Source: Amycolatopsis roodepoortensis
GTDB taxonomy: Bacteria > Actinomycetota > Actinomycetes > Mycobacteriales > Pseudonocardiaceae
Reading direction: 5' to 3'
Length of the DNA stretch: 64,000 nucleotides
Assembly: GCF_014873915.1 (NCBI RefSeq)
Contig: NZ_JADBEJ010000005.1
Coordinates: forward strand, 2,790,001-2,854,000
Shown here: in pieces, positions 1 to 64,000 of the stretch
How positions within the stretch are numbered: position 1 is the stretch's first letter
How the letters are laid out: the number at the start of each line of letters is the position of its first letter
Program-made: the position numbers and the translations under genes
The notes under the pieces: model-generated
Database searches by the model: none
What the model was told of the DNA's origin: nothing
What the model saw: the letters and a program-made list of their open reading frames with translations, nothing else

Positions 1-359
1 CGACTCCCAGTGCTGCTGCGGGTGTTGGTGTAGATCACGACGACCTGTCGCTTCTCGATGCCACCCGTGAACTGGGCGAACTCGACCCGGCCGACGCCCT
101 TCGCGAACATCACCGGTGGCGGGGTGACGAAGTCCTGAACTGCAAGGTCGCCGATCGCCGTCTCGATCCTGGGCGCCACTTCGGCACGGTCTAGCGTGCG
201 TGCCTCCGGAGCAACTTCGAGCCCACCGATCAACGGAAAAGCCGTCTTGGCCTTCCAACTCACGCGTCGTTCGAGGGGGATGCCGTTGTCTGACGCGATG
301 TCCCGGATACGGCGATCCGACCAGTAGGCGTAATTGCGGATCACACCTAGCTCGCCCAT
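1..359 (-). CDS. Hypothetical protein, N-terminal 119 residues (runs off window start)
   Basis: An open frame begins with ATG at 359 and reads without a stop to the window edge, so the C-terminus is missing. The start MGELGVIRNYAYWSDRRI, followed by mixed alpha/beta sequence, resembles actinobacterial SAVMC3_10250/DUF7019-like small proteins (YLSD-type start), but I recognise this only weakly. The coding-like feel of the frame and the absence of stops over 119 codons support a real gene. The 157 bases upstream, to 516, are free of convincing genes and probably hold its promoter. No function is assigned. Confidence 0.5.
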   Translation of the reverse strand, partial: MGELGVIRNYAYWSDRRIRDIASDNGIPLERRVSWKAKTAFPLIGGLEVAPEARTLDRAEVAPRIETAIGDLAVQDFVTPPPVMFAKGVGRVEFAQFTGGIEKRQVVVIYTNTRSSTGS

Positions 360-516
360 GAGCAGGCACCCTCCCAACGCCAAGTTCGTCGAAGCAGTCC
401 CGTCGGGGACGGAACGGTTGAAGCCTACATATCACTCGTCCTTACCGACGGCTCCAACGCCGGCCCTCCCGCACTGCGTAGCTCAAGTCAGCATCGAGGG
501 ACGGCGCTGGCTCTGA

Positions 517-792
517 TCACAGTTCTCTTAGGCCCTGTAGGACTCGAGCGAGGAGGTCAAGGCTGGGGTGGGGCTGAGGTCGTGCAGCGATGGCAGCTGC
601 CGCCTGCTCATCCTCGACACTCTTGGCGTTGGCCGTCACATCACACCTGGGGGCGTCGAGCTCACCCACACATGGCAAGTATTCGGTCAGTGCCTCGTAC
701 TCGGGTGTCTGGCGCGGGGAACGGCAACCTGCCGAGGTCGAGGCACTGAACAGCGGGCTGGGCGGCAAGCGCGGGATTGGCAGGGCGTTCAC
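517..792 (-). CDS. Small hypothetical protein, 91 aa
   Basis: A GTG-started frame of 91 codons. The C-terminal half (from about residue 35) is helical and acidic/alanine-rich and looks like real protein; the first 30 residues are Pro/Ser-rich and less convincing. It lies downstream of the decayed phosphotransferase on the same strand, with a 52-bp gap. I do not recognise the family. It may be the remaining C-terminal part of a larger gene or a chance frame. Confidence 0.3.
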   Translation of the reverse strand: MNALPIPRLPPSPLFSASTSAGCRSPRQTPEYEALTEYLPCVGELDAPRCDVTANAKSVEDEQAAAAIAARPQPHPSLDLLARVLQGLREL

Positions 793-844
793 GGCACTGG
801 CCCGTCGGGATAGCGCACATGAGGCGACACTGAAGCCAGGTGTG

Positions 845-1785
845 TCACAGGAAGCTGCTGTTCATCAGCTCACGGACCCACTTGACCTGAAACTCGACAT
901 CATCGGCTCGCTTGTCTCCACGCTTCCACAGCAAGCTGAGCGCAACGGTTCGCTGTGCGGCCAGAAAACGGCGACGTGCCGTGTCGTCGACGATTCCGTG
1001 GTCCGGCAGTAGCGCGACTCGCCACTCATCGTCGATGACGCGGGCGCTGAGGTGTTCGACCAACTCGGCGGCGTCATAGACGGTGTCGCTGTGACCGATG
1101 AACTCCCAGTCGACGACGTGGACGTTCGGCTCGCCCCAGAGCCAGTTGAACAGGTTAGAGTCGCCGCGAGAAACGATCCTCGGCGCCGATCGGCGAGCAC
1201 CGCGGTGTCGCCTCGTTCGTACCAGGGGCCGAGCATCAATTGCATGTCAGCGGTAAGCGGCTCGTCCTCGCACTCGTCGAGCTGGCCCGGCCAGACCTCG
1301 GTGACCCGATTCTTGTAATTTGCGGGTGAATCGACGCGCGGCGTGTCAGCGAACGGTCCGAGTGGGCTCTCCCGGAGTTGGTCGAGAATCGCGACCATGG
1401 CCCAAAGTGCGGTGGTGGACTCGGCGAGGTCGGGCACCGGCCGACCGGCGAAAATGGTCATCGCGACTGCAGGCAGTTCGGGGTCGGGGTTGTGTCACAG
1501 CGGCTGTGGAGCAGCGGTGACTCCGCAGGCCGCGACATGTGCGAGGGCCTGTTACTCGCAAGCCGCGCGGTCGCGTTTGTCGGTGCGGTACAGCTTGAGG
1601 CAGACCTCGCAGTCCGGGCCGTCCCAGGCGAAGACACGATTGTTCCGACCCCGGTCAAAGGAGCCGCAGGCCCGGAAGGTCGTCGGCGAGCAGGCTCGGT
1701 TCACGCCGATAGAAATTGCGCAGCTCGTCGAGCAGACCGGTCGGTACGGTGGAGGTGTGTGGCAAGGCAAGCCCTCGATCTAGAC
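845..1785 (-). pseudogene. Decayed aminoglycoside/choline-type phosphotransferase
   Basis: Pieces of a phosphotransferase (APH family) can be read in order but in different frames. An N-terminal piece, LLDELRNFYRREPSLL, ends at about 1675. The next piece contains NNRVFAWDGPDCEVCLKLYR, then two in-frame stops (TAA at 1552-1554 and TGA at 1495-1497) at places where relatives have Trp (E-W-QAL and PQPL-W-H). It continues as AMTIFAGRPVPDL. After another frame change near 1185 comes the ATP-site/catalytic part SRGDSNLFNWLW and VHVVDWEF (the usual HGD loop reads RGD here). At least two frameshifts plus two nonsense changes make it non-functional. It lies at the downstream edge of the lanthipeptide genes, with no evidence that it belongs to them. 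Confidence 0.8.
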
Positions 1786-1796
1786 CGTGTTCAGGT

Positions 1797-4037
1797 TCAG
1801 TCACGGATCGGCCCCAGTCGGCTGGCTGTGACGCCGAGATTCGCGATCAGGACGGTTTCGGCAGTGTGTACGGATGACATGAGGTCGTCCATCACCACCG
1901 CGGGGACCTGCCCCGAGTCAAAACCTGCTCGCTCGACGAGCAGGCCCAAGGTTTCGCTCTGCTTGGGTGTAGCCAGCGTTTGGCATTCTGGGTGTGCCAG
2001 CACCTCGCGCGCCATGAATGCATCTGCCGATCGTTCAGCCTTCTCGATCAGCTCGGCGCAGAGAAGCCCTGCATCTCCTTGTGCCGCAACAGCAAGGTCT
2101 GCCGCGGTCAACCCGAGCCGGATCCGGAATAACCCCGTGGGTCGGTGCGATGCCCCGCAGACATGCCGAACATCGTTAAGCATGCCTATCACGTCACCTG
2201 CACCGATGCTGCGCTCCTGAAGAAGCAGGTAGCTGCGCAGGCACGCTGCCCCGGCGTACTCCCAAGCATCGCTTTTGGCGGTGTTGTCGATAAGTTTGAG
2301 CGCCAAGTTGGCTTTCCCGTTAAGGGCAAGAGCGATGGCGCGTGTCTGGCGGGCTTCGCGGAACTGATTTCTGGTTTCGTCGTACTTCTCGGCATGCGCT
2401 GCGGCGTTCGTCCACTGGCCGGCTGCGACAAGCGCGCGGGTTCCATCCTCACGCATAACCTGCCGAAGCCAGTTGTCTACTTCGGACGAGCGGTCCGCGA
2501 TTAGGCCGTCGAAGTCGACCAAGTCACCGTGGATCACGGCCGCACCACCATTACGGACGGCGTGGTTGATCGCTTCGAGCTCGCGGTAGGCGCCTTGGTT
2601 GTCACCTGCCCGCCTGGTCAGTCGGGCGAGGTTCACCACTGGCTGGAGCGAAGCGATGGCAGAACCGGCCGACAGTGGTGACGCTGCTCGGAAAATTCGG
2701 AACTGTCGTCGACATAGGCTGATGGCGACGTCGGGCATACCGCATTCGGCCGCGATGCGCGCGGACAGATTCCAGACGGTGCAGGCGCGGTTCATCCGCT
2801 CTTCGACAGTGGTTGACTCCTGGCAGGAGTTTGCGCACTCGCGCACGTTGCGCACCTGGGTTTCCAGATCAGGACAGGGAAAGCGGCGCTGCGACACAAG
2901 CGGAAATCGGGCCAGTGCTCGTTCGGCTACGCCTTCGTTCGCTCGGGCCGCCAATGGCGGTGCTGTTGTCCCAGAGGTAGGTCCACCACTCAATGTCGGG
3001 TTGGGCGGCACATGTCCGGGCAGACCAAGGATGACGGTGCGCGTCGCCCACGCGAGAATGCTCTGTGTTCGAGCTGGCAACCCAAGGCGGTTCCAGTGGA
3101 AGATGATCAGGTAGCTCAGAACCTCACGAAGGCCGCGCTGCAGCGTCCCCGTACGGGCCGCGGACCCCAGGGTCCGGCCGGCCTGTCGGAAGGCGCTGGC
3201 CCAGTCTGCGGATGAGGCCAGGGGACCTTCTGCGCGTAGCAGCGGCCCGCCAGGAGCTGTGTTCGCGAGCAACAACTGTTTGAGATCGCTGGCCATGGCG
3301 GTCAGATTCGCGGCAGAGACATCCTCTGGCAGTGGGCGTTCCTGAGCGATCCGGTGCCAGACGTCGCCCTGCTCGTACCACTCCAGTCCCGCCGCGCGCA
3401 TCAGGGTGTTGCACAGCAGCAGCGACAGTTCGCGTCGGCCCAGCCCGCCGCCGCCGTTGTGAGCAAGGTGCATGACGGCGCGGCTGTCCTCATAGAATAG
3501 ATCGTGGGCAGCCTCCATGCCCGTCCAGTTACCAAAAGCTTGCATCTCGGCCTCATAGGTGCCGGGCCACCATTGGGCAATGCGGTCGTCGGCTGCGAGT
3601 TCATCGAGTGCGGCCCCGAGATGGTCCCGCATCGCGTGTCCGTCCCGCCCTGGGTGAATCCGTAGTCGCCAGCAGGGGTGTTTCCTCATGAACCACCACT
3701 TCGTGACGAGGCCGTCCTCTCCAGCTCGGTGCAACAGCGGCGCGATGGTGTCGGCTGCTGACTGTTCGGCCGTGCTCCAATCGATGAACTCGATGTAGAT
3801 CTGCCACCAGTCCGAAGCTGCCTGCCGTTCGAGGGCGTGTCGTCCAGCTTTCCGATAGACCTCGACGGCCTCGGCCAGGTCCGCGGGTTCGACGTGAATG
3901 GCTGCTGCGGCTTCATTCAAGGAAGCCCCGGCCAGTACCAGAAGAACCCCGTACTCCGCGCCCTGCGCAACCGCGGACTCGTCGGCATCACTGCTTCGCA
4001 GTTCTACCTCTCGCGGTGTCAGTCGATGAGTAGACAT
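1797..4037 (-). CDS. Stand-alone SpaB_C-type lanthipeptide/thiopeptide biosynthesis protein with helical-repeat C-terminus
   Basis: About 746 aa. After a helical N-terminus (residues 1-75), residues from about 80 to 330 match the thiopeptide-type bacteriocin biosynthesis (SpaB_C) domain: WWQIYIEF, then KWWFMRKHPCWRLRI, an acidic FYEDSR segment and HNGG. In LanB enzymes this domain eliminates glutamate from glutamylated Ser/Thr. The remaining half is a series of TPR-like helical pairs, which suggests a scaffold or peptide-binding role. The LanB of this cluster already has its own SpaB_C domain, so this is a second copy. The gene overlaps the lanC stop by a few codons, so it is translationally coupled. 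ATG at 4037 (GGGA eight bases upstream) is preferred; ATG at 4046 is the alternative. Confidence 0.8.
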   Translation of the reverse strand: MSTHRLTPREVELRSSDADESAVAQGAEYGVLLVLAGASLNEAAAAIHVEPADLAEAVEVYRKAGRHALERQAASDWWQIYIEFIDWSTAEQSAADTIAPLLHRAGEDGLVTKWWFMRKHPCWRLRIHPGRDGHAMRDHLGAALDELAADDRIAQWWPGTYEAEMQAFGNWTGMEAAHDLFYEDSRAVMHLAHNGGGGLGRRELSLLLCNTLMRAAGLEWYEQGDVWHRIAQERPLPEDVSAANLTAMASDLKQLLLANTAPGGPLLRAEGPLASSADWASAFRQAGRTLGSAARTGTLQRGLREVLSYLIIFHWNRLGLPARTQSILAWATRTVILGLPGHVPPNPTLSGGPTSGTTAPPLAARANEGVAERALARFPLVSQRRFPCPDLETQVRNVRECANSCQESTTVEERMNRACTVWNLSARIAAECGMPDVAISLCRRQFRIFRAASPLSAGSAIASLQPVVNLARLTRRAGDNQGAYRELEAINHAVRNGGAAVIHGDLVDFDGLIADRSSEVDNWLRQVMREDGTRALVAAGQWTNAAAHAEKYDETRNQFREARQTRAIALALNGKANLALKLIDNTAKSDAWEYAGAACLRSYLLLQERSIGAGDVIGMLNDVRHVCGASHRPTGLFRIRLGLTAADLAVAAQGDAGLLCAELIEKAERSADAFMAREVLAHPECQTLATPKQSETLGLLVERAGFDSGQVPAVVMDDLMSSVHTAETVLIANLGVTASRLGPIRD

Positions 4038-5251
4038 GCGTCCCATCCCGAAGTCGGCGTGGTGTTGTACACGGCGGTATGCAGGGCAAGAGCTGTTCCT
4101 GCTGTGCCTTCGAGGAAGCCGCGCTTCGCCACTGGCCCGTGGCGAGTGTGTTGACCCAGGTGCGCGGCCAGAGGCGGAAGGTATTCGTCAAACGCGGATG
4201 TTCCAGCGTCCTGGGCCGATCGCCAGACGGTTTGGTACAGCCCGGCCCAACCGTGGCACAGGCCGCCGTCGGTGATCCGAGCTAGCTGCTCAGGGTCGTC
4301 GAGGCAGCGAATCAGCGCCTGTTCGTACATCCGCTGCCGGTGGGCGTCACCGGTGGCGATGCCAGCGAGTTGGCCGGCACGGGCGATTCCAGGCGTGCCG
4401 TAGCACCAACTGGGGCGCGCCGGCCCCGACTGGTGAGGCTGGCCGGTACGCAGCTCTGCCAGGGTGATCCATTCAGGCCACCAGGGACCGGCCGCGCCCT
4501 CCTGCTGCCACGAATCGAGCCATTCGCAGATGGTGATGATCGCCTCGTGCTGACCGTCAACGATGATCCCTCGCCGCATAGCCTGGCTAAGCAAGGCCAG
4601 AGGGCCGGTGATGCCGTGGGCAAGACCGAAATTGCCGTGGCCCTCCTGATAGGAGGCGGAGATTCGACGGTGGGGATCGTGGCCGACCCACCAGCCAGGC
4701 AGTACATCGCCATCGACCTGACGTGGCCTGGCCAGGGCAACGAGGTAGTCCAGGACGCGCTCCATCGCGCTGCTATCGGAGGCGCGACGCAGGAGCAATG
4801 CGCCGAGGCCGCTCAAACCAAAGAACACGTCGTACTCGCGGAATCCAGGGAACTCGCCCGCCTTGATGCGTGCTAGCGCAGCTTCGGCGCGCCGGTGAGA
4901 GAGCGCGACCACGTGACCGTCGACATCCGCGAGAGCCTCTTGGTAGCGACCGCTGGCACCAGTCGCCGCAGCGTCCAGCATGAACGCGACTGCCGGAGCC
5001 CCGAGATAAAGGCCGGAAGTATCCGTGGCGCTGACTCGACCGGCGACAGCCTTGGTGACCCAAAGGTGTGCCTCGCGCCAGGTTCCGCGACCGATGAGAG
5101 CACGTTCGATGTGCAGCAGCGCCATTCCGGCGGTGCCCTTGGAGAGAGATTGATCGGCCCAGGGTTTGTCCTCTGGGCATGGTCCCGGCAGTGCCAAATT
5201 GTTGGCATGCCGCTGGGCGAGATCGGCCAGCGCGATCGCCGTGGTAGCCAA
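4019..5251 (-). CDS. lanC: Lanthionine synthetase C family cyclase (LanC)
   Basis: A cyclase of about 410 aa that adds Cys thiols to dehydrated Ser/Thr in the precursor. The zinc ligands are visible: Cys of WCYGTPG and the Cys-His pair of LCHGWAG, with the family HGNFGLAHGITG segment ahead of them. I place the start at TTG 5251, one base after the LanB stop at 5253-5255, because GGGGAG lies seven bases upstream; an ATG at 5347 inside lanB is possible but has no good ribosome site. It is followed, overlapping, by the second SpaB_C-type gene. The protein is cytoplasmic and probably acts in a complex with LanB. Confidence 0.93.
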   Translation of the reverse strand: MATTAIALADLAQRHANNLALPGPCPEDKPWADQSLSKGTAGMALLHIERALIGRGTWREAHLWVTKAVAGRVSATDTSGLYLGAPAVAFMLDAAATGASGRYQEALADVDGHVVALSHRRAEAALARIKAGEFPGFREYDVFFGLSGLGALLLRRASDSSAMERVLDYLVALARPRQVDGDVLPGWWVGHDPHRRISASYQEGHGNFGLAHGITGPLALLSQAMRRGIIVDGQHEAIITICEWLDSWQQEGAAGPWWPEWITLAELRTGQPHQSGPARPSWCYGTPGIARAGQLAGIATGDAHRQRMYEQALIRCLDDPEQLARITDGGLCHGWAGLYQTVWRSAQDAGTSAFDEYLPPLAAHLGQHTRHGPVAKRGFLEGTAGTALALHTAVYNTTPTSGWDACLLID

Positions 5252-5252
5252 C

Positions 5253-8200
5253 CTAAATCTCCCCGCGGCGAGCAGCGGCGCGGCGCGCGGAAGCCCGAGC
5301 CAAACGGCCTGTGACGCGTTCAAGCGCCGGATCGACTCCGACTGCACGAATGTGGTGCAGGTGCAGGAGAGACGGCAGCACCGTCAGTGGATCACGCTGC
5401 TCGGCCAGGGCTACTCGATAGGCCGCGAGTGCAACGGCGCGCCGCTGCCAGGCAGTCACGACTTTCTCCCCGCCCGACACGGAACGCAACGACGTCCATA
5501 CGGCCTCCGGGTCAGTCAGCTCCAGCGCTCGGTCGCGGAGCGCCGGCTGCAGCCGCCCGTGCTGTTGACGAAGTTCACGGAGCAGCCAATCCAACCCGCT
5601 CTGGACCGACCCGGCGAAGTTCACGGCGACGTCGACGAAACTGGCAGCTGCCACCGCCTGTCGGTGCGTCCCGGTTCGGATAGTCAAGGCGATCTGTGCG
5701 AGAGCAGCCGCGGAGTCGGCCGCAAACAGGTCGTACGCGCGCTCCAATGCGGAACCGTGACCGTAGCGCCCTGTCTGGGGCTCGTGTGTGGTCAGCGCGA
5801 CATGCGACAGCAAGCGTTCGCTGCGCAGCGTGCTCGCCCACTCGACAAGGCGTTCGGCAGCCGAGCCATAGGCGGATGACTGAGGCAGGCGCAGGTAAAG
5901 GACCAGGTACTGATCGTCATCGGGACGGCTCATCTGGCGATGGCGGCGGAACCACCAGTTCAGTGCGACATCGCCGAAGGCTCCGAGCAAGCTGGGAAGT
6001 CGCTCCGTGAGAACTTCATCGAAGCGGTCTGGGTGTCCGTAGATCTGCGCGCACAGAATGGGCGAATCTCCTGGCAGGTGGCTGGCGTCGCTGGCCACAA
6101 CCTGCTGTGGAACTGCGATCGATGATGACCGGCTTGCAGCGGCAGCGGAATCCAGGACCAGGGGGATGAGAAGCTCGTGAGCTCGGCCAAGCCAGGCAAT
6201 GTCCGCCGGTCCCGAGGTTTCGCGCAGTTCGAGTCGGCCTCCGCGGTCCAGGCGCGTCCGCAGCAGGAGTCGGTGCAACGGGTGGTTCAGGTCCACTGGC
6301 TGTCTCCGGTCCAGTTCGACCAGGGCGACACAGGCGGGGACACGCGATTGCTGTCGCCATGCGTCCAGCCCGGCCTCCCATACAGCGAACGAGGCACGGC
6401 GGCCAGGTAGGTCGCCGGCCGCCAGCAGCCAGCGCGCCGGGGACAGTATGGTTCGTCGGTATCGAACTCGGGGAAGATACGGGAGCCTGGCGGCGGCCCC
6501 GAAGTGAAACGCCTTGTACACCGAAGCTCGGGCGGTGGTGATCTCGGCGAGGAATCGGGCCAGAGGTGGAGTGTGGACGCCGGCCTCCAGAGCGTGGGTC
6601 ACGCGCGGCTCGACGCGCTGGCCGGTGGATATCTGGACAAGGTAGAACCGACGGTCGTCCGCCGTGACGGCGAGGTCTGTCAGGTTGATCAGGTGCTCGT
6701 CCCGCTCATGGTGCTCGGCAACGGGAATGACGTGGGGCAGCAACTGCTCGGTCCGTGCGACGTTCTCGTTGCGGCGCTTCCGTGGTGTAAACGACAACTG
6801 GGCGGCAACGGTGCCGGGCTCGGCTGCGGTGAAGGAGGCGGCGACCGCGTCGCGGCCGTCGTCGGGCAGCAAGTGTGCATGGCGGCCAGCCATGCTGCTG
6901 CCTGGCCTTGGCGTTCCAGTCACCGCCAACGTGAACCGGCCGCGAGACAACGCTTCTACACCATTGGAGTGGATCTCGACCGCCACCTCGACACGAGCGG
7001 GCAGGTGCAGGTCAGCGGGATCGCTGGCCGTGAGGTCCTCAATCGCCTGATCGGTCAGGACGATTTCGCCAGTGCCGTCCACTGTCGCTCGCTGGATCAT
7101 CGCGAGGAGCTTTTCGTCGCGTTCGCTCATCTGATGAGCGGTGCGCCCGCGCGAGGAGCCAAGGAAGCCAGCCGGGAGGCCGAGTCCGCTGTCGGCGACC
7201 AACTCCAGGACTTGCACGAGCGCACCGATTCCGTAGCGTGCGCGGAATCGCGAGTGGTAGTCGCGCCAGGCCGGATACCCCAACGGATATGGGGAAAGGC
7301 GATACAGGACTCGGACGGCGTCGCGCGCCTCCTGAGCCACCTGCTCTGGTATTTCGACGTCACAATCCAAGATCGTGTCGGCAAGGAGAGGCATGTCCGC
7401 GACGGCGCTCAACGCCTGCATCCGTCTTGTGACTTCGGTTTCAGTCACGGCGACGGCTTCTCCGGCCAGTTGCTCGCGGATAGTCGTGAGTTCGCGCACG
7501 GTATGCGTGACCTCGGGGATTGTCTTGGCCTCGACGGCCTCCAGCTTTGTGCAGACGTGGTCTAGCGGGTCCTGGCACGTCATCGGCGCGGACAAGCTGC
7601 TGATCAGGATCCCTTCGTCGAGCAGCCCCGTCAGCATGGTGTCGACCGACTGTCTAGTCGCCGCTGGAAATCGGGCCATGATCTGTTCGCGGAGAGCACC
7701 GAATCGCACAGGTTTCTGGGCTGCTTCGACTGCGGCTCGGACTGGTCGGCCCAGACCTATGGACACCTCGATCGGCGCCAACTCTTGGCCCGCTCCGTCC
7801 GGAGGTGACCCTGGTGCAACGAACCGATCACCGCGAACACTGCCCGCGTTGTTGACGACCACGGATATCCGCTCCAATAGCGGCACACATTGATGCAGAC
7901 GTGTGATGACATCACCGAGCCAGGCCGCGTCCGCACGAACGGCAACTCGATGCTCGAAGCCCCAACGCACCTTGGCCGCAGCACCGATCCGAGCCAAGCC
8001 GACCCCGGCAAAGAGCCCGAACGGGGTGGGGCGCTGCTGCCAGCGAAGGAGGTAGGACGCCAGGGAGATGACCACTCGACGAACCGCTCGGAGATCACGA
8101 CTACCGGCGGCCACCATCTCGTCGATCTGGCGGGATAGGGCCGGACTCGCGTAACCCACGGCGGTCCGAACATCCGCCCGCTGCCACTGCATCGTCAACC

Positions 8201-8336
8201 ACGCTATGCCGCGCTCGATCCCACCATCGCCGTACAAATCCAGGGCACTAGGCAGATCCAACCCGCTGGGGTCGGTGCTGGCGCGGAGCACGGCCGCACC
8301 GCCAGGCACGTATACCGCGGATGATCTTGATGGCAC
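5253..8336 (-). CDS. lanB: Class I lanthipeptide dehydratase (LanB), full length
   Basis: 1027 aa, the size of a complete LanB with both functional parts. The N-terminal glutamylation domain (roughly 40-650) starts with a typical RASTDP and contains YLLRWQQRPTPFGLFAG. The C-terminal elimination domain (from about 730) contains WWFRRHRQMSRPDDDQYL. The enzyme uses glutamyl-tRNA to activate Ser/Thr of the precursor and then eliminates glutamate to form dehydroamino acids. ATG 8336 follows GGAGGCGAGACAGTGCC. It lies 75 bp after the precursor gene, with a strong hairpin between them, and its stop abuts lanC. It belongs to the FxLD-type subgroup by context. Confidence 0.93.
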   Translation of the reverse strand: MPSRSSAVYVPGGAAVLRASTDPSGLDLPSALDLYGDGGIERGIAWLTMQWQRADVRTAVGYASPALSRQIDEMVAAGSRDLRAVRRVVISLASYLLRWQQRPTPFGLFAGVGLARIGAAAKVRWGFEHRVAVRADAAWLGDVITRLHQCVPLLERISVVVNNAGSVRGDRFVAPGSPPDGAGQELAPIEVSIGLGRPVRAAVEAAQKPVRFGALREQIMARFPAATRQSVDTMLTGLLDEGILISSLSAPMTCQDPLDHVCTKLEAVEAKTIPEVTHTVRELTTIREQLAGEAVAVTETEVTRRMQALSAVADMPLLADTILDCDVEIPEQVAQEARDAVRVLYRLSPYPLGYPAWRDYHSRFRARYGIGALVQVLELVADSGLGLPAGFLGSSRGRTAHQMSERDEKLLAMIQRATVDGTGEIVLTDQAIEDLTASDPADLHLPARVEVAVEIHSNGVEALSRGRFTLAVTGTPRPGSSMAGRHAHLLPDDGRDAVAASFTAAEPGTVAAQLSFTPRKRRNENVARTEQLLPHVIPVAEHHERDEHLINLTDLAVTADDRRFYLVQISTGQRVEPRVTHALEAGVHTPPLARFLAEITTARASVYKAFHFGAAARLPYLPRVRYRRTILSPARWLLAAGDLPGRRASFAVWEAGLDAWRQQSRVPACVALVELDRRQPVDLNHPLHRLLLRTRLDRGGRLELRETSGPADIAWLGRAHELLIPLVLDSAAAASRSSSIAVPQQVVASDASHLPGDSPILCAQIYGHPDRFDEVLTERLPSLLGAFGDVALNWWFRRHRQMSRPDDDQYLVLYLRLPQSSAYGSAAERLVEWASTLRSERLLSHVALTTHEPQTGRYGHGSALERAYDLFAADSAAALAQIALTIRTGTHRQAVAAASFVDVAVNFAGSVQSGLDWLLRELRQQHGRLQPALRDRALELTDPEAVWTSLRSVSGGEKVVTAWQRRAVALAAYRVALAEQRDPLTVLPSLLHLHHIRAVGVDPALERVTGRLARASARRAAARRGEI

Positions 8337-8366
8337 TGTCTCGCCTCCTGTGACGATGCGACCGCA

Positions 8367-8406
8367 GGGGTGCTGCTGGTGCGCCGTAGCGCACCGGCAG
8401 CACCCC
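8367..8406 (-). terminator. Strong hairpin between lanA and lanB (attenuator or RNA stabiliser)
   Basis: Arms 8367-8383 and 8390-8406 pair over 17 bases with one mismatch around a 6-base loop. The hairpin starts five bases after the precursor stop codon. No T-run follows on the transcript strand, so a partial attenuator or 3'-end protector is more likely than a full terminator. This would give excess precursor over enzyme. Confidence 0.75.
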
Positions 8407-8411
8407 GTGGG

Positions 8412-8612
8412 TCAGGACGGATCGTCTGCGAACGAGTTGCAGGCGCTGTCGTTGCCCGCGCAGGTGTTGCCGCACCCGTCGTCCGTCGGGCAGTCCCCCA
8501 TGACAGGGGCATAGGCCACGACGACCCGTACATCCAGCGCGAACTCGTCATCATCCGCAACGGGCCGTTCTGCCAACGCGGTGGCGCCACCCGAAAACAG
8601 GACCTCGGACAT
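8412..8612 (-). CDS. lanA: FxLD-family lanthipeptide precursor peptide
   Basis: 66 aa. The leader carries the FxLD motif as FALD (residues 24-27) followed by VRVV; the core from about residue 39 has Cys at 41, 47, 51, 58 and Ser/Thr at 43, 50, 56, 60, 66. Up to four (methyl)lanthionine rings are therefore possible. The CPTDDGCGNTC segment is typical of FxLD peptides. The core is unusually acidic (Asp 40, 44, 45, 55, 63, 64), which suits the adjacent PIMT-like methyltransferase. ATG 8612 is chosen over GTG 8621 because AGGAG is ten bases from the ATG but only one base from the GTG. The leader/core cleavage site is unknown and no dedicated protease or exporter lies nearby. Confidence 0.92.
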   Translation of the reverse strand: MSEVLFSGGATALAERPVADDDEFALDVRVVVAYAPVMGDCPTDDGCGNTCAGNDSACNSFADDPS

Positions 8613-8626
8613 GTGGGTCACTCTCC

Positions 8627-9916
8627 TTACTTGGTGTTTTCTTGCAGGGCACTCCGACCGGCCGCAGCGTTAGCCGCATGTGGCCAGGAGATCGTGATCC
8701 GGCTGTGCTTCTTGTCGACGACACGCCCTGCAGGCATCAGGTCGTCAGCGGTGCCCGCCGGGTAGACGCGGAACTGGGGGCCGGGTCCATTGCGGTGATC
8801 CCGCTCCCAGATGCGGAGCTGCTCAGCCACGTCCTCGGCGAGCCGTTCCGCGTCGGGTCCGAAGGCGTGGACGCCGAACTCGACGGCAGACTCATTGACC
8901 GTGCTGCTGCGCGTCGTGACGTAGGCAAGATTGCCGCCGTCGACAACAGCCATCGCGGCTGAGTGGCTTCCGGGCGGGGAAATCAGGCCGCTGTCCAGCT
9001 TCTTGTCCAAGATCACGCGACAGAAACCGGACAGCGCCGTAGCGAGCCACATCTGGGTGCCGGCCCACGGCTCGAACCGGCCGATGCTGGCACCGCTCCA
9101 GACCTCCACCCGCGGCGTGTCCAGAACGCCCTCCAGCTCGGTGGGATCAACGGGGAAGTCATCGTCGAGGCGCAGGGTGACCTCGCCCCCGCGCATGACC
9201 AGCAGCTTGCTCTGGTGCGCCCCGGCACCGCGCATCGACACGAAACCGAACAGGCGCGCAGATCGGCTGACCAGGCACTCGTCTGCTTTCTCGAACGCGA
9301 TCGTCCGCGACAGCCCCCTGACCTGCAAGGGAACCACGAGTAGTCCGGTCGGTGCGAGCTGTTCCACCCAGGCCGGCGGCACGTCCCACGTGTTGACGGT
9401 GACCAGGATCCGGTCGTACGGGGCCTGTTCAGTGACGCCAGCCTCGGCATCGGAGAATACGACGTTCACCTGCGAATACCCCGTCTCCCCGAGGAAGCGG
9501 CTGGCTCGATCGGTGATGTCCTGGTCAATATCGACCGTGGTGACGCGCCCCGCGGGACCGACGAGCTCGGCGATCAGTGCGGCGTTGTACCCGCCGGACC
9601 CAATCTCCAGGACCCGCATGCCTTCGGTTATCTCCGCCTGTTGCAGCATGTGTGCTTGCACCTGCGGCGCGGACACCGAGCTGACTGAGTTCCCGGACTC
9701 GTCGCGCTTGGTAACCACGCCGTTGTACAGCTGGTAGACCTCCTCCAGGTCCACACCAGGCGCGAACCGTTCGCGTGGAACCTTGCGCATCGCGGCCTCG
9801 ACTTGCGCGGACACGATCGTGCCCTCGGCGATCAGGTCATCGACCATCTTTGTGCGCAGGTGGGCGACGCGCTCGGAACTGTCGGCCTCGTTGTTTCCCT
9901 CTACGGGCTTGACCAT
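8627..9916 (-). CDS. PIMT-like methyltransferase, FxLD system
   Basis: About 429 aa. The N-terminal half is a protein-L-isoaspartate O-methyltransferase fold: KVPRERFAPG, SAPQVQAHML, and the SAM-binding VLEIGSGGYNAALIAEL near residue 103, followed by TVDID. The C-terminal 200 residues are an extension found in methyltransferases of FxLD lanthipeptide loci. Relatives in lanthipeptide pathways methylate an Asp side chain of the modified peptide, leading to succinimide or isoaspartate; here that is inferred from family and from the Asp-rich core. ATG 9916 is taken; a TTG at 9925, preceded by GGAAG, is an alternative. It ends six bases before the upstream GTG and 15 bases before the chosen ATG of lanA. 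Confidence 0.9.
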   Translation of the reverse strand: MVKPVEGNNEADSSERVAHLRTKMVDDLIAEGTIVSAQVEAAMRKVPRERFAPGVDLEEVYQLYNGVVTKRDESGNSVSSVSAPQVQAHMLQQAEITEGMRVLEIGSGGYNAALIAELVGPAGRVTTVDIDQDITDRASRFLGETGYSQVNVVFSDAEAGVTEQAPYDRILVTVNTWDVPPAWVEQLAPTGLLVVPLQVRGLSRTIAFEKADECLVSRSARLFGFVSMRGAGAHQSKLLVMRGGEVTLRLDDDFPVDPTELEGVLDTPRVEVWSGASIGRFEPWAGTQMWLATALSGFCRVILDKKLDSGLISPPGSHSAAMAVVDGGNLAYVTTRSSTVNESAVEFGVHAFGPDAERLAEDVAEQLRIWERDHRNGPGPQFRVYPAGTADDLMPAGRVVDKKHSRITISWPHAANAAAGRSALQENTK

Positions 9917-9921
9917 GTCGT

Positions 9922-10293
9922 TCAACTGACTTCCTTGTCGTGTGGCACTGCGGGTGGGTGGAGAAGGCGTCCTCGATCGTGTCGCCCCTGGTCGAACCAG
10001 TCGCCCGGACCCCGAGCTGATGGTCTGGGCAGTGGTTGGCGGGTCAAATGCCGGAGACGTTCGTGCAGGTCTGGCGGTACAAAGTCGTCGAGTCGTAGCC
10101 CAGCAGCCTGCACGCGGTGAGCTGCGTCGTCGAACCGAGCGCAGGGCCAGGACTGGACCGAGCAGAGCGGGCACGTGCGCTGCTCTTCCGGTGGCGGTAA
10201 GTGTCCGGCCAGGTCGTCGATCGCTCGGACGGCGCCGCCGAGCCGACTGTCGGCTGCGACGATCACGGCAACCACTTCGCGTATCCCGCCCAC
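9922..10293 (-). CDS. Small conserved actinobacterial protein, CPLC/WPC motif
   Basis: 123 aa with GTG start at 10293, three bases after the stop of the upstream gene; its own stop is five bases before the methyltransferase ATG. The core reads TCPLCSVQSWPCARFDDAAH, a Cys-containing motif seen in small actinomycete proteins of unknown function, and could bind a metal. The C-terminal 35 residues are basic and low in complexity. It is in the same tight array as the lanthipeptide genes, so it is probably co-transcribed. No enzymatic role can be assigned. Confidence 0.6.
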   Translation of the reverse strand: MGGIREVVAVIVAADSRLGGAVRAIDDLAGHLPPPEEQRTCPLCSVQSWPCARFDDAAHRVQAAGLRLDDFVPPDLHERLRHLTRQPLPRPSARGPGDWFDQGRHDRGRLLHPPAVPHDKEVS

Positions 10294-10296
10294 GTG

Positions 10297-10887
10297 TCAC
10301 ACCACCCCGTCTGGAGCGCCACTTGGGAGGACGAAGCCTCCTTGCCCAGACCAGAGAGGGCCTTCCTCGCGCGTCAGCAGGCCAGCCGCTTCCATGCTGG
10401 CGAGGTCACTCGCGAGCGCGCTTTCCAAGCGCTGTACGCGGTTCTGGACCTTCCACGAATCGGGTGCCTTGAATGTCATCGGTCGCTGTAGGTGAGCGGG
10501 CACGATCATGAGGCGTGGCGGCTCGTGTGGGCAGGTCGGATGATCCGGGTGGTCAGGATGTGTAAGGTTCAACAGTGCTCGAAGGGTGGGTTCAGCCTCG
10601 TTGCCGTAGGCCCACACCACCTTGCGGGGACCGAAGACGTCGAAGCCCGGTTCGCGCACGGCCCGCGCCGCGGTCACTCGGTCCGGCTCGGTGATGGTGA
10701 GCAGGTCGACGTAGCTCTTCCAGTAGTAGGCCGCAACCAAGACCACCGGATCGCGTCGCTCGCCGCAGACGTAGAAAGCGAATCCTTCGTCGACAACCTG
10801 TCGGAGCATGTCGTCAATCGCACTCGACCACTTTTTCTTCGTCGTCAGGCGGTTCATCGTGGATAGCAGGCTCATGGTCGCGGTCAC
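10297..10887 (-). CDS. Conserved actinobacterial hypothetical protein, first gene of the lanthipeptide operon
   Basis: About 196 aa from GTG 10887 (or 192 from ATG 10875). The N-terminus KKWSSAIDDMLRQVVDEGFAFYVCGERRDP is a conserved block known from actinomycete hypothetical proteins. It is followed by a block on vehicle-like DLLTI, VFGPRKVVWAYGNEAEPTLRALLNL. No catalytic motif is recognised. It starts the minus-strand array and faces the SLOG gene across a 110-137 bp divergent intergenic region with a perfect inverted repeat. Its link to lanthipeptide production is positional only. Confidence 0.65.
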   Translation of the reverse strand: MTATMSLLSTMNRLTTKKKWSSAIDDMLRQVVDEGFAFYVCGERRDPVVLVAAYYWKSYVDLLTITEPDRVTAARAVREPGFDVFGPRKVVWAYGNEAEPTLRALLNLTHPDHPDHPTCPHEPPRLMIVPAHLQRPMTFKAPDSWKVQNRVQRLESALASDLASMEAAGLLTREEGPLWSGQGGFVLPSGAPDGVV

Positions 10888-10910
10888 CGTGGTCGTCGTT
10901 GGGCAGGCAA

Positions 10911-10949
10911 CCGGCTGCGACGCGGTCGGGGGAGCCTCGTCGCAGCCGG
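10911..10949. promoter_or_regulatory. 12-bp perfect inverted repeat in the divergent promoter region
   Basis: CCGGCTGCGACG (10911-10922) is repeated in inverse at 10938-10949 around a 15-base spacer. It lies between the first lanthipeptide-operon gene and the SLOG gene. It could be an operator for the neighbouring XRE regulator or a transcript hairpin. Confidence 0.45.
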
Positions 10950-11024
10950 TGCGTTCATGAGATCGTGACTAGGTACGACGGGGGCAGATGACATTCGATG
11001 ACATCCGCGAAGGAGCGCGCGAGC

Positions 11025-11486
11025 GTGCCTCGACACGTCACGATCACCGGCACACGCTCGATCACTGCCCAGGCCGAGACGCAGTTGACCGGCCTGTTCG
11101 ACGACTACCTCCGGCCGTTTGCCGACCCGAACGCCACCTTCTACCTCGGAGGTGCCGCCGGAATCGACACCTCCGCATTGGACTGGTTGGCCGAACACAC
11201 ACAGGCCGCCCTGACCGTCGTCGTACCGTGCACTGTGGCCGACCAACCAGCTGTCGCGGGCGAGGCCATCCATCGATGGCAACGAGGCGGCCGGCTTGCA
11301 GGCGTCGTCGAGCTGCGCGCTGAAAAGCTCGGCTCCTCGGCCTATCATGCCCGCAACCGCTGGATGGTCGACCGCAGCGGCTTCGTAATCGGTTTTCCGC
11401 AGGGCTCGGATTCGACGAGCGGCACTTGGTACACCGTGAACTACGCCGCCGACCAGGGTAAACCCCGGCTGGTCGTGCCAGTCTGA
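11025..11486 (+). CDS. SLOG-type Rossmann nucleotide-binding protein
   Basis: About 153 aa. The pattern VTITGTRS, then YLGGAAGIDTSALDWL, VVVPC, ARNRWMVDRSGFVIGFP and GTWYTVNYA is that of DprA/SLOG-type Rossmann folds that bind nucleotide-like ligands. GTG 11025 is preferred because AAGGAG lies nine bases upstream at 11010; ATG 10998 would add nine residues. It is divergent from the lanthipeptide operon and 27 bp ahead of an XRE regulator, with which it is probably co-transcribed. Stand-alone SLOG proteins act as ligand sensors in nucleotide-signalling or defence systems, but no effector is seen here. Confidence 0.7.
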   Translation: MPRHVTITGTRSITAQAETQLTGLFDDYLRPFADPNATFYLGGAAGIDTSALDWLAEHTQAALTVVVPCTVADQPAVAGEAIHRWQRGGRLAGVVELRAEKLGSSAYHARNRWMVDRSGFVIGFPQGSDSTSGTWYTVNYAADQGKPRLVVPV

Positions 11487-11513
11487 CTTTCGAGAGATGG
11501 TGTACTGGGCGGC

Positions 11514-12857
11514 GTGACCACTGATCGGGATACCGGGGTGCGCCTGCTGCGGCAGCTGCGCGAGAGACGCGGCTGGTCCTGGACCGATCTCGCCCGAGGC
11601 TTGCGCGATACTGCGCGCCAACTCGCCGTCACCTCGCTGATGAACAGGCAGGTCGCGAGCATCCAGCGCACCGTCGCCAGGTGGGAGAGTCTCACTAGCC
11701 GAACCAGTCCCGGCGATCGCTACCAGTTTCTCCTGGCCCACCTCTATGCGCGAACCCCATCCGGAGACCTGGCGCTGGGTACCGGATCGGATTTCGCTGC
11801 GCTGCTCGACGCACTCCGCCATTTCGGAGCGCCACCCCAACGCATCCGACAGCTCGTTGAGCTGATCACTCAGAGCGCGGGAGGTGAGGGCCGAGACCTG
11901 TTGGCCGTGCTCTCGCCTACCACCCATTCGAGCGTCGCCGCTGTTGAGCGCGATCCATCTCGGCTCGATCCTGACCTGCTCAGCCAACTGCAGGATGCTG
12001 TTGCGGCCATCAATGGACAGGTCGGATCGACCCCGTTCGTCCGTCTTCAGCTCCAGCTTGCGCCGATCGTCGAGTCCTGCGGTCGGCTCCTGCAGTTCGA
12101 CCACGTTGGTCCGTACGACGAACTGATGCTGCTGGCTACCGACACCTATGCTCTTGCCGCGCGACTGGCCTTCGAGACCCGCGACGACGAGATCGCCATG
12201 GCCCTGTACGCGGACGCCACTGAGGTCGCGGGACGGCTCAAGGACCGTAGCCACCGGGCGGCGGTACAGACGAGTCACACGATGGTGGCCTTGCATGCAA
12301 CCAATAACGTGGACGCGGCGCTGAAGATTGCCCGTGCCGCGACCGCCGATGCGCACCGGGGCACCAGTTACGCCATTCGAGCCCGCGCACACGCCGTTCA
12401 CGCCGAGATCTGTGCTCGGAGCGGCCAGGCCAGGGAAGCGACCGAGGCACTCGACCGAGCGTGGAAGACCGTCGATCAGCTGACCGTCGACGACCCTCAC
12501 GGCGGATTCAACGTCGACCGCCTGAACGGCTTCGACGGACTCTGCGCTCTCCACATAGGCGACGCGGGCCGTGCCCACCAAAGCCTCGACCGCTCGCTCA
12601 GCGCGTTGAGGTTGTCGGGGGACTTGGTGCAACGAGGCATCGTGAACGCCGACCTGGCCCTCGCGCGACTGCGTCTCGGTGATCCCTTCGCCTGTGTCGA
12701 TCTCTTGCACGAAGCCGTGGACATCACAGCGGCGACGGGCGGCCGGGTGCCCGCACAGCGGATCCGTCTGGCACGACGAGATCTGCGTCCATGGCGAGCC
12801 GAGAACTTCCTGGCCGAACTCGATGACCACATTCACGACACACTGATCGGGCGATGA
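11514..12857 (+). CDS. XRE-family regulator with TPR-like C-terminus
   Basis: 447 aa with GTG start. The N-terminus (LLRQLRERRGWSWTDLARGLRD, and RTVARWES about 40 residues later) is an XRE-type helix-turn-helix; the remaining 350 residues are Ala/Leu-rich helix pairs of TPR type. Regulators of this build are common beside actinomycete RiPP and signalling loci and often respond to a peptide or small ligand. It sits next to the divergent lanthipeptide operon and is the best candidate for its pathway regulator, which is an inference from position. Confidence 0.8.
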   Translation: MTTDRDTGVRLLRQLRERRGWSWTDLARGLRDTARQLAVTSLMNRQVASIQRTVARWESLTSRTSPGDRYQFLLAHLYARTPSGDLALGTGSDFAALLDALRHFGAPPQRIRQLVELITQSAGGEGRDLLAVLSPTTHSSVAAVERDPSRLDPDLLSQLQDAVAAINGQVGSTPFVRLQLQLAPIVESCGRLLQFDHVGPYDELMLLATDTYALAARLAFETRDDEIAMALYADATEVAGRLKDRSHRAAVQTSHTMVALHATNNVDAALKIARAATADAHRGTSYAIRARAHAVHAEICARSGQAREATEALDRAWKTVDQLTVDDPHGGFNVDRLNGFDGLCALHIGDAGRAHQSLDRSLSALRLSGDLVQRGIVNADLALARLRLGDPFACVDLLHEAVDITAATGGRVPAQRIRLARRDLRPWRAENFLAELDDHIHDTLIGR

Positions 12858-12979
12858 ACCGGAAGGGTTGGGTTCCTGGTCGGCGCGGTCTCGGAGCACG
12901 GACTTCACTGCGCAGATCCAGTCCCGGCTCACGAGTGGCAGCGCAGCATGCCGTTCGGGCGTGGAGATGATCTCGTTGG

Positions 12980-13096
12980 TCATCGTGTCGTCCGCTCCCG
13001 GCCATGGATCGGCACCACATGACCGTGAACGCACTCGTAGTACCCGCAGACGATCCAGTACCGGTGGCACTGGTGGCCGCCAACTGGGAAGGTCAC
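12980..13096 (-). CDS. Possible 38-aa Cys/His-rich small protein
   Basis: A short frame from GTG 13096 contains QCHRYWIVCGYYECVHGHVV, with three Cys and several His/Tyr, suggestive of a small metal-binding or exported peptide. Its stop overlaps an ATG (ATGA) of a second frame starting at 12984 (MTNEIISTPERHAALPLVSR), which runs into the antisense strand of the XRE gene. The ribosome site is weak. It lies just inside a strong hairpin at 13138-13176. I do not recognise the family and it may be spurious. Confidence 0.3.
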   Translation of the reverse strand: MTFPVGGHQCHRYWIVCGYYECVHGHVVPIHGRERTTR

Positions 13097-13137
13097 CCTG
13101 GCCCGCGGGAGAACACCGGCGAGCCCAATAGTCGGAC

Positions 13138-13176
13138 CTGCCGTGCTGGCCGGTCGGGGCACGGCCAGCACGGCAG
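13138..13176. terminator. 15-bp perfect hairpin
   Basis: Arms 13138-13152 and 13162-13176 pair perfectly around a 9-base loop in the 554-bp gap between the two XRE regulators. It would work as a terminator hairpin in either direction. Apart from this and the small minus-strand frame, the gap 12858-13411 holds nothing else I can support. Confidence 0.65.
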
Positions 13177-13411
13177 GAGCTTGATTGGCTGCCGAACGAG
13201 CAATTGAACGCCGGCAGGGATGGTTGCGCTGTGTCTGCGTGTCCCTGATCGCGGTCACTATCACTCCCGGTTCGCTCGTTGGCGGAACGATCGACGTTCG
13301 CGGCCCTGTGTCGCGTGTTGTCGCTGGACGAGGACGCTAGGTGTGTTGGCGGGGTGGGACCGGGAGGATTTCTCTGGGGTCGTGGGCGACGGGGGTGGGA
13401 GGATGTACTCC

Positions 13412-14647
13412 ATGCGAGGCATGACCGATGACCTGACGATCGGGGAACGCGTGGCGTTCTATCGGCAGCGGCGCGGGCTCACCCAGGCGGTTCTGGCAGG
13501 GCTGGTCGGCCGCAGCGAGGACTGGCTGCGCAAGGTGGAGCACGACGTGCTCCCGCTGGATCGGCTGTCGGTGTTGCGGCGTCTCGCGCATGCCTTGGAC
13601 GTCGCGCTCGGCGATGTGATCGGCGAGCCGGTGCTGATGGCGGGGGCCGACGAATCGGGCCGACGGACGATACCGGCGCTGCGCGTGGCGCTGATGGACC
13701 ATCGCCAGTTCCTCGCTGGCCCGCAGCCCGGTGAGCCACCTCGCCTGGACGCCCTTGCCGCGGAGCTCGCGACGCAGTGGGGCGACTACCAGAACTCCCG
13801 CTACGCCCGGCTCATCCAGCGGCTACCCCTGTTGATCACCGAGACCCAGACCGCGTGCCAGCACTACGGACACACCAGCGACGACGGGGTGCGCGCCCAC
13901 ACGTTGGCCGCCAGCGCCCACCAACTGGCTACGGCGTTCCTGACGAAACTCGGCGAGGCTGATCTCGCGTCGATCTCGGCCAGCCGCGGGCTGGCCGCAG
14001 CGCACGTCAGTGGCAGTGACCTGATGATCGGGTCGCTGTACCGGTCGGTGGCGCATGCCCTGCTGTCCATCGGCGAGTTCGAGCAAGCGGTCGCGCTCAG
14101 CCGCGCCGCCGCCGACCGGCTCGAACCCGGCCTCGGCACCGCCACACCGGAGTACCTGTCGGTGTACGGGATGCTGCACCTGGTTGGGGCGGTGGCTTCC
14201 TCCCGGCGCGACAACCGGGCGGACACCACGGCCTTCCTCGCCGAGGCCGACCAAGCGGCCACGCGGGTGGGGCACGACGCGAACCACCTGTGGACGGCGT
14301 TCGGGCCCACCAACGTCACGATCCACCGGATGACCACGGCGATGGAACTCGGCGACGTCCAGGTGGCCGTCCATCTCGGCCCCCGCGTGAACACCCACGG
14401 GCTGCCGGTGGAGCGCCAAGCCCGGCACGCCATCGAAACCGCCCGCGCCTACGTCCGATGGAACCGCACCGACGACGCGCTCGACGTGCTGCTAGCGGCC
14501 GAACAGGACGCGCCCGAACAGGTTCGCTACCACCGACTGTCGCGCATCCTCGTGCGAGAGATGATCAGACTGCCCCGACCAGCCACCCGCGCGGTCGAAC
14601 TCGCCTACCGAATGGGCGTGCACGCCGCCGACTCACACCGCCCGTAA
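13412..14647 (+). CDS. XRE-family transcriptional regulator with TPR-like sensor domain
   Basis: About 411 aa. HTH at residues 8-70: TIGERVAFYRQRRGLTQAVLAGLVGRS then WLRKVE. The rest is helical and resembles the TPR-like C-terminal part of large actinomycete XRE regulators. ATG 13412 is chosen because GGGAGG sits nine bases upstream; ATG 13403 and 13421 are alternatives and the open frame extends upstream without coding character. It is followed 11 bases later by a YdcF gene and probably forms an operon with it. Confidence 0.8.
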   Translation: MRGMTDDLTIGERVAFYRQRRGLTQAVLAGLVGRSEDWLRKVEHDVLPLDRLSVLRRLAHALDVALGDVIGEPVLMAGADESGRRTIPALRVALMDHRQFLAGPQPGEPPRLDALAAELATQWGDYQNSRYARLIQRLPLLITETQTACQHYGHTSDDGVRAHTLAASAHQLATAFLTKLGEADLASISASRGLAAAHVSGSDLMIGSLYRSVAHALLSIGEFEQAVALSRAAADRLEPGLGTATPEYLSVYGMLHLVGAVASSRRDNRADTTAFLAEADQAATRVGHDANHLWTAFGPTNVTIHRMTTAMELGDVQVAVHLGPRVNTHGLPVERQARHAIETARAYVRWNRTDDALDVLLAAEQDAPEQVRYHRLSRILVREMIRLPRPATRAVELAYRMGVHAADSHRP

Positions 14648-14658
14648 GGTCCACCGAC

Positions 14659-15315
14659 ATGCCGACCAACCAGCTTCCGCCCGACCTTCAAGCTGACGTC
14701 GAGACCCTGTGGGCCTATCACGACATGGGCCACCAACCGCGCCGCTGCGACGTCGGCATCGGGCTCGGCTCCCACGACCTCGGCGTCGCGATCCACACCG
14801 CCGATCTGTACCAGCAGGGCCTGGTCGACCGCATCGTGTTCACCGGCGCCAACGCGCCGACCACGATCGAGCGTTTCCCCCGCGGCGAAGCCGTCCACTA
14901 CCGCGAACACGCCGTCAGCCTCGGCGTCCCCACCGAGGCGATCATGATCGAGACCGAGGCGACCAACACCAGCCAGAACATCACCCACAGCCGCCAGGTC
15001 CTCACCGACGCGGGCATACACCCCGCCTCGATCATGCTCATCTCCCGGCCCTACCAGCAGCGCCGCGCGTACGCGACCTGCCGCAAAGTGTGGCCCGAGG
15101 TCGAGGTGATCTGCTCATCACGGCCACTGCCACTCGACGAGTACATCGCCAGCATCGGCGACATCGACCGGGTCATCAACATGCTGGTCGGTGACACCCA
15201 ACGCATCACTGAGTACGCCCGCCGGGGTTTCGCCATCCAGCAGGACGTACCCGATGAGGTGAACGCCGCCTACCAGCGACTCGTCGACGCCGGTTACACC
15301 AGCAGACTGATCTAG
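14659..15315 (+). CDS. YdcF family protein (DUF218)
   Basis: 218 aa. GLGSHDLGVAIHTADLY, IVFTGANAP, IETEATNTSQNI and LISRPYQQRRAYAT match the DUF218/YdcF family, which carries an ElyC/SanA/YdcF fold with suspected SAM or envelope-related roles. There is no signal peptide or membrane anchor, so it is a cytoplasmic form. It follows an XRE-TPR regulator by 11 bases, a pairing common in actinomycetes. Its stop overlaps the stop of a convergent small gene. Confidence 0.85.
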   Translation: MPTNQLPPDLQADVETLWAYHDMGHQPRRCDVGIGLGSHDLGVAIHTADLYQQGLVDRIVFTGANAPTTIERFPRGEAVHYREHAVSLGVPTEAIMIETEATNTSQNITHSRQVLTDAGIHPASIMLISRPYQQRRAYATCRKVWPEVEVICSSRPLPLDEYIASIGDIDRVINMLVGDTQRITEYARRGFAIQQDVPDEVNAAYQRLVDAGYTSRLI

Positions 15316-15530
15316 AGGCGGGTGCCATCCTCGGTGCGGCCCAACGCGGCGAGCCCCGCCTTCACCACGTCGACCGGGGCGACAGCCACCACGTCATCAT
15401 CACCCGGCCCGGTCAGGTACACAACATGCCCGGCACGGGCCTGCCTGGTCAGCTCACCCACGACCTGCCCGACCGTCGCTTCGGCAGCCCCCTCAGGAGC
15501 CGGACCATCAATGTCAGAGAACAGCGGCAT
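15312..15530 (-). CDS. Small protein, Phd/antitoxin-like or YdcF-associated
   Basis: 72 aa from ATG 15530 (an upstream in-frame start at 15596 is possible). The sequence ATVGQVVGELTRQARAGHVVYLTGPGDDDVVAVAPVDVVKAGL has the layout of Phd/YefM-type antitoxin domains (a short alpha/beta unit beginning with a helix that positions a binding loop). No toxin gene lies beside it. It is convergent with ydcF, overlapping its stop. The assignment to the antitoxin fold is tentative. Confidence 0.5.
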   Translation of the reverse strand: MPLFSDIDGPAPEGAAEATVGQVVGELTRQARAGHVVYLTGPGDDDVVAVAPVDVVKAGLAALGRTEDGTRL

Positions 15531-15788
15531 CCTGCCAGCGTAGTACCTCCGCGCGGGCTTCCTCATACAACGAGCCGCTCCGAGCGTTGTTCCCACGTGC
15601 GAGCAGACGGTAGAAGCCCCGCGTGAATCGCTCAGATTGATGGTTCAGGTGACCCGCCGTGCGGGCTGTGCTGGGCCGGAGGCGCTAGCGCCGAGTCAGC
15701 CGCCGCTACATCAAGCTCGCCGATCGAGGACGCGGTGCGGGGGCCTGTGGCTCGCCCCGGTTTCGTCAACATCAGGAACGTTACGACG

Positions 15789-15836
15789 AAGGACGGGTCC
15801 CCTTGCCGCCGTATGGGGGCAAGGGAACCCGTCCTT
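15789..15836. terminator. 19-bp stem terminator hairpin
   Basis: Arms 15789-15807 and 15818-15836 pair over 19 bases with one mismatch around a 10-base loop. It would stop transcription of the AT-rich small gene arriving from the right, 57 bases after that gene's stop. The stretch 15531-15788 holds no other gene I can support. Confidence 0.8.
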
Positions 15837-15892
15837 GTCTTGGCGTTCGCCCATATTCCGTTAACGGTGACAAAGACGGGTTTACCTTTTAT

Positions 15893-16066
15893 CTATTGTC
15901 GCTGGTTCTTTAGATAGCTCCTCACAGCGGTAGCCGCTAAGGCGACAGCAAAGAAGGATATTAATCCGTATATGTAACTGTGGTGTGTCACCGCTTCGTA
16001 AGCAAAGTAGGCAGCCGCGACAGTGATTAACGTTGCAACAATGATTAATGCGTTTTTGCTTATCAT
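15893..16066 (-). CDS. 57-aa two-helix membrane protein in AT-rich DNA
   Basis: A short frame with ATG 16066 and a good ribosome site (GAGGGA, seven bases upstream). It has two hydrophobic helices, about residues 6-24 (ALIIVATLITVAAAYF) and 33-49 (YGLISFFAVALAATAV), an HH pair between them and a basic tail KNQRQ. Composition is unlike the neighbours: five TTA and several ATA codons and GC near 45%, against about 68-70% around it. A strong hairpin follows the stop. The start abuts the truncated end of a DinB gene, so this looks like transferred DNA. The family is unknown; size and topology fit holin-, toxin- or immunity-type membrane peptides, without further proof. Confidence 0.65.
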   Translation of the reverse strand: MISKNALIIVATLITVAAAYFAYEAVTHHSYIYGLISFFAVALAATAVRSYLKNQRQ

Positions 16067-16067
16067 T

Positions 16068-16625
16068 ATGCCGTCCCTCGCGACAGCGGTGATCTCGTCG
16101 AGCCAGGCCTCGAGCTCGGGGCCTGTCCGTCACGCACGCTCACGATCTCGTCGAGGGCCGGATCGAGGGAGAGGTCAAGCCCATGCGCTCCACGGTAGGG
16201 CTCGACGGTCGTCCCGATGCCCATCGGAGTGAACAGCTCCGTCGAGCCCAGGCAGCAGCGGCGGAACCACGAGTCGTGGGCGAAGACCAGGTGGCGCATC
16301 GTCTGCACCGCCGACCACTCGTCGTTCACGCTGCGGCGCTCGATACCTGGCGTTCGCTCGATCGTGGCGGCCAGGCGGCATGGAGCTGACGTGATGCCTC
16401 GCGCAGATCGGCGGGGTCCTCGGAGCGGATCAGCACTCGCACCGGATGATCCCGGTCAAGCACTGCCTCGACGTACTCGGTGACTTCGACGCCGTTCACC
16501 ACGAGGTTGGTGATGAGCCCGTCGGTCACGGCATCCTGCATGACGACGCCGATCAGGCGTGCCCCGGTCAGGTCGCACTCGCGGAACTCCGCACCGTACA
16601 GATCCTTGTCGATGTACCGCGTCAT
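16068..16625 (-). pseudogene. Frameshifted and truncated DinB-family protein with pentapeptide start
   Basis: The N-terminus YIDKDLYGAEFRECDLTGARL is a pentapeptide-type strip. Then comes VNGVEVTEYVEAVLDRDHPVR, and after a one-base loss near 16375 (TGGCCGCC where TGGGCCGCC is expected) the DinB_2 core NDEWSAVQTMRHLVFAHDSWFRR. A second frame change near 16115 shifts to ELEAWLDEITAVARDG, after which sequence switches to AT-rich DNA at about 16068. The usual 40-60 C-terminal residues are missing. DinB proteins are metal-dependent thiol transferase-like enzymes; this copy is dead. Confidence 0.75.
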
Positions 16626-16765
16626 GCTCTGCATACTAGGTCCGAGCACCGACATTTCTGGCTGGCATCGCCGTTGCGTCTCGCTCCTGCCGGTCGTCGC
16701 CCGCTTTCCGGCTCGCGCACACCCGCGCCCAGCCCCCGTCGACCAGACCAACGGACAAGATCAAC

Positions 16766-16831
16766 AAGTGGGGCCAAAACTCGTTCACCGAATCAACTGG
16801 CCGGAGTGCGAAGTGCGGCCAAAACTCGTTC
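16766..16831 (+). repeat. Two 21-bp direct repeats, 45 bp apart
   Basis: Copies at 16766-16786 and 16811-16831 share the core GGCCAAAACTCGTTC and differ at one base. A weaker third unit (GGGGCGGAAACTCACC) follows at about 16838. They lie upstream of the small gene at 16873. They could be regulator sites or relics of an element; nothing else explains them. Confidence 0.5.
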
Positions 16832-16872
16832 CGAACTGGGGCGGAAACTCACCCCTGAAATCACCCGGGGGC

Positions 16873-17034
16873 ATGACGGAGAAGAAGTTGTACAAGGTCT
16901 ACGACGAGTCTGATGTCGAGGTGGTCTACCGCCGCGGTGACTGGCAGGACAGGGGCCAGATGCGCCGGTGGGTCGAACGCGAGGGCGAGCGGGACAACGA
17001 GCTCACCCTCGGGGGAGGTCCACCACCTCGGTGA
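16873..17034 (+). CDS. Small charged hypothetical protein, 53 aa
   Basis: ATG 16873 opens a short frame MTEKKLYKVYDESDVEVVYR followed by a Trp/Arg/Glu-rich segment, with strong third-position GC. The last residues (GGGPPPR) may be run-through from a disrupted gene. It is immediately downstream of the 45-bp-spaced direct repeats. In 17035-17282, the minus strand has a short coding-like remnant (about 17007-17190, LLRGGEFVAAVLAQQTTGL) without a start; I cannot name it. Confidence 0.4.
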   Translation: MTEKKLYKVYDESDVEVVYRRGDWQDRGQMRRWVEREGERDNELTLGGGPPPR

Positions 17035-17282
17035 AGACCTCTTGTGCCTGGAGGACGACGGTGTGGGCTTCGCCGACGAACCACGGCAGGCCTGTGGTCT
17101 GCTGCGCGAGCACAGCCGCCACGAACTCGCCACCTCGTAGCAACACGGGGTCGCCAGCTATGCCTCCACTGGTGTGATAGGGCCACGATCCCCTCTAGCG
17201 AGGTCGGCGCACCCATTGGGGGGTAGCCCGGACCTGGCGCCCTGTGAAATACCGGGTGTTGGGATGTTAAGGCCTCCGGGTT

Positions 17283-18056
17283 TCAGCCCCGTGTGACCCG
17301 AGCGGCCTCCATTCTTTGGTCGTGGCCTGCGGCGGTGTTGTTGGCTTCGGCGACGACCCAGGCAGCGACGTCGTGCAGCTTTATGTTGGCGTGCTGGGAC
17401 GCCTCGACCAGCATCGTGGACGCTTGCGCGTCCGTGCGGTGGTGGCGGTGCATGAGGATGCCCTTGGCCGTGGCGATCACGTCGCGGGTCCCGAGCGCGG
17501 TGCGTAGCTGGGCCTGTTCCTGGGAGCCGATCAGGGCGACGGCGGCGTGAGCGGCGAACAGTTCACCGATGTGCTCGGCATCGGCATCGAACGCGTCGCG
17601 CTGTGAGGAGTACAGGTTCAGCGCGCCCAGGGTGGTGCTGGTGGCGAACAATCGGAACCCCAGCACGGACGCCACACCGAGGCTGGCCGCGGTGTCGGCG
17701 AACTTGGGCCAGCGGGAGTCGTCGGCGAGGTTGCCGGTGCGGTAGGTGTGGTGCTCGGCGATGGCGTCCACGCATGGGCCTTCGCCCAGCTCATGCTGCA
17801 GCTCGTCCAAGCGGGCCACGAGATCGTCAGACGGCGCGACGGTGCGCAGCTGCCCGGCCTCCAGCAGCGACACCCCGGCGTACTCCGCGCCAGGGATCGT
17901 TGCCACCGCGGCAGTCACGATCCCTTTCATGGTCTGGTGCAGATCCGGTTCCGCGGTCAGTGACCGGGCCACCTCGCTGAGAGCGTGCGCTACCTGCCCC
18001 AGCGCCTCACTGTTGGCAGCCTGCCGGGATGATCGTTCATCGCCCACCTGCCCCAT
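17283..18056 (-). CDS. GAF and ANTAR domain-containing protein
   Basis: 257 aa. The N-terminal helical lead (ALGQVAHALSEVARSL) is followed by a GAF domain at about 40-165 (GAEYAGVSLLE, ELGEGPCVDAIAEHHTYR, SVLGFRLFATSTTLGALNLYS) and an ANTAR domain at about 180-240 (ALGTRDVIATAKGILMHRHH, AWVVAEANN). ANTAR domains bind two-hexaloop RNA structures to control termination; GAF senses a small ligand or redox state. Such proteins are abundant in actinomycetes, often in stress responses. No two-component partner is adjacent. Confidence 0.9.
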   Translation of the reverse strand: MGQVGDERSSRQAANSEALGQVAHALSEVARSLTAEPDLHQTMKGIVTAAVATIPGAEYAGVSLLEAGQLRTVAPSDDLVARLDELQHELGEGPCVDAIAEHHTYRTGNLADDSRWPKFADTAASLGVASVLGFRLFATSTTLGALNLYSSQRDAFDADAEHIGELFAAHAAVALIGSQEQAQLRTALGTRDVIATAKGILMHRHHRTDAQASTMLVEASQHANIKLHDVAAWVVAEANNTAAGHDQRMEAARVTRG

Positions 18057-18149
18057 TCTGTCCGGATATAGACGTCACGGCCAGATGCGGTATTCGACAG
18101 CGGTGGCGGCAGACCCGAATGCATCGCACTGGTCGGCCGTCGCGCGGTA

Positions 18150-18400
18150 CCTCGCCGATGTCGGCTCGTCTCCCCGATGGCGTTGTGGATGACGTCGGCG
18201 AGGGGTGCAGGTGCAGAGCTTGCTGGGAAGCCTTGACCAGGTCCGGGACGGTGGCGTTGTCATTGATTGGCAGCCCTCGTTCGTGCAGGACGACCTTCGC
18301 GGTCGCTTCGACAAGTTGCTTCGCTGTGCCGATCGCCCCGGCGGGGTCCTCGTGCAAGGCGCGGTGAGTCCATTCACTTTTTGGCAGTCCTGCCGAAGTA
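18150..18400 (-). pseudogene. Abi_C-domain (abortive infection family) fragment
   Basis: A reading frame of about 70 codons contains HEDPAGAIGTAKQLVEATAKV, ERGLPINDNATVPDLVKASQ and ALHLHP, a clear match to the Abi_C domain found at the end of abortive-infection family proteins. Both the N-terminal part and the end of the domain are missing or frameshifted. It is a remnant of a gene possibly linked to phage defence, between the GAF-ANTAR and catalase genes. Confidence 0.6.
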
Positions 18401-18518
18401 TCTGTTCGGCCAGAAAGGTCAGCGGTTCGGAGCATAGGCGAGCACGCAAGGGGAACTCTTCTCGAATGCGTCGCGGCCGAAAGTGACGTGTGCAATCGAA
18501 GCCGTGAGAAGGAGTGCA

Positions 18519-19400
18519 ATGTTCTATCATGTTCAGACCTTGCAGTTCGAGGCCAAACCGGATGGCCCTGACCCTGCCTTCGCGAAACGTCTGCAGGAGA
18601 TCCTCGGGGGAAAATGGGGTGAGCTGACCGTCGCGCTGCAGTATCTGCAGCAGGGCTGGAACTGCCGGATGCCGGGCAAGTACAAGGACATGCTGCTGGG
18701 CATCGGTACCGAGGAGCTGGCCCACGTCGAGATGATCTGCACAATGATCGCGCGGCTGAACGAGGGTGCGCCGATGTCGGTGCAGGAGGCGGCCGTGTCG
18801 GACAATCCGATGACCGCGGCCATCTACGGCGGGTCCAACCCGCAGCATCTCATCAACAACGGCGGCGGGGGCTACTACCAGGACAGCAGCGGGGTGCCGT
18901 GGCTGGGCGCGTACACCACGTCCTCCGGCAACCTGATGGCCGATTTCCACCTCAATGCGACGGCGGAGATGCAGGGCAGGTTGCAGGTGTCACGGCTGTA
19001 CAACATGACCGACGATCCCGGCGTCAAGGCGATGCTGCGGTTCAACCTCGCCCGCGACCACATGCACCAGCAGCAGTGGCTGGCGGCGATCGAGGAACTC
19101 AAGGCGGACGGATTGGAGGGCCTGCCGGTGCCCGAGGCGTTCCCGAACGAGTCCGAGCAGAACCTCGACTTCGTCAGCCAGTACATGAACTGCAGCGATG
19201 GCGCCGAAGCCGGTGCGGGCAGGTGGGCTTCGGGGGAGATGCCCGATGGCAGCGGGCGCAACTTCAGCTACACGGACAATCCGGAGCCGCACGGCGACCG
19301 GCCGGTGCTGCCTCCCGGTGACCCGCGGCTGTACGGCACCCCGCCGCCGTCGGCCGCCTCGATGAACCCTGCCACCGGGACTACCGACACTCAGGAGTGA
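18519..19400 (+). CDS. Manganese catalase
   Basis: 293 aa. MFYHVQTLQFEAKPDGPDP, ELTVALQYLQQGWNC, GIGTEELAHVEMICTMIARL and LARDHMHQQQWLAAIEEL give the ferritin-like four-helix core with the Glu/His ligands (E in the first helix, EELAH, DH) of the dimanganese site. The C-terminal 60 residues are a Pro/Gly-rich tail typical of the family. It degrades H2O2 without haem. ATG 18519 has AAGGAG four bases upstream. A terminator hairpin follows at 19411. Confidence 0.93.
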   Translation: MFYHVQTLQFEAKPDGPDPAFAKRLQEILGGKWGELTVALQYLQQGWNCRMPGKYKDMLLGIGTEELAHVEMICTMIARLNEGAPMSVQEAAVSDNPMTAAIYGGSNPQHLINNGGGGYYQDSSGVPWLGAYTTSSGNLMADFHLNATAEMQGRLQVSRLYNMTDDPGVKAMLRFNLARDHMHQQQWLAAIEELKADGLEGLPVPEAFPNESEQNLDFVSQYMNCSDGAEAGAGRWASGEMPDGSGRNFSYTDNPEPHGDRPVLPPGDPRLYGTPPPSAASMNPATGTTDTQE

Positions 19401-19410
19401 TTGTCGTCGG

Positions 19411-19438
19411 GGGATGCCTGGTTCCTACCAGGCTTCCC
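19411..19438 (+). terminator. Terminator hairpin after Mn catalase
   Basis: GCCTGG (19416-19421) pairs with CCAGGC (19428-19433), and flanking GGGGA/TCCCC extends the stem across one U-U mismatch. It begins eleven bases after the catalase stop and lies between convergent genes. Confidence 0.65.
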
Positions 19439-19498
19439 CCACGGGGGTCGGAGCCGAATACGCCGGAAAGGGGGGCGGCGGGCGAGCGTGGGTGTTCG

Positions 19499-20314
19499 TC
19501 AGGAGGCCGCAGCCGGTTGGCGCCGGCGTCGAGTGTGGGCGCGGCCGGTCGTGGTGTACCAGGTGATGGCGACGGTGGCGGCGAGGGCGATCTCGACCAG
19601 GTCGCCGCCGTAATACATCAGTTGGGCGGCGGTGTGCAGGTCGTCGGTGGTGACGGCGGTTGCGGGCGGGGGTGTGGCGTAGAGGGTTTTGGCGAGGATG
19701 GCATGGGCTGCTCCGGCGGCCAGCAGCGTGGTCGCGCGCCAGGCGAGGTTCCAGCGGTGGCGCAGCGGGTCGAGTTGGCAGACGGCGAAGGTGAATAGCA
19801 GCCCGGCGATCAGGACGTGGGCGTGGACCGCCGCGTGTACGAGCGGCTGGTGTTGGGTTGCGGCGTACAGCGGGGTGCGGTAGAGCAGCCACAGGACGCC
19901 GATGTCCAGCAGCGCGGCCAGTGGCGGGAAGACCAGCCAGGCCGCGGGCCGGGAGTGCGCCATCGTCAGCAGGGCGCGCCGCGCTCGGCCGGGGGGAAGG
20001 ACGCGCAGGGTGAGGGTGAGCGGGCGGGACAGGACCAGCAGCAGTGGCGCAATCATCGCGGTGATCAGGTGCTGGGTCATGTGCCCGGTGAACGGTTCAC
20101 CCGGAAGCGGGATCAGCACGGCGCAGACCAGCGCGCTACCGCCCGCGAGGAAGAAGACGTCCCGTCGCCTGGGCCACATATCGCCGCGACGGCGCAGGCG
20201 GGTGGCAGCCAGCAGGTAGCCGAGCACCGCCGCGCAGGCGGTCGCGGCGATGACCAGTTCAATCGCTGCGATGCCGAGATGAGCTGGCGCGTGCTGAATG
20301 TGTGTGGCAGTCAC
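19499..20314 (-). CDS. CtaG-like cytochrome c oxidase assembly membrane protein
   Basis: 271 aa with about seven hydrophobic helices. The family motifs PFTGHMTQHLITAMIAPLLLVLSRP and QHQPLVHAAVHAHVLIAGLLFTFAV carry the conserved His of the Caa3_CtaG family, thought to help copper delivery to cytochrome oxidase. GTG 20314 overlaps the stop of the DUF2243 gene (GTGA), so the two are coupled. The open frame extends further upstream without protein character. A lone oxidase subunit I lies 3 kb away. Confidence 0.88.
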   Translation of the reverse strand: MTATHIQHAPAHLGIAAIELVIAATACAAVLGYLLAATRLRRRGDMWPRRRDVFFLAGGSALVCAVLIPLPGEPFTGHMTQHLITAMIAPLLLVLSRPLTLTLRVLPPGRARRALLTMAHSRPAAWLVFPPLAALLDIGVLWLLYRTPLYAATQHQPLVHAAVHAHVLIAGLLFTFAVCQLDPLRHRWNLAWRATTLLAAGAAHAILAKTLYATPPPATAVTTDDLHTAAQLMYYGGDLVEIALAATVAITWYTTTGRAHTRRRRQPAAAS

Positions 20315-20817
20315 GCGCCCGCCGCATCGGCTGGAGTGCGTCGGCGGGCGCGCACGGCCAAGGCGACGCCGATGGCCAGCAGCACCAGCCCGGCGGCGTT
20401 CCAGGCCAGGTCGTAGGGCAGGATGGTGTCGACGCCGTAGCGGACCTGGTGGATGCGCAGCACCTTGTGATCGACGATGCCGTCGAAGAGTTGGAAGCCG
20501 CCCAGGCCGAGAAACAACCCCGCCCAGGCGTGGGTCGGCGCCAGAGCGCGGCGGCGGCGCAGGTCGGCGTACAGGACGAAGCCGGCCACCAGGCCCAGCA
20601 ACTCGGCGGTGTGCAGCAGGCCGTCCGAAAGCAGGCCGACCGCCGGAGTGGAGCGGTCGAAGAAGTGGTGCCAGGCCAGGATTTGGTGAAAGACGATCTC
20701 GTCGACCGCGGCCATCACCGCCGCACCGAGCAGCGCACACACCGCCATCGACCGCCCGGGCATGGAGTGGGTTTCGGAGGGGCCGGGTCGAACTGGTCCG
20801 GTCATGGTCAGTGTCAA
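20311..20817 (-). CDS. DUF2243 membrane protein
   Basis: 168 aa with four hydrophobic helices. DEIVFHQILAWHHFFDRS and LFDGIVDHKVLRIHQVR are the His-rich signatures of DUF2243, a four-helix membrane family commonly found next to CtaG-type genes. The His residues suggest metal or haem handling, which is inferred. It is translationally coupled to the downstream CtaG-like gene by a 4-base overlap. Confidence 0.88.
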   Translation of the reverse strand: MTLTMTGPVRPGPSETHSMPGRSMAVCALLGAAVMAAVDEIVFHQILAWHHFFDRSTPAVGLLSDGLLHTAELLGLVAGFVLYADLRRRRALAPTHAWAGLFLGLGGFQLFDGIVDHKVLRIHQVRYGVDTILPYDLAWNAAGLVLLAIGVALAVRARRRTPADAAGA

Positions 20818-20892
20818 CCCTCGGTTGTGTCGGTATCTCGTGTCGGCAGGGTCCGCCGGTGCAGCGACGCTGTCGTGCGTCGCCTTGTGCGG

Positions 20893-21423
20893 CTATCGAC
20901 TGTAGGCGTGGTCGCGGGGCAGCGGGTCCACATCGGACCGGCGGCCGGGGCGCATTGAGGCGTGACTCTGACCGGGGCCGGGTCCGGAACGAGCGGCCAG
21001 GACATCGGCCACGATGCCGGTGGCGAAGGCATATACGGTCTTGTGCACTAGGTCCACCACCAGTTCCTGCCGGGGCCACGAGGGTGGTGGGGCACCGACG
21101 CCGGTGGCGTTCTCCAGAATCTGGTCATTGGTCAGCCGGACCACAGCGAACTTCGCCGAGGACCACGGACCGCGCAGCCCGGCATGCGCCATGACCGAAC
21201 GTAGTACGCCGAGCAGTACACCCTGGCCGACGTGCATCGCCCAGTTCACCGGCACAGGTTGTCGTCGCGGTCGTTCCCTCATCCCGGTCAGGCGTTGCAG
21301 AACTCGTGCCGGAACGTGGGAATCGGGGCGTCCGGTCAGGCGTTGCTCCACCTTCTCGCCCAGCGTCATCACCACCACCCCGGCCGCGCCGGCAACCAGG
21401 CCCTGCCACAGCGCTCGTTTCAT
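20893..21423 (-). CDS. Conserved membrane-associated protein (YagU/DUF1440-like)
   Basis: About 176 aa from ATG 21423 (GTG 21426 is directly upstream). The first helix ALWQGLVAGAAGVVVMTLGEKVEQRLTGRPDS is a classic start of this family, in which a glycine-rich helix precedes a conserved E-K-x-E stretch; GQGVLLGVLRSVMAHAG and HKTVYAFATGIVADVL are further hydrophobic parts. Role unknown. A truncated relative is seen on the other strand at 22338-22538, beyond the hemerythrin gene. Confidence 0.65.
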   Translation of the reverse strand: MKRALWQGLVAGAAGVVVMTLGEKVEQRLTGRPDSHVPARVLQRLTGMRERPRRQPVPVNWAMHVGQGVLLGVLRSVMAHAGLRGPWSSAKFAVVRLTNDQILENATGVGAPPPSWPRQELVVDLVHKTVYAFATGIVADVLAARSGPGPGQSHASMRPGRRSDVDPLPRDHAYSR

Positions 21424-21717
21424 CACACCCGAGTACCCCGGCCCACCGGTCCCAATCGTGTGGGCCCAGCAGGAGCGGGTCAGCGTGAACCGCGGATAGG
21501 TCGTGCGACCGAATCGATGTCAACCCGACACGAACCGCTGTCCCCGCTGCAAACCCGCGCCGATCAGCCCCAGTGTGGTCCCTTCCCGACGTATTCGGTT
21601 CCCACCCGCTGCGCACGGGTGCTCCAACTCGGTGACCAGGTACTGATCGCTCCGCCGACGTTTACTCGTGCTGGGGTAAGCCGGTTTGGCGTGTGCTGGC
21701 GCGGGTACGGATATTGC

Positions 21718-22287
21718 ATGACAGCCACCATTGCGCCGCCCAGCATCATCACGTATCTCATCGGCCAGCAGCGGCAGGTTTCCCTGTTGTTCAGCCAACT
21801 CGAGAAGCTGCGCAACGCTCCGAGTGAGCAGGCCCGGGGCCTGGTGCAGCAGGCTGTGATTGGGCTGATGAAGAACTCCGTCGTCGAGGAGATCCACCTC
21901 TTTCCCTTCGTCCGTGACCGGTTGCCCGGCGGCGACGAGATCGCGGACCGGGAGATCGCGGCGCTGGCAGAAGCGGAGCAGACGATGAAGGAGCTCGAAG
22001 GCCTGGATCCGGACGACCCTCACTTCTGGCCCACAATCCATACTCTGATGGGGCAGGTGAAGGCCGTGGTACACGAGCAAGAGTTCATGCTGTTCCCACT
22101 GATGCAGAAAACGTGCTCGAACGACGAGCTGGTCACCCTTGGCGTTCGCGCTCAGGAATCGGCGCAGATGTCGCCTACCCGGCCCCACCCGAACAGTCCG
22201 AAGGAGGGTGCTGCGCTGCAAATGCTGGCCCCCGGTGTCGGCCTGGTGGATCGTATCCGCGATGTGATCACTGGCCGTGGACATTGA
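21718..22287 (+). CDS. Hemerythrin domain-containing protein
   Basis: 189 aa. IITYLIGQQRQVSLLFSQL, VIGLMKNSVVEEIHLFPFVRD and AVVHEQEFMLFPLMQKTC give the spaced His/Glu helices of the bacterial hemerythrin (HHE) fold, which binds a di-iron site; the first His ligand position reads Q here (GQQRQ), so the site may be altered. The C-terminal 40 residues are Pro-rich linker. Relatives sense or scavenge O2, NO or peroxide. It sits among Mn catalase and oxidase assembly genes. Confidence 0.85.
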   Translation: MTATIAPPSIITYLIGQQRQVSLLFSQLEKLRNAPSEQARGLVQQAVIGLMKNSVVEEIHLFPFVRDRLPGGDEIADREIAALAEAEQTMKELEGLDPDDPHFWPTIHTLMGQVKAVVHEQEFMLFPLMQKTCSNDELVTLGVRAQESAQMSPTRPHPNSPKEGAALQMLAPGVGLVDRIRDVITGRGH

Positions 22288-22337
22288 CCACGACATCAAG
22301 GGTCTCGACACAGCAGAGCAGGCGTGAGCGCGCGCTC

Positions 22338-22538
22338 TCGGGATTCGGCTTGTTCGTCGTCAACGATGAAATCGCCGGCCCACTGCTTCGCGTCACTGGA
22401 CCAGCGAAAGCCTACCCCTGGCAAACCCACGCGCGCGGTCTCGTTGGGCACGTCGTACTCGGCGTCGCGATCCATCTCGTGCTGGACGCCCTGTCATCGA
22501 CCGACACGGGTGCTATCAATTCAACTGATGCGGCATGA
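22338..22538 (+). pseudogene. C-terminal fragment of a DUF1440/YagU-like membrane protein
   Basis: The frame reads FGLFVVNDEIAGPLLRVTGP, then AYPWQTHARGLVGHVVLGVA, a typical C-terminal half of small actinobacterial membrane proteins of this type (conserved DE, AYP and H residues). No start or N-terminal half is present upstream, where the hemerythrin gene ends. It is a truncated remnant. Confidence 0.5.
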
Positions 22539-23287
22539 CGCGAAGCCCGCGGCGTCGTTAGCGACGATGACGGCTATCGCAGGCATATGCCTCCCTGGCA
22601 CCGGTGCTCAGGACCCACTGCAGGATCCACTCGAGTGACTGGGAGTTCGGGCTGTGGACGCGTGCAGACCGAGCCGCGGAAGCGTAGCCACGATTGCTCT
22701 GACCCTCGGACTGACGCGTAGGCACCACTGCGATCTCGCTCCCGGCTTTCCGCATGAGATCAGCGCTTGCTATATCGCCGCTTGTCACATTGACGACGCC
22801 GTTTGCCCTACCCGGGCGGGGGTAGCCGTTCAGGCCAGACGGCATGGAGACCGACGAGCATCACCACTGGCGATCCAAGAGCTGCGGTCTGCTATCGCAA
22901 TCGTCAATTACGGAGCGAACCTGACACAGGCGAGTTGCCAACGCCAACGGTCAGCAACGCTGACCGCTCCGAGCCCCCGGAATCGGTATGGTCAGTGTCC
23001 CGATACCGGGGAGCGGCATGGGCCACGTCCCCTCCAGAGCGGCTCTGGAAGGACGTGGCCCATGTTGTTGTCTGTGTTGACAGTGGTCCACCCGGCGCTC
23101 CTCGTTCCCCTGAGTGCTGCCGCTTCGATCGGGGCCACGGTGCTTCTCGTGCAAGGCGGGCGCGTACACGGAGCGGGTGAAGCCGAGACCTGGGTACTGC
23201 GGGTGTAAGAGCAGCGGCGCCGGGTACTCCTGTGCCGCCATTAGTGGATGTGAGTTGCCAGTGACGCGAGCGAGGGCAGTTGAACCC
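22539..23287. other. 749-bp stretch without a supported gene
   Basis: Several frames are open but none shows recognisable protein sequence. The only clear structure is the long hairpin at 23017-23064. The final 200 bases presumably hold the promoter of the oxidase gene. Confidence 0.5.
23017..23064. terminator. Large hairpin in the gap before the oxidase gene
   Basis: An outer 13-bp perfect stem (23017-23029 with 23052-23064) encloses a small internal loop and a perfect 7-bp inner stem (23033-23039 with 23043-23049) with a 3-base loop. It is isolated from obvious genes and could end transcription from either side. Confidence 0.6.
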
Positions 23288-25072
23288 GTGACGCAGACAT
23301 CGAGGAGCACCTACTCACCGGCGCCGATGCCGCATGCGCCGCGTCGTGCCGAGCCGCCTGGGCAGGTGCTGTTGCGGTTGATCAGGACGACCGATCACAA
23401 GCAGATCGGCATCCTCTACCTGGTGACCTCGTTCGGGTTCTTCCTGATCGGCGGTCTCATGGCTCTGCTGATGCGTACCGAACTGGGTTACCCAGGGCTG
23501 CAGTTCCTCTCTCCAGAGCAGTACAACCAGCTGTTCACCATGCACGGCACCATCATGATGCTGTTGTACGCGACGCCGAACGTGTTCGGCTTCGCCAACT
23601 TCCTTGTGCCGTTGCAGATCGGCTCGCCGGACGTCGCGTTCCCGAGACTGAACGCACTCTCCTACTGGCTGTACCTGTTCGGAGCGCTCATCACCATCGG
23701 CGGCTTCCTCACGCCTGGTGGTGCCGCCGACTTCGGCTGGTTCGCCTACACACCCCTGTCCACTGCGGCGTACAGCCCGGGAGTGGGCGGGGATCTGTGG
23801 GCGGTGGGTCTGATCATCACCGGCCTCGGCACGATCCTGGGTGCGGTCAACATGATCACCACGATCGCCTGTCTGCGCGCGCCCGGCATGTTGATGTGGC
23901 GGATGCCGATCTTCACCTGGAACATCCTGTTCACCAGCGTGCTGGTACTCGCGGCGTTCCCGATCCTTACGGCGGCGCTGTTCGGGCTGCTGGCAGACCG
24001 TCACCTCGGCGCACACGTGTTCGACCCGGCCAACGGTGGCGCGATCCTGTGGCAGCACCTGTTCTGGTTCTTCGGTCACCCCGAGGTCTACATCGTGGCC
24101 CTGCCGTACTTCGGCATCATCAGCGAGATCGTGCCGGTGTTCAGCCGAAAACCACTGTTCGGCTACAAGTTGATGGTCTGGGCGACGGTCGCCATCACCG
24201 GCCTGTCACTCGCCGTATGGGCGCATCATATGTACGCGACAGGCGCTGTGCTGCTGCCGTTCTTTGCGTTCCTGTCATTCCTGATCGCGGTGCCGACCGG
24301 GATCAAGTTCTTCAACTGGATCGGCACTATGTGGAAGGGGCAGCTGACTTTCGAGTCACCGATGCTGTGGTCGATCGGGTTCATGGTGACGTTCCTGTTC
24401 GGCGGGCTCTCCGGCGTGCTGCTCGCGGCGCCGGGAGTCGACTTCCACGTCACCGACAGCTACTTCGTGGTCGCGCACTTCCACTACGTCCTGTTCGGCA
24501 CCATCGTGTTCGCGACGTTCGCCGGGATCTACTTCTGGTTTCCCAAGATCACCGGTCGGATGATGGACGAGCCACTGGCCAGGCTGCACTTCTGGACCAC
24601 GTTCATCGGCTTTCACACGACGTTTCTCGTGCAGCACTGGCTCGGGGCGGAGGGAATGCCCCGCCGTTACGCCGAGTACCTTGCGAGCGACGGCTTCACC
24701 GGGTTGCACATGGTGTCCACCATCGGGTCCTACATCTTGGGTGCCTCCGTGCTGCCGTTCATCTGGAACGTCGTCCGCAGCTGGCGCTTCGGCGAACCCA
24801 CCGACCTGGACGACCCCTGGGGGTACGGCAACTCGCTCGAATGGGCGACGACGTCTCCACCCCCGCGGCACAACTTCTACGACCTGCCCCGAATCCGCTC
24901 CGAACGACCAGCCTTCGAACTGCACTACCCCCACTTCGTCGAAAAGTTCCGAAACGAAAGCCACCGCACCCCCGTCAAACAGCGCCCCCAGCCCGCCGCA
25001 CCCGAAGAACTCGGGGCCGCGCTCACCCAGCCTGACGAACAGGGACCAAGCAGCGACCCGCGCGGCAAGTAG
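23288..25072 (+). CDS. ctaD: Cytochrome c oxidase subunit I (aa3 type)
   Basis: 594 aa from GTG 23288. [16 protein letters not shown] is the canonical start of the subunit; FTMHGTIMM holds the haem a His, GHPEVYIV (near residue 262) the CuB His and its cross-linked Tyr, WAHHMYATG the two further CuB His, and [11 protein letters not shown] the haem a3 and haem a His pair. All ligands are present, so it can be active. No subunit II, III or IV lies nearby, so it must use subunits from elsewhere or is a spare copy. The C-terminal 50 residues are hydrophilic and Pro-rich. Confidence 0.93.
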
Positions 25073-25149
25073 CGGATATGCGCCCTGTCAACGCCGGTCG
25101 AAATCTGACCCCCTGGTTCGGCTTGGGTTCCAGTACTTGTCGCAACACT

Positions 25150-25440
25150 CCTGGTAGAAGAGGGCGTACTGATGACGAGGCGTGGAGCGAAGCGGCGGTT
25201 GGATCTTGAGTCGCGGTACTGGCAGTTGGTTCTGGCGGGTGTAGGGACGGTGGAGGCGTGCCAGATCGCGGGATTGGCCGTAAAACCGGCTACCGCTGGC
25301 GGGCGGAGAACGGCGAGCTTCCACCCGCATTGGTTGCCGAGGAGACCCGGTCGAGCCGGTATCTGTCTCGGGTGGAGCGGCAGCGGATCGCCACTCTTCG
25401 ACGAACCGGTCAATGGCGCGGGGTGCTAACCGAGTGTTAG
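25150..25440 (+). pseudogene. IS30-type transposase N-terminal remnant
   Basis: ATG 25172 starts RRGAKRRLDLESRYWQLVLAGVGTVEAC, then a one-base change near 25262 moves to the frame reading GRKTGYRWRAENGELPP and SRYLSRVERQRIATLRR, the HTH-containing N-terminus of IS30-family transposases. The catalytic part is absent. The element was cut off here, in the 370 bases between the oxidase gene and the next small gene. Confidence 0.65.
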
Positions 25441-25469
25441 GGAAGCCCCGAGGGAAGAGCTGAATCGCG

Positions 25470-25724
25470 ATGACCACTGGACCTGAGCACGACTCCTCTC
25501 GACCAGACAGGCCGGACCCGATCAGGAAAAGCCCATCCGGCGAGCACAACGATGACGAGCAGCCCGAGCCTGAGGCCGATCACGACCAGAGTAATGAGTT
25601 GGATACGCGCGTCGCCTCAAGTGGTATGCGCCCCTACGGCGGCGATCCAGATCCCGAGAGGGAGAAAGGCACCTTGCCGGGGAAGTGGCACGACCACCAG
25701 ATCAACAAGCAGAAAGATCGGTAG
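25470..25724 (+). CDS. Small acidic disordered protein, 84 aa
   Basis: ATG 25470 opens a strongly hydrophilic protein rich in Asp, Glu, Pro and Arg (SGEHNDDEQPEPEADHDQSN and a conserved-looking GTLPGKWHDHQ end). It looks intrinsically disordered, without hydrophobic core. GAAGAG lies about ten bases upstream. It lies after the IS30 remnant. Small proteins of this build occur in actinomycetes, but I do not recognise a named family. Confidence 0.45.
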   Translation: MTTGPEHDSSRPDRPDPIRKSPSGEHNDDEQPEPEADHDQSNELDTRVASSGMRPYGGDPDPEREKGTLPGKWHDHQINKQKDR

Positions 25725-26229
25725 TCTGCTGCCCAGTGAATGCCCCATGCTGAGTGAGCATCAACCGCATGTGGAGTTACGGGTGACGAGGCAACTGGAG
25801 CAGCGACGCGATCGTTCCGACTGTTCGGCATCGTGGCTACCATTTTATGGCCTCAGATCAACAACTACTTACCGCCATCAGCGAACGACGGTCGCGACGC
25901 AGACCCGGTTCAGGCTGAATTTCAAGCGACGGAATACCCACGAAGTGCCCTGGCGATACCACGTCAAGGACAAGACCAAAAAGACCAGTATCTATTCCCT
26001 GGAGATGCGAGTCAGCTACCGCTGATCGCACCGAGGCCAGCAGGGACGAAGAGTCCAGCCCGGCCGCTGCGACAGATGCACGACGCCATCATCCACGCCA
26101 CGTGGCGAGCCGGGAGGATATGTCGGCGTCGGCGAGCTTCCCCTTCCGCATAGCAGGATGTGAATGATTCGCAGCAGGACACGTCAGCCGCTCGGTTGCT
26201 CAGTTGGAGCGGGGGCACTCGGCCAGGGT
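25725..26229. other. 505-bp stretch without a supported gene
   Basis: The stretch is lower in GC than its surroundings and has only short open frames with no recognisable protein. It ends at the 3' side of the PAS-ANTAR pseudogene. I see no RNA gene or repeat in it. Confidence 0.45.
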
Positions 26230-26867
26230 GAGGAAGTGGTGAGTGAACTCTTGATTGCTCTGCTCCGAGATGTGTTGCTGTTTCGTCATACCATCGACCA
26301 GTCAGGCGGCGAGTTCACGCACTTTCACGTTGTGTTCCTGCGATTGCCAGCGCAACAGTGACCACGCCACAGCATTATCAATGCTGTAGGTCAGCATCAA
26401 CGTTTTTTTGGCCTGTTCAATCACTGCTCGAGTGCTGAGCGCGGCGTCCAGTTGGTGGTCCACCTCGGTCTGGACGTCCAGGTCGGGCTCTCCGTGAGGT
26501 CCACAATGTATCCGGATACCCGTTGCACCTGGCCCTGTTCGTCATGGTGGCCCTCGCCGAGCACGACCACGTGTCGTACCTGCTGATGTGTATCGATGAT
26601 GCGGTGGTAGTAGGAGAATGGCTCGCCGGTTGCCAGCGCCTTGTCGAGTACCTCGTTGGCGCGAGGCCGTTCCTCCGGGTGTTTGTGCTCTAGCAGCAAC
26701 TGCGTACTTGGCTCGATCTCGCCCGGTTCGTAGCCGTGAATCAGGTACACCCCCGTCGTCCACTCTCAGGAATCGCGAGCCCGTTCGTAGGTGTAGCGGC
26801 CGATCCGATGGACACTGTCCGCGCCCAGCGGATTGGACAGGTGCCGCTTCTCTGCATCATCGGTCAT
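26230..26867 (-). pseudogene. Decayed PAS-ANTAR protein
   Basis: ATG 26867 (after GGGGGTGATGAC) starts MTDDAEKRHLSNPLGADSVH, then RIGRYTYERARDS is followed by TGA where relatives have Trp (DS-W-EW). The PAS core VYLIHGYEPGEIEPSTQLLL and GHHDEQGQVQRVSGYIVDLT follow in the same frame. A frameshift near 26480 leads to the ANTAR part DAALSTRAVIEQAKKTLM and DNAVAWSLLRWQSQ, which ends at a TGA (near 26306) in place of an Arg codon. Two nonsense changes and one frameshift show that it is dead. Confidence 0.8.
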
Positions 26868-26924
26868 GTCATCACCCCCTTCCACTCAGGAGTGATGGTG
26901 GCGGCCATGACGATGACCCGCTGA

Positions 26925-27103
26925 CTCAACCGACAGCAGCAACGCCAGCGGCGGGCATGCCGAGCAGGAAGCCGCCCAGGTTGGTGTAGAGGAACGAGGC
27001 CAGAGCCGTCAGGACGAGCGCGACGCCGAGCGGTGCGTGGTGTTGGGGCTGGGTCCAGAGCAACACACCGAGGGCGATCATTCCGCCCCCGAGTAGGAAT
27101 CCG
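26925..27103 (-). pseudogene. DUF6114 C-terminal fragment
   Basis: FGFLLGGGMIALGVLLWTQP, then a short loop and LTALASFLYTNLGGFLLGMP give the last helices of DUF6114, without start or N-terminal half. The DNA (26953-27103) is about 97% identical to the plus-strand segment 42744-42894 but inverted. An intact DUF6114 gene lies directly upstream at 27223-27642, so this is a second, truncated copy. Confidence 0.75.
26953..27103 (-). repeat. Inverted 151-bp repeat, copy A (partner 42744-42894)
   Basis: The reverse complement of this segment matches 42744-42894 with about five mismatches, in DUF6114 coding sequence. The flanks are unrelated. Confidence 0.85.
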
Positions 27104-27222
27104 AATCACAGCCTCAAAGATCATGGCTGCAGACCACGATCTCTGCCCAGATTCAACAAGTTGGTTCCCTCTCTGACACCAGCCGCTTGACACAGAGAGG
27201 TGCAGCTCGCGTTACGGTCCCG

Positions 27223-27642
27223 TCAGGAGCGGGGCCTCGGGGTCGGAGAGGGTCGTGGGTGCGGCGGTGTTGGTCGTTTCGTCGCGCTGGGGGTCCAGGC
27301 GAACCCGAGGCTGCCGCCGATAATGCTCAGCAGCATGCCGATCAGGAAGCCGCCGAGGTTGGAATAGACGAATGAGGCGAGGGCGAGCAGGACGATTGCG
27401 ATGCCGAGCATGACTCGCTGCTCGGGGAGAAACCACAGCAGCGGGCCCATGGCCGCGATCAGCCCACCGAGCAGGAACCCGGCCAGCCCCGCGACACCGG
27501 GCAGCGCCAGCACGGTGAACTGGTTGGCGGGTAACAGCAGGATGATCAGCCCACCGGCCAGAGTGACCACGCCACCCCAGAACGGTCGGCCCCGCCGCCA
27601 CCGAACCGAGGCCGCCCACCAACGACCCCAGGACAGCTCCAC
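27223..27642 (-). CDS. DUF6114 membrane protein
   Basis: 139 aa with four hydrophobic helices: WGGVVTLAGGLIILLLPANQ, ALPGVAGLAGFLLGGLIA, PLLWFLPEQRVMLGIAIVLL and GGFLIGMLLSIIGGSLGFAW, then a Pro/Arg-rich tail. GTG 27642 overlaps the stop of the DUF6230 gene (TAGTG) and uses AAGGAG eight bases upstream inside that gene. DUF6114 and DUF6230 are usually paired in actinomycetes; function unknown, probably envelope or lipid related. Confidence 0.88.
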   Translation of the reverse strand: MELSWGRWWAASVRWRRGRPFWGGVVTLAGGLIILLLPANQFTVLALPGVAGLAGFLLGGLIAAMGPLLWFLPEQRVMLGIAIVLLALASFVYSNLGGFLIGMLLSIIGGSLGFAWTPSATKRPTPPHPRPSPTPRPRS

Positions 27643-28277
27643 TAGAAGCACTCCTTGACGTCGGTCCCGGCGGTCAGGTCGACCGCGGACAGTTTCAGCC
27701 CGCTGGTGGTGACCCAGCGGACGTCGGCGTGCAGGTCCAGCAGCACCGACCGCGCGGTGATCGGGAGCGTTCCCTCGTGCCCGGAGTCCACCGGCGTGCC
27801 GTCAGGCGCGGTGTCGTGGCGGTTCAACGTGAGGGTGCCCCCGGCCAGGTCAGCGCCGTCGATGTTCTCGATAGCGAACTTGACGTCATCGGCCTGCAGT
27901 CGCTGATCGCCTCTGGTCTCGACCCGCAGCACATAGTCTCCGAAGGGGGTTCGCGCCTTGCCCGAGCCGCACAGCCCGGTCGCGCGGACACCGGAGAGCC
28001 CGACGACCACGACGGTGTGCTTGCGGCCGTCCTGGGTTTCGAAGAACTGAGGAAAAGTCCCGTAGCCGGTCGCCGACATCTCATCGATTTCGATCTTGAT
28101 ACGGCGTTGACCCTCCGCCGCGATGGAGATCGGCAGCACACCGTTGATCATCCCGCCGACCATCAGCACCACCACGATCAATGCCGGCGTCAGCAGTCCC
28201 ACGAAGCGGCGCCACCGGGTCCGTCCGCCCCCAACGCTCGCACCCGAGTCGGCTGCATGCCTCGACACCGTTGCCAT
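27642..28277 (-). CDS. DUF6230 family protein
   Basis: 211 aa. A short basic N-terminus, one membrane helix (RFVGLLTPALIVVVLMVGGM), then an extracytoplasmic beta-rich domain beginning VLPISIAAEGQRRIKIE, with Cys in TGLCGS and at the C-terminal KECF. This is the DUF6230 layout. It is translationally coupled to DUF6114 and is preceded by two operator-like repeats at 28342-28376, so it is probably repressed by the TetR gene just upstream. A decayed homologue lies at 42.1-42.6 kb. Confidence 0.88.
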   Translation of the reverse strand: MATVSRHAADSGASVGGGRTRWRRFVGLLTPALIVVVLMVGGMINGVLPISIAAEGQRRIKIEIDEMSATGYGTFPQFFETQDGRKHTVVVVGLSGVRATGLCGSGKARTPFGDYVLRVETRGDQRLQADDVKFAIENIDGADLAGGTLTLNRHDTAPDGTPVDSGHEGTLPITARSVLLDLHADVRWVTTSGLKLSAVDLTAGTDVKECF

Positions 28278-28341
28278 GACCGACCACCTTCTTTGCGGCG
28301 TGCTCACCGGCCGGAGCCTTCGATGCGGCACGCGACTCAAT

Positions 28342-28376
28342 AAGACTAGGAGTCCTGTACCGAGACTAGCAGTCTT
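28342..28376. promoter_or_regulatory. Tandem TetR-operator-like sites before DUF6230
   Basis: AAGACTAGGAGTCCT (28342-28356) and GAGACTAGCAGTCTT (28362-28376) are 20 bases apart and share the half-site AGACTAG. The better palindrome at 37770-37788 has the same core, which supports a common regulator. Confidence 0.6.
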
Positions 28377-28419
28377 GCGCCGGAGACAATAACGCACAGT
28401 CCCGGCTCGCACGGTTCGG

Positions 28420-29070
28420 TCAGCTCACCGTGTGGGCGGCGAGGAAGTCGTCGATGATCCGGGCACAGAACGTCGCGCCGCTGGCTCGTCCGGTGACCAG
28501 CCGGTTGAAGATGAGCGGGCCGACCAGCTGCGCTAGCGCCTGATCGGTGTCGATGACCTCGCGCAGGCCGGCACCGGACAGGACGGCGTCGAACGGCTCG
28601 CGGTACTGGGCGATGAGTCGGCGCTTCAACGTATGCAGTCGCGGCCGGTCGCTCTCGGGCTCACCGTTGTCGACGTTGTCGACGGGTCCGGCCGTGGACA
28701 TGCTCAAGCCCAGCCACGACAGCAGCGTCAGGTGCAGCGGAGCGTGCTCGATCAGCGCGGCCTGCTTGGCCAGCAGCGCGAGCAGCCGCTCGCGCAGTGT
28801 CCCGCTCTCCGGGGCGGGCGGCACCGGCGGTAGGAGCTGCTCGAACGCGGCCGCCAACAACTCGGTGCCGGTGCCGAAGTGCCGGTAGAGGGTTGCGCGA
28901 GAAACGCTGGCGACGCGCGTCACTGCGTCGATGGTGACCGCGTCGATACCGCCCTCGGTCAGTAACCGGGTGGCCGCGTCGATCAGCAGCGCGCGAGAAC
29001 GCGCGGGCCGGGGATCCTGGCCAGCATTCCCGGGCTCCGACTGGGCGGGCATCGCGGCGTTGGGCGACAT
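28420..29070 (-). CDS. TetR-family regulator
   Basis: 216 aa. HTH at about residues 25-70: SRALLIDAATRLLTEGGIDA, then VASVSRATLYRHFGTGTELL. The C-terminal ligand domain is helical with a TetR_C-like ALAQLVGPLIFNRLVTGRAS. It lies directly before DUF6230/DUF6114 on the same strand and is divergent from the alpha/beta hydrolase. Operator-like repeats occur on both sides of the gene (28342-28376 and 29152-29182), which suggests autoregulation and control of both flanking units. Confidence 0.9.
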   Translation of the reverse strand: MSPNAAMPAQSEPGNAGQDPRPARSRALLIDAATRLLTEGGIDAVTIDAVTRVASVSRATLYRHFGTGTELLAAAFEQLLPPVPPAPESGTLRERLLALLAKQAALIEHAPLHLTLLSWLGLSMSTAGPVDNVDNGEPESDRPRLHTLKRRLIAQYREPFDAVLSGAGLREVIDTDQALAQLVGPLIFNRLVTGRASGATFCARIIDDFLAAHTVS

Positions 29071-29151
29071 CGAGTCCCCTCTCTCTCCTACAGCCAGCAG
29101 CCGTTGAGTTCGTGTAATTGATCGTCACACAGTCCCCACATCTGGCCTGTT

Positions 29152-29182
29152 AACTAATAGTCTAGGACCGATACTGTCAGTC
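29152..29182. promoter_or_regulatory. Operator-like sites in the TetR/hydrolase divergent region
   Basis: AACTAATAGTCT (29152-29163) and ATACTGTCAGTCTT (29169-29182) are degenerate forms of the AGACTAG-N-AGTCT motif. They lie between divergent starts at 29070 and 29264. Confidence 0.45.
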
Positions 29183-29263
29183 TTAAACCGCGTGGTCTGC
29201 CGCGCCGCACAGCCCGAGCGGTCGACAGTTCGCGCGAGACAACACCCAGAAGAGGTTCAGCCC

Positions 29264-30136
29264 GTGACCACTGGCCCCACCACCGTCCACTACCAGTGCA
29301 AAGGCATCACTCTCGCCGGCGACCACTGGACACCGGACACGAGCACCCACCCGCGCGGCACTGCCATCCTGCTCCACGGCGTCGGACAGACCCGCAAATC
29401 CTGGCAGCGCACCGCCGCCCGCCTCGCCGCCGACGGCTGGTCCGCGCTGACCCTCGACGCCCGAGGCCATGGCGACAGCGACTGGGCCTGCCCCGACGGC
29501 TACACCCTCGAGCACCTCGTCGACGACCTCACCCACATCGGCCGAACGTGCGAGGACAGGCCCGTGCTCGTCGGAGCCTCCATGGGCGGCCTCACCGCCC
29601 TGGTCGCCCAAGCGCACCACGACCTCGGCCGCGCCCTGGTCATGGTCGACATCGCCCCGCAGATGAACACCACCGGCGCCGAACGCATCCTCAGATTCAT
29701 GGGTCAACACCGCGAGGGATTCGCCACCCTCGACGACGCCGCCGCCGCGCTCGCGGACTACAACCCGCATCGAACCACGCCCGGCAGCACCCGCGGGCTG
29801 CGCAAGAACCTCCGCAAACATCGCGACGGGCGCTGGTACTGGCACTGGGATCCCCAACTTCTCCAGTTCATGGCCGATCCCGCTGCGTTCACCGACACCC
29901 TGCGCCAAATCGATGACGCGGCGCACCAGATCACCGCACCCACCCTGCTCATCCGCGGCGAACTGTCCGACGTCATCGACCAAGGCTCCGTCGAGCACCT
30001 CCTCGATCGCATCCCCACCGCCAGCAGCATGACCATCGCCAACACCGGCCACATGATCGTCGGCGACGACAACGACTTCTTTACCACTGCCCTGCTCGAC
30101 TACCTCAACCACCTCCCAGCCACTCCCGACACGTGA
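29264..30136 (+). CDS. Alpha/beta hydrolase
   Basis: 290 aa. ILLHGVGQTRKSW is the oxyanion loop, LTLDARGHGDSDW follows, GASMGG (near residue 105) carries the nucleophile Ser, RGELSDVIDQ the Asp and NTGHMIVGDDN the His of the catalytic triad. GTG 29264 is preceded by AGAGGTTCAGCCC. The substrate is unknown; the layout fits small-molecule ester, lactone or epoxide hydrolases. It is divergent from a TetR gene with operator-like repeats between them, so it may be one of that regulator's targets. Confidence 0.9.
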   Translation: MTTGPTTVHYQCKGITLAGDHWTPDTSTHPRGTAILLHGVGQTRKSWQRTAARLAADGWSALTLDARGHGDSDWACPDGYTLEHLVDDLTHIGRTCEDRPVLVGASMGGLTALVAQAHHDLGRALVMVDIAPQMNTTGAERILRFMGQHREGFATLDDAAAALADYNPHRTTPGSTRGLRKNLRKHRDGRWYWHWDPQLLQFMADPAAFTDTLRQIDDAAHQITAPTLLIRGELSDVIDQGSVEHLLDRIPTASSMTIANTGHMIVGDDNDFFTTALLDYLNHLPATPDT

Positions 30137-31062
30137 CACGACCGATCGTCGCCCACCCGAGCCGCCCACCAAGGCGAGCAGGACATCGTCAACCCGCCGA
30201 GTAGCGACCCCGCCAGCACCTGTTTGAACCAGCCGCGCCCAACGTCCGCTCAGCTCGCCATAGGGCTCCTACCACGTCTTTCGGCAGCGACCTGGAGATA
30301 ACACGCGGGCCGATGAAGTTCTCCAATCGCCGCTTGACTCCGTGGTGCCACTGCACCTTCGATCCCGCCCGCCGGGTTCAATTCGCCGTCCCGGTACACC
30401 CCGCACCAGCCATCTACGCGGCTGCGGCTTTGATTGCGGTAATCAGTGAGCTTGCCCCAGTTTCACGGACACACCGGGTGTGCGGTCAGGCCGCGTCGGC
30501 CGCCGATGAGAACTCGCCCGTCGGGTCGCCCGCAGTTCCGACGTACGTGACCGCAAGGCAGGTGGGTCAGCGGGCCGTCGATGAGATCGGCGAAGGCGTG
30601 TAGGTGGTCTCGGCAGACCTCGGCATCAAAGATCTGACCCTGGGTGTCGCGGGATTGGCTACGGCGCCGGAGGGCGCCGCACCGGGTTCCACCGTGTTCG
30701 CTGACGCCCGACGATGGCAGCCTGGACCACGGCATTTGCCACCACAGTAACCGAGAACAAACGTCCCCGTGCGGGCGGAGACGACGGTACCGACGCAGTA
30801 GACGTTCCATGGCCCCAGACCTGCGGTCCTCTCCCGCGACGATGGCCGCCCAAGCTGGCCAGCTTGGGCGCCGCCTCCGTCCGGAACGCGCCTGGATTCA
30901 CATCCATTGGAACGCGGCGGTCGTCGTGCTGCAGAGGTGTCTCAGTTCAGTAGGTTCGCCCGGGACCTGCGCGACGATGGCGGGTACTTTTACACAATCT
31001 CCAATCTTGTCAAGAGCGCTGTACGTGTTGTACGGTTTTGTCAACTAGCTGAGGAGGGTGAG
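30137..31062. other. 926-bp stretch; promoter of the alkane operon at its right end
   Basis: No convincing gene. A minus-strand frame around 30463-30640 (HLHAFADLIDGPLTHLP) may be a remnant, but I cannot name it. The right end, 31005-31050, holds repeated TTGTCAA (two copies, about 27 bases apart) and TGTACG (two copies, nine bases apart) just ahead of the alkane hydroxylase start, likely operator sites for the TetR at the end of that operon. Confidence 0.5.
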
Positions 31063-32460
31063 ATGAGCGGTAAGAAGGCAACGGTGCCCGCTGGCTCGAC
31101 GCAGCAGTGGACTGACCGCAAGCGCTACCTGTGGCTGATCGGCCTGGTGGTGCCGTCACTGGCGTTCCTGGCGATCGCGATGCACGCGGTGACCGGCTGG
31201 GGCGTGTGGTTCTGGATCGGTCCGATCGTGATCCTGCTCGTGGTCCCGGCGATCGACTTGGTCGCCGGCCTGGACCGCAGCAATCCGCCCGACGATGTTA
31301 TCGAGCAACTCGAGAACGACCGCTACTACCGCTGGATCACCTACTTGTTCCTGCCTATCCAGTACGCGGCGTTCATTTTCGCGTTCTGGCTGATCGCGCG
31401 GGGAGAGCTGTCTGTCGTGGACAAGATCGGCCTGGCCGCCACGATCGGGTGTATCGGCGGGATCGGTATCAACACCGCGCACGAGCTCGGGCACAAGAAG
31501 GAGAGCCATGAGCGGTGGTTGTCGAAGATCGCGCTGGCGCAGAGTTTCTATGGGCACTTTTACATCGAGCACAACCGCGGCCACCACGTGCGCGTGGCGA
31601 CTCCGGAGGACCCGGCGAGCAGCCGCGTGGGGGAAAGCTTCTACCGATTCTGGCCGCGTACCGTCTTCGGTTCGTTGAAGTCGGCCTGGGAGCTGGAGCG
31701 TAACCGCTACGCACGTCGTGGGCAGCACCCGTTCCGGATCGGCAACGACGTGCTCAACGCGTGGCTGATGTCGGCCGTGCTGTGGACCGCGATGATCGCG
31801 TGGCTGGGCGTCGGCATTGTTCCCTACCTGCTGATCCAGGCGGTGATCGGGTTCTCGCTGCTGGAGATCGTGAATTACATGGAGCACTACGGGATGCTGC
31901 GCCAGCAGGTGGGCACGCCTAAGCGGCGCCGCTACGAGCGGGTCGATCCCAGTCACAGCTGGAACTCCAACAACATCGCCACGAACGTCCTGCTCTACCA
32001 CCTGCAGCGGCACAGCGACCACCACGCCAACCCCACCCGCCGATACCAGACACTGCGCGACTTCGCCGAGTCGCCGGTATTGCCCACCGGGTACGCCGGG
32101 ATGATCGTGTTGGCGCTCATCCCGCCGCTGTGGCGCCGGGTGATGGACCCGCGCGTGGTCGCCCACTTCGACGGCGACATCAGCCGCGCCAACATCCAGC
32201 CGGGCAAGCGGGCGAAGGTACTCGTCCGGTATGGCGCCACCGACGCGCCCGAAGTCGTCGCCGCCGACGCCGGAGGTGACGCGACGGACGGCGGGATGTG
32301 CCCCGGCTGCGGCTATGTCTACGACGAGAAGCTCGGCGACCCGCGCGAAGGGTTCCCTGCGGGCACGCCGTGGTCGGCGATCCCGGACTCCTGGTGCTGC
32401 CCGGATTGCGGCGTCCGGGAGAAGGTCGACTTCGTGGCCCCGGGGCGGGTGAGCGCGTGA
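31063..32460 (+). CDS. alkB: Alkane 1-monooxygenase fused to rubredoxin
   Basis: 465 aa. The membrane di-iron hydroxylase has its four His motifs: HELGHK (near residue 139), EHNRGHH (near 168), and LQRHSDHHANP (near 313), with NYMEHYG between. After an Ala/Asp linker, a rubredoxin domain (from about 410) supplies CPGCGYVYDE and CCPDCG, the four Cys iron ligands. It oxidises medium-chain alkanes to 1-alkanols. ATG 31063 has GAGGAGG upstream. The fusion makes a separate rubredoxin unnecessary; ferredoxin and reductase follow. Confidence 0.97.
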   Translation: MSGKKATVPAGSTQQWTDRKRYLWLIGLVVPSLAFLAIAMHAVTGWGVWFWIGPIVILLVVPAIDLVAGLDRSNPPDDVIEQLENDRYYRWITYLFLPIQYAAFIFAFWLIARGELSVVDKIGLAATIGCIGGIGINTAHELGHKKESHERWLSKIALAQSFYGHFYIEHNRGHHVRVATPEDPASSRVGESFYRFWPRTVFGSLKSAWELERNRYARRGQHPFRIGNDVLNAWLMSAVLWTAMIAWLGVGIVPYLLIQAVIGFSLLEIVNYMEHYGMLRQQVGTPKRRRYERVDPSHSWNSNNIATNVLLYHLQRHSDHHANPTRRYQTLRDFAESPVLPTGYAGMIVLALIPPLWRRVMDPRVVAHFDGDISRANIQPGKRAKVLVRYGATDAPEVVAADAGGDATDGGMCPGCGYVYDEKLGDPREGFPAGTPWSAIPDSWCCPDCGVREKVDFVAPGRVSA

Positions 32461-32651
32461 TGCGGATTGAAGCCGACCGGGACAGGTGCGAGGGCCTCGG
32501 TATGTGCGAGGCGATGGCGCCCGACTTCTTCGAGGTGGGCGATGACGGCAGGGTCGTCGTGCACGAGGAACACCCAGACGAGGAACACCGGCAGGACCTC
32601 ACCGCTGCGGTCGACGCCTGTCCGGTGCTCGCGTTGAAGCTGAGGGACTGA
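32460..32651 (+). CDS. Small [3Fe-4S]-type ferredoxin
   Basis: 63 aa. The pattern Cys-x5-Cys at RCEGLGMCEAMAP and the later ACPVLAL gives the three Cys typical of actinomycete 3Fe-4S ferredoxins (P450- and dioxygenase-linked type), with an acidic surface. ATG 32460 overlaps the AlkB stop by one base. It probably carries electrons from the next gene's reductase, either to AlkB-rubredoxin or to a P450. Confidence 0.9.
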   Translation: MRIEADRDRCEGLGMCEAMAPDFFEVGDDGRVVVHEEHPDEEHRQDLTAAVDACPVLALKLRD

Positions 32652-32653
32652 CC

Positions 32654-33868
32654 GTGACACTCGTGGTGGTCGGCGCTTCGCTGGCTGGGCTGCGCGCGGT
32701 GGAGTCCGCGCGCCGCGTCGGCTACGACGGCCGGATTGTGCTGATCGGCGCGGAGGAACAGCTGCCCTACGACCGGCCACCGCTGTCGAAGGCGTTCCTC
32801 GACCCGGACGGCCCCGCCAGTGTGGAGCCCTTCCGCAGCGAGACTGAGTTGCGCGAGGACCTCGGTGTCGAGCTGATGCTGGGAGCACCTGCGGACGGGC
32901 TCGACACCGAGGTTCGGGAAGTGTCGGTGTCCGGCACGATGGTGCGCTACGAGGCGTTGGTGCTCGCGACCGGCGCCACGGCACGGCGGTTCCCCGGCTC
33001 CGATGGCTGCGCCGGAGTCCACACCTTGCGGACGGCGCAGGACGCCGCCGCGGTACGCGCCGGGTTGGATCGGGGCGCGCGCACCGTCGTGATCGGCGCC
33101 GGCTTCATCGGTTCGGAGGTCGCCTCCGCGGCACGCAAGCGGGGCTTGCCGGTCACGGTCGTCGAGACGCTGGACCTGCCACTCGTCCGCTCGGTCGGGC
33201 GGCAGGTTGGCTCCGTCTGCGCCGACCTGCACCGCGCGGCGGGCACTGACCTGCGGTTGTCCACCCAGGTCATGCGGCTGGAGGCGGCGGATGGCGTGGT
33301 GACCGGGGTGCGGTTGTCCACCGGGGAGGTCCTGCCCGCGGACCTCGTCGTGGCCGGTACCGGGGTCTACCCGGCCACCCGCTGGCTCGAGGGCAGCGGC
33401 GTGCCGTTGCACGAGCGTGACCGCGGCGTGGTCTGCGACGCCACCCTGTCAACCGGCCTATCGGGTGTGTACGCGGCGGGCGACGTGGCCCATGTGGTCA
33501 ACCCGCTGTTCGACGACGAGTCGATGCGACTAGAGCACTGGACGAACGCCGCCGAGCAGGGAGCGGCCGCCGCCCGACACGCCCTCGACCCGGCCGCCGC
33601 GCGCCCACTGGCGGCAGTGCCTTACTTCTGGTCCGACTGGTACGGCCACCGCATCCAGTTCGTCGGCACTTCACGCGCCGAGGAGGTGGTGGTCGCCGTG
33701 CCGGCCGAGGCCGGGTTCACGGCGCTGTACCGGCGCGGCGACCGGATCGTCGGCGCGCTCACCGTGGACCGGCCGCGCGAGATCATGAAGTACCGGCGGC
33801 GCATCGCCGCCCGGGGGTCGTGGGCGGAAGCGGTCGCGTTCGCGGCCACCACCGGGGCGGTCGCCTAG
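32654..33868 (+). CDS. FAD-dependent ferredoxin/rubredoxin reductase
   Basis: 404 aa from GTG 32654. Two dinucleotide folds: FAD at VVVGASLAGLRAVESAR and NAD(P)H at TVVIGAGFIGSEVASAARKRG; the second FAD motif is VYAAGDVAHV. The C-terminal domain contains PYFWSDWYGHRIQFVG. This is the BenD/rubredoxin reductase type of the oxygenase-coupled NAD(P)H:ferredoxin reductases. It starts two bases after the ferredoxin stop, so it is in the same operon as AlkB. Confidence 0.95.
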   Translation: MTLVVVGASLAGLRAVESARRVGYDGRIVLIGAEEQLPYDRPPLSKAFLDPDGPASVEPFRSETELREDLGVELMLGAPADGLDTEVREVSVSGTMVRYEALVLATGATARRFPGSDGCAGVHTLRTAQDAAAVRAGLDRGARTVVIGAGFIGSEVASAARKRGLPVTVVETLDLPLVRSVGRQVGSVCADLHRAAGTDLRLSTQVMRLEAADGVVTGVRLSTGEVLPADLVVAGTGVYPATRWLEGSGVPLHERDRGVVCDATLSTGLSGVYAAGDVAHVVNPLFDDESMRLEHWTNAAEQGAAAARHALDPAAARPLAAVPYFWSDWYGHRIQFVGTSRAEEVVVAVPAEAGFTALYRRGDRIVGALTVDRPREIMKYRRRIAARGSWAEAVAFAATTGAVA

Positions 33869-33869
33869 G

Positions 33870-34499
33870 ATGGCGGCCATGGGCGGGACTCTCTCAGCCG
33901 CGTCCGCCGTGGGCGGCCAGTACCGGCAGCCGATCATCGCCGCGGCGATCGAGTTGACAGCTCGCACCGGCTGGTCGGCGGTCACCATGGCGCGGCTGGC
34001 CGAACACGTCGGCGTCAGCCGCCAGACCGTCTACAACGAGATTGGGTCCAAGGCCGCGCTGGCCGACGCCATGGTCGCCCACGAGCTGGACCGGTTCCTC
34101 ACCGTCGTCGGCGACGCCTTCGACCGCCACCCAACCGACCTCGTCGAGGCGATCTATGCCGCGGTGCGTAACGTGCTGGAACTCGCCGCCGACAATCTCC
34201 TGCTCCGCGCGATCGCCTCCGCCACCCATGGCACGGACACCGAACTACTCCCACTGCTGACCACACAGGCGGGCACCCTGATCACCCGGACCAAAGCAAT
34301 GCTCACACACCGCGTGGCGTCCTACCGGCCAGGGCTCACAGTTGAGCAGATCGGTGTGGTGGTCGACGCGATCGTCCGGACAGTCCTCAGCCACGTCATG
34401 CAACCCTCGCAGACCCCAGCGCACACCGCGGACGGTCTCGCCTGGCTGGCCTCCCGCGTGCTTGACCAGCCCTCCCGGAAGCCCCTGCGCTACGGCTGA
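33870..34499 (+). CDS. TetR-family regulator of the alkane operon
   Basis: 209 aa. HTH: IIAAAIELTARTGWSAVTMARLAEHVGVSRQTVYNEIGSKA, shown in part, then a helical ligand-binding part. It is the last gene of the alkane operon, one base after the reductase stop, as is usual for AlkB-linked TetR (AlkU-type) regulators. The repeats ahead of alkB are its most likely sites. Confidence 0.9.
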   Translation: MAAMGGTLSAASAVGGQYRQPIIAAAIELTARTGWSAVTMARLAEHVGVSRQTVYNEIGSKAALADAMVAHELDRFLTVVGDAFDRHPTDLVEAIYAAVRNVLELAADNLLLRAIASATHGTDTELLPLLTTQAGTLITRTKAMLTHRVASYRPGLTVEQIGVVVDAIVRTVLSHVMQPSQTPAHTADGLAWLASRVLDQPSRKPLRYG

Positions 34500-34564
34500 C
34501 GCGGGCGGGGCTGACGCGGTGGACCGGCCGTTTCGCCGAGTACGCTCTCTCGCGCGCTCCCCGG

Positions 34565-35659
34565 CTAGCCAGGGTCCGCGCCGTTGGTGTCTCCCGCGGT
34601 GAGGTCGCGGGCGAGGATCTGGAGGTCGTCCGCGGCGCGTTGCTCCAGTGCGGGCAAGTGGCGGGCGGCGGCGTGGATGGTGTGGATGCGGGTGAGCGCG
34701 TCGGTTTTGCTGGTGGCGATGGCGGCGAGGTCGCTCCACAGGCGGGCGAGTCGGGTGTAGGTGTCGGCGGCTTGCCGAGCGGTCGACAGCTGTGTGCGGC
34801 GGGCCAGGTAGCTGAGGTAGTCGGCTTGCAGTCGGCGGAACAGGCCTCCGCCGGTCCCGGCTTTCTCGATGAAGGCGGCCAGGGCGAACAGCGTGGTGTC
34901 GAGCTGGTCGGAGGAGAACAGTTCGGGCCAGCGGCTGAGGTCGTCGACGAAGGTAGCTACGCCGTCCACACCGTGTCCCTCCACCAGACCTGGAGTGCCG
35001 TGGGTAATGCTGTCAAACATTGGTTCGGGGTCGCGCAGAGCTCGGGCGGCCGCGTGGCAGGCGTCAGCGGTGACGTCGGCGAGGGGCGGCAGCTGGGTGG
35101 GGTAGCGCAGCCGGTAGGTGGTGTGCCGGGTAGGGGTGGGAAAGCCGGTGGACGCCCGAGCGCGGGCGAGCGCATCGTAGGGGACGTGTTGCGGGTCGGG
35201 GCGGTCATTGTCGACGACGGTGGCGGTGTGGCTGTCGTCGTTGTAGCCGACGATGACGATGTCGTGGCGGCTCATGCTCAGCCGGACCCGCAGGTAGGGG
35301 AGTTCGGCGATGTCGGCCCAGCACAACACGGGGTAGCCCTGGTCAAGTTCGTCGCGGACCCAGGCCCAGCCTTCGTCGGGGTCGTCGGTGGTGTCGTGGG
35401 TGGCGGTGATTCCGAGACGGCGGGTGAAGTCGACGGTGAGGTCGGGGCCGCGGCCGACCAGGTAGATCGGTGGGGTCATAGCCGGATGGCGCAGGTAGGT
35501 GAAGCCGAGCGCGCCGCCGAGACCGAAGATGGTGCCCTCGTCGAGGGGTGTGGACTCGTAAGACAAACCGGCCCAGTGCAGCAGGTCGCGCAGCGCCCCG
35601 GAGCCGCAGTGCCCGGCCAACTCGTGCGGGTAGTCAGTGATGTGCTGCTGGTCAGTCAC
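34565..35659 (-). CDS. BtrH N-terminal and DUF4872-type peptidase-like protein
   Basis: 364 aa. HELAGHCGSGALRDLLHWAGLSY has the Cys of BtrH_N domains, ahead of EGTIFGLGGALGFTY; VIVGYND and VVDND follow, with SRHDIVIVGYN carrying the His. This is a papain-like fold seen in BtrH (butirosin acyltransfer) and in many unknown proteins; the C-terminal half matches the DUF4872 helical region. GTG 35659 has AGGAG six bases upstream. Substrate unknown. It is convergent with the alkane operon. Confidence 0.85.
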   Translation of the reverse strand: MTDQQHITDYPHELAGHCGSGALRDLLHWAGLSYESTPLDEGTIFGLGGALGFTYLRHPAMTPPIYLVGRGPDLTVDFTRRLGITATHDTTDDPDEGWAWVRDELDQGYPVLCWADIAELPYLRVRLSMSRHDIVIVGYNDDSHTATVVDNDRPDPQHVPYDALARARASTGFPTPTRHTTYRLRYPTQLPPLADVTADACHAAARALRDPEPMFDSITHGTPGLVEGHGVDGVATFVDDLSRWPELFSSDQLDTTLFALAAFIEKAGTGGGLFRRLQADYLSYLARRTQLSTARQAADTYTRLARLWSDLAAIATSKTDALTRIHTIHAAARHLPALEQRAADDLQILARDLTAGDTNGADPG

Positions 35660-35688
35660 GGGTGGCTCCTGTACTAATCGCGGGCGGT

Positions 35689-35930
35689 CTATGCGATGTG
35701 TGAGTGGTATGCGGGTGCCCACAGGGTCAGCGGGATCGTGGCGATGACGGTGCGGTGCACTGCCTTGGACAGGGAGTCGGTGGCACCGCCGCGCACCTGG
35801 GTCGGCAGCGTGGCGGTGGTGGCACCGAGGTGGGTGCGGTAGCTGCTGGCGAGCAGACTGCCGGCGATCGCGATTGCGGCCCCGATTCCCTGGGCGGCGT
35901 CGTTGACCGGACGTAGATGTCGCCAACGCC
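35689..35930 (-). pseudogene. C-terminal remnant of an MFS/EmrB-type drug transporter
   Basis: A minus-strand frame reads VNDAAQGIGAAIAIAGSLLA, then SSYRTHL and a final hydrophobic IATIPLTLWAPAYHSHIA. This matches the last two helices of 14-TM drug transporters (VNDTTRELGGALGVAVLGS-like). Upstream of VND the frame is lost and the remaining transporter is missing. It is a remnant between BtrH and the acyl-CoA dehydrogenase. Confidence 0.55.
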
Positions 35931-36003
35931 CTGCCCCACCTCGACGTCTCCGGCACCGCGACGTGGTGCGACAGCCGGATGGCATGGTGACGGGTCCTTC
36001 GAG

Positions 36004-37149
36004 CTACAGGGTGCGGGCGATGATTTCCTTCATGATCTCGTTGGTGCCGCCGTAGATCTTCTGTACGCGCTGGTCGGTCCAGGCGCGGGCGATGCGGTAC
36101 TCGCTCATGTAGCCGTAGCCGCCGTGGAGTTGGAGACAGTTGTCGATCACGTGCATGGCTCGGTCGCTGCACCACCACTTGAGCATGGCGGCGGTGGCCA
36201 CGTCGAGGCCGCCGTCGAGGTGGCGGCTGATGCAGTCGTCGAGGAACACGCGGCAGACCCGGGCCTCGGTTGCGGCCTCGGCAAGGGTGAACCTGGTGTT
36301 CTGAAAGGAGAAGATCTCCCTGCCGAAGGCCTGGCGGTTCCTGGTGTAGGTGAGTGTGTCGAGCAGAGCCGCTTCCAGGGCGGCGACCGAGGTGATGCCG
36401 ATGAGCAGCCGCTCCTGCGGGAGTTGCTGCATCAGCTGGCCGAAACCCTGGCCCTCGGCGGTGCCGAGGAGGTTGGAGGCCGGGACGCGGACGTCGTCGA
36501 AGAACAACTCGGCGGTGTCCTGCCCGTGCAGGCCGATCTTGTCCAGCACACGGCCGCGACGGAACCCCGCGCGGCCGGATTCCACCACGACCAGCGAAAT
36601 GCCGTCGGCGCCCCGGGACGGATCGGTCTTGGTCACCACGATCGCCAGGTCGGCCTGGCCGCCGTTGGTGATGAAGGTCTTCGCGCCGTTGATCACGTAG
36701 CTGTCGCCGTCACGGATCGCCTTCGTCGTCACATTCTGCAGGTCCGAGCCGGTCCCCGGCTCGGTCATGGCGATGGCACCCACCCATTCGCCGGAGGCGA
36801 GTTTGGGCAGCCATGCCTGCTTCTGGTCCTCGGTGCCGTAGGCGAGGATGTAGTGCGCCACGATCGCGTTGTGCAGCCCCACGCCCCAGCAGCTGTCGCC
36901 ACTGGCGGCCTGCTCTTCCAGCAGTACGGCCTCGTGCGCGAACGAACCGCCGCCTCCACCGTAGTCCTCCGGGATGGACAAGCACAGCAACCCCACCTGC
37001 CCGGCGGTGGTCCAGAGGTCCCGGTCGACACTTTTCTGCTCGGCCCAGCGCTGCTGGTTCGGGGCCAGTTCTTTCCGGCAGAACTGACGGGCCAGATCAC
37101 GGAACTCTTCAACATCATCGGTGTTCCACCGGCTGCGGTACTCAGCCAT
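36004..37149 (-). CDS. Acyl-CoA dehydrogenase
   Basis: 381 aa. All family blocks are present: WTTAGQVGLLCLSIPEDYGG, IAMTEPGTGSDLQNVTTKA (FAD/substrate), INGAKTFITNGGQADLAIVV, QERLLIGITSVAALEAAL, LQLHGGYGYMSEYRIARAW and IYGGTNEIMKEIIAR. The loop residue is Gly in YGGTNEI, as in isovaleryl/long-chain types whose catalytic Glu lies in another helix. It oxidises an acyl-CoA to the enoyl form. ATG 37149 follows GGAGGGAG. It lies 88 bp after the thioesterase, same strand, and is probably in the same transcript. Confidence 0.95.
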   Translation of the reverse strand: MAEYRSRWNTDDVEEFRDLARQFCRKELAPNQQRWAEQKSVDRDLWTTAGQVGLLCLSIPEDYGGGGGSFAHEAVLLEEQAASGDSCWGVGLHNAIVAHYILAYGTEDQKQAWLPKLASGEWVGAIAMTEPGTGSDLQNVTTKAIRDGDSYVINGAKTFITNGGQADLAIVVTKTDPSRGADGISLVVVESGRAGFRRGRVLDKIGLHGQDTAELFFDDVRVPASNLLGTAEGQGFGQLMQQLPQERLLIGITSVAALEAALLDTLTYTRNRQAFGREIFSFQNTRFTLAEAATEARVCRVFLDDCISRHLDGGLDVATAAMLKWWCSDRAMHVIDNCLQLHGGYGYMSEYRIARAWTDQRVQKIYGGTNEIMKEIIARTL

Positions 37150-37237
37150 AGCGTGTCTCCCTCCGAGTCGTGGTGGTTTCCGGGCTTGGGCATATCTCGA
37201 ACCCGGCGCCGACGTGCGGGACGACAGAGGTTCGCCC

Positions 37238-37735
37238 TCAGCGGTCCTTGCGGTCGTGTGGTTGGTGCCGGGTGAACATGGCCTGGACGTCGGCTTCAAG
37301 GCCGTGCGGGGCGAAGTGGTTGTGGTCGACGACGACGAACAGGGCCTCGGCGGTGAACCGGGTGATGCCGTCGTGGCCGGTGCCGGTGGCCTCCAGGTGG
37401 AGTCGCCGGCCGTGCCGCCGCTGCAGGCCTGCGGTGATGCGGTGCGGCTGGCCCAGCGGCACCGGCGCGAGATAGTCGACGGTCAACCTCCGCGTGACGG
37501 CCATCTCTTCCACGACGTAGAGGACGAACCCGAACAGGTCGTCGCAGGCCGCCGAGATCGCGCCACCGTGTGCCAGGCCCGGGGCGCCGCGATGCCGCGC
37601 GTCGAAGGTGACGTCGGTGACCACGCTGTCCCCGTCGCGGGAGACGGCCAGGTGCAGACCCGCCGGGTTGTCCGGCCCGCACCCCAGGCACCGTGGATGG
37701 TGCGGCGGCAGCGAAGTGAGCGTCGAGTCGGCCAT
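37238..37735 (-). CDS. PaaI-like hotdog thioesterase
   Basis: 165 aa. A single hotdog domain with CLGCGPDNPAGLHLAVS at the front, GLAHGGAISAACDDLFG (catalytic HGG and Asp region), and TRRLTVDYLAPVPLG. It hydrolyses acyl-CoA thioesters of unknown chain. ATG 37735 has AAAGGAGG eleven bases upstream. The 19-bp palindrome at 37770-37788 lies 35 bases upstream, in the promoter. The gene leads the transcript that continues into the acyl-CoA dehydrogenase. Confidence 0.92.
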   Translation of the reverse strand: MADSTLTSLPPHHPRCLGCGPDNPAGLHLAVSRDGDSVVTDVTFDARHRGAPGLAHGGAISAACDDLFGFVLYVVEEMAVTRRLTVDYLAPVPLGQPHRITAGLQRRHGRRLHLEATGTGHDGITRFTAEALFVVVDHNHFAPHGLEADVQAMFTRHQPHDRKDR

Positions 37736-37769
37736 CGCGGTGCCCCCCTCCTTTGCGCCATCGGTGAAT

Positions 37770-37788
37770 GCGAGACTAGTAGTCTCGC
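37770..37788. promoter_or_regulatory. 19-bp palindromic operator before the thioesterase
   Basis: GCGAGACTAGTAGTCTCGC has perfect 9-base arms around a central G. It matches the core of the tandem sites at 28342-28376. The best candidate binders are the TetR proteins at 28420-29070 or 37841-38458. Confidence 0.75.
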
Positions 37789-37840
37789 TGTGATACTGGG
37801 GGTTTAAGAAACGGGTTGTGGCCACCGTCACGCCGCTGGT

Positions 37841-38458
37841 CTAGTGCCGCTGTGTCGTCGCGGCGAAATGGGCTGCGCCGATGTCGATGATGTCCTGGCG
37901 GCTGGCGGGGAGTTCCCCGGTCAGCCAGGCCATGAGTAGTTCGGCGAGGCCGCCGGTGAGCAGCAGACCGGCGATCTGGTCGTGGGGTGGCGGGAGCGCA
38001 TCGTCGCCGTAGAGGGTGCGGGCTTGGGTGGCGATCAGCTGGGCGAACTCGCGCAGCAGTTCGTGCCGCCGCGCGCGCAGCGGCTCGGCGGCGGATTCCA
38101 GCATGGCCACGCGCCCGATGCGCGGGTCGCCGGTGAGCAGGTCGACGAACGCGCCGATCGCCGCTTTGGCTTTCATCTGGGGGTCGCCCTCCGTCTCGGC
38201 CAGAGCGCGCAGCCCCACGTCCCGGATCTGCGACGCGATCCGGTCCAGCACCGCCAGCAGCAGCTCATCCCGGTGGGCAAAGCTCTCGTAGAAGTAGCGC
38301 TCGGTCAGCCCGGCTCGCGTGCAGACCGCGGTCATCGTGGTCTGCCGCCACCCGTGGGTGCCCAGCAAATCCAACCCGGCCGCCAACAGTTGCTCGCGCC
38401 GCTGGTCGCGGCGCTGCTGGGCGCTGATACCCCGATAGCTTCGCTTCGGCACCGACAT
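37841..38458 (-). CDS. TetR-family regulator
   Basis: 205 aa. HTH: RREQLLAAGLDLLGTHGWRQ, then CTRAGLTERYFYESFAHRDELL. The C-terminal domain contains GLLLTGGLAELLMAWLTG, a TetR_C form. ATG 38458. It is divergent from the SDR-LLM-P450 operon, with a 17-bp palindrome between them, and is followed on the same strand by the thioesterase and its operator. It most likely represses the SDR-led operon and itself. Confidence 0.9.
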   Translation of the reverse strand: MSVPKRSYRGISAQQRRDQRREQLLAAGLDLLGTHGWRQTTMTAVCTRAGLTERYFYESFAHRDELLLAVLDRIASQIRDVGLRALAETEGDPQMKAKAAIGAFVDLLTGDPRIGRVAMLESAAEPLRARRHELLREFAQLIATQARTLYGDDALPPPHDQIAGLLLTGGLAELLMAWLTGELPASRQDIIDIGAAHFAATTQRH

Positions 38459-38482
38459 GCCCCCATCTTGACATACTCTCCT

Positions 38483-38499
38483 GTCAGAATCATTCTGAC
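38483..38499. promoter_or_regulatory. 17-bp perfect palindrome in the TetR/SDR divergent promoter
   Basis: GTCAGAATCATTCTGAC has perfect 8-base arms around C. A half-site CTGTCAGAA recurs at 38509. TTGACA at 38468-38473 with CATTCT 17 bases later looks like a sigma70-type promoter for the plus-strand operon, overlapping the palindrome. Confidence 0.7.
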
Positions 38500-38547
38500 C
38501 GTGGTTCCTGTCAGAAGTCGGAGCGATCGGCAGCGGAGGCGATACCA

Positions 38548-39480
38548 GTGGCACAGCAGGTCAACGGGGCTCGAGGGCGCCGGGAGCGGACCGCGCGGCC
38601 GCTGCGCGGTGTGGTCGTGGCCATCACCGGGGGATCGCGAGGCATCGGGGCCGCGACCGCGCACACGCTCGCCACAGCCGGGGCGACGGTGGCCGTCGCA
38701 GACCTCGATCTCCCCACAGGACAGTGGCTGAGTCAGCACCCGACGGTGCGCGGGTGGCAGGTGGATGTCACCGATGGGGAGGCCTTCACGGCGTTCCTTG
38801 ACCAGGTCGAGTCGACGTGCGGCCCGCTGGATGTACTGATCAACAATGCCGGGATCATGCCGCTGGGGCCGCTGGGTGAGGAGCCGGGATCGGTGACGGC
38901 CCGGCAGGTGGAGCTCAATCTGCACGCGGTGATCCATGGCAGCCAGCAGGCCGTGCGCCGGATGCGGCCGCGCGGGCGGGGGCACATCGTCAATGTGGCC
39001 TCGCAGGCGGGCAAGGTGGGCTTCGCTGGGGCGGCCACGTATTGCGCCACCAAACACGGTGTCGTGGGCTTGTCGGAGGCGTTGCGCGCGGAACTGCGGG
39101 GCACCGGGGTGGCGGTGTCGTGTGTGATGCCCACGGTGGTGCGGACCGAACTGGCCACCGGTCTGGGTGGGTCCCCGCTGGTGCGGCCGGTGACCGCGCA
39201 GCAGGTGGCCGACGCGATCGTGGGCGCGGTGCGCCGGCCGCGGTTCGCTGTGTACGTGCCCCGGTGGCTGGGGGCGGTCAACCGGCTGCTGGAGCTGGTG
39301 CCGCGCGCGCTGGCCGATGTCCTGATGCGGGTCTCCGGAGCGGATCGGGTCCTGGCCGGTGCTGACCCGGCTGCCCGGGCCGGTTACGAGGCCCGCGCTG
39401 TGCCCGAGCGCGGGCACGACGCACTGGCCAGCCCGGACGCGCTGGCCAATCAGCAGGCGGCGGGAGCGCAACCCTCATGA
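38548..39480 (+). CDS. Short-chain dehydrogenase/reductase
   Basis: 310 aa from GTG 38548 (GGAGG eight bases upstream). NAD(P)-binding AITGGSRGIGAATAHTL, VADLDLP (Asp suggests NAD), LINNAGIMPLG and the catalytic YCATK with preceding VNVASQAG are present. The C-terminal 60 residues are longer than average and Ala-rich. It likely acts on a hydrophobic alcohol or ketone, together with the following LLM oxidoreductase and P450. Its stop overlaps the LLM start (ATGA). Confidence 0.93.
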   Translation: MAQQVNGARGRRERTARPLRGVVVAITGGSRGIGAATAHTLATAGATVAVADLDLPTGQWLSQHPTVRGWQVDVTDGEAFTAFLDQVESTCGPLDVLINNAGIMPLGPLGEEPGSVTARQVELNLHAVIHGSQQAVRRMRPRGRGHIVNVASQAGKVGFAGAATYCATKHGVVGLSEALRAELRGTGVAVSCVMPTVVRTELATGLGGSPLVRPVTAQQVADAIVGAVRRPRFAVYVPRWLGAVNRLLELVPRALADVLMRVSGADRVLAGADPAARAGYEARAVPERGHDALASPDALANQQAAGAQPS

Positions 39481-40523
39481 CGAGCGACCCGAGCACCACG
39501 GCGACGCAGCGAGGGGTGTCGCTGGTGTGCGCCGGCCACGACGTCCACGAGGTGGCGGCCCTGGCCGCCCACGCGGAACAGGCCGGGTTCGAGTCGGCCT
39601 GGGCGGCGGAGTTCTACGACCGTTCGGCCGTGGTGGCCGCGGCGGCGATGGCCGCGGTGACCGAGACGATCACGGTGGGCACCGGGATCGCCTACGGGTT
39701 GGGCCGGACCCCGCTGGTGCTGGCCGCCGAGGCGCGGGATCTGGACGCGGTCTGCGGCGGGCGGCTGATCCTGGGGCTGGGGACGGGAACACGGCGCATG
39801 CAGCAGGACTGGCACGGCTTGTCCGGTGAGCATCCCGCGCCCCGGATGGAGGAGCTGGTGCCGCTGTTGCGCCGGCTGTGGCGGCTGGATGAAGCTCCGG
39901 TGCGGCACGAGGGCCGGTTCTACCGCACCCACGTGGTCCCGACCGCGCCCGTCGCGGCCCCCACGCGGCGGGCGATCCCGGTGTATCTGGCCGGGGTGAA
40001 CGCGCGCATGGTGCGCGCCGCCGGGGCGGTGGCCGACGGGCTGGTGGGCCATCCCTTGTTTACCCCCGAGTACCTGCGCCACACGGTGCGGCCCGCGCTG
40101 CAGGCCGGTGCCGACCGCGCCGGCCGCACCGGGGCGGTGCCGGTCGCCGGCTATGTGATCTGCGCGGTGGATCCCGACGAAAACCACGCCCGCCGACTCG
40201 CCGCGGCCCAGATCGCGTTCTATGCCTCGGTGAAAACCTACGACGCCATCCTCGCCCTGCACGACTTCACCGACGAGGCCGCGGCCATCCGCGCCGCCCG
40301 CCGCGCCGGTGACCTGGAGGCGATGGTGGCCGCAGTGTCGGACCGGATGATCGACACCATCGCCGTGGCCGGCACGCCTGAGCAGGTCCGCACCCAGTTC
40401 ACCACGCGGTGGGCGGGCCTGTACGAGCAGACCCTGCTGTATCCACCCTCCTTCGCCGGCCGGTCGGCCACCACCGCCGTCCTGGATGCCTTCGCCCCAC
40501 TGACCTGCACACCCACCAAATAA
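39477..40523 (+). CDS. LLM-class flavin/F420-dependent oxidoreductase
   Basis: 348 aa. The TIM-barrel blocks are clear: AEQAGFESAWAAEFYDRSAV, ITVGTGIAYGLGRTPLVLAA, RLILGLGTGTRRMQQDWHG, then PVYLAGVNARMVRAAGAVADG. Family members use F420 or FMN. It is coupled by a 4-base overlap to the SDR and is followed 11 bases later by the P450, a set suggesting oxidative breakdown or tailoring of a lipid or terpenoid. Confidence 0.9.
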   Translation: MTSDPSTTATQRGVSLVCAGHDVHEVAALAAHAEQAGFESAWAAEFYDRSAVVAAAAMAAVTETITVGTGIAYGLGRTPLVLAAEARDLDAVCGGRLILGLGTGTRRMQQDWHGLSGEHPAPRMEELVPLLRRLWRLDEAPVRHEGRFYRTHVVPTAPVAAPTRRAIPVYLAGVNARMVRAAGAVADGLVGHPLFTPEYLRHTVRPALQAGADRAGRTGAVPVAGYVICAVDPDENHARRLAAAQIAFYASVKTYDAILALHDFTDEAAAIRAARRAGDLEAMVAAVSDRMIDTIAVAGTPEQVRTQFTTRWAGLYEQTLLYPPSFAGRSATTAVLDAFAPLTCTPTK

Positions 40524-40534
40524 GGAGAGCCGCC

Positions 40535-41995
40535 ATGGTCCCCATCGTTGAACGCACCACCCAGGCCGCCCGACAGCGCCTATCGTCGGTACTGGTGGCC
40601 CCCGCACCCCAGGCGGTCGACGAGGCGTGGCGCCGGTTCAGCCGCCGCTGGCCCGCCACCGACCTGGCCACCCCGCCCGCAGGCAGCGGCCTGCGACCGG
40701 TCCGCGGCGACTTCGGCACACCTGTGGTGGGGCATCTGCTCGACTACATCCGATTCGGCACCGACTTCGGCCGCGAACGCTACGAACGCTACGGCCCGGT
40801 CACCTGGATGGGCGCGTTCGGCACCCGCATCGCCACCGTGGCCGGCCCGGAGGCGACGCAGCTGGTGCTGACCAACAAAGACAAGGCCTTTTCCCAGGCC
40901 GGGTGGGCATTTCTGATCGACCAGTTCTTCCACCGCGGGCTGATGCTGCTCGACTTCGACGAGCACAAGATGCACCGCCGCATCATGCAGCAGGCCTTCA
41001 CCCGTGACCGCCTGGCCGGCTACACCCAGCAGGTCGCGCCCTGCGTGCGCGCTAGCGTGCCCACCTGGCCCACCGACCGTCCGGTGCGGTTGTACTGGCT
41101 ACTCAAACACCTCACTCTAGACATCGCGACCCAGGTGTTCATGGGCGGCCGCGGCGGCTCGACCGACACCGAGCAGATCAACCAGGCCTTCGTGGCCACC
41201 GTGCGCGCCGCCAGCGCGCTCGTGCGCGCCCCGCTGCCCGGCACTCGCTGGCGCGCCGGCGTGCGCGGCCGCCGGGTACTGGAAGACTACTTCGCCCAGC
41301 ACCTACCCGCCGCCCGCGCCAGCACGAGCGAGGACCTCTTCGCCGCGCTGTGCCACGCCACCACTCCGGAGGGCGAGCGGTTCAGCGACGACGACGTCAT
41401 CAACCACATGATCTTTCTGATGATGGCCGCACACGACACCTCCACCATCACCACCACCGCGGCCGCCTACTACCTCGCCACCCATCCCGAATGGCAAGAC
41501 CGCGCCCGGCAGGAATCCCTCGCCCTCGGCGACGCCCCGCCCGACATCGACGCCCTGGAAAGCCTGGACACCCTCGACCGGATCATCAAGGAAGCCCTCC
41601 GGCTGCTCGCCCCCGTGCCCCTGGTGATGCGCAAGACCGTCACCGACACCGACCTCCTGGGCCACTACCTGCCCGCCGACACCCTCGTCGCCCTCGCCCC
41701 AGCCATCAACCACTTCGTACCCGAATGCTGGACCGAGCCCGACACCTTCGACCCCGACCGCTTCGCCGCGGACCGCCGCGAAGACCACACCCACCGCTTC
41801 GCCTGGATCCCCTTCGGCGGCGGCGTGCACAAATGCATCGGCATGCACTTCGGCACTCTGGAGGTCAAAGCCATCCTGCACGAGATGTTGCGCAGCTACC
41901 GCTGGAGCGTCCCCGATGGCTACCGCATTCGGTGGGATAACACCTCCCTCCCTGTGCCCGCCGACGGACTGCCCGTGCACCTCACCCCCCGTTGA
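40535..41995 (+). CDS. Cytochrome P450
   Basis: 486 aa. The haem-binding loop is FGGGVHKCIGMHFG, with Cys as iron ligand; the I-helix reads MMAAHDTST, the K-helix EALRLLAP. Length and the LMLLDFDEHKMHRRIMQQAF block (C-helix region, HRR) fit the CYP51/CYP120-like long-chain group rather than short soluble macrolide types. ATG 40535 follows AAGGAG. It is the last gene of the SDR operon. The ferredoxin and reductase at 32.5-33.9 kb could serve as its electron donors. Confidence 0.94.
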   Translation: MVPIVERTTQAARQRLSSVLVAPAPQAVDEAWRRFSRRWPATDLATPPAGSGLRPVRGDFGTPVVGHLLDYIRFGTDFGRERYERYGPVTWMGAFGTRIATVAGPEATQLVLTNKDKAFSQAGWAFLIDQFFHRGLMLLDFDEHKMHRRIMQQAFTRDRLAGYTQQVAPCVRASVPTWPTDRPVRLYWLLKHLTLDIATQVFMGGRGGSTDTEQINQAFVATVRAASALVRAPLPGTRWRAGVRGRRVLEDYFAQHLPAARASTSEDLFAALCHATTPEGERFSDDDVINHMIFLMMAAHDTSTITTTAAAYYLATHPEWQDRARQESLALGDAPPDIDALESLDTLDRIIKEALRLLAPVPLVMRKTVTDTDLLGHYLPADTLVALAPAINHFVPECWTEPDTFDPDRFAADRREDHTHRFAWIPFGGGVHKCIGMHFGTLEVKAILHEMLRSYRWSVPDGYRIRWDNTSLPVPADGLPVHLTPR

Positions 41996-42063
41996 CCCAC
42001 GCACCGCGCCAGCCGAACCGCAAGGACACCGATGATCCCCGAGGCCGGGCCCGCGACCACGGA

Positions 42064-42590
42064 GGCACACAGCGATGAACGCACCATGAGCCGAGCACCG
42101 CGCCAGCGTGCCCTCCCCCGACTCCTGCAGCAGCCGCATCCGGTGGCGATACTTCATCGGCCTGCTCGCCCCCGCCACCCCTCGTGATGGCACTGATGAT
42201 GCTGGGAGTGCTGCCGGTGTCTGCAGTCGTGCGGGGCCAGCAACGCATCAAGATCGCCCTGGACGAGGTGTTCCGCACACGGGTATGGAACCTACCCACA
42301 GTTCTTCCGCCCCGCGACGGACACACCCGGCCCGTGGTCGTGGTCGGCCTGCAGCAGTTGCGCGCCAAAGGCGTCTGCGCTTCCCAGTAAAGTAGACAAC
42401 CCCGTGGGTCCGTTTATCTTGCGGATAGCTACCAAGCCAGGAGCCCCGACCTGCGCACCGAGGATCTACAGTGGCCATCGAAGAGATCAACGGCCCGGAC
42501 GCTGCCGGGCACAGTCTCGCCCTGAACCGCGGCGCCACATGCTTGCCAACCTGCGATGGGTCACCGCCAGCTGTCTCCTTCGGCACAGTA
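42064..42590 (+). pseudogene. Decayed DUF6230 gene
   Basis: The order RWRYFIGLLAPA, then (frame change) LVMALMMLGVLPVSAVVRGQQ, RIKIALDEVF, RPVVVVGLQQLRAKGVC, (stop and change) NPVGPFILRIATKPGAP, then DLRTEDLQ and AIEEINGPDAAGHSLALNRG follows the intact DUF6230 at 27642-28277 from start to middle. At least three frame changes occur. It is followed by a decayed DUF6114, copying the intact pair's order. Confidence 0.75.
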
Positions 42591-42596
42591 CGGGCA

Positions 42597-42909
42597 TGCG
42601 CAACGCCGGGGGCCTGGTGGCGGCAATGGCGCCGTCGGCGCCCGTCTTCGCAGGACTGCTGGCCATCGTGGCGGGTACCACGATCATGCTGCTACCCCCA
42701 ACCAGTACACCGTCTTCGCACTGCCCGGCACCGCGGGCTTGACCGGATTCCTACTCGGGGGCGGAATGATCGTCCTCGGTGTGTTGCTCTGGACCCAGCC
42801 CCAACACCACGCACCGCTCGGCGTCGCGCTCGTCCTGACGCCTCTGGCCTCGTTCCTCTACACCAACCTGTGCGGCCTCCTGCTCGGCATCCCGCGGGAG
42901 GGTCCGTAA
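42597..42909 (+). pseudogene. Decayed DUF6114 gene cut by IS256
   Basis: VFAGLLAIVAGTTIMLLPP is followed, after a frame change near 42700, by NQYTVFALPGTAGLTGFLLG and LTPLASFLYTNLCGLLLGIP. The C-terminus stops at the inverted repeat of the IS256 element (42900). The segment 42744-42894 is the inverted partner of 26953-27103. Confidence 0.75.
42744..42894 (+). repeat. Inverted 151-bp repeat, copy B (partner 26953-27103)
   Basis: About 97% identical to the reverse complement of 26953-27103, inside DUF6114 coding sequence. It ends five bases before the IS256 left end. Confidence 0.85.
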
Positions 42910-44308
42910 CGCGAACGGTGTTTCCGGCGGTGTCGATTAGTAGGTCTCGGTCACCGGCCAGCGGTCACCGAAGGTGATGGAGAACGCGTTGATCACTGGC
43001 TTCCAACGCATCATCCATCGTGCCGCCCCGGTCCCTGTGGGGTCGAGGCTGCGGGTCACAAGATACAAGCACTTCATCGCCGCTTGCTCGGTGGTGAAGT
43101 GCCCACGTGCCCGGATCGCGCGCCGGTAGCGTGCGTTCAACGACTCGATCGCGTTCGTCGAGCAGATCATCCTCCTGATCTCGATATCGTAGTCCAGAAA
43201 AGGAACGAATTCGGTCCAGGCGTTACGCCAGAGTCGAACCATGGCTGGGTATTTCTTCGACCATTTCTCGTCCAGTTCGTCCAGTGCCGTTGCGGCGGCG
43301 TCGGCGTTGGGTGCCGTGTAGATTTCTTTCAGGTCGCGTTTCAACGCGTCCGTGTATTTCCGGGAAGTCAGCCGAAACGAATTACGAATTAAATGCAGAA
43401 CGCACGTCTGGACGATCGTTTGTGGCCACACCTGCTCCACCACCTCCGGTAACCCCTTGAGGCCGTCACAAACCAGGAAGAACACGTCCTTAACGCCGCG
43501 GTTCTTGAGATCCACCAGCACACTCATCCAGAACTTGGCGCCCTCGCCGCCGGTACCGGCCCACAATCCGAGCACGTCCTTGCGGCCGTCGGTGGTGACG
43601 CCGATCGCGGCGTAGAACGGCCGGTTGGCGACCTGGCCGTCCCGCACCTTGACCACGATCGCGTCCACGAACACCGCGGCGTAGACCGGCTCCAGTGGAC
43701 GGCTTGCCCAGTCCTGCATCTCCTCGATCACCTTGTCGGTAATCCGAGACACCGTCTCCTTCGACACCGACGCGCCGTAAATCTCGGCGAAATGCGCCGA
43801 AATTTCGCCCGTGGTCAACCCCTTCGCATACAACGACAACACGATCTCGTCCACGTCAGTCAGTCGACGCTGACGTTTCTTCACGATCTTCGGCTCGAAA
43901 GTCGATTCCCGATCCCGGGGAACCACGATGTTCACCTCTCCAGCCGCGTCCGAAACCACCGTCTTCCCCCGGGCCCCATTCCGCACATTCGACGAATCAC
44001 GATTCGAATCGGCACGATTCTTCGCGTGCCCGAGATGCTCGGTCATCTCCTCGTTCAGCGCCGCTTCCAGAACGTTCTTGGTGAACAGCTTCAACAGCCC
44101 GTCCGGTCCAGTGAGCGACAGGCCACGTTCCCGCGCCTGCGCCACCATCGCCGCCGCGGCAGCCTGCTCGGCCGACCGCTCCCGCTCCGACTTCCTCATC
44201 TTCCTCTGATCCGCGCTCACAGCATCGGATGCCATCACTGTCCGTACCCATCCCGCCGGATTTCACCCCGGCGTGTCGGGCCAGAAACACCGCTCACGAC
44301 ACAGTCCC
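42900..44308. mobile_element. IS256-family insertion sequence
   Basis: Imperfect 29-bp inverted repeats at 42900-42928 and 44280-44308 (about 22 of 29 match, with a shared CGGTGTTTC core) flank one transposase gene. No clear 8-bp target duplication is visible (CCGCGGGA and CCATCGTG outside). It ends inside the decayed DUF6114 gene on the left and 76 bp before the IS701 element on the right. Confidence 0.8.
42937..44238 (-). CDS. IS256-family transposase
   Basis: 433 aa (432 if the second ATG is used). The DDE residues lie in VYAAVFVDAIVVKVRDGQVANR, FFLVCDGLKGLPEVV and CSTNAIESLNARYRRA, the family signatures. The N-terminus has GLLKLFTKNVLEAALNEEMTEHLG, typical of mutator-type transposases. 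The reading frame is intact, so the element may be active. Confidence 0.95.
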   Translation of the reverse strand: MMASDAVSADQRKMRKSERERSAEQAAAAAMVAQARERGLSLTGPDGLLKLFTKNVLEAALNEEMTEHLGHAKNRADSNRDSSNVRNGARGKTVVSDAAGEVNIVVPRDRESTFEPKIVKKRQRRLTDVDEIVLSLYAKGLTTGEISAHFAEIYGASVSKETVSRITDKVIEEMQDWASRPLEPVYAAVFVDAIVVKVRDGQVANRPFYAAIGVTTDGRKDVLGLWAGTGGEGAKFWMSVLVDLKNRGVKDVFFLVCDGLKGLPEVVEQVWPQTIVQTCVLHLIRNSFRLTSRKYTDALKRDLKEIYTAPNADAAATALDELDEKWSKKYPAMVRLWRNAWTEFVPFLDYDIEIRRMICSTNAIESLNARYRRAIRARGHFTTEQAAMKCLYLVTRSLDPTGTGAARWMMRWKPVINAFSITFGDRWPVTETY

Positions 44309-44384
44309 CCATCGTGCAACCGCAGGGTTACTACCGCACGTTCGAGTGCAGCGTCGGTACGTGGAACGAACCTGCTCGGACGGC

Positions 44385-45742
44385 CTAATACTGCAACGGC
44401 AGTTAAGGAAGTGGGTAGCCGCGGCGTTTGTAGTGGCTGAGGCGGGCTTGGTGTTGTCGTCGGCGGCGGAAGCGTGACCAGGACCAGATGTGTTCGGCGG
44501 CGTCGGCGACACGCAGGACCAGCTTGGTGAGCAGGCGCCGGATCTCCGGTAGTGTAAAGCTGATCATGTCTGGTTCGGCGATACCGATTCCCCTTTTATG
44601 GCAAGGGATTTGGCGACGGCGAGCCAGGCGTGGGCGAGCATCGACAGGGTGATGTGGGCGTACCACGCCCGCCAGGACCGGACCTGGTAGTGATCCAGTC
44701 CGGCTTCGTTCTTGGCCTGCTGGAAACACTCTTCGATCCGCCAGCGCGCCCCGGCGATCCAGGCCAGGTTCAGCAGGGTGGACCGGCGGGGCCCGTAGCA
44801 GATGTAGTAGGCGATCTCGGTCGGATCAGAGATCGAACGCCGGGCGAGCAGCCAGTGCCCGCGCCCGGCCTGCCAGCCAATCCGGACCGGCACCCGTGCC
44901 CAGTCGTACTCGCGCGGCCCGTGCGCGCCGGCACCGACCGACAACCGCCGCCACGCCCGGGCGGGCAGGTCCGCGATCAGCTCATCGGCCCGCTGTTCGG
45001 TGCCCTCGGCGGTGATCAGGGTGTCGTTGACCTTGGTGGCCAGCACGTACGCGGCGTCGTGTTCCTCCAGCCAGGCTCGCAGGTACTTGACCTGCCCGTA
45101 GGCCTCATCGGCGGTGACCCACGCGAACGGCACACCCGCCTCGAACGCCCGCGCCAGCATGCCCATCGCCTGCCGCGGCTTCGTGGCGAACTCGACCTCA
45201 TCCGGAATCCCCGCCCGTTGGCACCGGTCCCGGTCGGCGATCCACGGCTCCGGCAGATACAGCGCCCGATCGATCAGCGCATGCCCATGATCACCGGCAT
45301 AGGCGAGAAAGGTCCCGATCTGACAGTTCTCGATCCGCCCCGCCGTCCCGGAATACTGCCGCTGCACCCCGGCCGAGCGCACACCTTTCTTCAGGAACCC
45401 GGTGTCGTCCACGATCAGCACGCCGCCCGGCTCGCCGAGATGCTCGACCACGTAGTCCCGCACGTCGTCACGCACCCCGTCGATGTCCCAGTCCGCCCAG
45501 CGCAACAACCGCTGCATCCCATCCGGAGACACCTCACCGGACTGCTCCGCCAGTGTCCAGCCGTTCTTCCGCTCCAACCCCGCGACCAGCCCGGACACAT
45601 ACTCCCGAGCCCGGCCCCGCGGCTCCGACCGCCTGAACCGTCCCGCGATCCGATCATGAACCCGATCCAGCTGCCCCATCACCACATCGACCACCACAAC
45701 GATGATCTACCACACGACGACCAACTGCCGTTGCAGTATTAG
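44385..45742. mobile_element. IS701-family insertion sequence
   Basis: Perfect 20-bp inverted repeats: CTAATACTGCAACGGCAGTT at 44385-44404 and its reverse complement at 45723-45742. The element carries one transposase gene whose C-terminus is in a second frame. Its right end lies eight bases before the corA start codon. Confidence 0.92.
44564..45697 (-). CDS. IS701-family transposase (main frame; C-terminus continues to 44403 in -1 frame)
   Basis: 377 aa in this frame. DDE-type blocks GGVLIVDDTGFLKKGVRSAG, AWVTADEAYGQ and RWRIEECFQQAKNEAGLDHY are IS701 signatures. The frame ends SLAIKGESVSPNQT, but relatives continue with PEIRRLL and a basic WSRFRRRRQ tail, which is found at 44403-44590 in the -1 frame (DMISFTLPEIRRLLTKLVL). 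The switch is at AAAAGGGG, a slippery-looking run, so the tail is either made by -1 frameshifting or lost through a mutation. Confidence 0.88.
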   Translation of the reverse strand: MVVDVVMGQLDRVHDRIAGRFRRSEPRGRAREYVSGLVAGLERKNGWTLAEQSGEVSPDGMQRLLRWADWDIDGVRDDVRDYVVEHLGEPGGVLIVDDTGFLKKGVRSAGVQRQYSGTAGRIENCQIGTFLAYAGDHGHALIDRALYLPEPWIADRDRCQRAGIPDEVEFATKPRQAMGMLARAFEAGVPFAWVTADEAYGQVKYLRAWLEEHDAAYVLATKVNDTLITAEGTEQRADELIADLPARAWRRLSVGAGAHGPREYDWARVPVRIGWQAGRGHWLLARRSISDPTEIAYYICYGPRRSTLLNLAWIAGARWRIEECFQQAKNEAGLDHYQVRSWRAWYAHITLSMLAHAWLAVAKSLAIKGESVSPNQT

Positions 45743-45750
45743 GAGACGTC

Positions 45751-46686
45751 ATGGAAACTCGGACTGAACGGACTCGGTTCGACCCGGTCGATCTGCGTCG
45801 TCGTTGGGTCCAGGTTCCGGCCGGTGATCCGCAGGTGGCTGCCGAGCGGATCGAGGGACTGGGGGTGGATTTCGCGGCGGCCAACGGTCGGGTGTGGGAG
45901 ACCGACGACTTCGTTTATCTGCCCGTGGTCGTCAACCTGCGCACCGGGGACACGATCAGCCGCGAGGCGGTCGTGTTCGCGCTCGGCCACGACGTGCTCG
46001 TCACCTTGCAACCAGAAGTCAGGTTCGCGCCGTTCGACAAGGCCGTTGCGCGGATGCGGCGCACGCCGCACCTGGCCGGGTCGCCGCACGGGGTGATGTA
46101 TGCGCTGCTGTACGCGCTGAACGAGGCCGCCGAGCGGGTGATCGACTACGCCAGCGACGCCCTGGAGGCGATGACCGACGAGATCGACATGGCCACGAAG
46201 GGGGTGGACGAGAACGGGCGGGACATCGGGGTGATGGACATGCAGGACACCATCGCTCGAATGAACGAGGCCGAGGAGATCGTGTCCCGCTCCCAGGAGT
46301 CGCAATTGCTGCTGGCCCGTGCCGCCCGGTACCTGCGTGCCGAGACCGCGGCGAGCGAGGTGGAGCTGGGCAAGCTGATCGACATCCTGATCGCCGACAT
46401 CGACGGGGTGAAGGAACACGCGAGTTTCGAGCACGACAAGGTGCGTTATCTGCAGCAGTCCATTATGACGTCGCTGGATGTGAAGCAGAACCAGATCGTC
46501 AAGGTGTTCACCATCATCACCGCGGTGTTCCTGCCTCCGACGCTGATCGCGACGTTCTACGGCATGAACTTCACCTGGATGCCGGAACTGGAATGGGAGC
46601 ACGGCTTCCTGGTGACCACGCTGTTAACCCTCGTGGCGGCGTTGATTCCGCTGGCCTACATCAAGCGGAAGGGCTGGCTCCGGTGA
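45751..46686 (+). CDS. corA: CorA-family magnesium/cobalt transporter
   Basis: 311 aa. The C-terminal two-helix part carries the YGMNFTW motif (near residue 270), with AVFLPPTLIATF before and HGFLVTTLLTLVAALIPLAYI after it; the N-terminal cytoplasmic domain has the expected long helix (EMTDEIDMA... region). It forms a pentameric Mg2+ channel. The ATG is eight bases from the IS701 end: the AGGAG ribosome site is built from TTAG of the IS and GAG of native DNA. It is followed by mgtA and a decayed mgtC, a Mg2+ uptake set. Confidence 0.93.
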   Translation: METRTERTRFDPVDLRRRWVQVPAGDPQVAAERIEGLGVDFAAANGRVWETDDFVYLPVVVNLRTGDTISREAVVFALGHDVLVTLQPEVRFAPFDKAVARMRRTPHLAGSPHGVMYALLYALNEAAERVIDYASDALEAMTDEIDMATKGVDENGRDIGVMDMQDTIARMNEAEEIVSRSQESQLLLARAARYLRAETAASEVELGKLIDILIADIDGVKEHASFEHDKVRYLQQSIMTSLDVKQNQIVKVFTIITAVFLPPTLIATFYGMNFTWMPELEWEHGFLVTTLLTLVAALIPLAYIKRKGWLR

Positions 46687-46717
46687 TCACGACGCCTCAG
46701 TCGCCTGGAGATGGGTT

Positions 46718-49372
46718 GTGAACCGGGTGGCGAACGGCGTGGTGTCCTGGGTTGACCCGGAGCTGCGGGAGCTGGCGACAGCGGCCCCGATCACGCTGTT
46801 TCAGCGGTTGTCCAGCTCCCCGAAAGGGCTGACCGAGCAGGAGGCAACCCACCGGTCGGCCGTGTGCGCCGACAATCGGCTGCAGCGGCACGAAGGGTCG
46901 GTGTGGGTGGGGCGGGCGCGGTCCGCGGTGGCTAGCCCGTTCGTGGCCTTGCTGACCGGGCTGGGCGTGGTGTTCACCGTTCTCGGGGATCTGCGTGGTG
47001 CGGTCACCGTGAGCGTGATGGTGCTGCTCAGTGTGGTGCTGCGGTGGTGGCAGCAGGTTCGGTCCGATCAGGCGTTACGCGGCCTGCGGGCGCTGGTGAC
47101 CACGACGACTACGGTGCGCAGGCGGCCCGGTGACGGGCTCGCCCCGACCGAGCGGGAGGTGCCGCCAGAGGACCTGGTACCGGGTGACGTGATCGTGTTG
47201 GCGACGGGGGATCTGGTGCCGGCCGATGCGCGGGTGGTGGCGGCCAACGCGCTGCTGGTCGACCAGTCCGCGCTGTCCGGGGAGACCCTGCCGGTGCGCA
47301 AGGGGCCACCATCGCCTGTGCCCGATCGGCAACCCCGCGGCCGGACCGGTGGCGAGATCGCGGACCTGTCGTCGGTGTGCTTCGCCGGCACGTCGATCCT
47401 GAGCGGCACCGCGACCGCGGTGGTGATCACCACGGGGCCGCGCACCTACTTGGGGACGATGGCCGAGCAGGCCCGGCACGCCCGCCCTGAGAGCAGCTTC
47501 GACCGCGGCGTGCGCGCCGTGGGCTGGACGCTGGTGCGGTTCATGCTGGTGATGGCGCCGATCGTGCTGGCGGTCAACGGCACCGTCACCGGCGACTGGG
47601 CGCAGGCCGCGCTGTTCGCGGTCGCGGTCGCGGTCGGCTTGACCCCGGAAATGCTGCCCGTGATCGTCGCCGCCAACCTGGCCCGCGGCGCGGTGCACCT
47701 TTCCCGCCAGCAGGTGGTCATCACCCGGCTCAACGCCATCCAAGACCTGGCGGGCATGGACGTGCTGTGCGTGGACAAGACCGGCACACTCACCCAGGAC
47801 CGGGTGGCCTACGCGCACAGTATCGACCCGGCCGGACGGCCGGACGGCGAGGCCGCCGAGTACGCCTACCTGGCCGTGCATTTCCAGACCTGCCCGCACA
47901 ACCGGCTCGACGAAGCCATCATCGACCAGCTCGCCACCGACGACGCGCCGCTGGTCACCGACGCGGCGTTCACCAAGATCGACGAGATCCCCTTCGACCA
48001 CACCCGGCGGCGCGCCACGGTGGTGGTGCGACAGCAGCCCGGCGAGCACATCCTGATCACCAAGGGCGACCCCGACCAGATCCTGCCCCGCTGCACCCAC
48101 GCACGGCGGGCCGGCGAGGTAGTCGAGCTCAGCGAAGCAGATCGCCGCGAGGCTGGCGAGGTCGTGCGCGCTTACGCTGATCACGGCATGCGGATCTTGG
48201 CCGTCGCCGCCTGCGAGTATCCCGCCCGGCTGAGCGGCTACGACGAGGGTGACGAGCACGACCTTGTCCTTGTCGGGTTTGTCGGGTTCGTCGACCCGGT
48301 GCGCGACAGCGCGGCCGACGCGGCGCGGACCCTGGCCGACCACGGAGTCACGGTCAAGATCCTCACCGGTGACAACCGGCACGTCGCAGCGCAGGTGGCA
48401 GCCCAGGTCGGCATCCCCGTGGGCGAGATCGTGCTGGGGACGCAGGTTGAGGATGCCGACGACGCGCAGCTGCGTCGGCTCGTGGCGCGCACGACGGTCT
48501 TCGCCCAGGTCAATCCGGTACACAAGGCGCGGATCGTGACCGCGCTGCGGGACGCCGGGCACGCGGTTGGGTTCGTCGGGGACGGGGTCAACGACACAGT
48601 GGCGTTGCGGACGGCGGATGTGGGGATCGCTGCGGACACCGCCACCGATGTCGCCAAGGACGCCGCCGATCTGATCCTGCTGGACAAGGACCTCACGGTG
48701 CTGGCCCGCGCGATGGTGGAGGGTCGCCGCACGCTGGGCAACACCATGAAGTACGTCAAGATCACCGCGAGTTCGAACCTGGGCAACGTGCTCAGTGTCC
48801 TGGTGGCCAGCGCGACGCTACCGTTCCTGCCGATGCTGCCCATCCAGCTCATGGTGCAGAACCTGCTCTACGACGCGGCGCAACTGGCGCTGCCCTGGGA
48901 CCGCGTCGACCAGGACTATCTGCGCCGGCCACGGCGGTGGGACACCGGCGGCCTGACCCGATTCATGCTCACCTTCGGCCCGCTGAGTTCGCTGTTCGAC
49001 CTGGCCACGTTCGCCGTGCTGTGGTGGCTGCTGGACATCGACAGCCCCGCCGAGCAGGCGATGTTCCAGGCAGGTTGGTTCATCGAGGGACTGCTCTCGC
49101 AGGTCCTGATCGTGCTCGTGCTGCGCACCCGCCAGACCGGGATGCAGGTCTGGACGCCGTGCGGCGCACCGTCTCGGCCGGTGCTGGCCGCCGCAGTAGC
49201 GGTGGTACTCGTTGGCCTGCTGCTGCCGTGGTCGCAGCTTGCGGGCGCGCTGCGGATGGCGGCGCTGCCGCTGGGCTACTTCCCCTGGCTGCTGGCGATC
49301 TTGTTCAGCTATGTCGTGGCGGCCCAGGTCGTCAAGGCGAGGTACCTGCGTGGCGGGCGAGCGTGGTTGTGA
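46718..49372 (+). CDS. mgtA: Magnesium-translocating P-type ATPase
   Basis: 884 aa from GTG 46718 (GGAG seven bases upstream). Phosphorylation motif DKTGTLT (near residue 352), actuator SALSGETLPV, nucleotide domain ITKGDPDQIL, hinge TGDN (near 550) and GDGVNDTVAL (near 624) are all present, with the MgtA-type LSVLVASATLPFLPMLPIQL and VQNLLYDAAQLALPWD near the end. It imports Mg2+ using ATP. It is downstream of corA, with a 31-bp gap. Confidence 0.95.
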   Translation: MNRVANGVVSWVDPELRELATAAPITLFQRLSSSPKGLTEQEATHRSAVCADNRLQRHEGSVWVGRARSAVASPFVALLTGLGVVFTVLGDLRGAVTVSVMVLLSVVLRWWQQVRSDQALRGLRALVTTTTTVRRRPGDGLAPTEREVPPEDLVPGDVIVLATGDLVPADARVVAANALLVDQSALSGETLPVRKGPPSPVPDRQPRGRTGGEIADLSSVCFAGTSILSGTATAVVITTGPRTYLGTMAEQARHARPESSFDRGVRAVGWTLVRFMLVMAPIVLAVNGTVTGDWAQAALFAVAVAVGLTPEMLPVIVAANLARGAVHLSRQQVVITRLNAIQDLAGMDVLCVDKTGTLTQDRVAYAHSIDPAGRPDGEAAEYAYLAVHFQTCPHNRLDEAIIDQLATDDAPLVTDAAFTKIDEIPFDHTRRRATVVVRQQPGEHILITKGDPDQILPRCTHARRAGEVVELSEADRREAGEVVRAYADHGMRILAVAACEYPARLSGYDEGDEHDLVLVGFVGFVDPVRDSAADAARTLADHGVTVKILTGDNRHVAAQVAAQVGIPVGEIVLGTQVEDADDAQLRRLVARTTVFAQVNPVHKARIVTALRDAGHAVGFVGDGVNDTVALRTADVGIAADTATDVAKDAADLILLDKDLTVLARAMVEGRRTLGNTMKYVKITASSNLGNVLSVLVASATLPFLPMLPIQLMVQNLLYDAAQLALPWDRVDQDYLRRPRRWDTGGLTRFMLTFGPLSSLFDLATFAVLWWLLDIDSPAEQAMFQAGWFIEGLLSQVLIVLVLRTRQTGMQVWTPCGAPSRPVLAAAVAVVLVGLLLPWSQLAGALRMAALPLGYFPWLLAILFSYVVAAQVVKARYLRGGRAWL

Positions 49373-49423
49373 GCCGCATCGGCTGCGGTGGCGGCGTTCG
49401 GGCGGGGCGGCCAGGGGCTGATC

Positions 49424-49980
49424 ATGACGACGCGAGCGGAAGATGACTCGGGCACCGTCGAGATGGCGCTGCGTGTCGGCGCTGGCGTCGGGTTGGGCGC
49501 GCTGATCGGTTTCGAGCGGCAGTATCGGGCCCGGATGGTGGGGCTGCGGACCAATGCCCTGGTTGCTGTGGGGTGCCACGCTGTTCGTGCTGCTGTCCGC
49601 CTACGGCTTCGGGGATGTCAGCGGCGCCAGCTCTGCCGATCCCACGCGGGGTGCCGCCCAGATCGTCTCCGGCATCGGGGGTTCCTGGGTGCTGGGGTGA
49701 TCCTGCGGGACGGGCTGAGCGTGCGTGGGCTTGGACACCGCCGCCACGCTGTGGTGCTCAGCCTCGGCGGGGGCGCTGAACTGGGGCGGCATCCTGCTCA
49801 TGTCGCTGGGCGCCCAGTGGTACATCCTGTTCAACGTCATCGCCGAGGCCAGCGCGATCCCCAGCGACCTACGCGAAGCCGCCGCTGTGGTGGCGGAAAC
49901 TCATCCTGCGGGGAATCTTCCCCGGCTATTCACCGGCGGTATCCCGCCGCCCCTTCTCCGCTGAAAACGCCCAGCAGCAA
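49424..49980 (+). pseudogene. Decayed MgtC/SapB-family protein
   Basis: ATG 49424 begins MTTRAEDDSGTVEMALRVGA, GLGALIGFERQYRARMVGLR and NALVAVG, as in MgtC. The frame then changes (near 49567) to ATLFVLLSAYGFGDVSG, again near 49680 (GFLGAGVILRDGLSVRGL) and near 49733 (TAATLWCSASAGAL), and the end is degraded. MgtC proteins help adaptation to low Mg2+; this copy is broken in at least three places. The remaining 190 bp before the recombinase end hold nothing I recognise. Confidence 0.8.
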
Positions 49981-50170
49981 CTCGACACCCCGCCATCGCC
50001 TGGGGCCGCTACGCCGAACTGTTCGACTACGACACCGACACCGACCAGATCACCGCCGATCCCGCCGCTGGCCTCCACCCATCGATCTCCTCATGAGCAA
50101 GGACACGAAGCTCAGCGACTTCACCCGGTGACGCGACGTGGACACATAGTGGACACACATGGCGCCACGG

Positions 50171-51443
50171 TTACTCGGGTGCGACGCTTCGTTGTCCCTG
50201 GCGAAGGCGGCTGGCGACGTAGCTGGCGCGGTCGCCGCCGTTCTCCCGGTGCCAGGCGCTGGCGGTGGTGTCGGCCACACCGAGCAGGTCGGCGAGCATC
50301 TTCCAGTGGACGGAACCAACCAGTGACATCCAGGCGCCGTTGCGGGCGGTGCGGGCGCTGGGGACGCCCAGCTTGCGCAGCCGGGCCTGGAGGGTGGCCG
50401 ACGTCATCGGCCGGTCGGGGCGCAGCCCTGGGAACAGGTAGGGAGTCGGGCGGTGCCGCAGCGCGCCCGCGAGCGGGCGGCGGTTGTTGACGAGCTGCTG
50501 CAGGAGTACGGACAGCCGGGGGCGTAGCCACAAGGGGTCGCGGCCGAGTTGCAGGCCGAGGACGCCGGGCTCGTCCGGGTGGGCGAGGACGTCGTCGGTG
50601 GTGAGGTTGACCAGTCGCCAGCAGCTTTGCCCGTATTGCAGGACCAGGCAGCCGGCGGCACGATCGGTCAGCGCCTGGGTGTCGTCGGTCTCCAGCTTGA
50701 CGGCGAGCAGGACTCGGTCGGTGTCGCTCATGATCTCCCGGTTGCCGGTGTGGGCCGAGGTGCCGATCGCGACGTGGGCGGGGGCGAGGCCGTTGGTTGC
50801 GGCCCACAGCAGGAACGGGCGCGCGTAACGCTGGCGGGGCCGGTTGCGGATCAGCCAGCGGTCCATCACGGGTTGGGTGAGGGCGGCCAGGCTGATGCCG
50901 CGGGCGCGGAGGTAGCTCAGCAACAGGCGGGCGGCGTCGAGCTTCCGCCGGAGGTGTTCGCGCTGGTAGCGCGTGAAGCCGGAATCCCGCTCGGCGCGCT
51001 GGTGGGCCAGGGGCATCAGGTGCCACCGGACGTAGCGAGCCAGGATGGTCTTGTCCTGCTGGACGGTTACTCGGGCCAGCAGGGTCTGGACGTCGCGGGT
51101 GAGCTGGGCGAGTTCTTCCTCGCGGGGTTCGAGGATCTCGGCGAGTACCGCGCAGGTGCTGGACCGCGGTGGTCTGCCGGAGCTCGTCGAGTGCCTCGTG
51201 CGAGCAAGCCAGTTCGCCGGTGACCATGCGGCGGATGAGTTGTCCGCCGGGCCGGCGCAGATACAGGCACAGCGAGTACGGGTTGTCGTAGCTCTCCAGC
51301 AGCTCGGCCAGCGGCGCCAACCAGGCGGCCGGTTGCCCGTCGGGCTGGGTGAACAGCTCGACCAAGTCCCGACGCGCGATGCAGGATACGCAGTGCCCGC
51401 GCAGCAGACGGCCCATGGCCCCACAGGTCGGGCAGCGGTAGGA
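50171..51443 (-). pseudogene. Recombinase-like C-terminal part of the split zinc-ribbon recombinase gene
   Basis: Downstream half of a gene split by the Tn3-type transposon. From the junction it reads SYRCPTCGAMGRLLRGHCVS (14th zinc ribbon), then RDLVELFTQPDGQPAAWLAP. A two-base loss near 51150 (CTGCGCGGTACTC) shifts the frame; after it come LAEILEPREEELAQLTRDVQ, ARYVRWHLMPLAHQ, and a tyrosine-recombinase-like C-terminal part (GQSCWRLVNLTTDDVL, SVHWKMLADLLGVADTTASA). The H-x-x-R/Tyr site is weak: an HTH-like LADLLG...TASAWHREN replaces the usual GHSS box. The full gene would be about 875-880 residues. Confidence 0.85.
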
Positions 51444-51496
51444 GGGGGACCGCCGGGATACGGGAGAAACCTGCCAAGTAGTCGGGTAGTGCCTGG
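51444..51496 (+). repeat. Left terminal inverted repeat of the Tn3-type transposon
   Basis: GGGGGACCGCCGGGATACGG and the following 33 bases are repeated inverted at 58429-58481 with one change (A for G near base 37). The TAGGA duplication adjoins it at 51439-51443. Confidence 0.95.
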
Positions 51497-52369
51497 TCAG
51501 GCGTCGTTGTCGGCGAGGGCGCGGTAGAGCGAGGCAACTGAGGGGTGCCGGCCGGCGTTCTTGCCGGTCTTGATGGTCAGCTTCTTGACGATGTCGGGCA
51601 TCGGGGTGCCCTTGTCGCGCAGGGCGCGGGCGAAGAGCACGTCGTCTTCGTCGATCACCTTGGGTCGGCCGCCGTGGTTGCCGCGTGCGGCGGCGGCCTG
51701 CTGGCCTTCGAGGGTCTTTTCGCGGATGTAGTCGCGGTCGAGCTGGGCGGCGACGGCGAGCACGGCGAAGAGCATCGATCCCATACCGTGTGGGTCGTAG
51801 ATGCCGGTCAGCGGCCCACTCAGCAGCTCCAGCTGCACCCCGCCACCTTGCAGCTGGGCGGACAGCGTCATCAGCTCGGCGGCGTTGCGGGCAAGGCGTT
51901 TCATCTCGTGCACGGTCAGGATCACCGGCTGGTCCGGTGCCGCGATCTTGATCTCGTGGGCGAGGGTGAGTGCCTTCTCCAGCTCGGGGCGGATCTTGAT
52001 GCGGGTGCTGATCTTCTCGGAGAACACCCGCGTGCAGTGCGCGGCCGCGAGCGCGTCGAGCTGGCTTTGCAACTCCTGGGTGGCCGTCGAGCAGCGAGCG
52101 TAGCCGATCCGGATCGGCGCCCCGTTCGTCTCAGGCGCCGGCGCGGCGACCTCGGGGCACTGCGTCCACTTCTTGCCGGGCCCGCGATCGGCCGGGACGG
52201 GTACGGTGAGTTCGTCGCGTAGCGCGGGCACGAGGATGAAGCGCGCGGTGTGGTACTTCGCGGCGGTCTTCCCGGCGCGGGTGCGGCAGGCGCTGCCGGC
52301 GGGGACGTCGCATTGCGGGCAGGGGTGGCGTTCGACCGCGGCCGCTGCGTCGTCGGGTCCGAGTTGCAT
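51497..52369 (-). CDS. tnpR: Serine recombinase (transposon resolvase) with zinc-ribbon-like N-terminus
   Basis: 290 aa. The catalytic domain starts at about residue 86 with IGYARCSTATQELQSQLDAL, whose Ser is the nucleophile; then VFSEKISTRIKIRPEL, LTVHEMKRLARNAAELM and REKTLEGQQAAAARGNHGGRPKV, an HTH with VASLYRAL at the end. The first 60 residues carry CPQCDVPAGSACRTR, a zinc-ribbon/HC-x-type unit. It resolves cointegrates in Tn3 transposition. The stop is directly inside the left terminal repeat. An IS110 element begins ten bases upstream of its start and separates it from its own promoter/res region. Confidence 0.93.
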   Translation of the reverse strand: MQLGPDDAAAAVERHPCPQCDVPAGSACRTRAGKTAAKYHTARFILVPALRDELTVPVPADRGPGKKWTQCPEVAAPAPETNGAPIRIGYARCSTATQELQSQLDALAAAHCTRVFSEKISTRIKIRPELEKALTLAHEIKIAAPDQPVILTVHEMKRLARNAAELMTLSAQLQGGGVQLELLSGPLTGIYDPHGMGSMLFAVLAVAAQLDRDYIREKTLEGQQAAAARGNHGGRPKVIDEDDVLFARALRDKGTPMPDIVKKLTIKTGKNAGRHPSVASLYRALADNDA

Positions 52370-52422
52370 ACCTCCAGTCTCTCAGAACTCTGTCAAAACC
52401 GGGGGGTGTCCCTATGTGGTTG

Positions 52423-53628
52423 TCAAGCCGCAGCCGGGGCAGGAGTGGTCTCGGGGTGCCGGTAGTAGGTCTTGTTGCGGAGCATGGCGAACAGGACGTC
52501 GCAGCGGCGCCGCGCCAGGCAGATCAGCGCGGCGTTGTGCTTCTTCCCTTCATCGCGTTTTCGCTGGTAATAGGCCCTGCTGGTGGGGTCGGACAAGGCT
52601 GCGAACGCGGCGAGGAAGAACGCCCGCTTGAGTTTGCGGTTGCCGGTGCGGGCCGGGTGCTCGCCCTTGATGGAGGAGCCCGAGCTGCGGGTGACCGGGG
52701 CGATGCCGGCGTAGGCGGCCAGGTGGCCGGAGGACTTGAACGCCGTGGCGTCGCCGATCTCCAGCAGGATGCGGGCTGCGGTCCTGACCCCGACGCCGGG
52801 CATGGAGGTCAGGACCCCGGCAAGAGGGTGCGCATCGAGTATCCCTTCGACCTCGGTGGCGACCTGTTTGCGTTGCTGGAGAACGGTTTTCAGGCTGTCG
52901 GCCAGACGGGGCAGGACGGTGTCGGCCGCCGTTGTGCCCGGGACGACGACGGTCTGCTCGTCCAGCGCGGCCAGGATCGCGGTGACGAGTTTGTCGCCCA
53001 TGCGGGGCGCGTGCGCGGTGGCGATCGCGGTGAGCTTGCGGCGGCCGGCGGCGCGGATGCCGGTCGGGCCGCCGCAGCGGGACAGGATCTCCAGCACCGC
53101 CGGGTGACTGATCCTCGGGCCGATCGCGCGTTCCAGGGCGGGGTGGACGCCGGTGAGCAGGCCGCGGATGCGGTTGCCGATCCGGGTGGCCTCACCGGCC
53201 AGGTCGTCGTCGAACCCGACCAGCACGTCCAGCTCGGCCAGGGCGTCGTCGCCGACGTCGACCGGGCGCAGCGTGTGCGGCAGCGAGCGGGCGGCGTCGG
53301 CGATGACGAACGCGTCCCGGGCGTCGGTTTTCGCGCGGCCGGGGTAGAGGTCGGCGATGCGTCGCATGGCCAGGCCGGGCAGGTAGGCCACCCGGTGGCC
53401 GGCCGCGCGGGCCACCGCGACCGGCAGCGCGCCGATCGTCGCCGGTTGATCGACCACCACCAGCAACGGCCCGTGCGCGGCGAGCTTGTCGAACAGCGCC
53501 CGCAGCTTCGGTTCGCTGTTGGGCAGCGGCGCGTCGTGAAGCCGCTTGCCCGCCGGGTCCAGGCCGACGGCGTGGTGTTCGCCCTTGCCGACGTCCAGGC
53601 CGAGGAACACCTGGTAACCGCTGGTCAT
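52423..53628 (-). CDS. IS110-family transposase (DEDD recombinase)
   Basis: About 401 aa. The RuvC-like DEDD domain has VFLGLDVGKGEHHAVGLD (first Asp), VVVDQPATIGALPVAVAR, GRAKTDARDAFVIADAAR (later Asp residues); the C-terminal Tnp domain has LTSMPGVGVRTAARILLEIGD and AYAGIAPVTRSSGSS with the conserved Ser. It recombines DNA using a bridge RNA. ATG 53628 (MTSGYQVFLGL) is taken; an upstream ATG-type start at 53685 would add 19 residues. Confidence 0.93.
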   Translation of the reverse strand: MTSGYQVFLGLDVGKGEHHAVGLDPAGKRLHDAPLPNSEPKLRALFDKLAAHGPLLVVVDQPATIGALPVAVARAAGHRVAYLPGLAMRRIADLYPGRAKTDARDAFVIADAARSLPHTLRPVDVGDDALAELDVLVGFDDDLAGEATRIGNRIRGLLTGVHPALERAIGPRISHPAVLEILSRCGGPTGIRAAGRRKLTAIATAHAPRMGDKLVTAILAALDEQTVVVPGTTAADTVLPRLADSLKTVLQQRKQVATEVEGILDAHPLAGVLTSMPGVGVRTAARILLEIGDATAFKSSGHLAAYAGIAPVTRSSGSSIKGEHPARTGNRKLKRAFFLAAFAALSDPTSRAYYQRKRDEGKKHNAALICLARRRCDVLFAMLRNKTYYRHPETTPAPAAA

Positions 53629-53872
53629 CCGTCCTGCCGTTCGTTCGTCGCGGGTGGTCGCCGGTCGGGCATCGACGGCCGGCACCCACGTTACGACGAG
53701 ACCTGCCCGGCGGGCGGCCGTGTCCCTATCAGCGGTCCCTCGATGCCACCAGGTCCGGTGACACCACCCCCCGGATCATGCGCTCGACTGGGGGCGTCAG
53801 TCATGCCGGACCTGGCGACCACGACTCCTTGATCAGGAGCTACGAAAAAGGTAACGGGGGGGGTTCTGAGAG
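53629..53872 (-). ncRNA. Probable bridge-RNA region of the IS110 element
   Basis: In IS110-group elements the bridge RNA is encoded in the non-coding end upstream of the transposase, on the same strand. This segment has that position and size (about 240 bp) and contains several short complementary stretches (for example the CC/GG-rich runs near 53700-53800), but no loop assignment is attempted. From 53873 to 54152 no gene is visible. Confidence 0.4.
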
Positions 53873-54152
53873 GTTTTGTGCGAATCGCGACCTGCGGATC
53901 TTCGGGGCGGATCGGGCTGTTCGCAGAACTGTCACAACTGTTCATTTATGAGAGAAACTACAGGTCCCTTGCCGCGCGAAGCCTGACACCGGTGCCCTTC
54001 CAGGTATCCGATCGGATCCGTTAGGACATTTGCCGGTGGACATGGCTAGGCCGGGGAGAAGAGGTGGCTACGATCGCTTCATCAGGTGTCGCCAAGGTGT
54101 CATCCGTCTTCGGCGCCGGTGGACAGTGAAGAAACTCGTCGAAGGAGCAGTT

Positions 54153-55025
54153 ATGCCGGTGTCCGCACCCGATTTCGAATGGCTGTTCGCCCCAGGAACG
54201 CATCACACACTGTCCCGCGGCGATGTCGCCACCGTCCGGCTGCGGCAGGACGCCTCGCTGTGGCTGCCGTCCGGGCGGGTCGTCGCCGGCGAGCCGGCCA
54301 TGTTCTTGTCGATGTCCGGCTCCGAGGACAGGTTTGTCCAACAGGTGCCACCGGGCCGGTATCCGGTGGTGCTGGTGCTCGCCGTGTTCGGCGAACCGGA
54401 CGAGCAGGATGCGCAGGAGTGGGTCGCGGCGGCCCGGCTGATGATCCGGGACGAGCCAGCCGCCTCCTGGGAGATGGCGACGTGCGCGGGCCAGGATGCC
54501 GCCGAACTGGGCGACGACGAGTACTTCGGCTATCCGGTCGTCGGCGGCGCCGGCGGCTTCGTGGACGCGGCGAACATCGCGGCGCTGCGCGAGAACGACG
54601 ACTACAGCAACCAGCTGCTATCTAACCTGGACATCCACATCCTCGGCGAGACCGACCGCACCGCGCCCGCCACACTGGCCGACGACGGGGACCGGCCCCT
54701 TGCGGTGGCGTTTCCCTCTGGTAGCGGAGACGGGCACTATCCAACCTGGGTTGGGCGCACCGCCGACGGCGAGGTCGCTTGCTTCCTCACCGACTTTTGC
54801 ATCCTGACCGGGGATGGCGATAGCGAGAATGACGAGCCACCCTCAGGCAACGGTCCGATAAGCGTCCCGGAGGACTCGACCACGCCACCACGCCCGCCAT
54901 ATGCGGCCAGGCCACAGCCACTGTCTCCAGTGCAACGGTCTCCAGTGCGGCCCCCCACCGGGATCGCCAGTCCGGCGACTCCGAACATCCGGGCACGCCG
55001 CTCCCCGAGCAGCGATGAAACGTGA
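54153..55025 (+). CDS. DUF4241 protein (transposon cargo)
   Basis: 290 aa. DFEWLFAPGTHHTL, PSGRVVAGEPAMFLS, FVQQVPPGRYPVVLVLAVFG and WEMATCAGQDAAELGDDEYFGYPV, then AFPSGSGDGHYPTWVGRTAD and FLTDFCILTG match DUF4241. The C-terminal 65 residues are Pro/Ser-rich and disordered, longer than usual. DUF4241 occurs as single-domain proteins and as immunity-type partners of polymorphic toxins; its role here is unknown. ATG 54153 has GAAGGAG upstream. It is the only non-transposition gene of the transposon, and nothing else is seen in the following 200 bases. Confidence 0.85.
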   Translation: MPVSAPDFEWLFAPGTHHTLSRGDVATVRLRQDASLWLPSGRVVAGEPAMFLSMSGSEDRFVQQVPPGRYPVVLVLAVFGEPDEQDAQEWVAAARLMIRDEPAASWEMATCAGQDAAELGDDEYFGYPVVGGAGGFVDAANIAALRENDDYSNQLLSNLDIHILGETDRTAPATLADDGDRPLAVAFPSGSGDGHYPTWVGRTADGEVACFLTDFCILTGDGDSENDEPPSGNGPISVPEDSTTPPRPPYAARPQPLSPVQRSPVRPPTGIASPATPNIRARRSPSSDET

Positions 55026-55226
55026 AACCTCGTCGTGCGGGGTTGGGGCGTCGGATCGCGCCCTAAGTGGCGAGACGCATGCGCGTCGCGCGCGAGGCAG
55101 TTTCCCCCAGGGGGCGCTTCCCGGCGATTGGGGTTGCGCGCAGCCCGCGATGGAGTCGTTGTCGCAGTCGATCTCGACCATGACCGGAACGACGTAGCGG
55201 ACCCAACGGGTGGTCATCAGGATCCC

Positions 55227-58200
55227 TTACTTCGCGGTGACGCGCGCCCTTGTCCGGCGCGGCGCGGTGGCGTCGCCGGGGAACAGCGCCCCCGGCACCA
55301 GGTCCAGCGTAGTGACCGGCACCGCGTCAGGCGGCGACAGATCGAGCACCCAGTCCCCGAAGCGGCGGATGGTGTGGGTGATGTACGGGGAGATCGTGGC
55401 CAGATCGTCGGTGTCGATCGGGTGCCCGTCGGAGGCCAGCGCGTTCGCCGCGGCGGTGATGTCGCAGGCGTTGGAGTAGATCACGCAGTTCGCGAGCAGC
55501 TCGTTGAACTTGATGATCTTTTCCTGGTAGTCCGGGTCGTTACGCCCGACCGCCTCCCCGCCGAAACGCAGCCACGCGGAGAACCCGTGGAACGCCTCGG
55601 CCTTGTTGGTGATCGCGGTGATCTGCTCCCGCAACTGCGCGTCCGCGAGGAACCGCAGCAGCGTGATCGTGCGGATGACCCGGCCCAGCTCCCGGAACGC
55701 CCGGTACAGGCGGTTCTTCCGCGAGTTGTTGCCCAGCCGGCGCAGCAGCGTCATCGACGACAACCGGCCCTCGCTGATCGAGATCGCGGTGCGCAGCAGG
55801 TCCGTCCAATGCGTCTCGATCAGGCCCCAGTCGATCACGTTGTCGCCGAACAGCGAGTCGATGTGCGCGAACCCGGTGTCCGCGCTGGGCCGGTAGAAGT
55901 TCAGATCCGCCCAGTTGCGGATGCGCGGGAGCAGGTCGAAGCCGAGCAGCGCGGCGAGCCCGAAAACAGGCAGGGACTGGCCTTGGGTGTCGGCGTGGAT
56001 CGTGTCGGGCTGGATCTCCGAGTCGTTGCGCAGCAACCCTTCGATGATATAGACGGCCGCCCACACCCCGCACGGGATGAAGTGGGAGAACAGGGCGATG
56101 TAGGTGTCGGAGATGTGCCGGTAGGCGATCCCGCCGTAGCCGCCGTAGCGGATGTGGGACTCGGCGAGGATGTTGTTCTCCCACGTGTCCACCTGCGTGC
56201 CGTCCACCGCGACCACCCGGCCGTCGCCCCACATCCCGGCGACGTCGAGCTTCGCGAACTCGTTGATCACGTCGGTGGACGCGGCGTCGATCTTGGCGCA
56301 AGTGGTGTGCTTGTTCGCCGCGATCGACAGCTCGTGCGCGCTGACCTGGTCACGCATGTGCCGCGCGACCTGCGCGGGGCCGAGAAGCGTGCCGTTGGCG
56401 AACACGGTCAGGACGTAGCGGGCCATCGCGTCGCGGATCTTCGGGTCCGATCCCGACGCCGGCCCGAAGTGCCGCGGCCAGCCGACCAGGTGCGCGGTGC
56501 GGGCCAGGATGTCCAGCAGCCCGCGTTCGGGCAGCCGCTGGTGAATCGACTCCTCCAGCGCCAGCGCGGACGGGCGCCGGTCGGCACCCTTGCGGCGCCG
56601 CAGGACCGGGCGGCCGTCCTCGAAGGACAGGTCGGTGTTGTGCGGGAACCCGGCGTCCACCACCGCGGCGATATCGGTCAGCGCCGCCCGGTAGTGCGCC
56701 GTGAGCTCCTTCGGGTCCGAGGGAATCCCGGCCTGGCCGCAGAACTGCTCGGCCAGCGGGACGCACTCATCCCAGGACATCAGCTGCGCGTGCAGGTTGG
56801 CGTAGGAGTCGGCGCCGACCACCGCGATGTCCCCGGAGCGCAGCTCGGAGGCGAGGTAGGAGAACACGCACACCTCCAGGTGACGGCGCACCAGCTTGCC
56901 CGGCCGGTCCTTCACCACCAGGATCTTGCGCCACGCCTCAGTGACGAAGTCGATGTCGATCGCCACCGTCACCGCGTCCGCCCCACGCCCGACGGTCACC
57001 TTCTCCGGGACGTACTCGCCGGTGCGGCCCCGGATCGCGCGCAGGAACTCCACCGCGTCGGCCACGCTGTGATCCGCGCTGGTCGGCTCCAGGTCGAGGG
57101 TGTCGAGCAGGGTGAACAGCGCCGAGCGGTGGCTCTTGTAGAACTTCTCCAGCAACGGCAGGTAGTTGTTGCCGTGGTGCGCCGACACCACCTCATGCGC
57201 TGCCGAGAGCTGCTCCACCCCGCCCGCGTCGGCCAGCGTCTTGAGCAGCAGCCGCCCGGCCCGCTCGGCCACCGCGGCCGCGGGTTCCGGCGCGGTCGCG
57301 CCGTCGTTGTCTGGTGCGGTGGCCTCCCGGGCGCCGGCCAGGACATCACCGAACACGTCCAGCAGCCGCTCGGACTCGGCGCGGTGCTGCTCATGCAGCT
57401 CGACCAGCCGCTCCTTGCCCTTCTTGTGGATCACCGCCATCCGCTTGCAGAACATCGTCGCGACCTCGTCCCGGGCCGTGGTCCGGCACTCGTGGATCAG
57501 GCTCGCCAGCAACGTCCACCGCTTCGCCTCGCCGATATCCCGCATGTCGCCGACGTCGGTCACCCGCGCCTCCCCGGCGAAATGCGCGATCTTCGTCGCC
57601 GGGATGCCGTCGAGCCACTGCTCGGTCGCGCCGAGCTCGTCCAGCGCTTGCAGGTGGGCCAGGCGAAGCTTGAACTTTCCCACCGACGCCGCCTTCGCCG
57701 GCGTCTTCAGCCGGTCAAACTCGCTGCGCCGCGATGTCGGGTCCAGCCACAGCAGCCGCGCGAGCCGCCGCCGGTCCGCCGCGTCCAGCCGGGTCGCGAC
57801 CAGCCCGAACAACGCGGTGTTCGTCTCGGTGCGGCTCGCGGAGACCATCTTGTCCAGCGTGGTGAACCCCGGCAGCTCGCGCCGTGCCCGGACCAGCTCC
57901 TCCAGCGCGACGTTGATCAGGTCGGCCGGGTTGTCCTTCGTGGTGACCGCCTTGCGGATCGCTTTCTCGGCGATCGCGCGTGCCTCGGCGGGCTTGTAGA
58001 CCACATTCAGTCGGTCACGGACGTAGTCACGGTGGCGACACAACGTCCGATCCGACTCGTGCACCGCCAGGACGTCCTCGGCCAGGCCCAGCGCGGCCCG
58101 GACATGGTTGATCACCACCACCGGCACGTCAGCCAGCTTCGGGAAATGCCCCAGCCGCTGGTAGCACTTCAGCAGCACCACCAACGCCAGGAAGTTCGGC

Positions 58201-58325
58201 TCGCCCTGACTCCGCCCCCGAGCCCACTCAATCTCGCCGGCGACCGGCGTGAACGCCTCCGCCAGCTCACGGACCGACACCACCCGCTTGAACCGAGGAT
58301 AGGCGGTCCGATCGATCGAAGCCAC
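55227..58325 (-). CDS. tnpA: Tn3-family transposase (TnpA)
   Basis: 1032 aa, the usual size. N-terminal DUF4158-type DNA-binding part (RFKRVVSVRELAEAFTPVAG); C-terminal DDE domain with AVDGTQVDTWENNILAESH, IHADTQGQSLPVFGLAALLG (both Asp) and AITNKAEAFHGFSAWLRFGG (Glu), with PRIRNWADLNFYRP between. It is intact from start to stop and its start lies about 100 bases inside the right terminal repeat. It cuts and joins the terminal repeats and gives 5-bp duplications. Confidence 0.96.
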   Translation of the reverse strand: MASIDRTAYPRFKRVVSVRELAEAFTPVAGEIEWARGRSQGEPNFLALVVLLKCYQRLGHFPKLADVPVVVINHVRAALGLAEDVLAVHESDRTLCRHRDYVRDRLNVVYKPAEARAIAEKAIRKAVTTKDNPADLINVALEELVRARRELPGFTTLDKMVSASRTETNTALFGLVATRLDAADRRRLARLLWLDPTSRRSEFDRLKTPAKAASVGKFKLRLAHLQALDELGATEQWLDGIPATKIAHFAGEARVTDVGDMRDIGEAKRWTLLASLIHECRTTARDEVATMFCKRMAVIHKKGKERLVELHEQHRAESERLLDVFGDVLAGAREATAPDNDGATAPEPAAAVAERAGRLLLKTLADAGGVEQLSAAHEVVSAHHGNNYLPLLEKFYKSHRSALFTLLDTLDLEPTSADHSVADAVEFLRAIRGRTGEYVPEKVTVGRGADAVTVAIDIDFVTEAWRKILVVKDRPGKLVRRHLEVCVFSYLASELRSGDIAVVGADSYANLHAQLMSWDECVPLAEQFCGQAGIPSDPKELTAHYRAALTDIAAVVDAGFPHNTDLSFEDGRPVLRRRKGADRRPSALALEESIHQRLPERGLLDILARTAHLVGWPRHFGPASGSDPKIRDAMARYVLTVFANGTLLGPAQVARHMRDQVSAHELSIAANKHTTCAKIDAASTDVINEFAKLDVAGMWGDGRVVAVDGTQVDTWENNILAESHIRYGGYGGIAYRHISDTYIALFSHFIPCGVWAAVYIIEGLLRNDSEIQPDTIHADTQGQSLPVFGLAALLGFDLLPRIRNWADLNFYRPSADTGFAHIDSLFGDNVIDWGLIETHWTDLLRTAISISEGRLSSMTLLRRLGNNSRKNRLYRAFRELGRVIRTITLLRFLADAQLREQITAITNKAEAFHGFSAWLRFGGEAVGRNDPDYQEKIIKFNELLANCVIYSNACDITAAANALASDGHPIDTDDLATISPYITHTIRRFGDWVLDLSPPDAVPVTTLDLVPGALFPGDATAPRRTRARVTAK

Positions 58326-58428
58326 CCAGCACCCCAGGCCCAGCCAGCGGACGTAACCCAGCGCACCCTAACCAACACCCGCCGCACCCACGTCACACGG
58401 GCTCTCTAACGATCTCTAGCGCCCTCTA

Positions 58429-58481
58429 CCAGGCACTACCCGACCACTTGGCAGGTTTCTCCCGTATCCCGGCGGTCCCCC
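58429..58481 (-). repeat. Right terminal inverted repeat of the Tn3-type transposon
   Basis: Inverted copy of 51444-51496 with a single mismatch, followed by TAGGA at 58482-58486. The first base of the repeat completes a TAG stop codon for the interrupted zinc-ribbon gene. Confidence 0.95.
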
Positions 58482-59731
58482 TAGGAGAAGGTGACGCCCG
58501 CGCAGTCCGGGCACAACGGCCCGGCGGGCTCGCGGCGGAACACCGCGGCTAGTTGGCCGCAGCAGTGGCAGTGCTCGTGTGTGAGCCGTACCGCGTCCAC
58601 ACAGGACAGGCAGACCGGGCCCTCCGGCCAATGTCGTTCGGCGCGGGCGGTGGTTCCGCATCGGGTGCAGGGGACCTGGGCGGCCAGGTAGCACGGCACG
58701 CACCTGGCCACACCGTCCGTAGCTGGCACGGACATCGACGGTCGTTGCCCGCAGTCGGTACACGGCGGACCGGGCCGCACCACTTCCCAGCACGCTTTGC
58801 ACCACGGTCCATTATGGTCACGCGCGCACACCACCTTGTGGACGCCGCAGCCCGAGCACGGTTCGGCCAGCGTCTGGCGGCGGCAGCCGTCGCACCACGG
58901 TTCGCCGTCGGCGTCGCGGTAGGCCACCAACCTGGTCCGGCCGCAGTTGTGGCACGGCTGGCGTGGCCCAGCTTGCTGGGCGCAGGCCCGGCAAACCCCC
59001 GTGCTCAGAATCCCGACCTTGCGGGTCTTCCCGCAGCGCGGGCACAGCACCTCCGGCGCACGCCGGTTGTCGCACTTCTCGCACAGTGGCCCGTCCTCGA
59101 TGAGCCGAGCCGCAGGCTTGTCCTCGCCGCAGTCGATGCACCGGCGCAGCGGCCGTTGATGCCCGCGCTGCCAACACCGCCGGCACACCGGCCGTTTCTC
59201 GTCGTCGCGGACGGTGACCGGCGCCGTCTGGCCGCATCGTGAGCAGGGCTCGGCCAGATGCGTCCGGCGGCATCGTTCGCACCACGCTCCTTCCTCGGTG
59301 TGGGCGGCGGCCAGCACGACCTTGCCGCACATCCAGCAGGGCTCGCGGGGAACGGTCTTGCGGTGGCAGGTGTAGCAGACCCGGCCCTGCGGGCTGTTCT
59401 TCGTGGCCTTCATCGTCCGCCCGCATACCGAGCAGGGCAGCGGGACGCGCCGCTCGCGCTGCCAACACCGCGAACACACCGGCTGCCCGTAGCGCCGCGC
59501 GGCCACCCGCCCCGACCGACCGCACAGCGAGCACGGTTCGGCCCGGCGCTTTCCGTTGCAGTTCTGGCACCACGCCCCCTCCGCCGTACGTCCAATCGGA
59601 ACGGTCAGACGGCCACACCCGACACAGCTCTCCTTGTCCCGGCGGGCGTGGTAGCAGGTATGGCACAGCCCGCTAGCGACCAGAGATCGGTCGCATCCAC
59701 AGCTGGCGCAGACACCTCGCCCTTTCCCCAC
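58481..59731 (-). CDS. Zinc-ribbon array: N-terminal part of a split recombinase gene
   Basis: About 416 aa. It contains 26 CxxC motifs, which pair into 13 consecutive zinc ribbons of about 30 residues (for example CASCGCDRSLVASGLCHTC, CPRCGKTRKVGILSTGVCRA). The frame ends at a TAG made from TA of the target site and G of the transposon. Removal of the transposon joins PLCPDCAGVTFS in frame to YRCPTCGAMG, giving a 14th ribbon and then a recombinase domain. The start is uncertain: GTG 59731 is the first start after the HTH stop with no good ribosome site, so coupling to the HTH gene is likely. Such an array may bind DNA or RNA or proteins. Confidence 0.85.
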   Translation of the reverse strand: MGKGRGVCASCGCDRSLVASGLCHTCYHARRDKESCVGCGRLTVPIGRTAEGAWCQNCNGKRRAEPCSLCGRSGRVAARRYGQPVCSRCWQRERRVPLPCSVCGRTMKATKNSPQGRVCYTCHRKTVPREPCWMCGKVVLAAAHTEEGAWCERCRRTHLAEPCSRCGQTAPVTVRDDEKRPVCRRCWQRGHQRPLRRCIDCGEDKPAARLIEDGPLCEKCDNRRAPEVLCPRCGKTRKVGILSTGVCRACAQQAGPRQPCHNCGRTRLVAYRDADGEPWCDGCRRQTLAEPCSGCGVHKVVCARDHNGPWCKACWEVVRPGPPCTDCGQRPSMSVPATDGVARCVPCYLAAQVPCTRCGTTARAERHWPEGPVCLSCVDAVRLTHEHCHCCGQLAAVFRREPAGPLCPDCAGVTFS

Positions 59732-59751
59732 GTGCGTGACCCGGTGTCCGG

Positions 59752-60135
59752 TCAGCTCTCGGCGTCGAAGAAGTCCGCGGACAACAACGGCATGTCCGGC
59801 ACGGCCGGCCGCGGACCCCGGCGAGCCGGCTCCTCGGTGGCCGATTGCGGCTCGACCTCCACCGCCAGGTCCTCGAAGCGGCAGTCGAGGATCTTGCACA
59901 AGGCCAGGATCAACTCGATCGGCATCTTCGGCGGACGTTCGGTGCTGACGAGCCGGTAGATCGAGCTGCGGTCGAACTCGAAGCCGTACTTGCGCAACTC
60001 CGGGATCAGCTTCGTGGTGGTGTACCAGTTCTTGCGGACCGCCATCAGCTCACGCAGCCGCCACTCGTAGCGCGGCTGCCGGACCTGCACGTCGTCGTTC
60101 TGCTCGTCCGGTCCTTGCCGGGACACCGCGTTCAT
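59752..60135 (-). CDS. XRE-type helix-turn-helix protein of the recombinase module
   Basis: 127 aa. ELMAVRKNWYTTTKLIPELR, FEFDRSSIYRLVSTERPPKM and LALCKILDCRFEDLAVEVEP form a Cro/CI-like HTH (HTH_26 type). ATG 60135 overlaps the stop of the upstream tyrosine-recombinase remnant (ATGA-type overlap), and its stop is close to the zinc-ribbon gene, so the three were one operon. It probably regulates or assists the recombinases. Confidence 0.85.
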   Translation of the reverse strand: MNAVSRQGPDEQNDDVQVRQPRYEWRLRELMAVRKNWYTTTKLIPELRKYGFEFDRSSIYRLVSTERPPKMPIELILALCKILDCRFEDLAVEVEPQSATEEPARRGPRPAVPDMPLLSADFFDAES

Positions 60136-60408
60136 CGCACCCTCCTCCGGCGGCCAGCAGGCTCACCTGACGTGTGATCGCTGAAGTCGTCGTCCATCTC
60201 CGCCTCCGTCTCGGCCATCGCGAAGGCGCGTTGCAGCACGGCTTCCTCGGCACCGCGTCCAGGTGCTCGCGGACCTTTAGGTTCTTGAAGTCGCTGCTGA
60301 CCGCCGTGTAGATCGCCGTGGTCGCCGCGTGGGAATGACCGACCTGGTCAGTGACGAACTGCCCGTCATAGCCGGACTCGATCAGCCTGGTCACGTACGT
60401 TCTCCTTC
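60132..60408 (-). pseudogene. Truncated and frameshifted tyrosine recombinase
   Basis: Only the last part remains: RTYVTRLIESGYDGQFVTDQ, VGHSHAATTAIYTAVSSDFK (box with His and the nucleophile Tyr), and LKVREHLDA, then a frame change near 60258 to EEAVLQRAFAMAETEAEMDD and RRRRVR. The N-terminal 300 or so residues are missing; a sharp break near 60408 joins unrelated DNA. It preceded the HTH and zinc-ribbon recombinase genes. Confidence 0.75.
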
Positions 60409-60497
60409 TTCCCGCACTCGGCGTGTGCGGTGGGGTTCGTGTGGCGATTGAGCAGGGACGGCCTTTGTGACTTTGTTCGCCGCGCCAGCGACGGCTC

Positions 60498-61349
60498 TCA
60501 GGCTGCGCGTGGCCTGGTGTCGTGTGCGCGCTTGTTGGTGTGGCTGCTGATGCGGAGTTCGAGCCGCACGGTTTGGTTGTGGCAGCGGTACAAGGCGCGT
60601 GGGTCGAGCCAGTCGGCGTCCCGGTTGTCGTCCGGCGCGAGGCCGACGGCGGTGGGTATGCCGAGATCGGCATCGGTGTCGGTGAACAACGTGCCGGCGC
60701 CGAGCGTGATCTCCTCGCCGACCGTCGGCGTGACGGGTGCCAGGGACCGCGCTATGTCGCCACAGTGCTCGGAGCGACGTGTCTCGACCACGATGGCGAC
60801 GAGTCGTCCCGGTTGGCCGACGGGTGCGTTCTCGAACGAGACGTAGTCCTCGGCATCCGGACCGGTGAGCAGGAACACGGTGCCGTAGCGGTCGGACTGG
60901 CGTTCGAACCTCGGCCACCACAGTTGGCCCTGGCCGAGCTCGATCGTGGCTGTCTCCTCGGTGTGTCCCGCGGTTGCGGCTTGCTCGGCGGCGGTGATGA
61001 TCTCGGCCATGGACAGGTCGTTGCGGAACCGGTGCCCGATCTCGGCTTCCAGCTCCGCGTACTCGGCGGCCAGTTCCGGGCGTAGTTGTGCGGCGCGAAC
61101 CAGATCCGCGCGGCTGGCGAGCACACAGAGGGAGCACGACAGGCGGGTCATGCCCTGGTCGTAGGCCGGGTGGTACGGCACACCTGACGCATGGATGCGT
61201 TGCCATACCTGGGTTTCGGTCCAGTCGTGGATCGGAAGCCAGGTGTCGACAGTGCGCCGGCCGCTGCTGGCAGCCTCGCCACGACTCAGGCGAGCCTGCT
61301 GGCGCAGAGCAATACCGTTCCGCGTCGAGTTCTCACCTCTCGCGATCAC
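60498..61349 (-). CDS. N-terminally truncated PAPS-reductase-like protein
   Basis: 283 aa from GTG 61349. WLPIHDWTETQVWQRIHASG, YDQGMTRLSCSLCVLASRADL and AEIGHRFRNDLSMAEII match the C-terminal part of phosphoadenosine-phosphosulfate-reductase-type proteins carried by actinomycete plasmids and integrative elements. The N-terminal PP-loop (SGGKDS-type) is missing and a stop lies directly upstream of the start, so the protein is probably non-functional. The last 150 residues (LWWPRFERQSDRYGTVFLLT onwards) are an unrecognised extension. Confidence 0.65.
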   Translation of the reverse strand: MIARGENSTRNGIALRQQARLSRGEAASSGRRTVDTWLPIHDWTETQVWQRIHASGVPYHPAYDQGMTRLSCSLCVLASRADLVRAAQLRPELAAEYAELEAEIGHRFRNDLSMAEIITAAEQAATAGHTEETATIELGQGQLWWPRFERQSDRYGTVFLLTGPDAEDYVSFENAPVGQPGRLVAIVVETRRSEHCGDIARSLAPVTPTVGEEITLGAGTLFTDTDADLGIPTAVGLAPDDNRDADWLDPRALYRCHNQTVRLELRISSHTNKRAHDTRPRAA

Positions 61350-61445
61350 TCATGGTGACTGTCGCTGCCGGGTGAAACTGACCCGGTCTGACCAACCGCT
61401 CGGGTCCAGGACGTGGGTAAGCGGGTCAGTGACCGAGGGGCGTGG

Positions 61446-62126
61446 TCAGGGATTGCGTGCCGAGGGGGGCTCGCCGCTGATGGCGCGCCAGGCCGCGTCG
61501 GAATCAACGGTGTCGGCGAGGTCGTGGTTGGTGAGTACGGCGAGCGCGTCGATGGCTGTCAGCCAGTCGCGGCTACGCCGGTGCACCTCGTCGCTGGGGT
61601 CGTATCGGTTCAGGACGACTAGCACCTCGTGTCCGGTGAGGGCTCGCGCGGCGAGGCGCACCTGGGACACAACTCCTAGGACAGGCTCGGTGACCAGTAG
61701 CACGAGGTCCGGTCTCACCCGCTGCGCCAGTGAGAGGGTGTCGCCGTCATGGGCGATTGGTGAGCACAGCCCGCCTGCGCCCTCGACGAAGCCGATGGCG
61801 ACGTCTGAGGGCCAGTCGAGTTCGGCGACGAGGTCGTCGAGCAGGATCGGAGCCAGTTGTAGGGTGTCGGCGGCCATCGGTGGCGCGAGGGGTACCGGGT
61901 ACCACCGGTGTGGCGGGCACACCGTGTCGGCGGGCGTGTCAGTTGCCTCGCCGAGCACGGCGGCGTCGGTCGCGGTATCACCGGGTGTGAACGACTGCGC
62001 CGGTTTGCGGGCCGCGACCTCGATGCCAAATGCTCGCAATCGTCGCGACAAGGCGGCGGTCACCCAGGTCTTGCCGACCTCGGTGCCGGTGCCGGTGACC
62101 AGGATGAGTCGGCTAGGTCGGGTCAT
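61446..62126 (-). CDS. bioD: Dethiobiotin synthetase-like ATPase
   Basis: 226 aa. P-loop LVTGTGTEVGKTWVTAALSR, then RKPAQSFTP, VEGAGGLCSPIAHDGDTLSL and VVLNRYDPSDE fit BioD, which closes the ureido ring of dethiobiotin. ATG 62126 overlaps the stop of a 34-codon frame, itself overlapping the fabI-like stop, so the three are coupled. No bioA, bioB or bioF gene is in the window, so a role in another pathway is possible. Confidence 0.88.
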   Translation of the reverse strand: MTRPSRLILVTGTGTEVGKTWVTAALSRRLRAFGIEVAARKPAQSFTPGDTATDAAVLGEATDTPADTVCPPHRWYPVPLAPPMAADTLQLAPILLDDLVAELDWPSDVAIGFVEGAGGLCSPIAHDGDTLSLAQRVRPDLVLLVTEPVLGVVSQVRLAARALTGHEVLVVLNRYDPSDEVHRRSRDWLTAIDALAVLTNHDLADTVDSDAAWRAISGEPPSARNP

Positions 62127-62227
62127 GGAGCGCCCACCGGGTCAACCAGCCGAGATCTTGCCCAGTCTGCGCCAGGGCACCTGCCCTGATCAGTGTGGAG
62201 GTGTTGGATGTCCTCGTGGCCCATCAT
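62123..62227 (-). CDS. 34-aa coupling ORF between the enoyl reductase and BioD genes
   Basis: ATG 62227 overlaps the upstream stop by four bases (ATGA) and the TGA at 62123-62125 overlaps the BioD ATG in the same way. The peptide MMGHEDIQHLHTDQGRCPGA and 14 more residues has no known relative. It may be a coupling spacer that carries ribosomes to bioD, or a small protein. Confidence 0.35.
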   Translation of the reverse strand: MMGHEDIQHLHTDQGRCPGADWARSRLVDPVGAP

Positions 62228-63009
62228 GATCCCTGTTGGCGCAGGGGCGCGGCCATGGCGTGGTAGCCGCCGTCGACGTGGAGGATCTCGCCGGTGATAG
62301 CGCGGGCGAGGTCGGAGAACAGGAAGCAGACGGCGTCGGCCACCGGGGTCGAGTCGGCTGGGTCCCACCGCAAGGGCGAACGGGTTGCCCAGGCGTCGAG
62401 CAGGGCTTCGAAGCCGGGGATGCCGGTGGCCGCCCGGGTATGGATCGGCCCGGCCGCGACGAGGTTGACCCGGATTCCGGCAGGCCCGAGGTCGCGTGCG
62501 AGGTACCGGTTGAGCGACTCCAGTCCGGCTTTGCAGACGCCCATCCAGTTGTAGACCGGCCACGCGGCGCTGGCGTCGAAGTCGAGCCCGACCAGGCTGG
62601 CGCCGGAGGGTGGGGCGAGCCGGTTCACCGCCGCGGCGAGCGCGGCGAGGGATACGGTGCTGGTCTGGAACGCCAGTCCGATCCCTTCGGGGCGGGCGTT
62701 GAGTAGGGGGCCTTCCAGGGCGTCGGCGGGTGCGAAGGCGATGGCGTGCAGGGCGCCGTCGAGTCTCTCCCACCGCTCAGCGATCGTTGCGGTGAGCCGG
62801 GCGGTGTCGTGGGAGGCAGTGGCGTCGAAGGGGATGACGTCGATGTCGCCGGTGAGCTGCGCTGCCGCCGCACGGGCCCGATCGAGATCGCGGGGGAGCC
62901 CGGTGAGCAGCACCTCGGCGCCGAGTTGTTGGGCGCGGCGGGCGACGGCGAAGGCGATGCTGTCGGTGGTGACGACCCCGGTCACCAGGATGTGCTTGCC
63001 GTCCAACAC
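62224..63009 (-). CDS. fabI: InhA-like enoyl-[acyl-carrier-protein] reductase
   Basis: 261 aa from GTG 63009 (AAGGAG seven bases upstream). HILVTGVVTTDSIAFAVARR, IAFAPADALEGPLLNARPEG, and YNWMGVCKAGLESLNRYLAR with catalytic Tyr and Lys (Y-x6-K) match the mycobacterial-type NADH enoyl-ACP reductase; ILHVDGGYHAM ends it. It reduces the enoyl intermediate of fatty-acid elongation. The gene could be a second, pathway-linked copy. The 240 bp up to the IlvD stop hold a possible 79-aa frame (62982-63221), which I do not support. Confidence 0.9.
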   Translation of the reverse strand: MLDGKHILVTGVVTTDSIAFAVARRAQQLGAEVLLTGLPRDLDRARAAAAQLTGDIDVIPFDATASHDTARLTATIAERWERLDGALHAIAFAPADALEGPLLNARPEGIGLAFQTSTVSLAALAAAVNRLAPPSGASLVGLDFDASAAWPVYNWMGVCKAGLESLNRYLARDLGPAGIRVNLVAAGPIHTRAATGIPGFEALLDAWATRSPLRWDPADSTPVADAVCFLFSDLARAITGEILHVDGGYHAMAAPLRQQGS

Positions 63010-63248
63010 AGTGCGGCTCCTTCGCGGGGGTTGGTGTGTGCGGCCCGGCAGGCGTGGGTCGTGACCGCTTGGTGGACGTCGATGGCCCGGCGGATGCAGG
63101 GTCCGGTCGTGGCGGTGATTCCTTCGACAGGGCGGTCGGCGCTGGCGGCACCGCCGATGCGCCCCGCAGGCCGTGCCGCCGGCACGGCGATGGGAGAAAA
63201 GCCGGATCGCTCGCGTGACATGATGGTGTTTGCGTCGGGTGGGGCTGC

Positions 63249-64000
63249 TCATCGTGGGGTGGCGCCGACGAGCGCCCCCTGCGAGGCGCAGCCGACGAGG
63301 CGGCTGTACTTGGCTAGGAAGCCGTTGCCGGTCGGGGCAGGGGGTGGGTGCCAGCGGTGACGGCGTCGTTCGAGTTCGGCAGGGTTGACGTCGAGATCGA
63401 TGGTGCGTGCCGGGATGTCGATCATGATCGGGTCGCCGTCGGCGACCAGCGCCAGCGGCCCGCCGGCAGCGGCCTCGGGGGCGACGTGGCCGACGCAGAG
63501 GCCGGTGGTGGCGCCGGAGAAGCGGCCGTCAGTGACCAGCGCCACCTGGTCACCCAGGCCGGTGCCGCGGACAGCGGCGGTGACGGCGAGCATCTCCGGC
63601 ATTCCCGGTCCGCCGCGTGGGCCTTCGTACCGGATCACGATCACCTCGCCTGCGGTGAGGCGACCGCCTGAGACGTAGCCCATGGCGGCGTCTTCGTTGT
63701 CGAAGACCCGGGCTGTGCCGTGGAAGCGGTCGACGGTCAGGCCGGCCATCTTGACCACCGCGCCGCTGGGGGCGAGTGCCCCGCGGAGGATGGCCAGGCC
63801 GCCGTCGGGGCGGAGCGGGTCATCTGGCGTTCGGAGGACCGTACCGTCGGGTTTCGGGGCTGCGAGTTCGGCGAGGTTCTCGGCCAGGGTGGCTCCGGTC
63901 ACGGTCAGGCAGTCGCCGTGGAGCAGTCCGGCGTCCAGCAGCGCGGCGAGCACTGCGGGCACGCCACCGACCTGGTGCAGGTCGGCCATGACGTGGCGCC
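63249..64000 (-). CDS. ilvD: Dihydroxy-acid dehydratase, C-terminal 250 residues (start beyond window)
   Basis: The frame runs off the window; [20 protein letters not shown] continues to the end. [41 protein letters not shown] and [24 protein letters not shown] are signatures of IlvD/Edd-type Fe-S dehydratases. The enzyme makes 2-oxo acids for branched-chain amino acids. It leads the array with the enoyl reductase and BioD-like gene. Confidence 0.93.

Follow-up and report, generated by a model that had tools for sequence, protein, structure and literature searches.

The window, a 64,000-nucleotide stretch of the Amycolatopsis roodepoortensis genome, contains a 7,038-bp transposon of the Tn3 family (positions 51444-58481) inserted in a single minus-strand gene. 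As a preliminary description of this DNA had reported, TAGGA stands directly beyond both inverted ends (left copy, 51439-51443; right copy, 58482-58486), and the sequence, together with the empty-site copies described below, identifies it as the target-site duplication. The inverted ends (51444-51497 on the plus strand and 58428-58481 on the minus strand) have the single mismatch noted earlier, but a comparison of the two gives their length as 54 bp rather than 53 bp. Chance repeats of a 5-mer at the spacing of TAGGA occur at 99 of 56,952 window positions, corresponding to a 0.2% coincidence for the duplication alone; the duplication and the 54-bp ends together are therefore not attributable to chance. 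The transposon encodes a Tn3-family transposase of 1032 aa (55227-58325, minus strand; Pfam DDE_Tnp_Tn3, 4.2e-125; NCBIfam transpos_Tn3, 624.7 bits, against a curated cut-off of 500 bits), a serine resolvase of 290 aa with an N-terminal phage-type zinc-binding domain (51497-52369, minus strand; Pfam Resolvase, 3.5e-26; Phage_zn_bind_8, 7.8e-11), a nested IS110-family transposase of 420 aa (52423-53685, minus strand; Pfam DEDD_Tnp_IS110, 1e-47; Transposase_20, 1.9e-23), and, as cargo, a DUF4241 protein (54153-55025, plus strand, with the start codon placed by eye; Pfam DUF4241, 9.2e-38, on 54150-55022). The DDE transposase, the serine resolvase, the inverted ends with their run of G, and the 5-bp target duplication are all characters of the Tn3 family. 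However, the inverted ends of this family are usually 38 bp long, and the zinc domain of the resolvase, the IS110 element adjoining the resolvase gene and the DUF4241 cargo also set this element apart. By eye, TTCTGAGAG-like motifs flank the IS110 element on both sides, and may mark a res region for the resolvase. An Rfam scan of 49000-62000 gave no match, and a tRNA scan of the whole window found none.

The interrupted gene is now present in three pieces, all on the minus strand. The 5′ part (58481-59731) encodes an array of 13 zinc ribbons, the number given in the preliminary description and counted here from 26 CxxC motifs (Pfam DZR_2, 5.3e-07, above the cut-off). The TAG that ends the array arises at the insertion joint itself, again as described, and the protein now ends after ribbon 13. 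The stranded part (51148-51443) encodes ribbon 14 and a linker, with 51% identity to residues 331-426 of the frame at locus L126, and the 3′ part (50171-51160) encodes a tyrosine-recombinase-like domain, supported by Foldseek matches and by 52% identity to residues 435-757 of the L126 frame, in which the catalytic motif is not recognisable. When the flanks were joined in silico, they read through the joint as the stop-free GVTFSYRCPTCG, placing ribbon 14 in frame with the array; this earlier observation was thus reproduced. Ribbon 14 and the 3′ part are themselves in different frames. The fusion query that had been proposed for finding the uninterrupted protein in actinomycetes (including 50171-51438, 1,268 nt) is consequently not a single frame, but uninterrupted alleles do exist, and the three window pieces align in order to one stop-free frame of Streptomyces sp. 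NBC_01766. Both joints are identical to those of the window in the assemblies of P. muralis, P. endophytica, A. marina and A. palatopharyngis. No family was assigned by NCBIfam to the recombinase part, the array or three relatives (L035, L041 and L042), or by PHROGs to the recombinase part, the array, L036 or L057; in Pfam, four relatives gave only matches below the cut-off (best integrase match, Phage_integrase, 0.0007; DZR_2, 0.00024).

The gene hit by the transposon belongs to a trio that recurs in actinomycetes, where it takes third place: in 35 of 49 loci, the recombinase-like gene is preceded on its own strand by an integrase gene and an HTH gene. In the window, the second gene encodes an HTH_26 (Cro/C1-type) protein of 127 aa (59752-60135, minus strand; Pfam HTH_26, 1.3e-06), and the tyrosine integrase is represented by a C-terminal remnant (60230-60430, minus strand; Pfam Phage_integrase, 6.9e-07, profile positions 133-169 of 172). 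A profile of the trio integrases matched 58000-64000 only with its positions 320-371 of 382, and the DNA homology to genome G161 stops at about 60393. In the partner integrases, the residues R, HxxR, GH and Y are invariant in all eight sequences aligned. The recombinase-like domain matched XerA, Tn1549 Int, lambda Int and Cre in Foldseek (TM 0.3-0.46), whereas its profile was not significantly similar to the partner integrases in hhalign (probability 0.6%, E 0.092); the loss of its catalytic residues is therefore read from by-eye alignments and fold matches. A PDB sequence search with the same profile gave a best E of 0.15.

Was the array ever continuous with the recombinase part? When the array DNA was searched against 390 genomes of the family (E <= 1e-50), 13 genomes had a match, of which eight carry the transposon at the same joint (seven with both ends, one partial), five have empty-site copies and in one an IS-like element occupies the joint, Prauserella endophytica being counted in both of the first two states. 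The empty-site alleles comprise seven copies in the five related genomes, with a DNA identity of 78-93%, and in every one of them the target (TCCTA on the gene strand) is single. Four of these copies have an open frame of about 840 codons, which contains 28 CxxC motifs and encodes 14 zinc ribbons followed by the tyrosine-recombinase-like domain. The earlier proposal that the transposon split one gene, including ribbon 14 and the recombinase part, is thereby upheld. Both halves of the open alleles are under purifying selection, with dN/dS values of 0.20-0.30 for the array and 0.16-0.21 for the rest in four pairs; by contrast, the G161-L126 pair gave 0.53 and 0.49, at dS values of 1.1 and 0.9. 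Empty copies decay too, since two of the seven show a separate frame break within the array.

The same comparison revealed a second lesion. At 51147-51148 on the minus strand, about 300 bases downstream of the joint and in the linker preceding the recombinase-like domain, the window has 8 nt fewer than each of the seven empty-site copies, and the frame switches. A sequencing error was rejected as the cause, because the six other aligned occupied copies are identical to the window there. With these 8 nt missing, the frame read across the joined flanks would miss the recombinase part. The claim that excision restores the frame therefore stands at the joint, as far as ribbon 14, but is not supported for the recombinase part; the preliminary description had overlooked this lesion.

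The seven genomes with both transposon ends share the insertion site, the 8-nt loss and near-identical DNA; the two lesions occur together in all seven, and the deletion occurs in none of the seven empty-site copies. Near-identity to A. marina extends over 37,261 bp at 99.992%, and additionally over window positions 20000-39900 at 100% in three pieces. Position 50136, where the similarity to genome G144 ends, was considered as an island border or attachment site and was rejected, since by eye the end reflects an IS256-like insertion in G144.

We assign a probability of about 0.92 to the following account as a whole. A Tn3-family transposon inserted into the third gene of the trio, duplicating 5 bp of its target and creating the stop codon after ribbon 13, in what was probably ordinary transposition. 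The same gene also lacks 8 nt, whose loss may have come before or after this insertion, and of the trio integrase only a tail is left. The broken module then probably spread between species on a large stretch of near-identical DNA. The locus would accordingly represent a gene that is dead and was passed on horizontally, rather than a switch operated by regulated excision. Where relatives have the gene intact, its product probably assists the integrase, which bears the catalytic motif, as an accessory partner that binds DNA, with the ribbons and the degenerate recombinase domain putatively contacting DNA.

Might the truncated array of 416 aa have become an independent gene, kept for a putative DNA-binding role? 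In the occupied copies translated (the window, G372, G165, G355 and G144) and in G328, the array frame is uninterrupted up to codon 416, and the G355 copy differs at only 1 of 1,245 bases, although the adjoining part of the transposon has diverged to 96%. Nevertheless, we consider this improbable: near-identity mostly reflects recent common descent, with too few changes to measure selection, and the integrase that such a protein would serve is only a tail in the window. A reversible switch, in which the gene would be restored on demand by loss of the transposon, is more improbable still. It would fit the reading of the joined flanks into ribbon 14, and Prauserella endophytica has both an occupied and an empty-site copy. 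However, the 8-nt deficit stops the joined frame short of the recombinase part, and the occupied copy of P. endophytica matches window sequence to which the empty-site copy is only 90-92% identical, so that the latter is not a product of recent excision. Furthermore, among the nine genomes with a near-identical array, eight have the transposon, one has the IS-like element and none is empty, and Tn3 elements move replicatively. Finally, programmed ribosomal frameshifting at 51147 in a gene still functional across the lesion, for which one might cite the different frames of the array and the recombinase part in L037, L038, L046 and L061, can be dismissed, since by eye the break lies near the last ribbon in three of these and farther along in the fourth, never where it lies in the window, while in 22 of 36 loci a single frame covers both the ribbons and the recombinase part and the four close open alleles are unshifted, with 8 nt more.

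Does the trio belong to a published class? Actinobacterial Tn554-related elements, in the parts of Van Houdt et al. 2012 (PMC3414803) that bear on them, likewise combine a short tyrosine recombinase with a far longer recombinase-related protein and mostly a small third protein, and are likewise located on actinobacterial plasmids and chromosomes. We compared the three modules in pBD2 1-200000 with three array-recombinase proteins. The long pBD2 proteins have 1 CxxC each, in contrast to 28, 22 and 18; BLASTP between the two sets gave no significant match (best E 0.96), and profiles of the recombinase-like domain matched the long proteins with a best E of 0.011. A short pBD2 recombinase was matched by one such profile (E 2.4e-05, with 17 proteins in the set), which is consistent with the domain being distantly related to tyrosine recombinases as a whole. 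The third protein is of the DUF6262 type in two of the three pBD2 modules and absent from one, whereas the trio has an HTH_26 protein (BLASTP between the two types, best E 4.6). With neither the long recombinase nor a TnpC-related third protein shared in this comparison, we rejected membership of the Tn554-like class; the trio is distinct, at the level of sequence, from the actinobacterial pairs compared. GInts and SE elements (PMC5385486, PMC10214605), as far as their descriptions could be compared, resemble the trio in that one operon unites catalytic tyrosine recombinases with a relative in which the catalytic motif is partly or wholly missing (GinC, Tfp), and with a small additional protein. 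As described, they differ from the trio, in which a single integrase is accompanied by an HTH_26 protein and a protein with a ribbon array, and the word zinc is absent from the main texts of both papers. In a limited literature search, we found no description of the trio or of its zinc-ribbon recombinase gene, nor of zinc ribbons paired with a tyrosine recombinase; in PMC4701971 and PMC7824862, which mention both, the relevant text deals with serine integrases and with transcription factors of jumbo phages.

The insertion is everyday transposon biology, and of greater interest is the gene that it hit. Because exact empty sites are available, the locus cleanly illustrates how a mobile gene was killed and then, apparently, spread across species, and the interrupted gene marks a widespread trio. 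We speculate, while thinking it rather unlikely, that the array of about 3 to 14 ribbons in intact elements is a modular DNA reader, its length varying between elements, that together with the degenerate recombinase domain would direct the partner integrase to a target or element end. Site-specific recombination in bacteria would then have a multi-ribbon targeting factor, and if the ribbons do read DNA, a new type of integrase accessory factor becomes testable. An array-recombinase query matched 249 of 72,556 plasmid records, and in 52 of these the match spanned 80% or more of the query; among the matches listed, most are named hypothetical protein, site-specific integrase or recombinase XerD.

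Were the two halves of the interrupted gene once a single gene? The transposon, a Tn3-family element of 7,038 bp (51444-58481), splits a minus-strand gene; its ends match over 54 bp, not the 53 bp given in the preliminary description, and the single mismatch and the TAGGA immediately outside each end are as reported there. The 5′ part of the gene encodes 13 zinc ribbons in an array (26 CxxC motifs), and the TAG that terminates it does arise at the joint, as had been proposed. When the flanks are joined in silico, they read GVTFSYRCPTCG and then on through ribbon 14 and the linker. The recombinase-like part (50171-51160, minus strand) lies in a different frame from ribbon 14 and the linker.

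Uninterrupted relatives of the kind that the preliminary description had suggested searching for were found by searching 390 family genomes at the DNA level, with two candidates scored per genome. Array DNA was present in 13 of them (E <= 1e-50) and recombinase-part DNA in 18 (E <= 1e-30); in seven copies from five genomes (G161, G189 twice, G286 twice, G285 and G145), the two parts are joined at a single TCCTA. Four of the seven are full-length open alleles of 838-841 codons with 28 CxxC motifs (G161, both G189 copies and G145, the start of the last being set by script). One G286 copy (C36) is open from its partial array match onward, and the other (C24) and the G285 copy (C16) each have their own frame break within the array. 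Four pairs of open alleles gave dN/dS values of 0.20-0.30 for the array and 0.16-0.21 for the remainder; the values for the distant pair G161-L126 were 0.53 and 0.49.

More distant loci point the same way. L126, from Streptomyces sp. NBC_01766, is one frame of 758 codons, including the terminal stop, with no internal stop, and covers all the window pieces: array residues 100-416 align to its residues 17-331 (41% identity), ribbon 14 and the linker to 331-426 (51%) and the recombinase part to 435-757 (52%). Because L126 has 22 CxxC motifs in total, it carries fewer ribbons than the window gene. L125, from Embleya sp. NBC_00896, also holds the pieces in order in a single frame (63%, 66% and 64%); this frame contains one internal stop, and its linker is shortened. 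Of 36 more distant loci, 22 have the recombinase part in a stop-free frame that also includes five or more CxxC motifs; among the other 14, L033 and L034 are relic-like and L037, L038, L046 and L061 are frame-split. Judged on these comparisons, the array and recombinase halves were formerly one gene, which bears out the preliminary description.

The further claim that excision restores the frame holds through the joint, ribbon 14 and the linker, but not for the recombinase part. In every alignment with one of the seven empty-site copies, the window row has a single gap, of 8 nt at 51147, so that excision would yield the array, ribbon 14, the linker and a frame-shifted tail. The six other occupied copies do not differ from the window at this position.

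These six, together with the window's genome, make up the seven genomes (G000, G011, G165, G288, G285, G372 and G144) in which the transposon has both ends at this joint. Its length by match positions is 7,038-7,042 bp in six of them and 6,966 bp in G144, where a little sequence around 53866-53940 is missing. In an eighth genome, G355, the array meets 2.2 kb of one transposon end at the same joint, and Prauserella endophytica (G285) has one copy in each state, occupied and empty-site. In G328, the joint of the same array is taken by an IS-like element, and the recombinase part is missing; this element has GGGCGTGTTGC ends with TA on both sides, lies exactly at the joint, and the array allele is otherwise near-identical.

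The surrounding DNA is also shared. Amycolatopsis marina (G011) is near-identical to the window's genome over 20000-39900 (100% identity, in three pieces) and over 45395-82655, which runs past the window end (37,261 bp at 99.992%). Near-identical DNA around the transposon is also common to Prauserella and other species; the match extends over 50136-82585 in G144 (minus the short gap near 53866-53940) and over 51059-82585 in G372, resuming at 100462 in both. The natural reading of these identities would be a recent, large horizontal transfer.

The insertion itself is ordinary. The transposase exceeds the NCBI curated cut-off for the Tn3 family, and the element also encodes a serine resolvase (51497-52369), a DUF4241 cargo gene and, between the two, an IS110 transposase. 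The resolvase has an N-terminal phage-type zinc domain (Phage_zn_bind_8), which to our knowledge is unusual for a Tn3 resolvase. Queried with the left end, the genome of the window gave no matches beyond the two ends of this copy. G runs, whose length differs among otherwise near-identical copies, border the nested IS110 (52350-52425 and 53830-53960), and similar TTCTGAGAG-like motifs were seen by eye on both sides; the IS110 may therefore have landed in the res site.

The part worth following is the interrupted gene family. In 35 of the 49 loci compared, the recombinase-like gene is preceded on its own strand by integrase and HTH_26-like genes; this count used profiles built from members of that set, and some of the loci are near-copies rather than independent cases. 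The integrase frame comes first in 34 of the 35, the order in L060 not being resolvable because its frames overlap; of the remaining loci, two have the HTH gene alone and 12 neither gene (some cut by contig ends). Of five annotated plasmid records, three (L122, L123 and L124) have the trio annotated in this order; L126 and L127 share the order, with the array part unannotated or misannotated. The plasmid array gene is named hypothetical protein or recombinase XerD (L122, L124, L126), and the annotated start in L126 cuts off most of the array. Since homology between copies in different surroundings stops, in most pairs, a few bases from the array-gene stop codon (2524-2531 from the array start; 2496 in one weaker pair), the sequences suggest that one element border lies about there; in the two G189 copies and G286 C36, common sequence continues beyond that point.

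Ribbon number, taken as half the CxxC count, ranges from about 3 to 14 across loci. The recombinase-like domain gave a fair model (pLDDT 80, pTM 0.57), and Foldseek returned 30 matches at E <= 0.001, to tyrosine recombinases, with probability 1.00 and TM 0.3-0.46. R, HxxR, GH and Y are conserved in all eight partner integrases aligned. In alignments judged by eye, these residues were not recognisable in the array protein, where conservation is complete or nearly complete only for one arginine and a displaced tyrosine; the profile comparison of the domain with the partner integrases is too weak to prove loss of catalytic residues.

The nearest published class that we found is that of the actinobacterial Tn554-related pairs (PMC3414803). 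Three such modules in positions 1-200000 of pBD2, the example plasmid of that paper, have no CxxC array, a different small protein or none in place of HTH_26, and long proteins without significant similarity to the array-recombinase proteins; one recombinase-like-domain profile matched a short pBD2 recombinase (E 2.4e-05). According to PMC5385486 and PMC10214605, GInts and SEs likewise combine catalytic recombinases with a relative without catalytic residues. Single zinc ribbons occur in serine integrases, and PMC4701971 regards a DNA-binding role for them as likely. No description of the ribbon-array trio was found in the literature searched, which omitted most subscription papers.

In the window, the trio integrase survives as a tail only: the trio-integrase profile matches at its positions 320-371 of 382, with no other match in 58000-64000. 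The gene adjoining this remnant (60498-61349) has, by eye, the look of the PAPS-reductase family. By eye again, G161, G189 and G286 have genes of like appearance upstream of their trios, and on pBD2 a PAPS-reductase-type gene has been annotated close to a Tn554-like pair.
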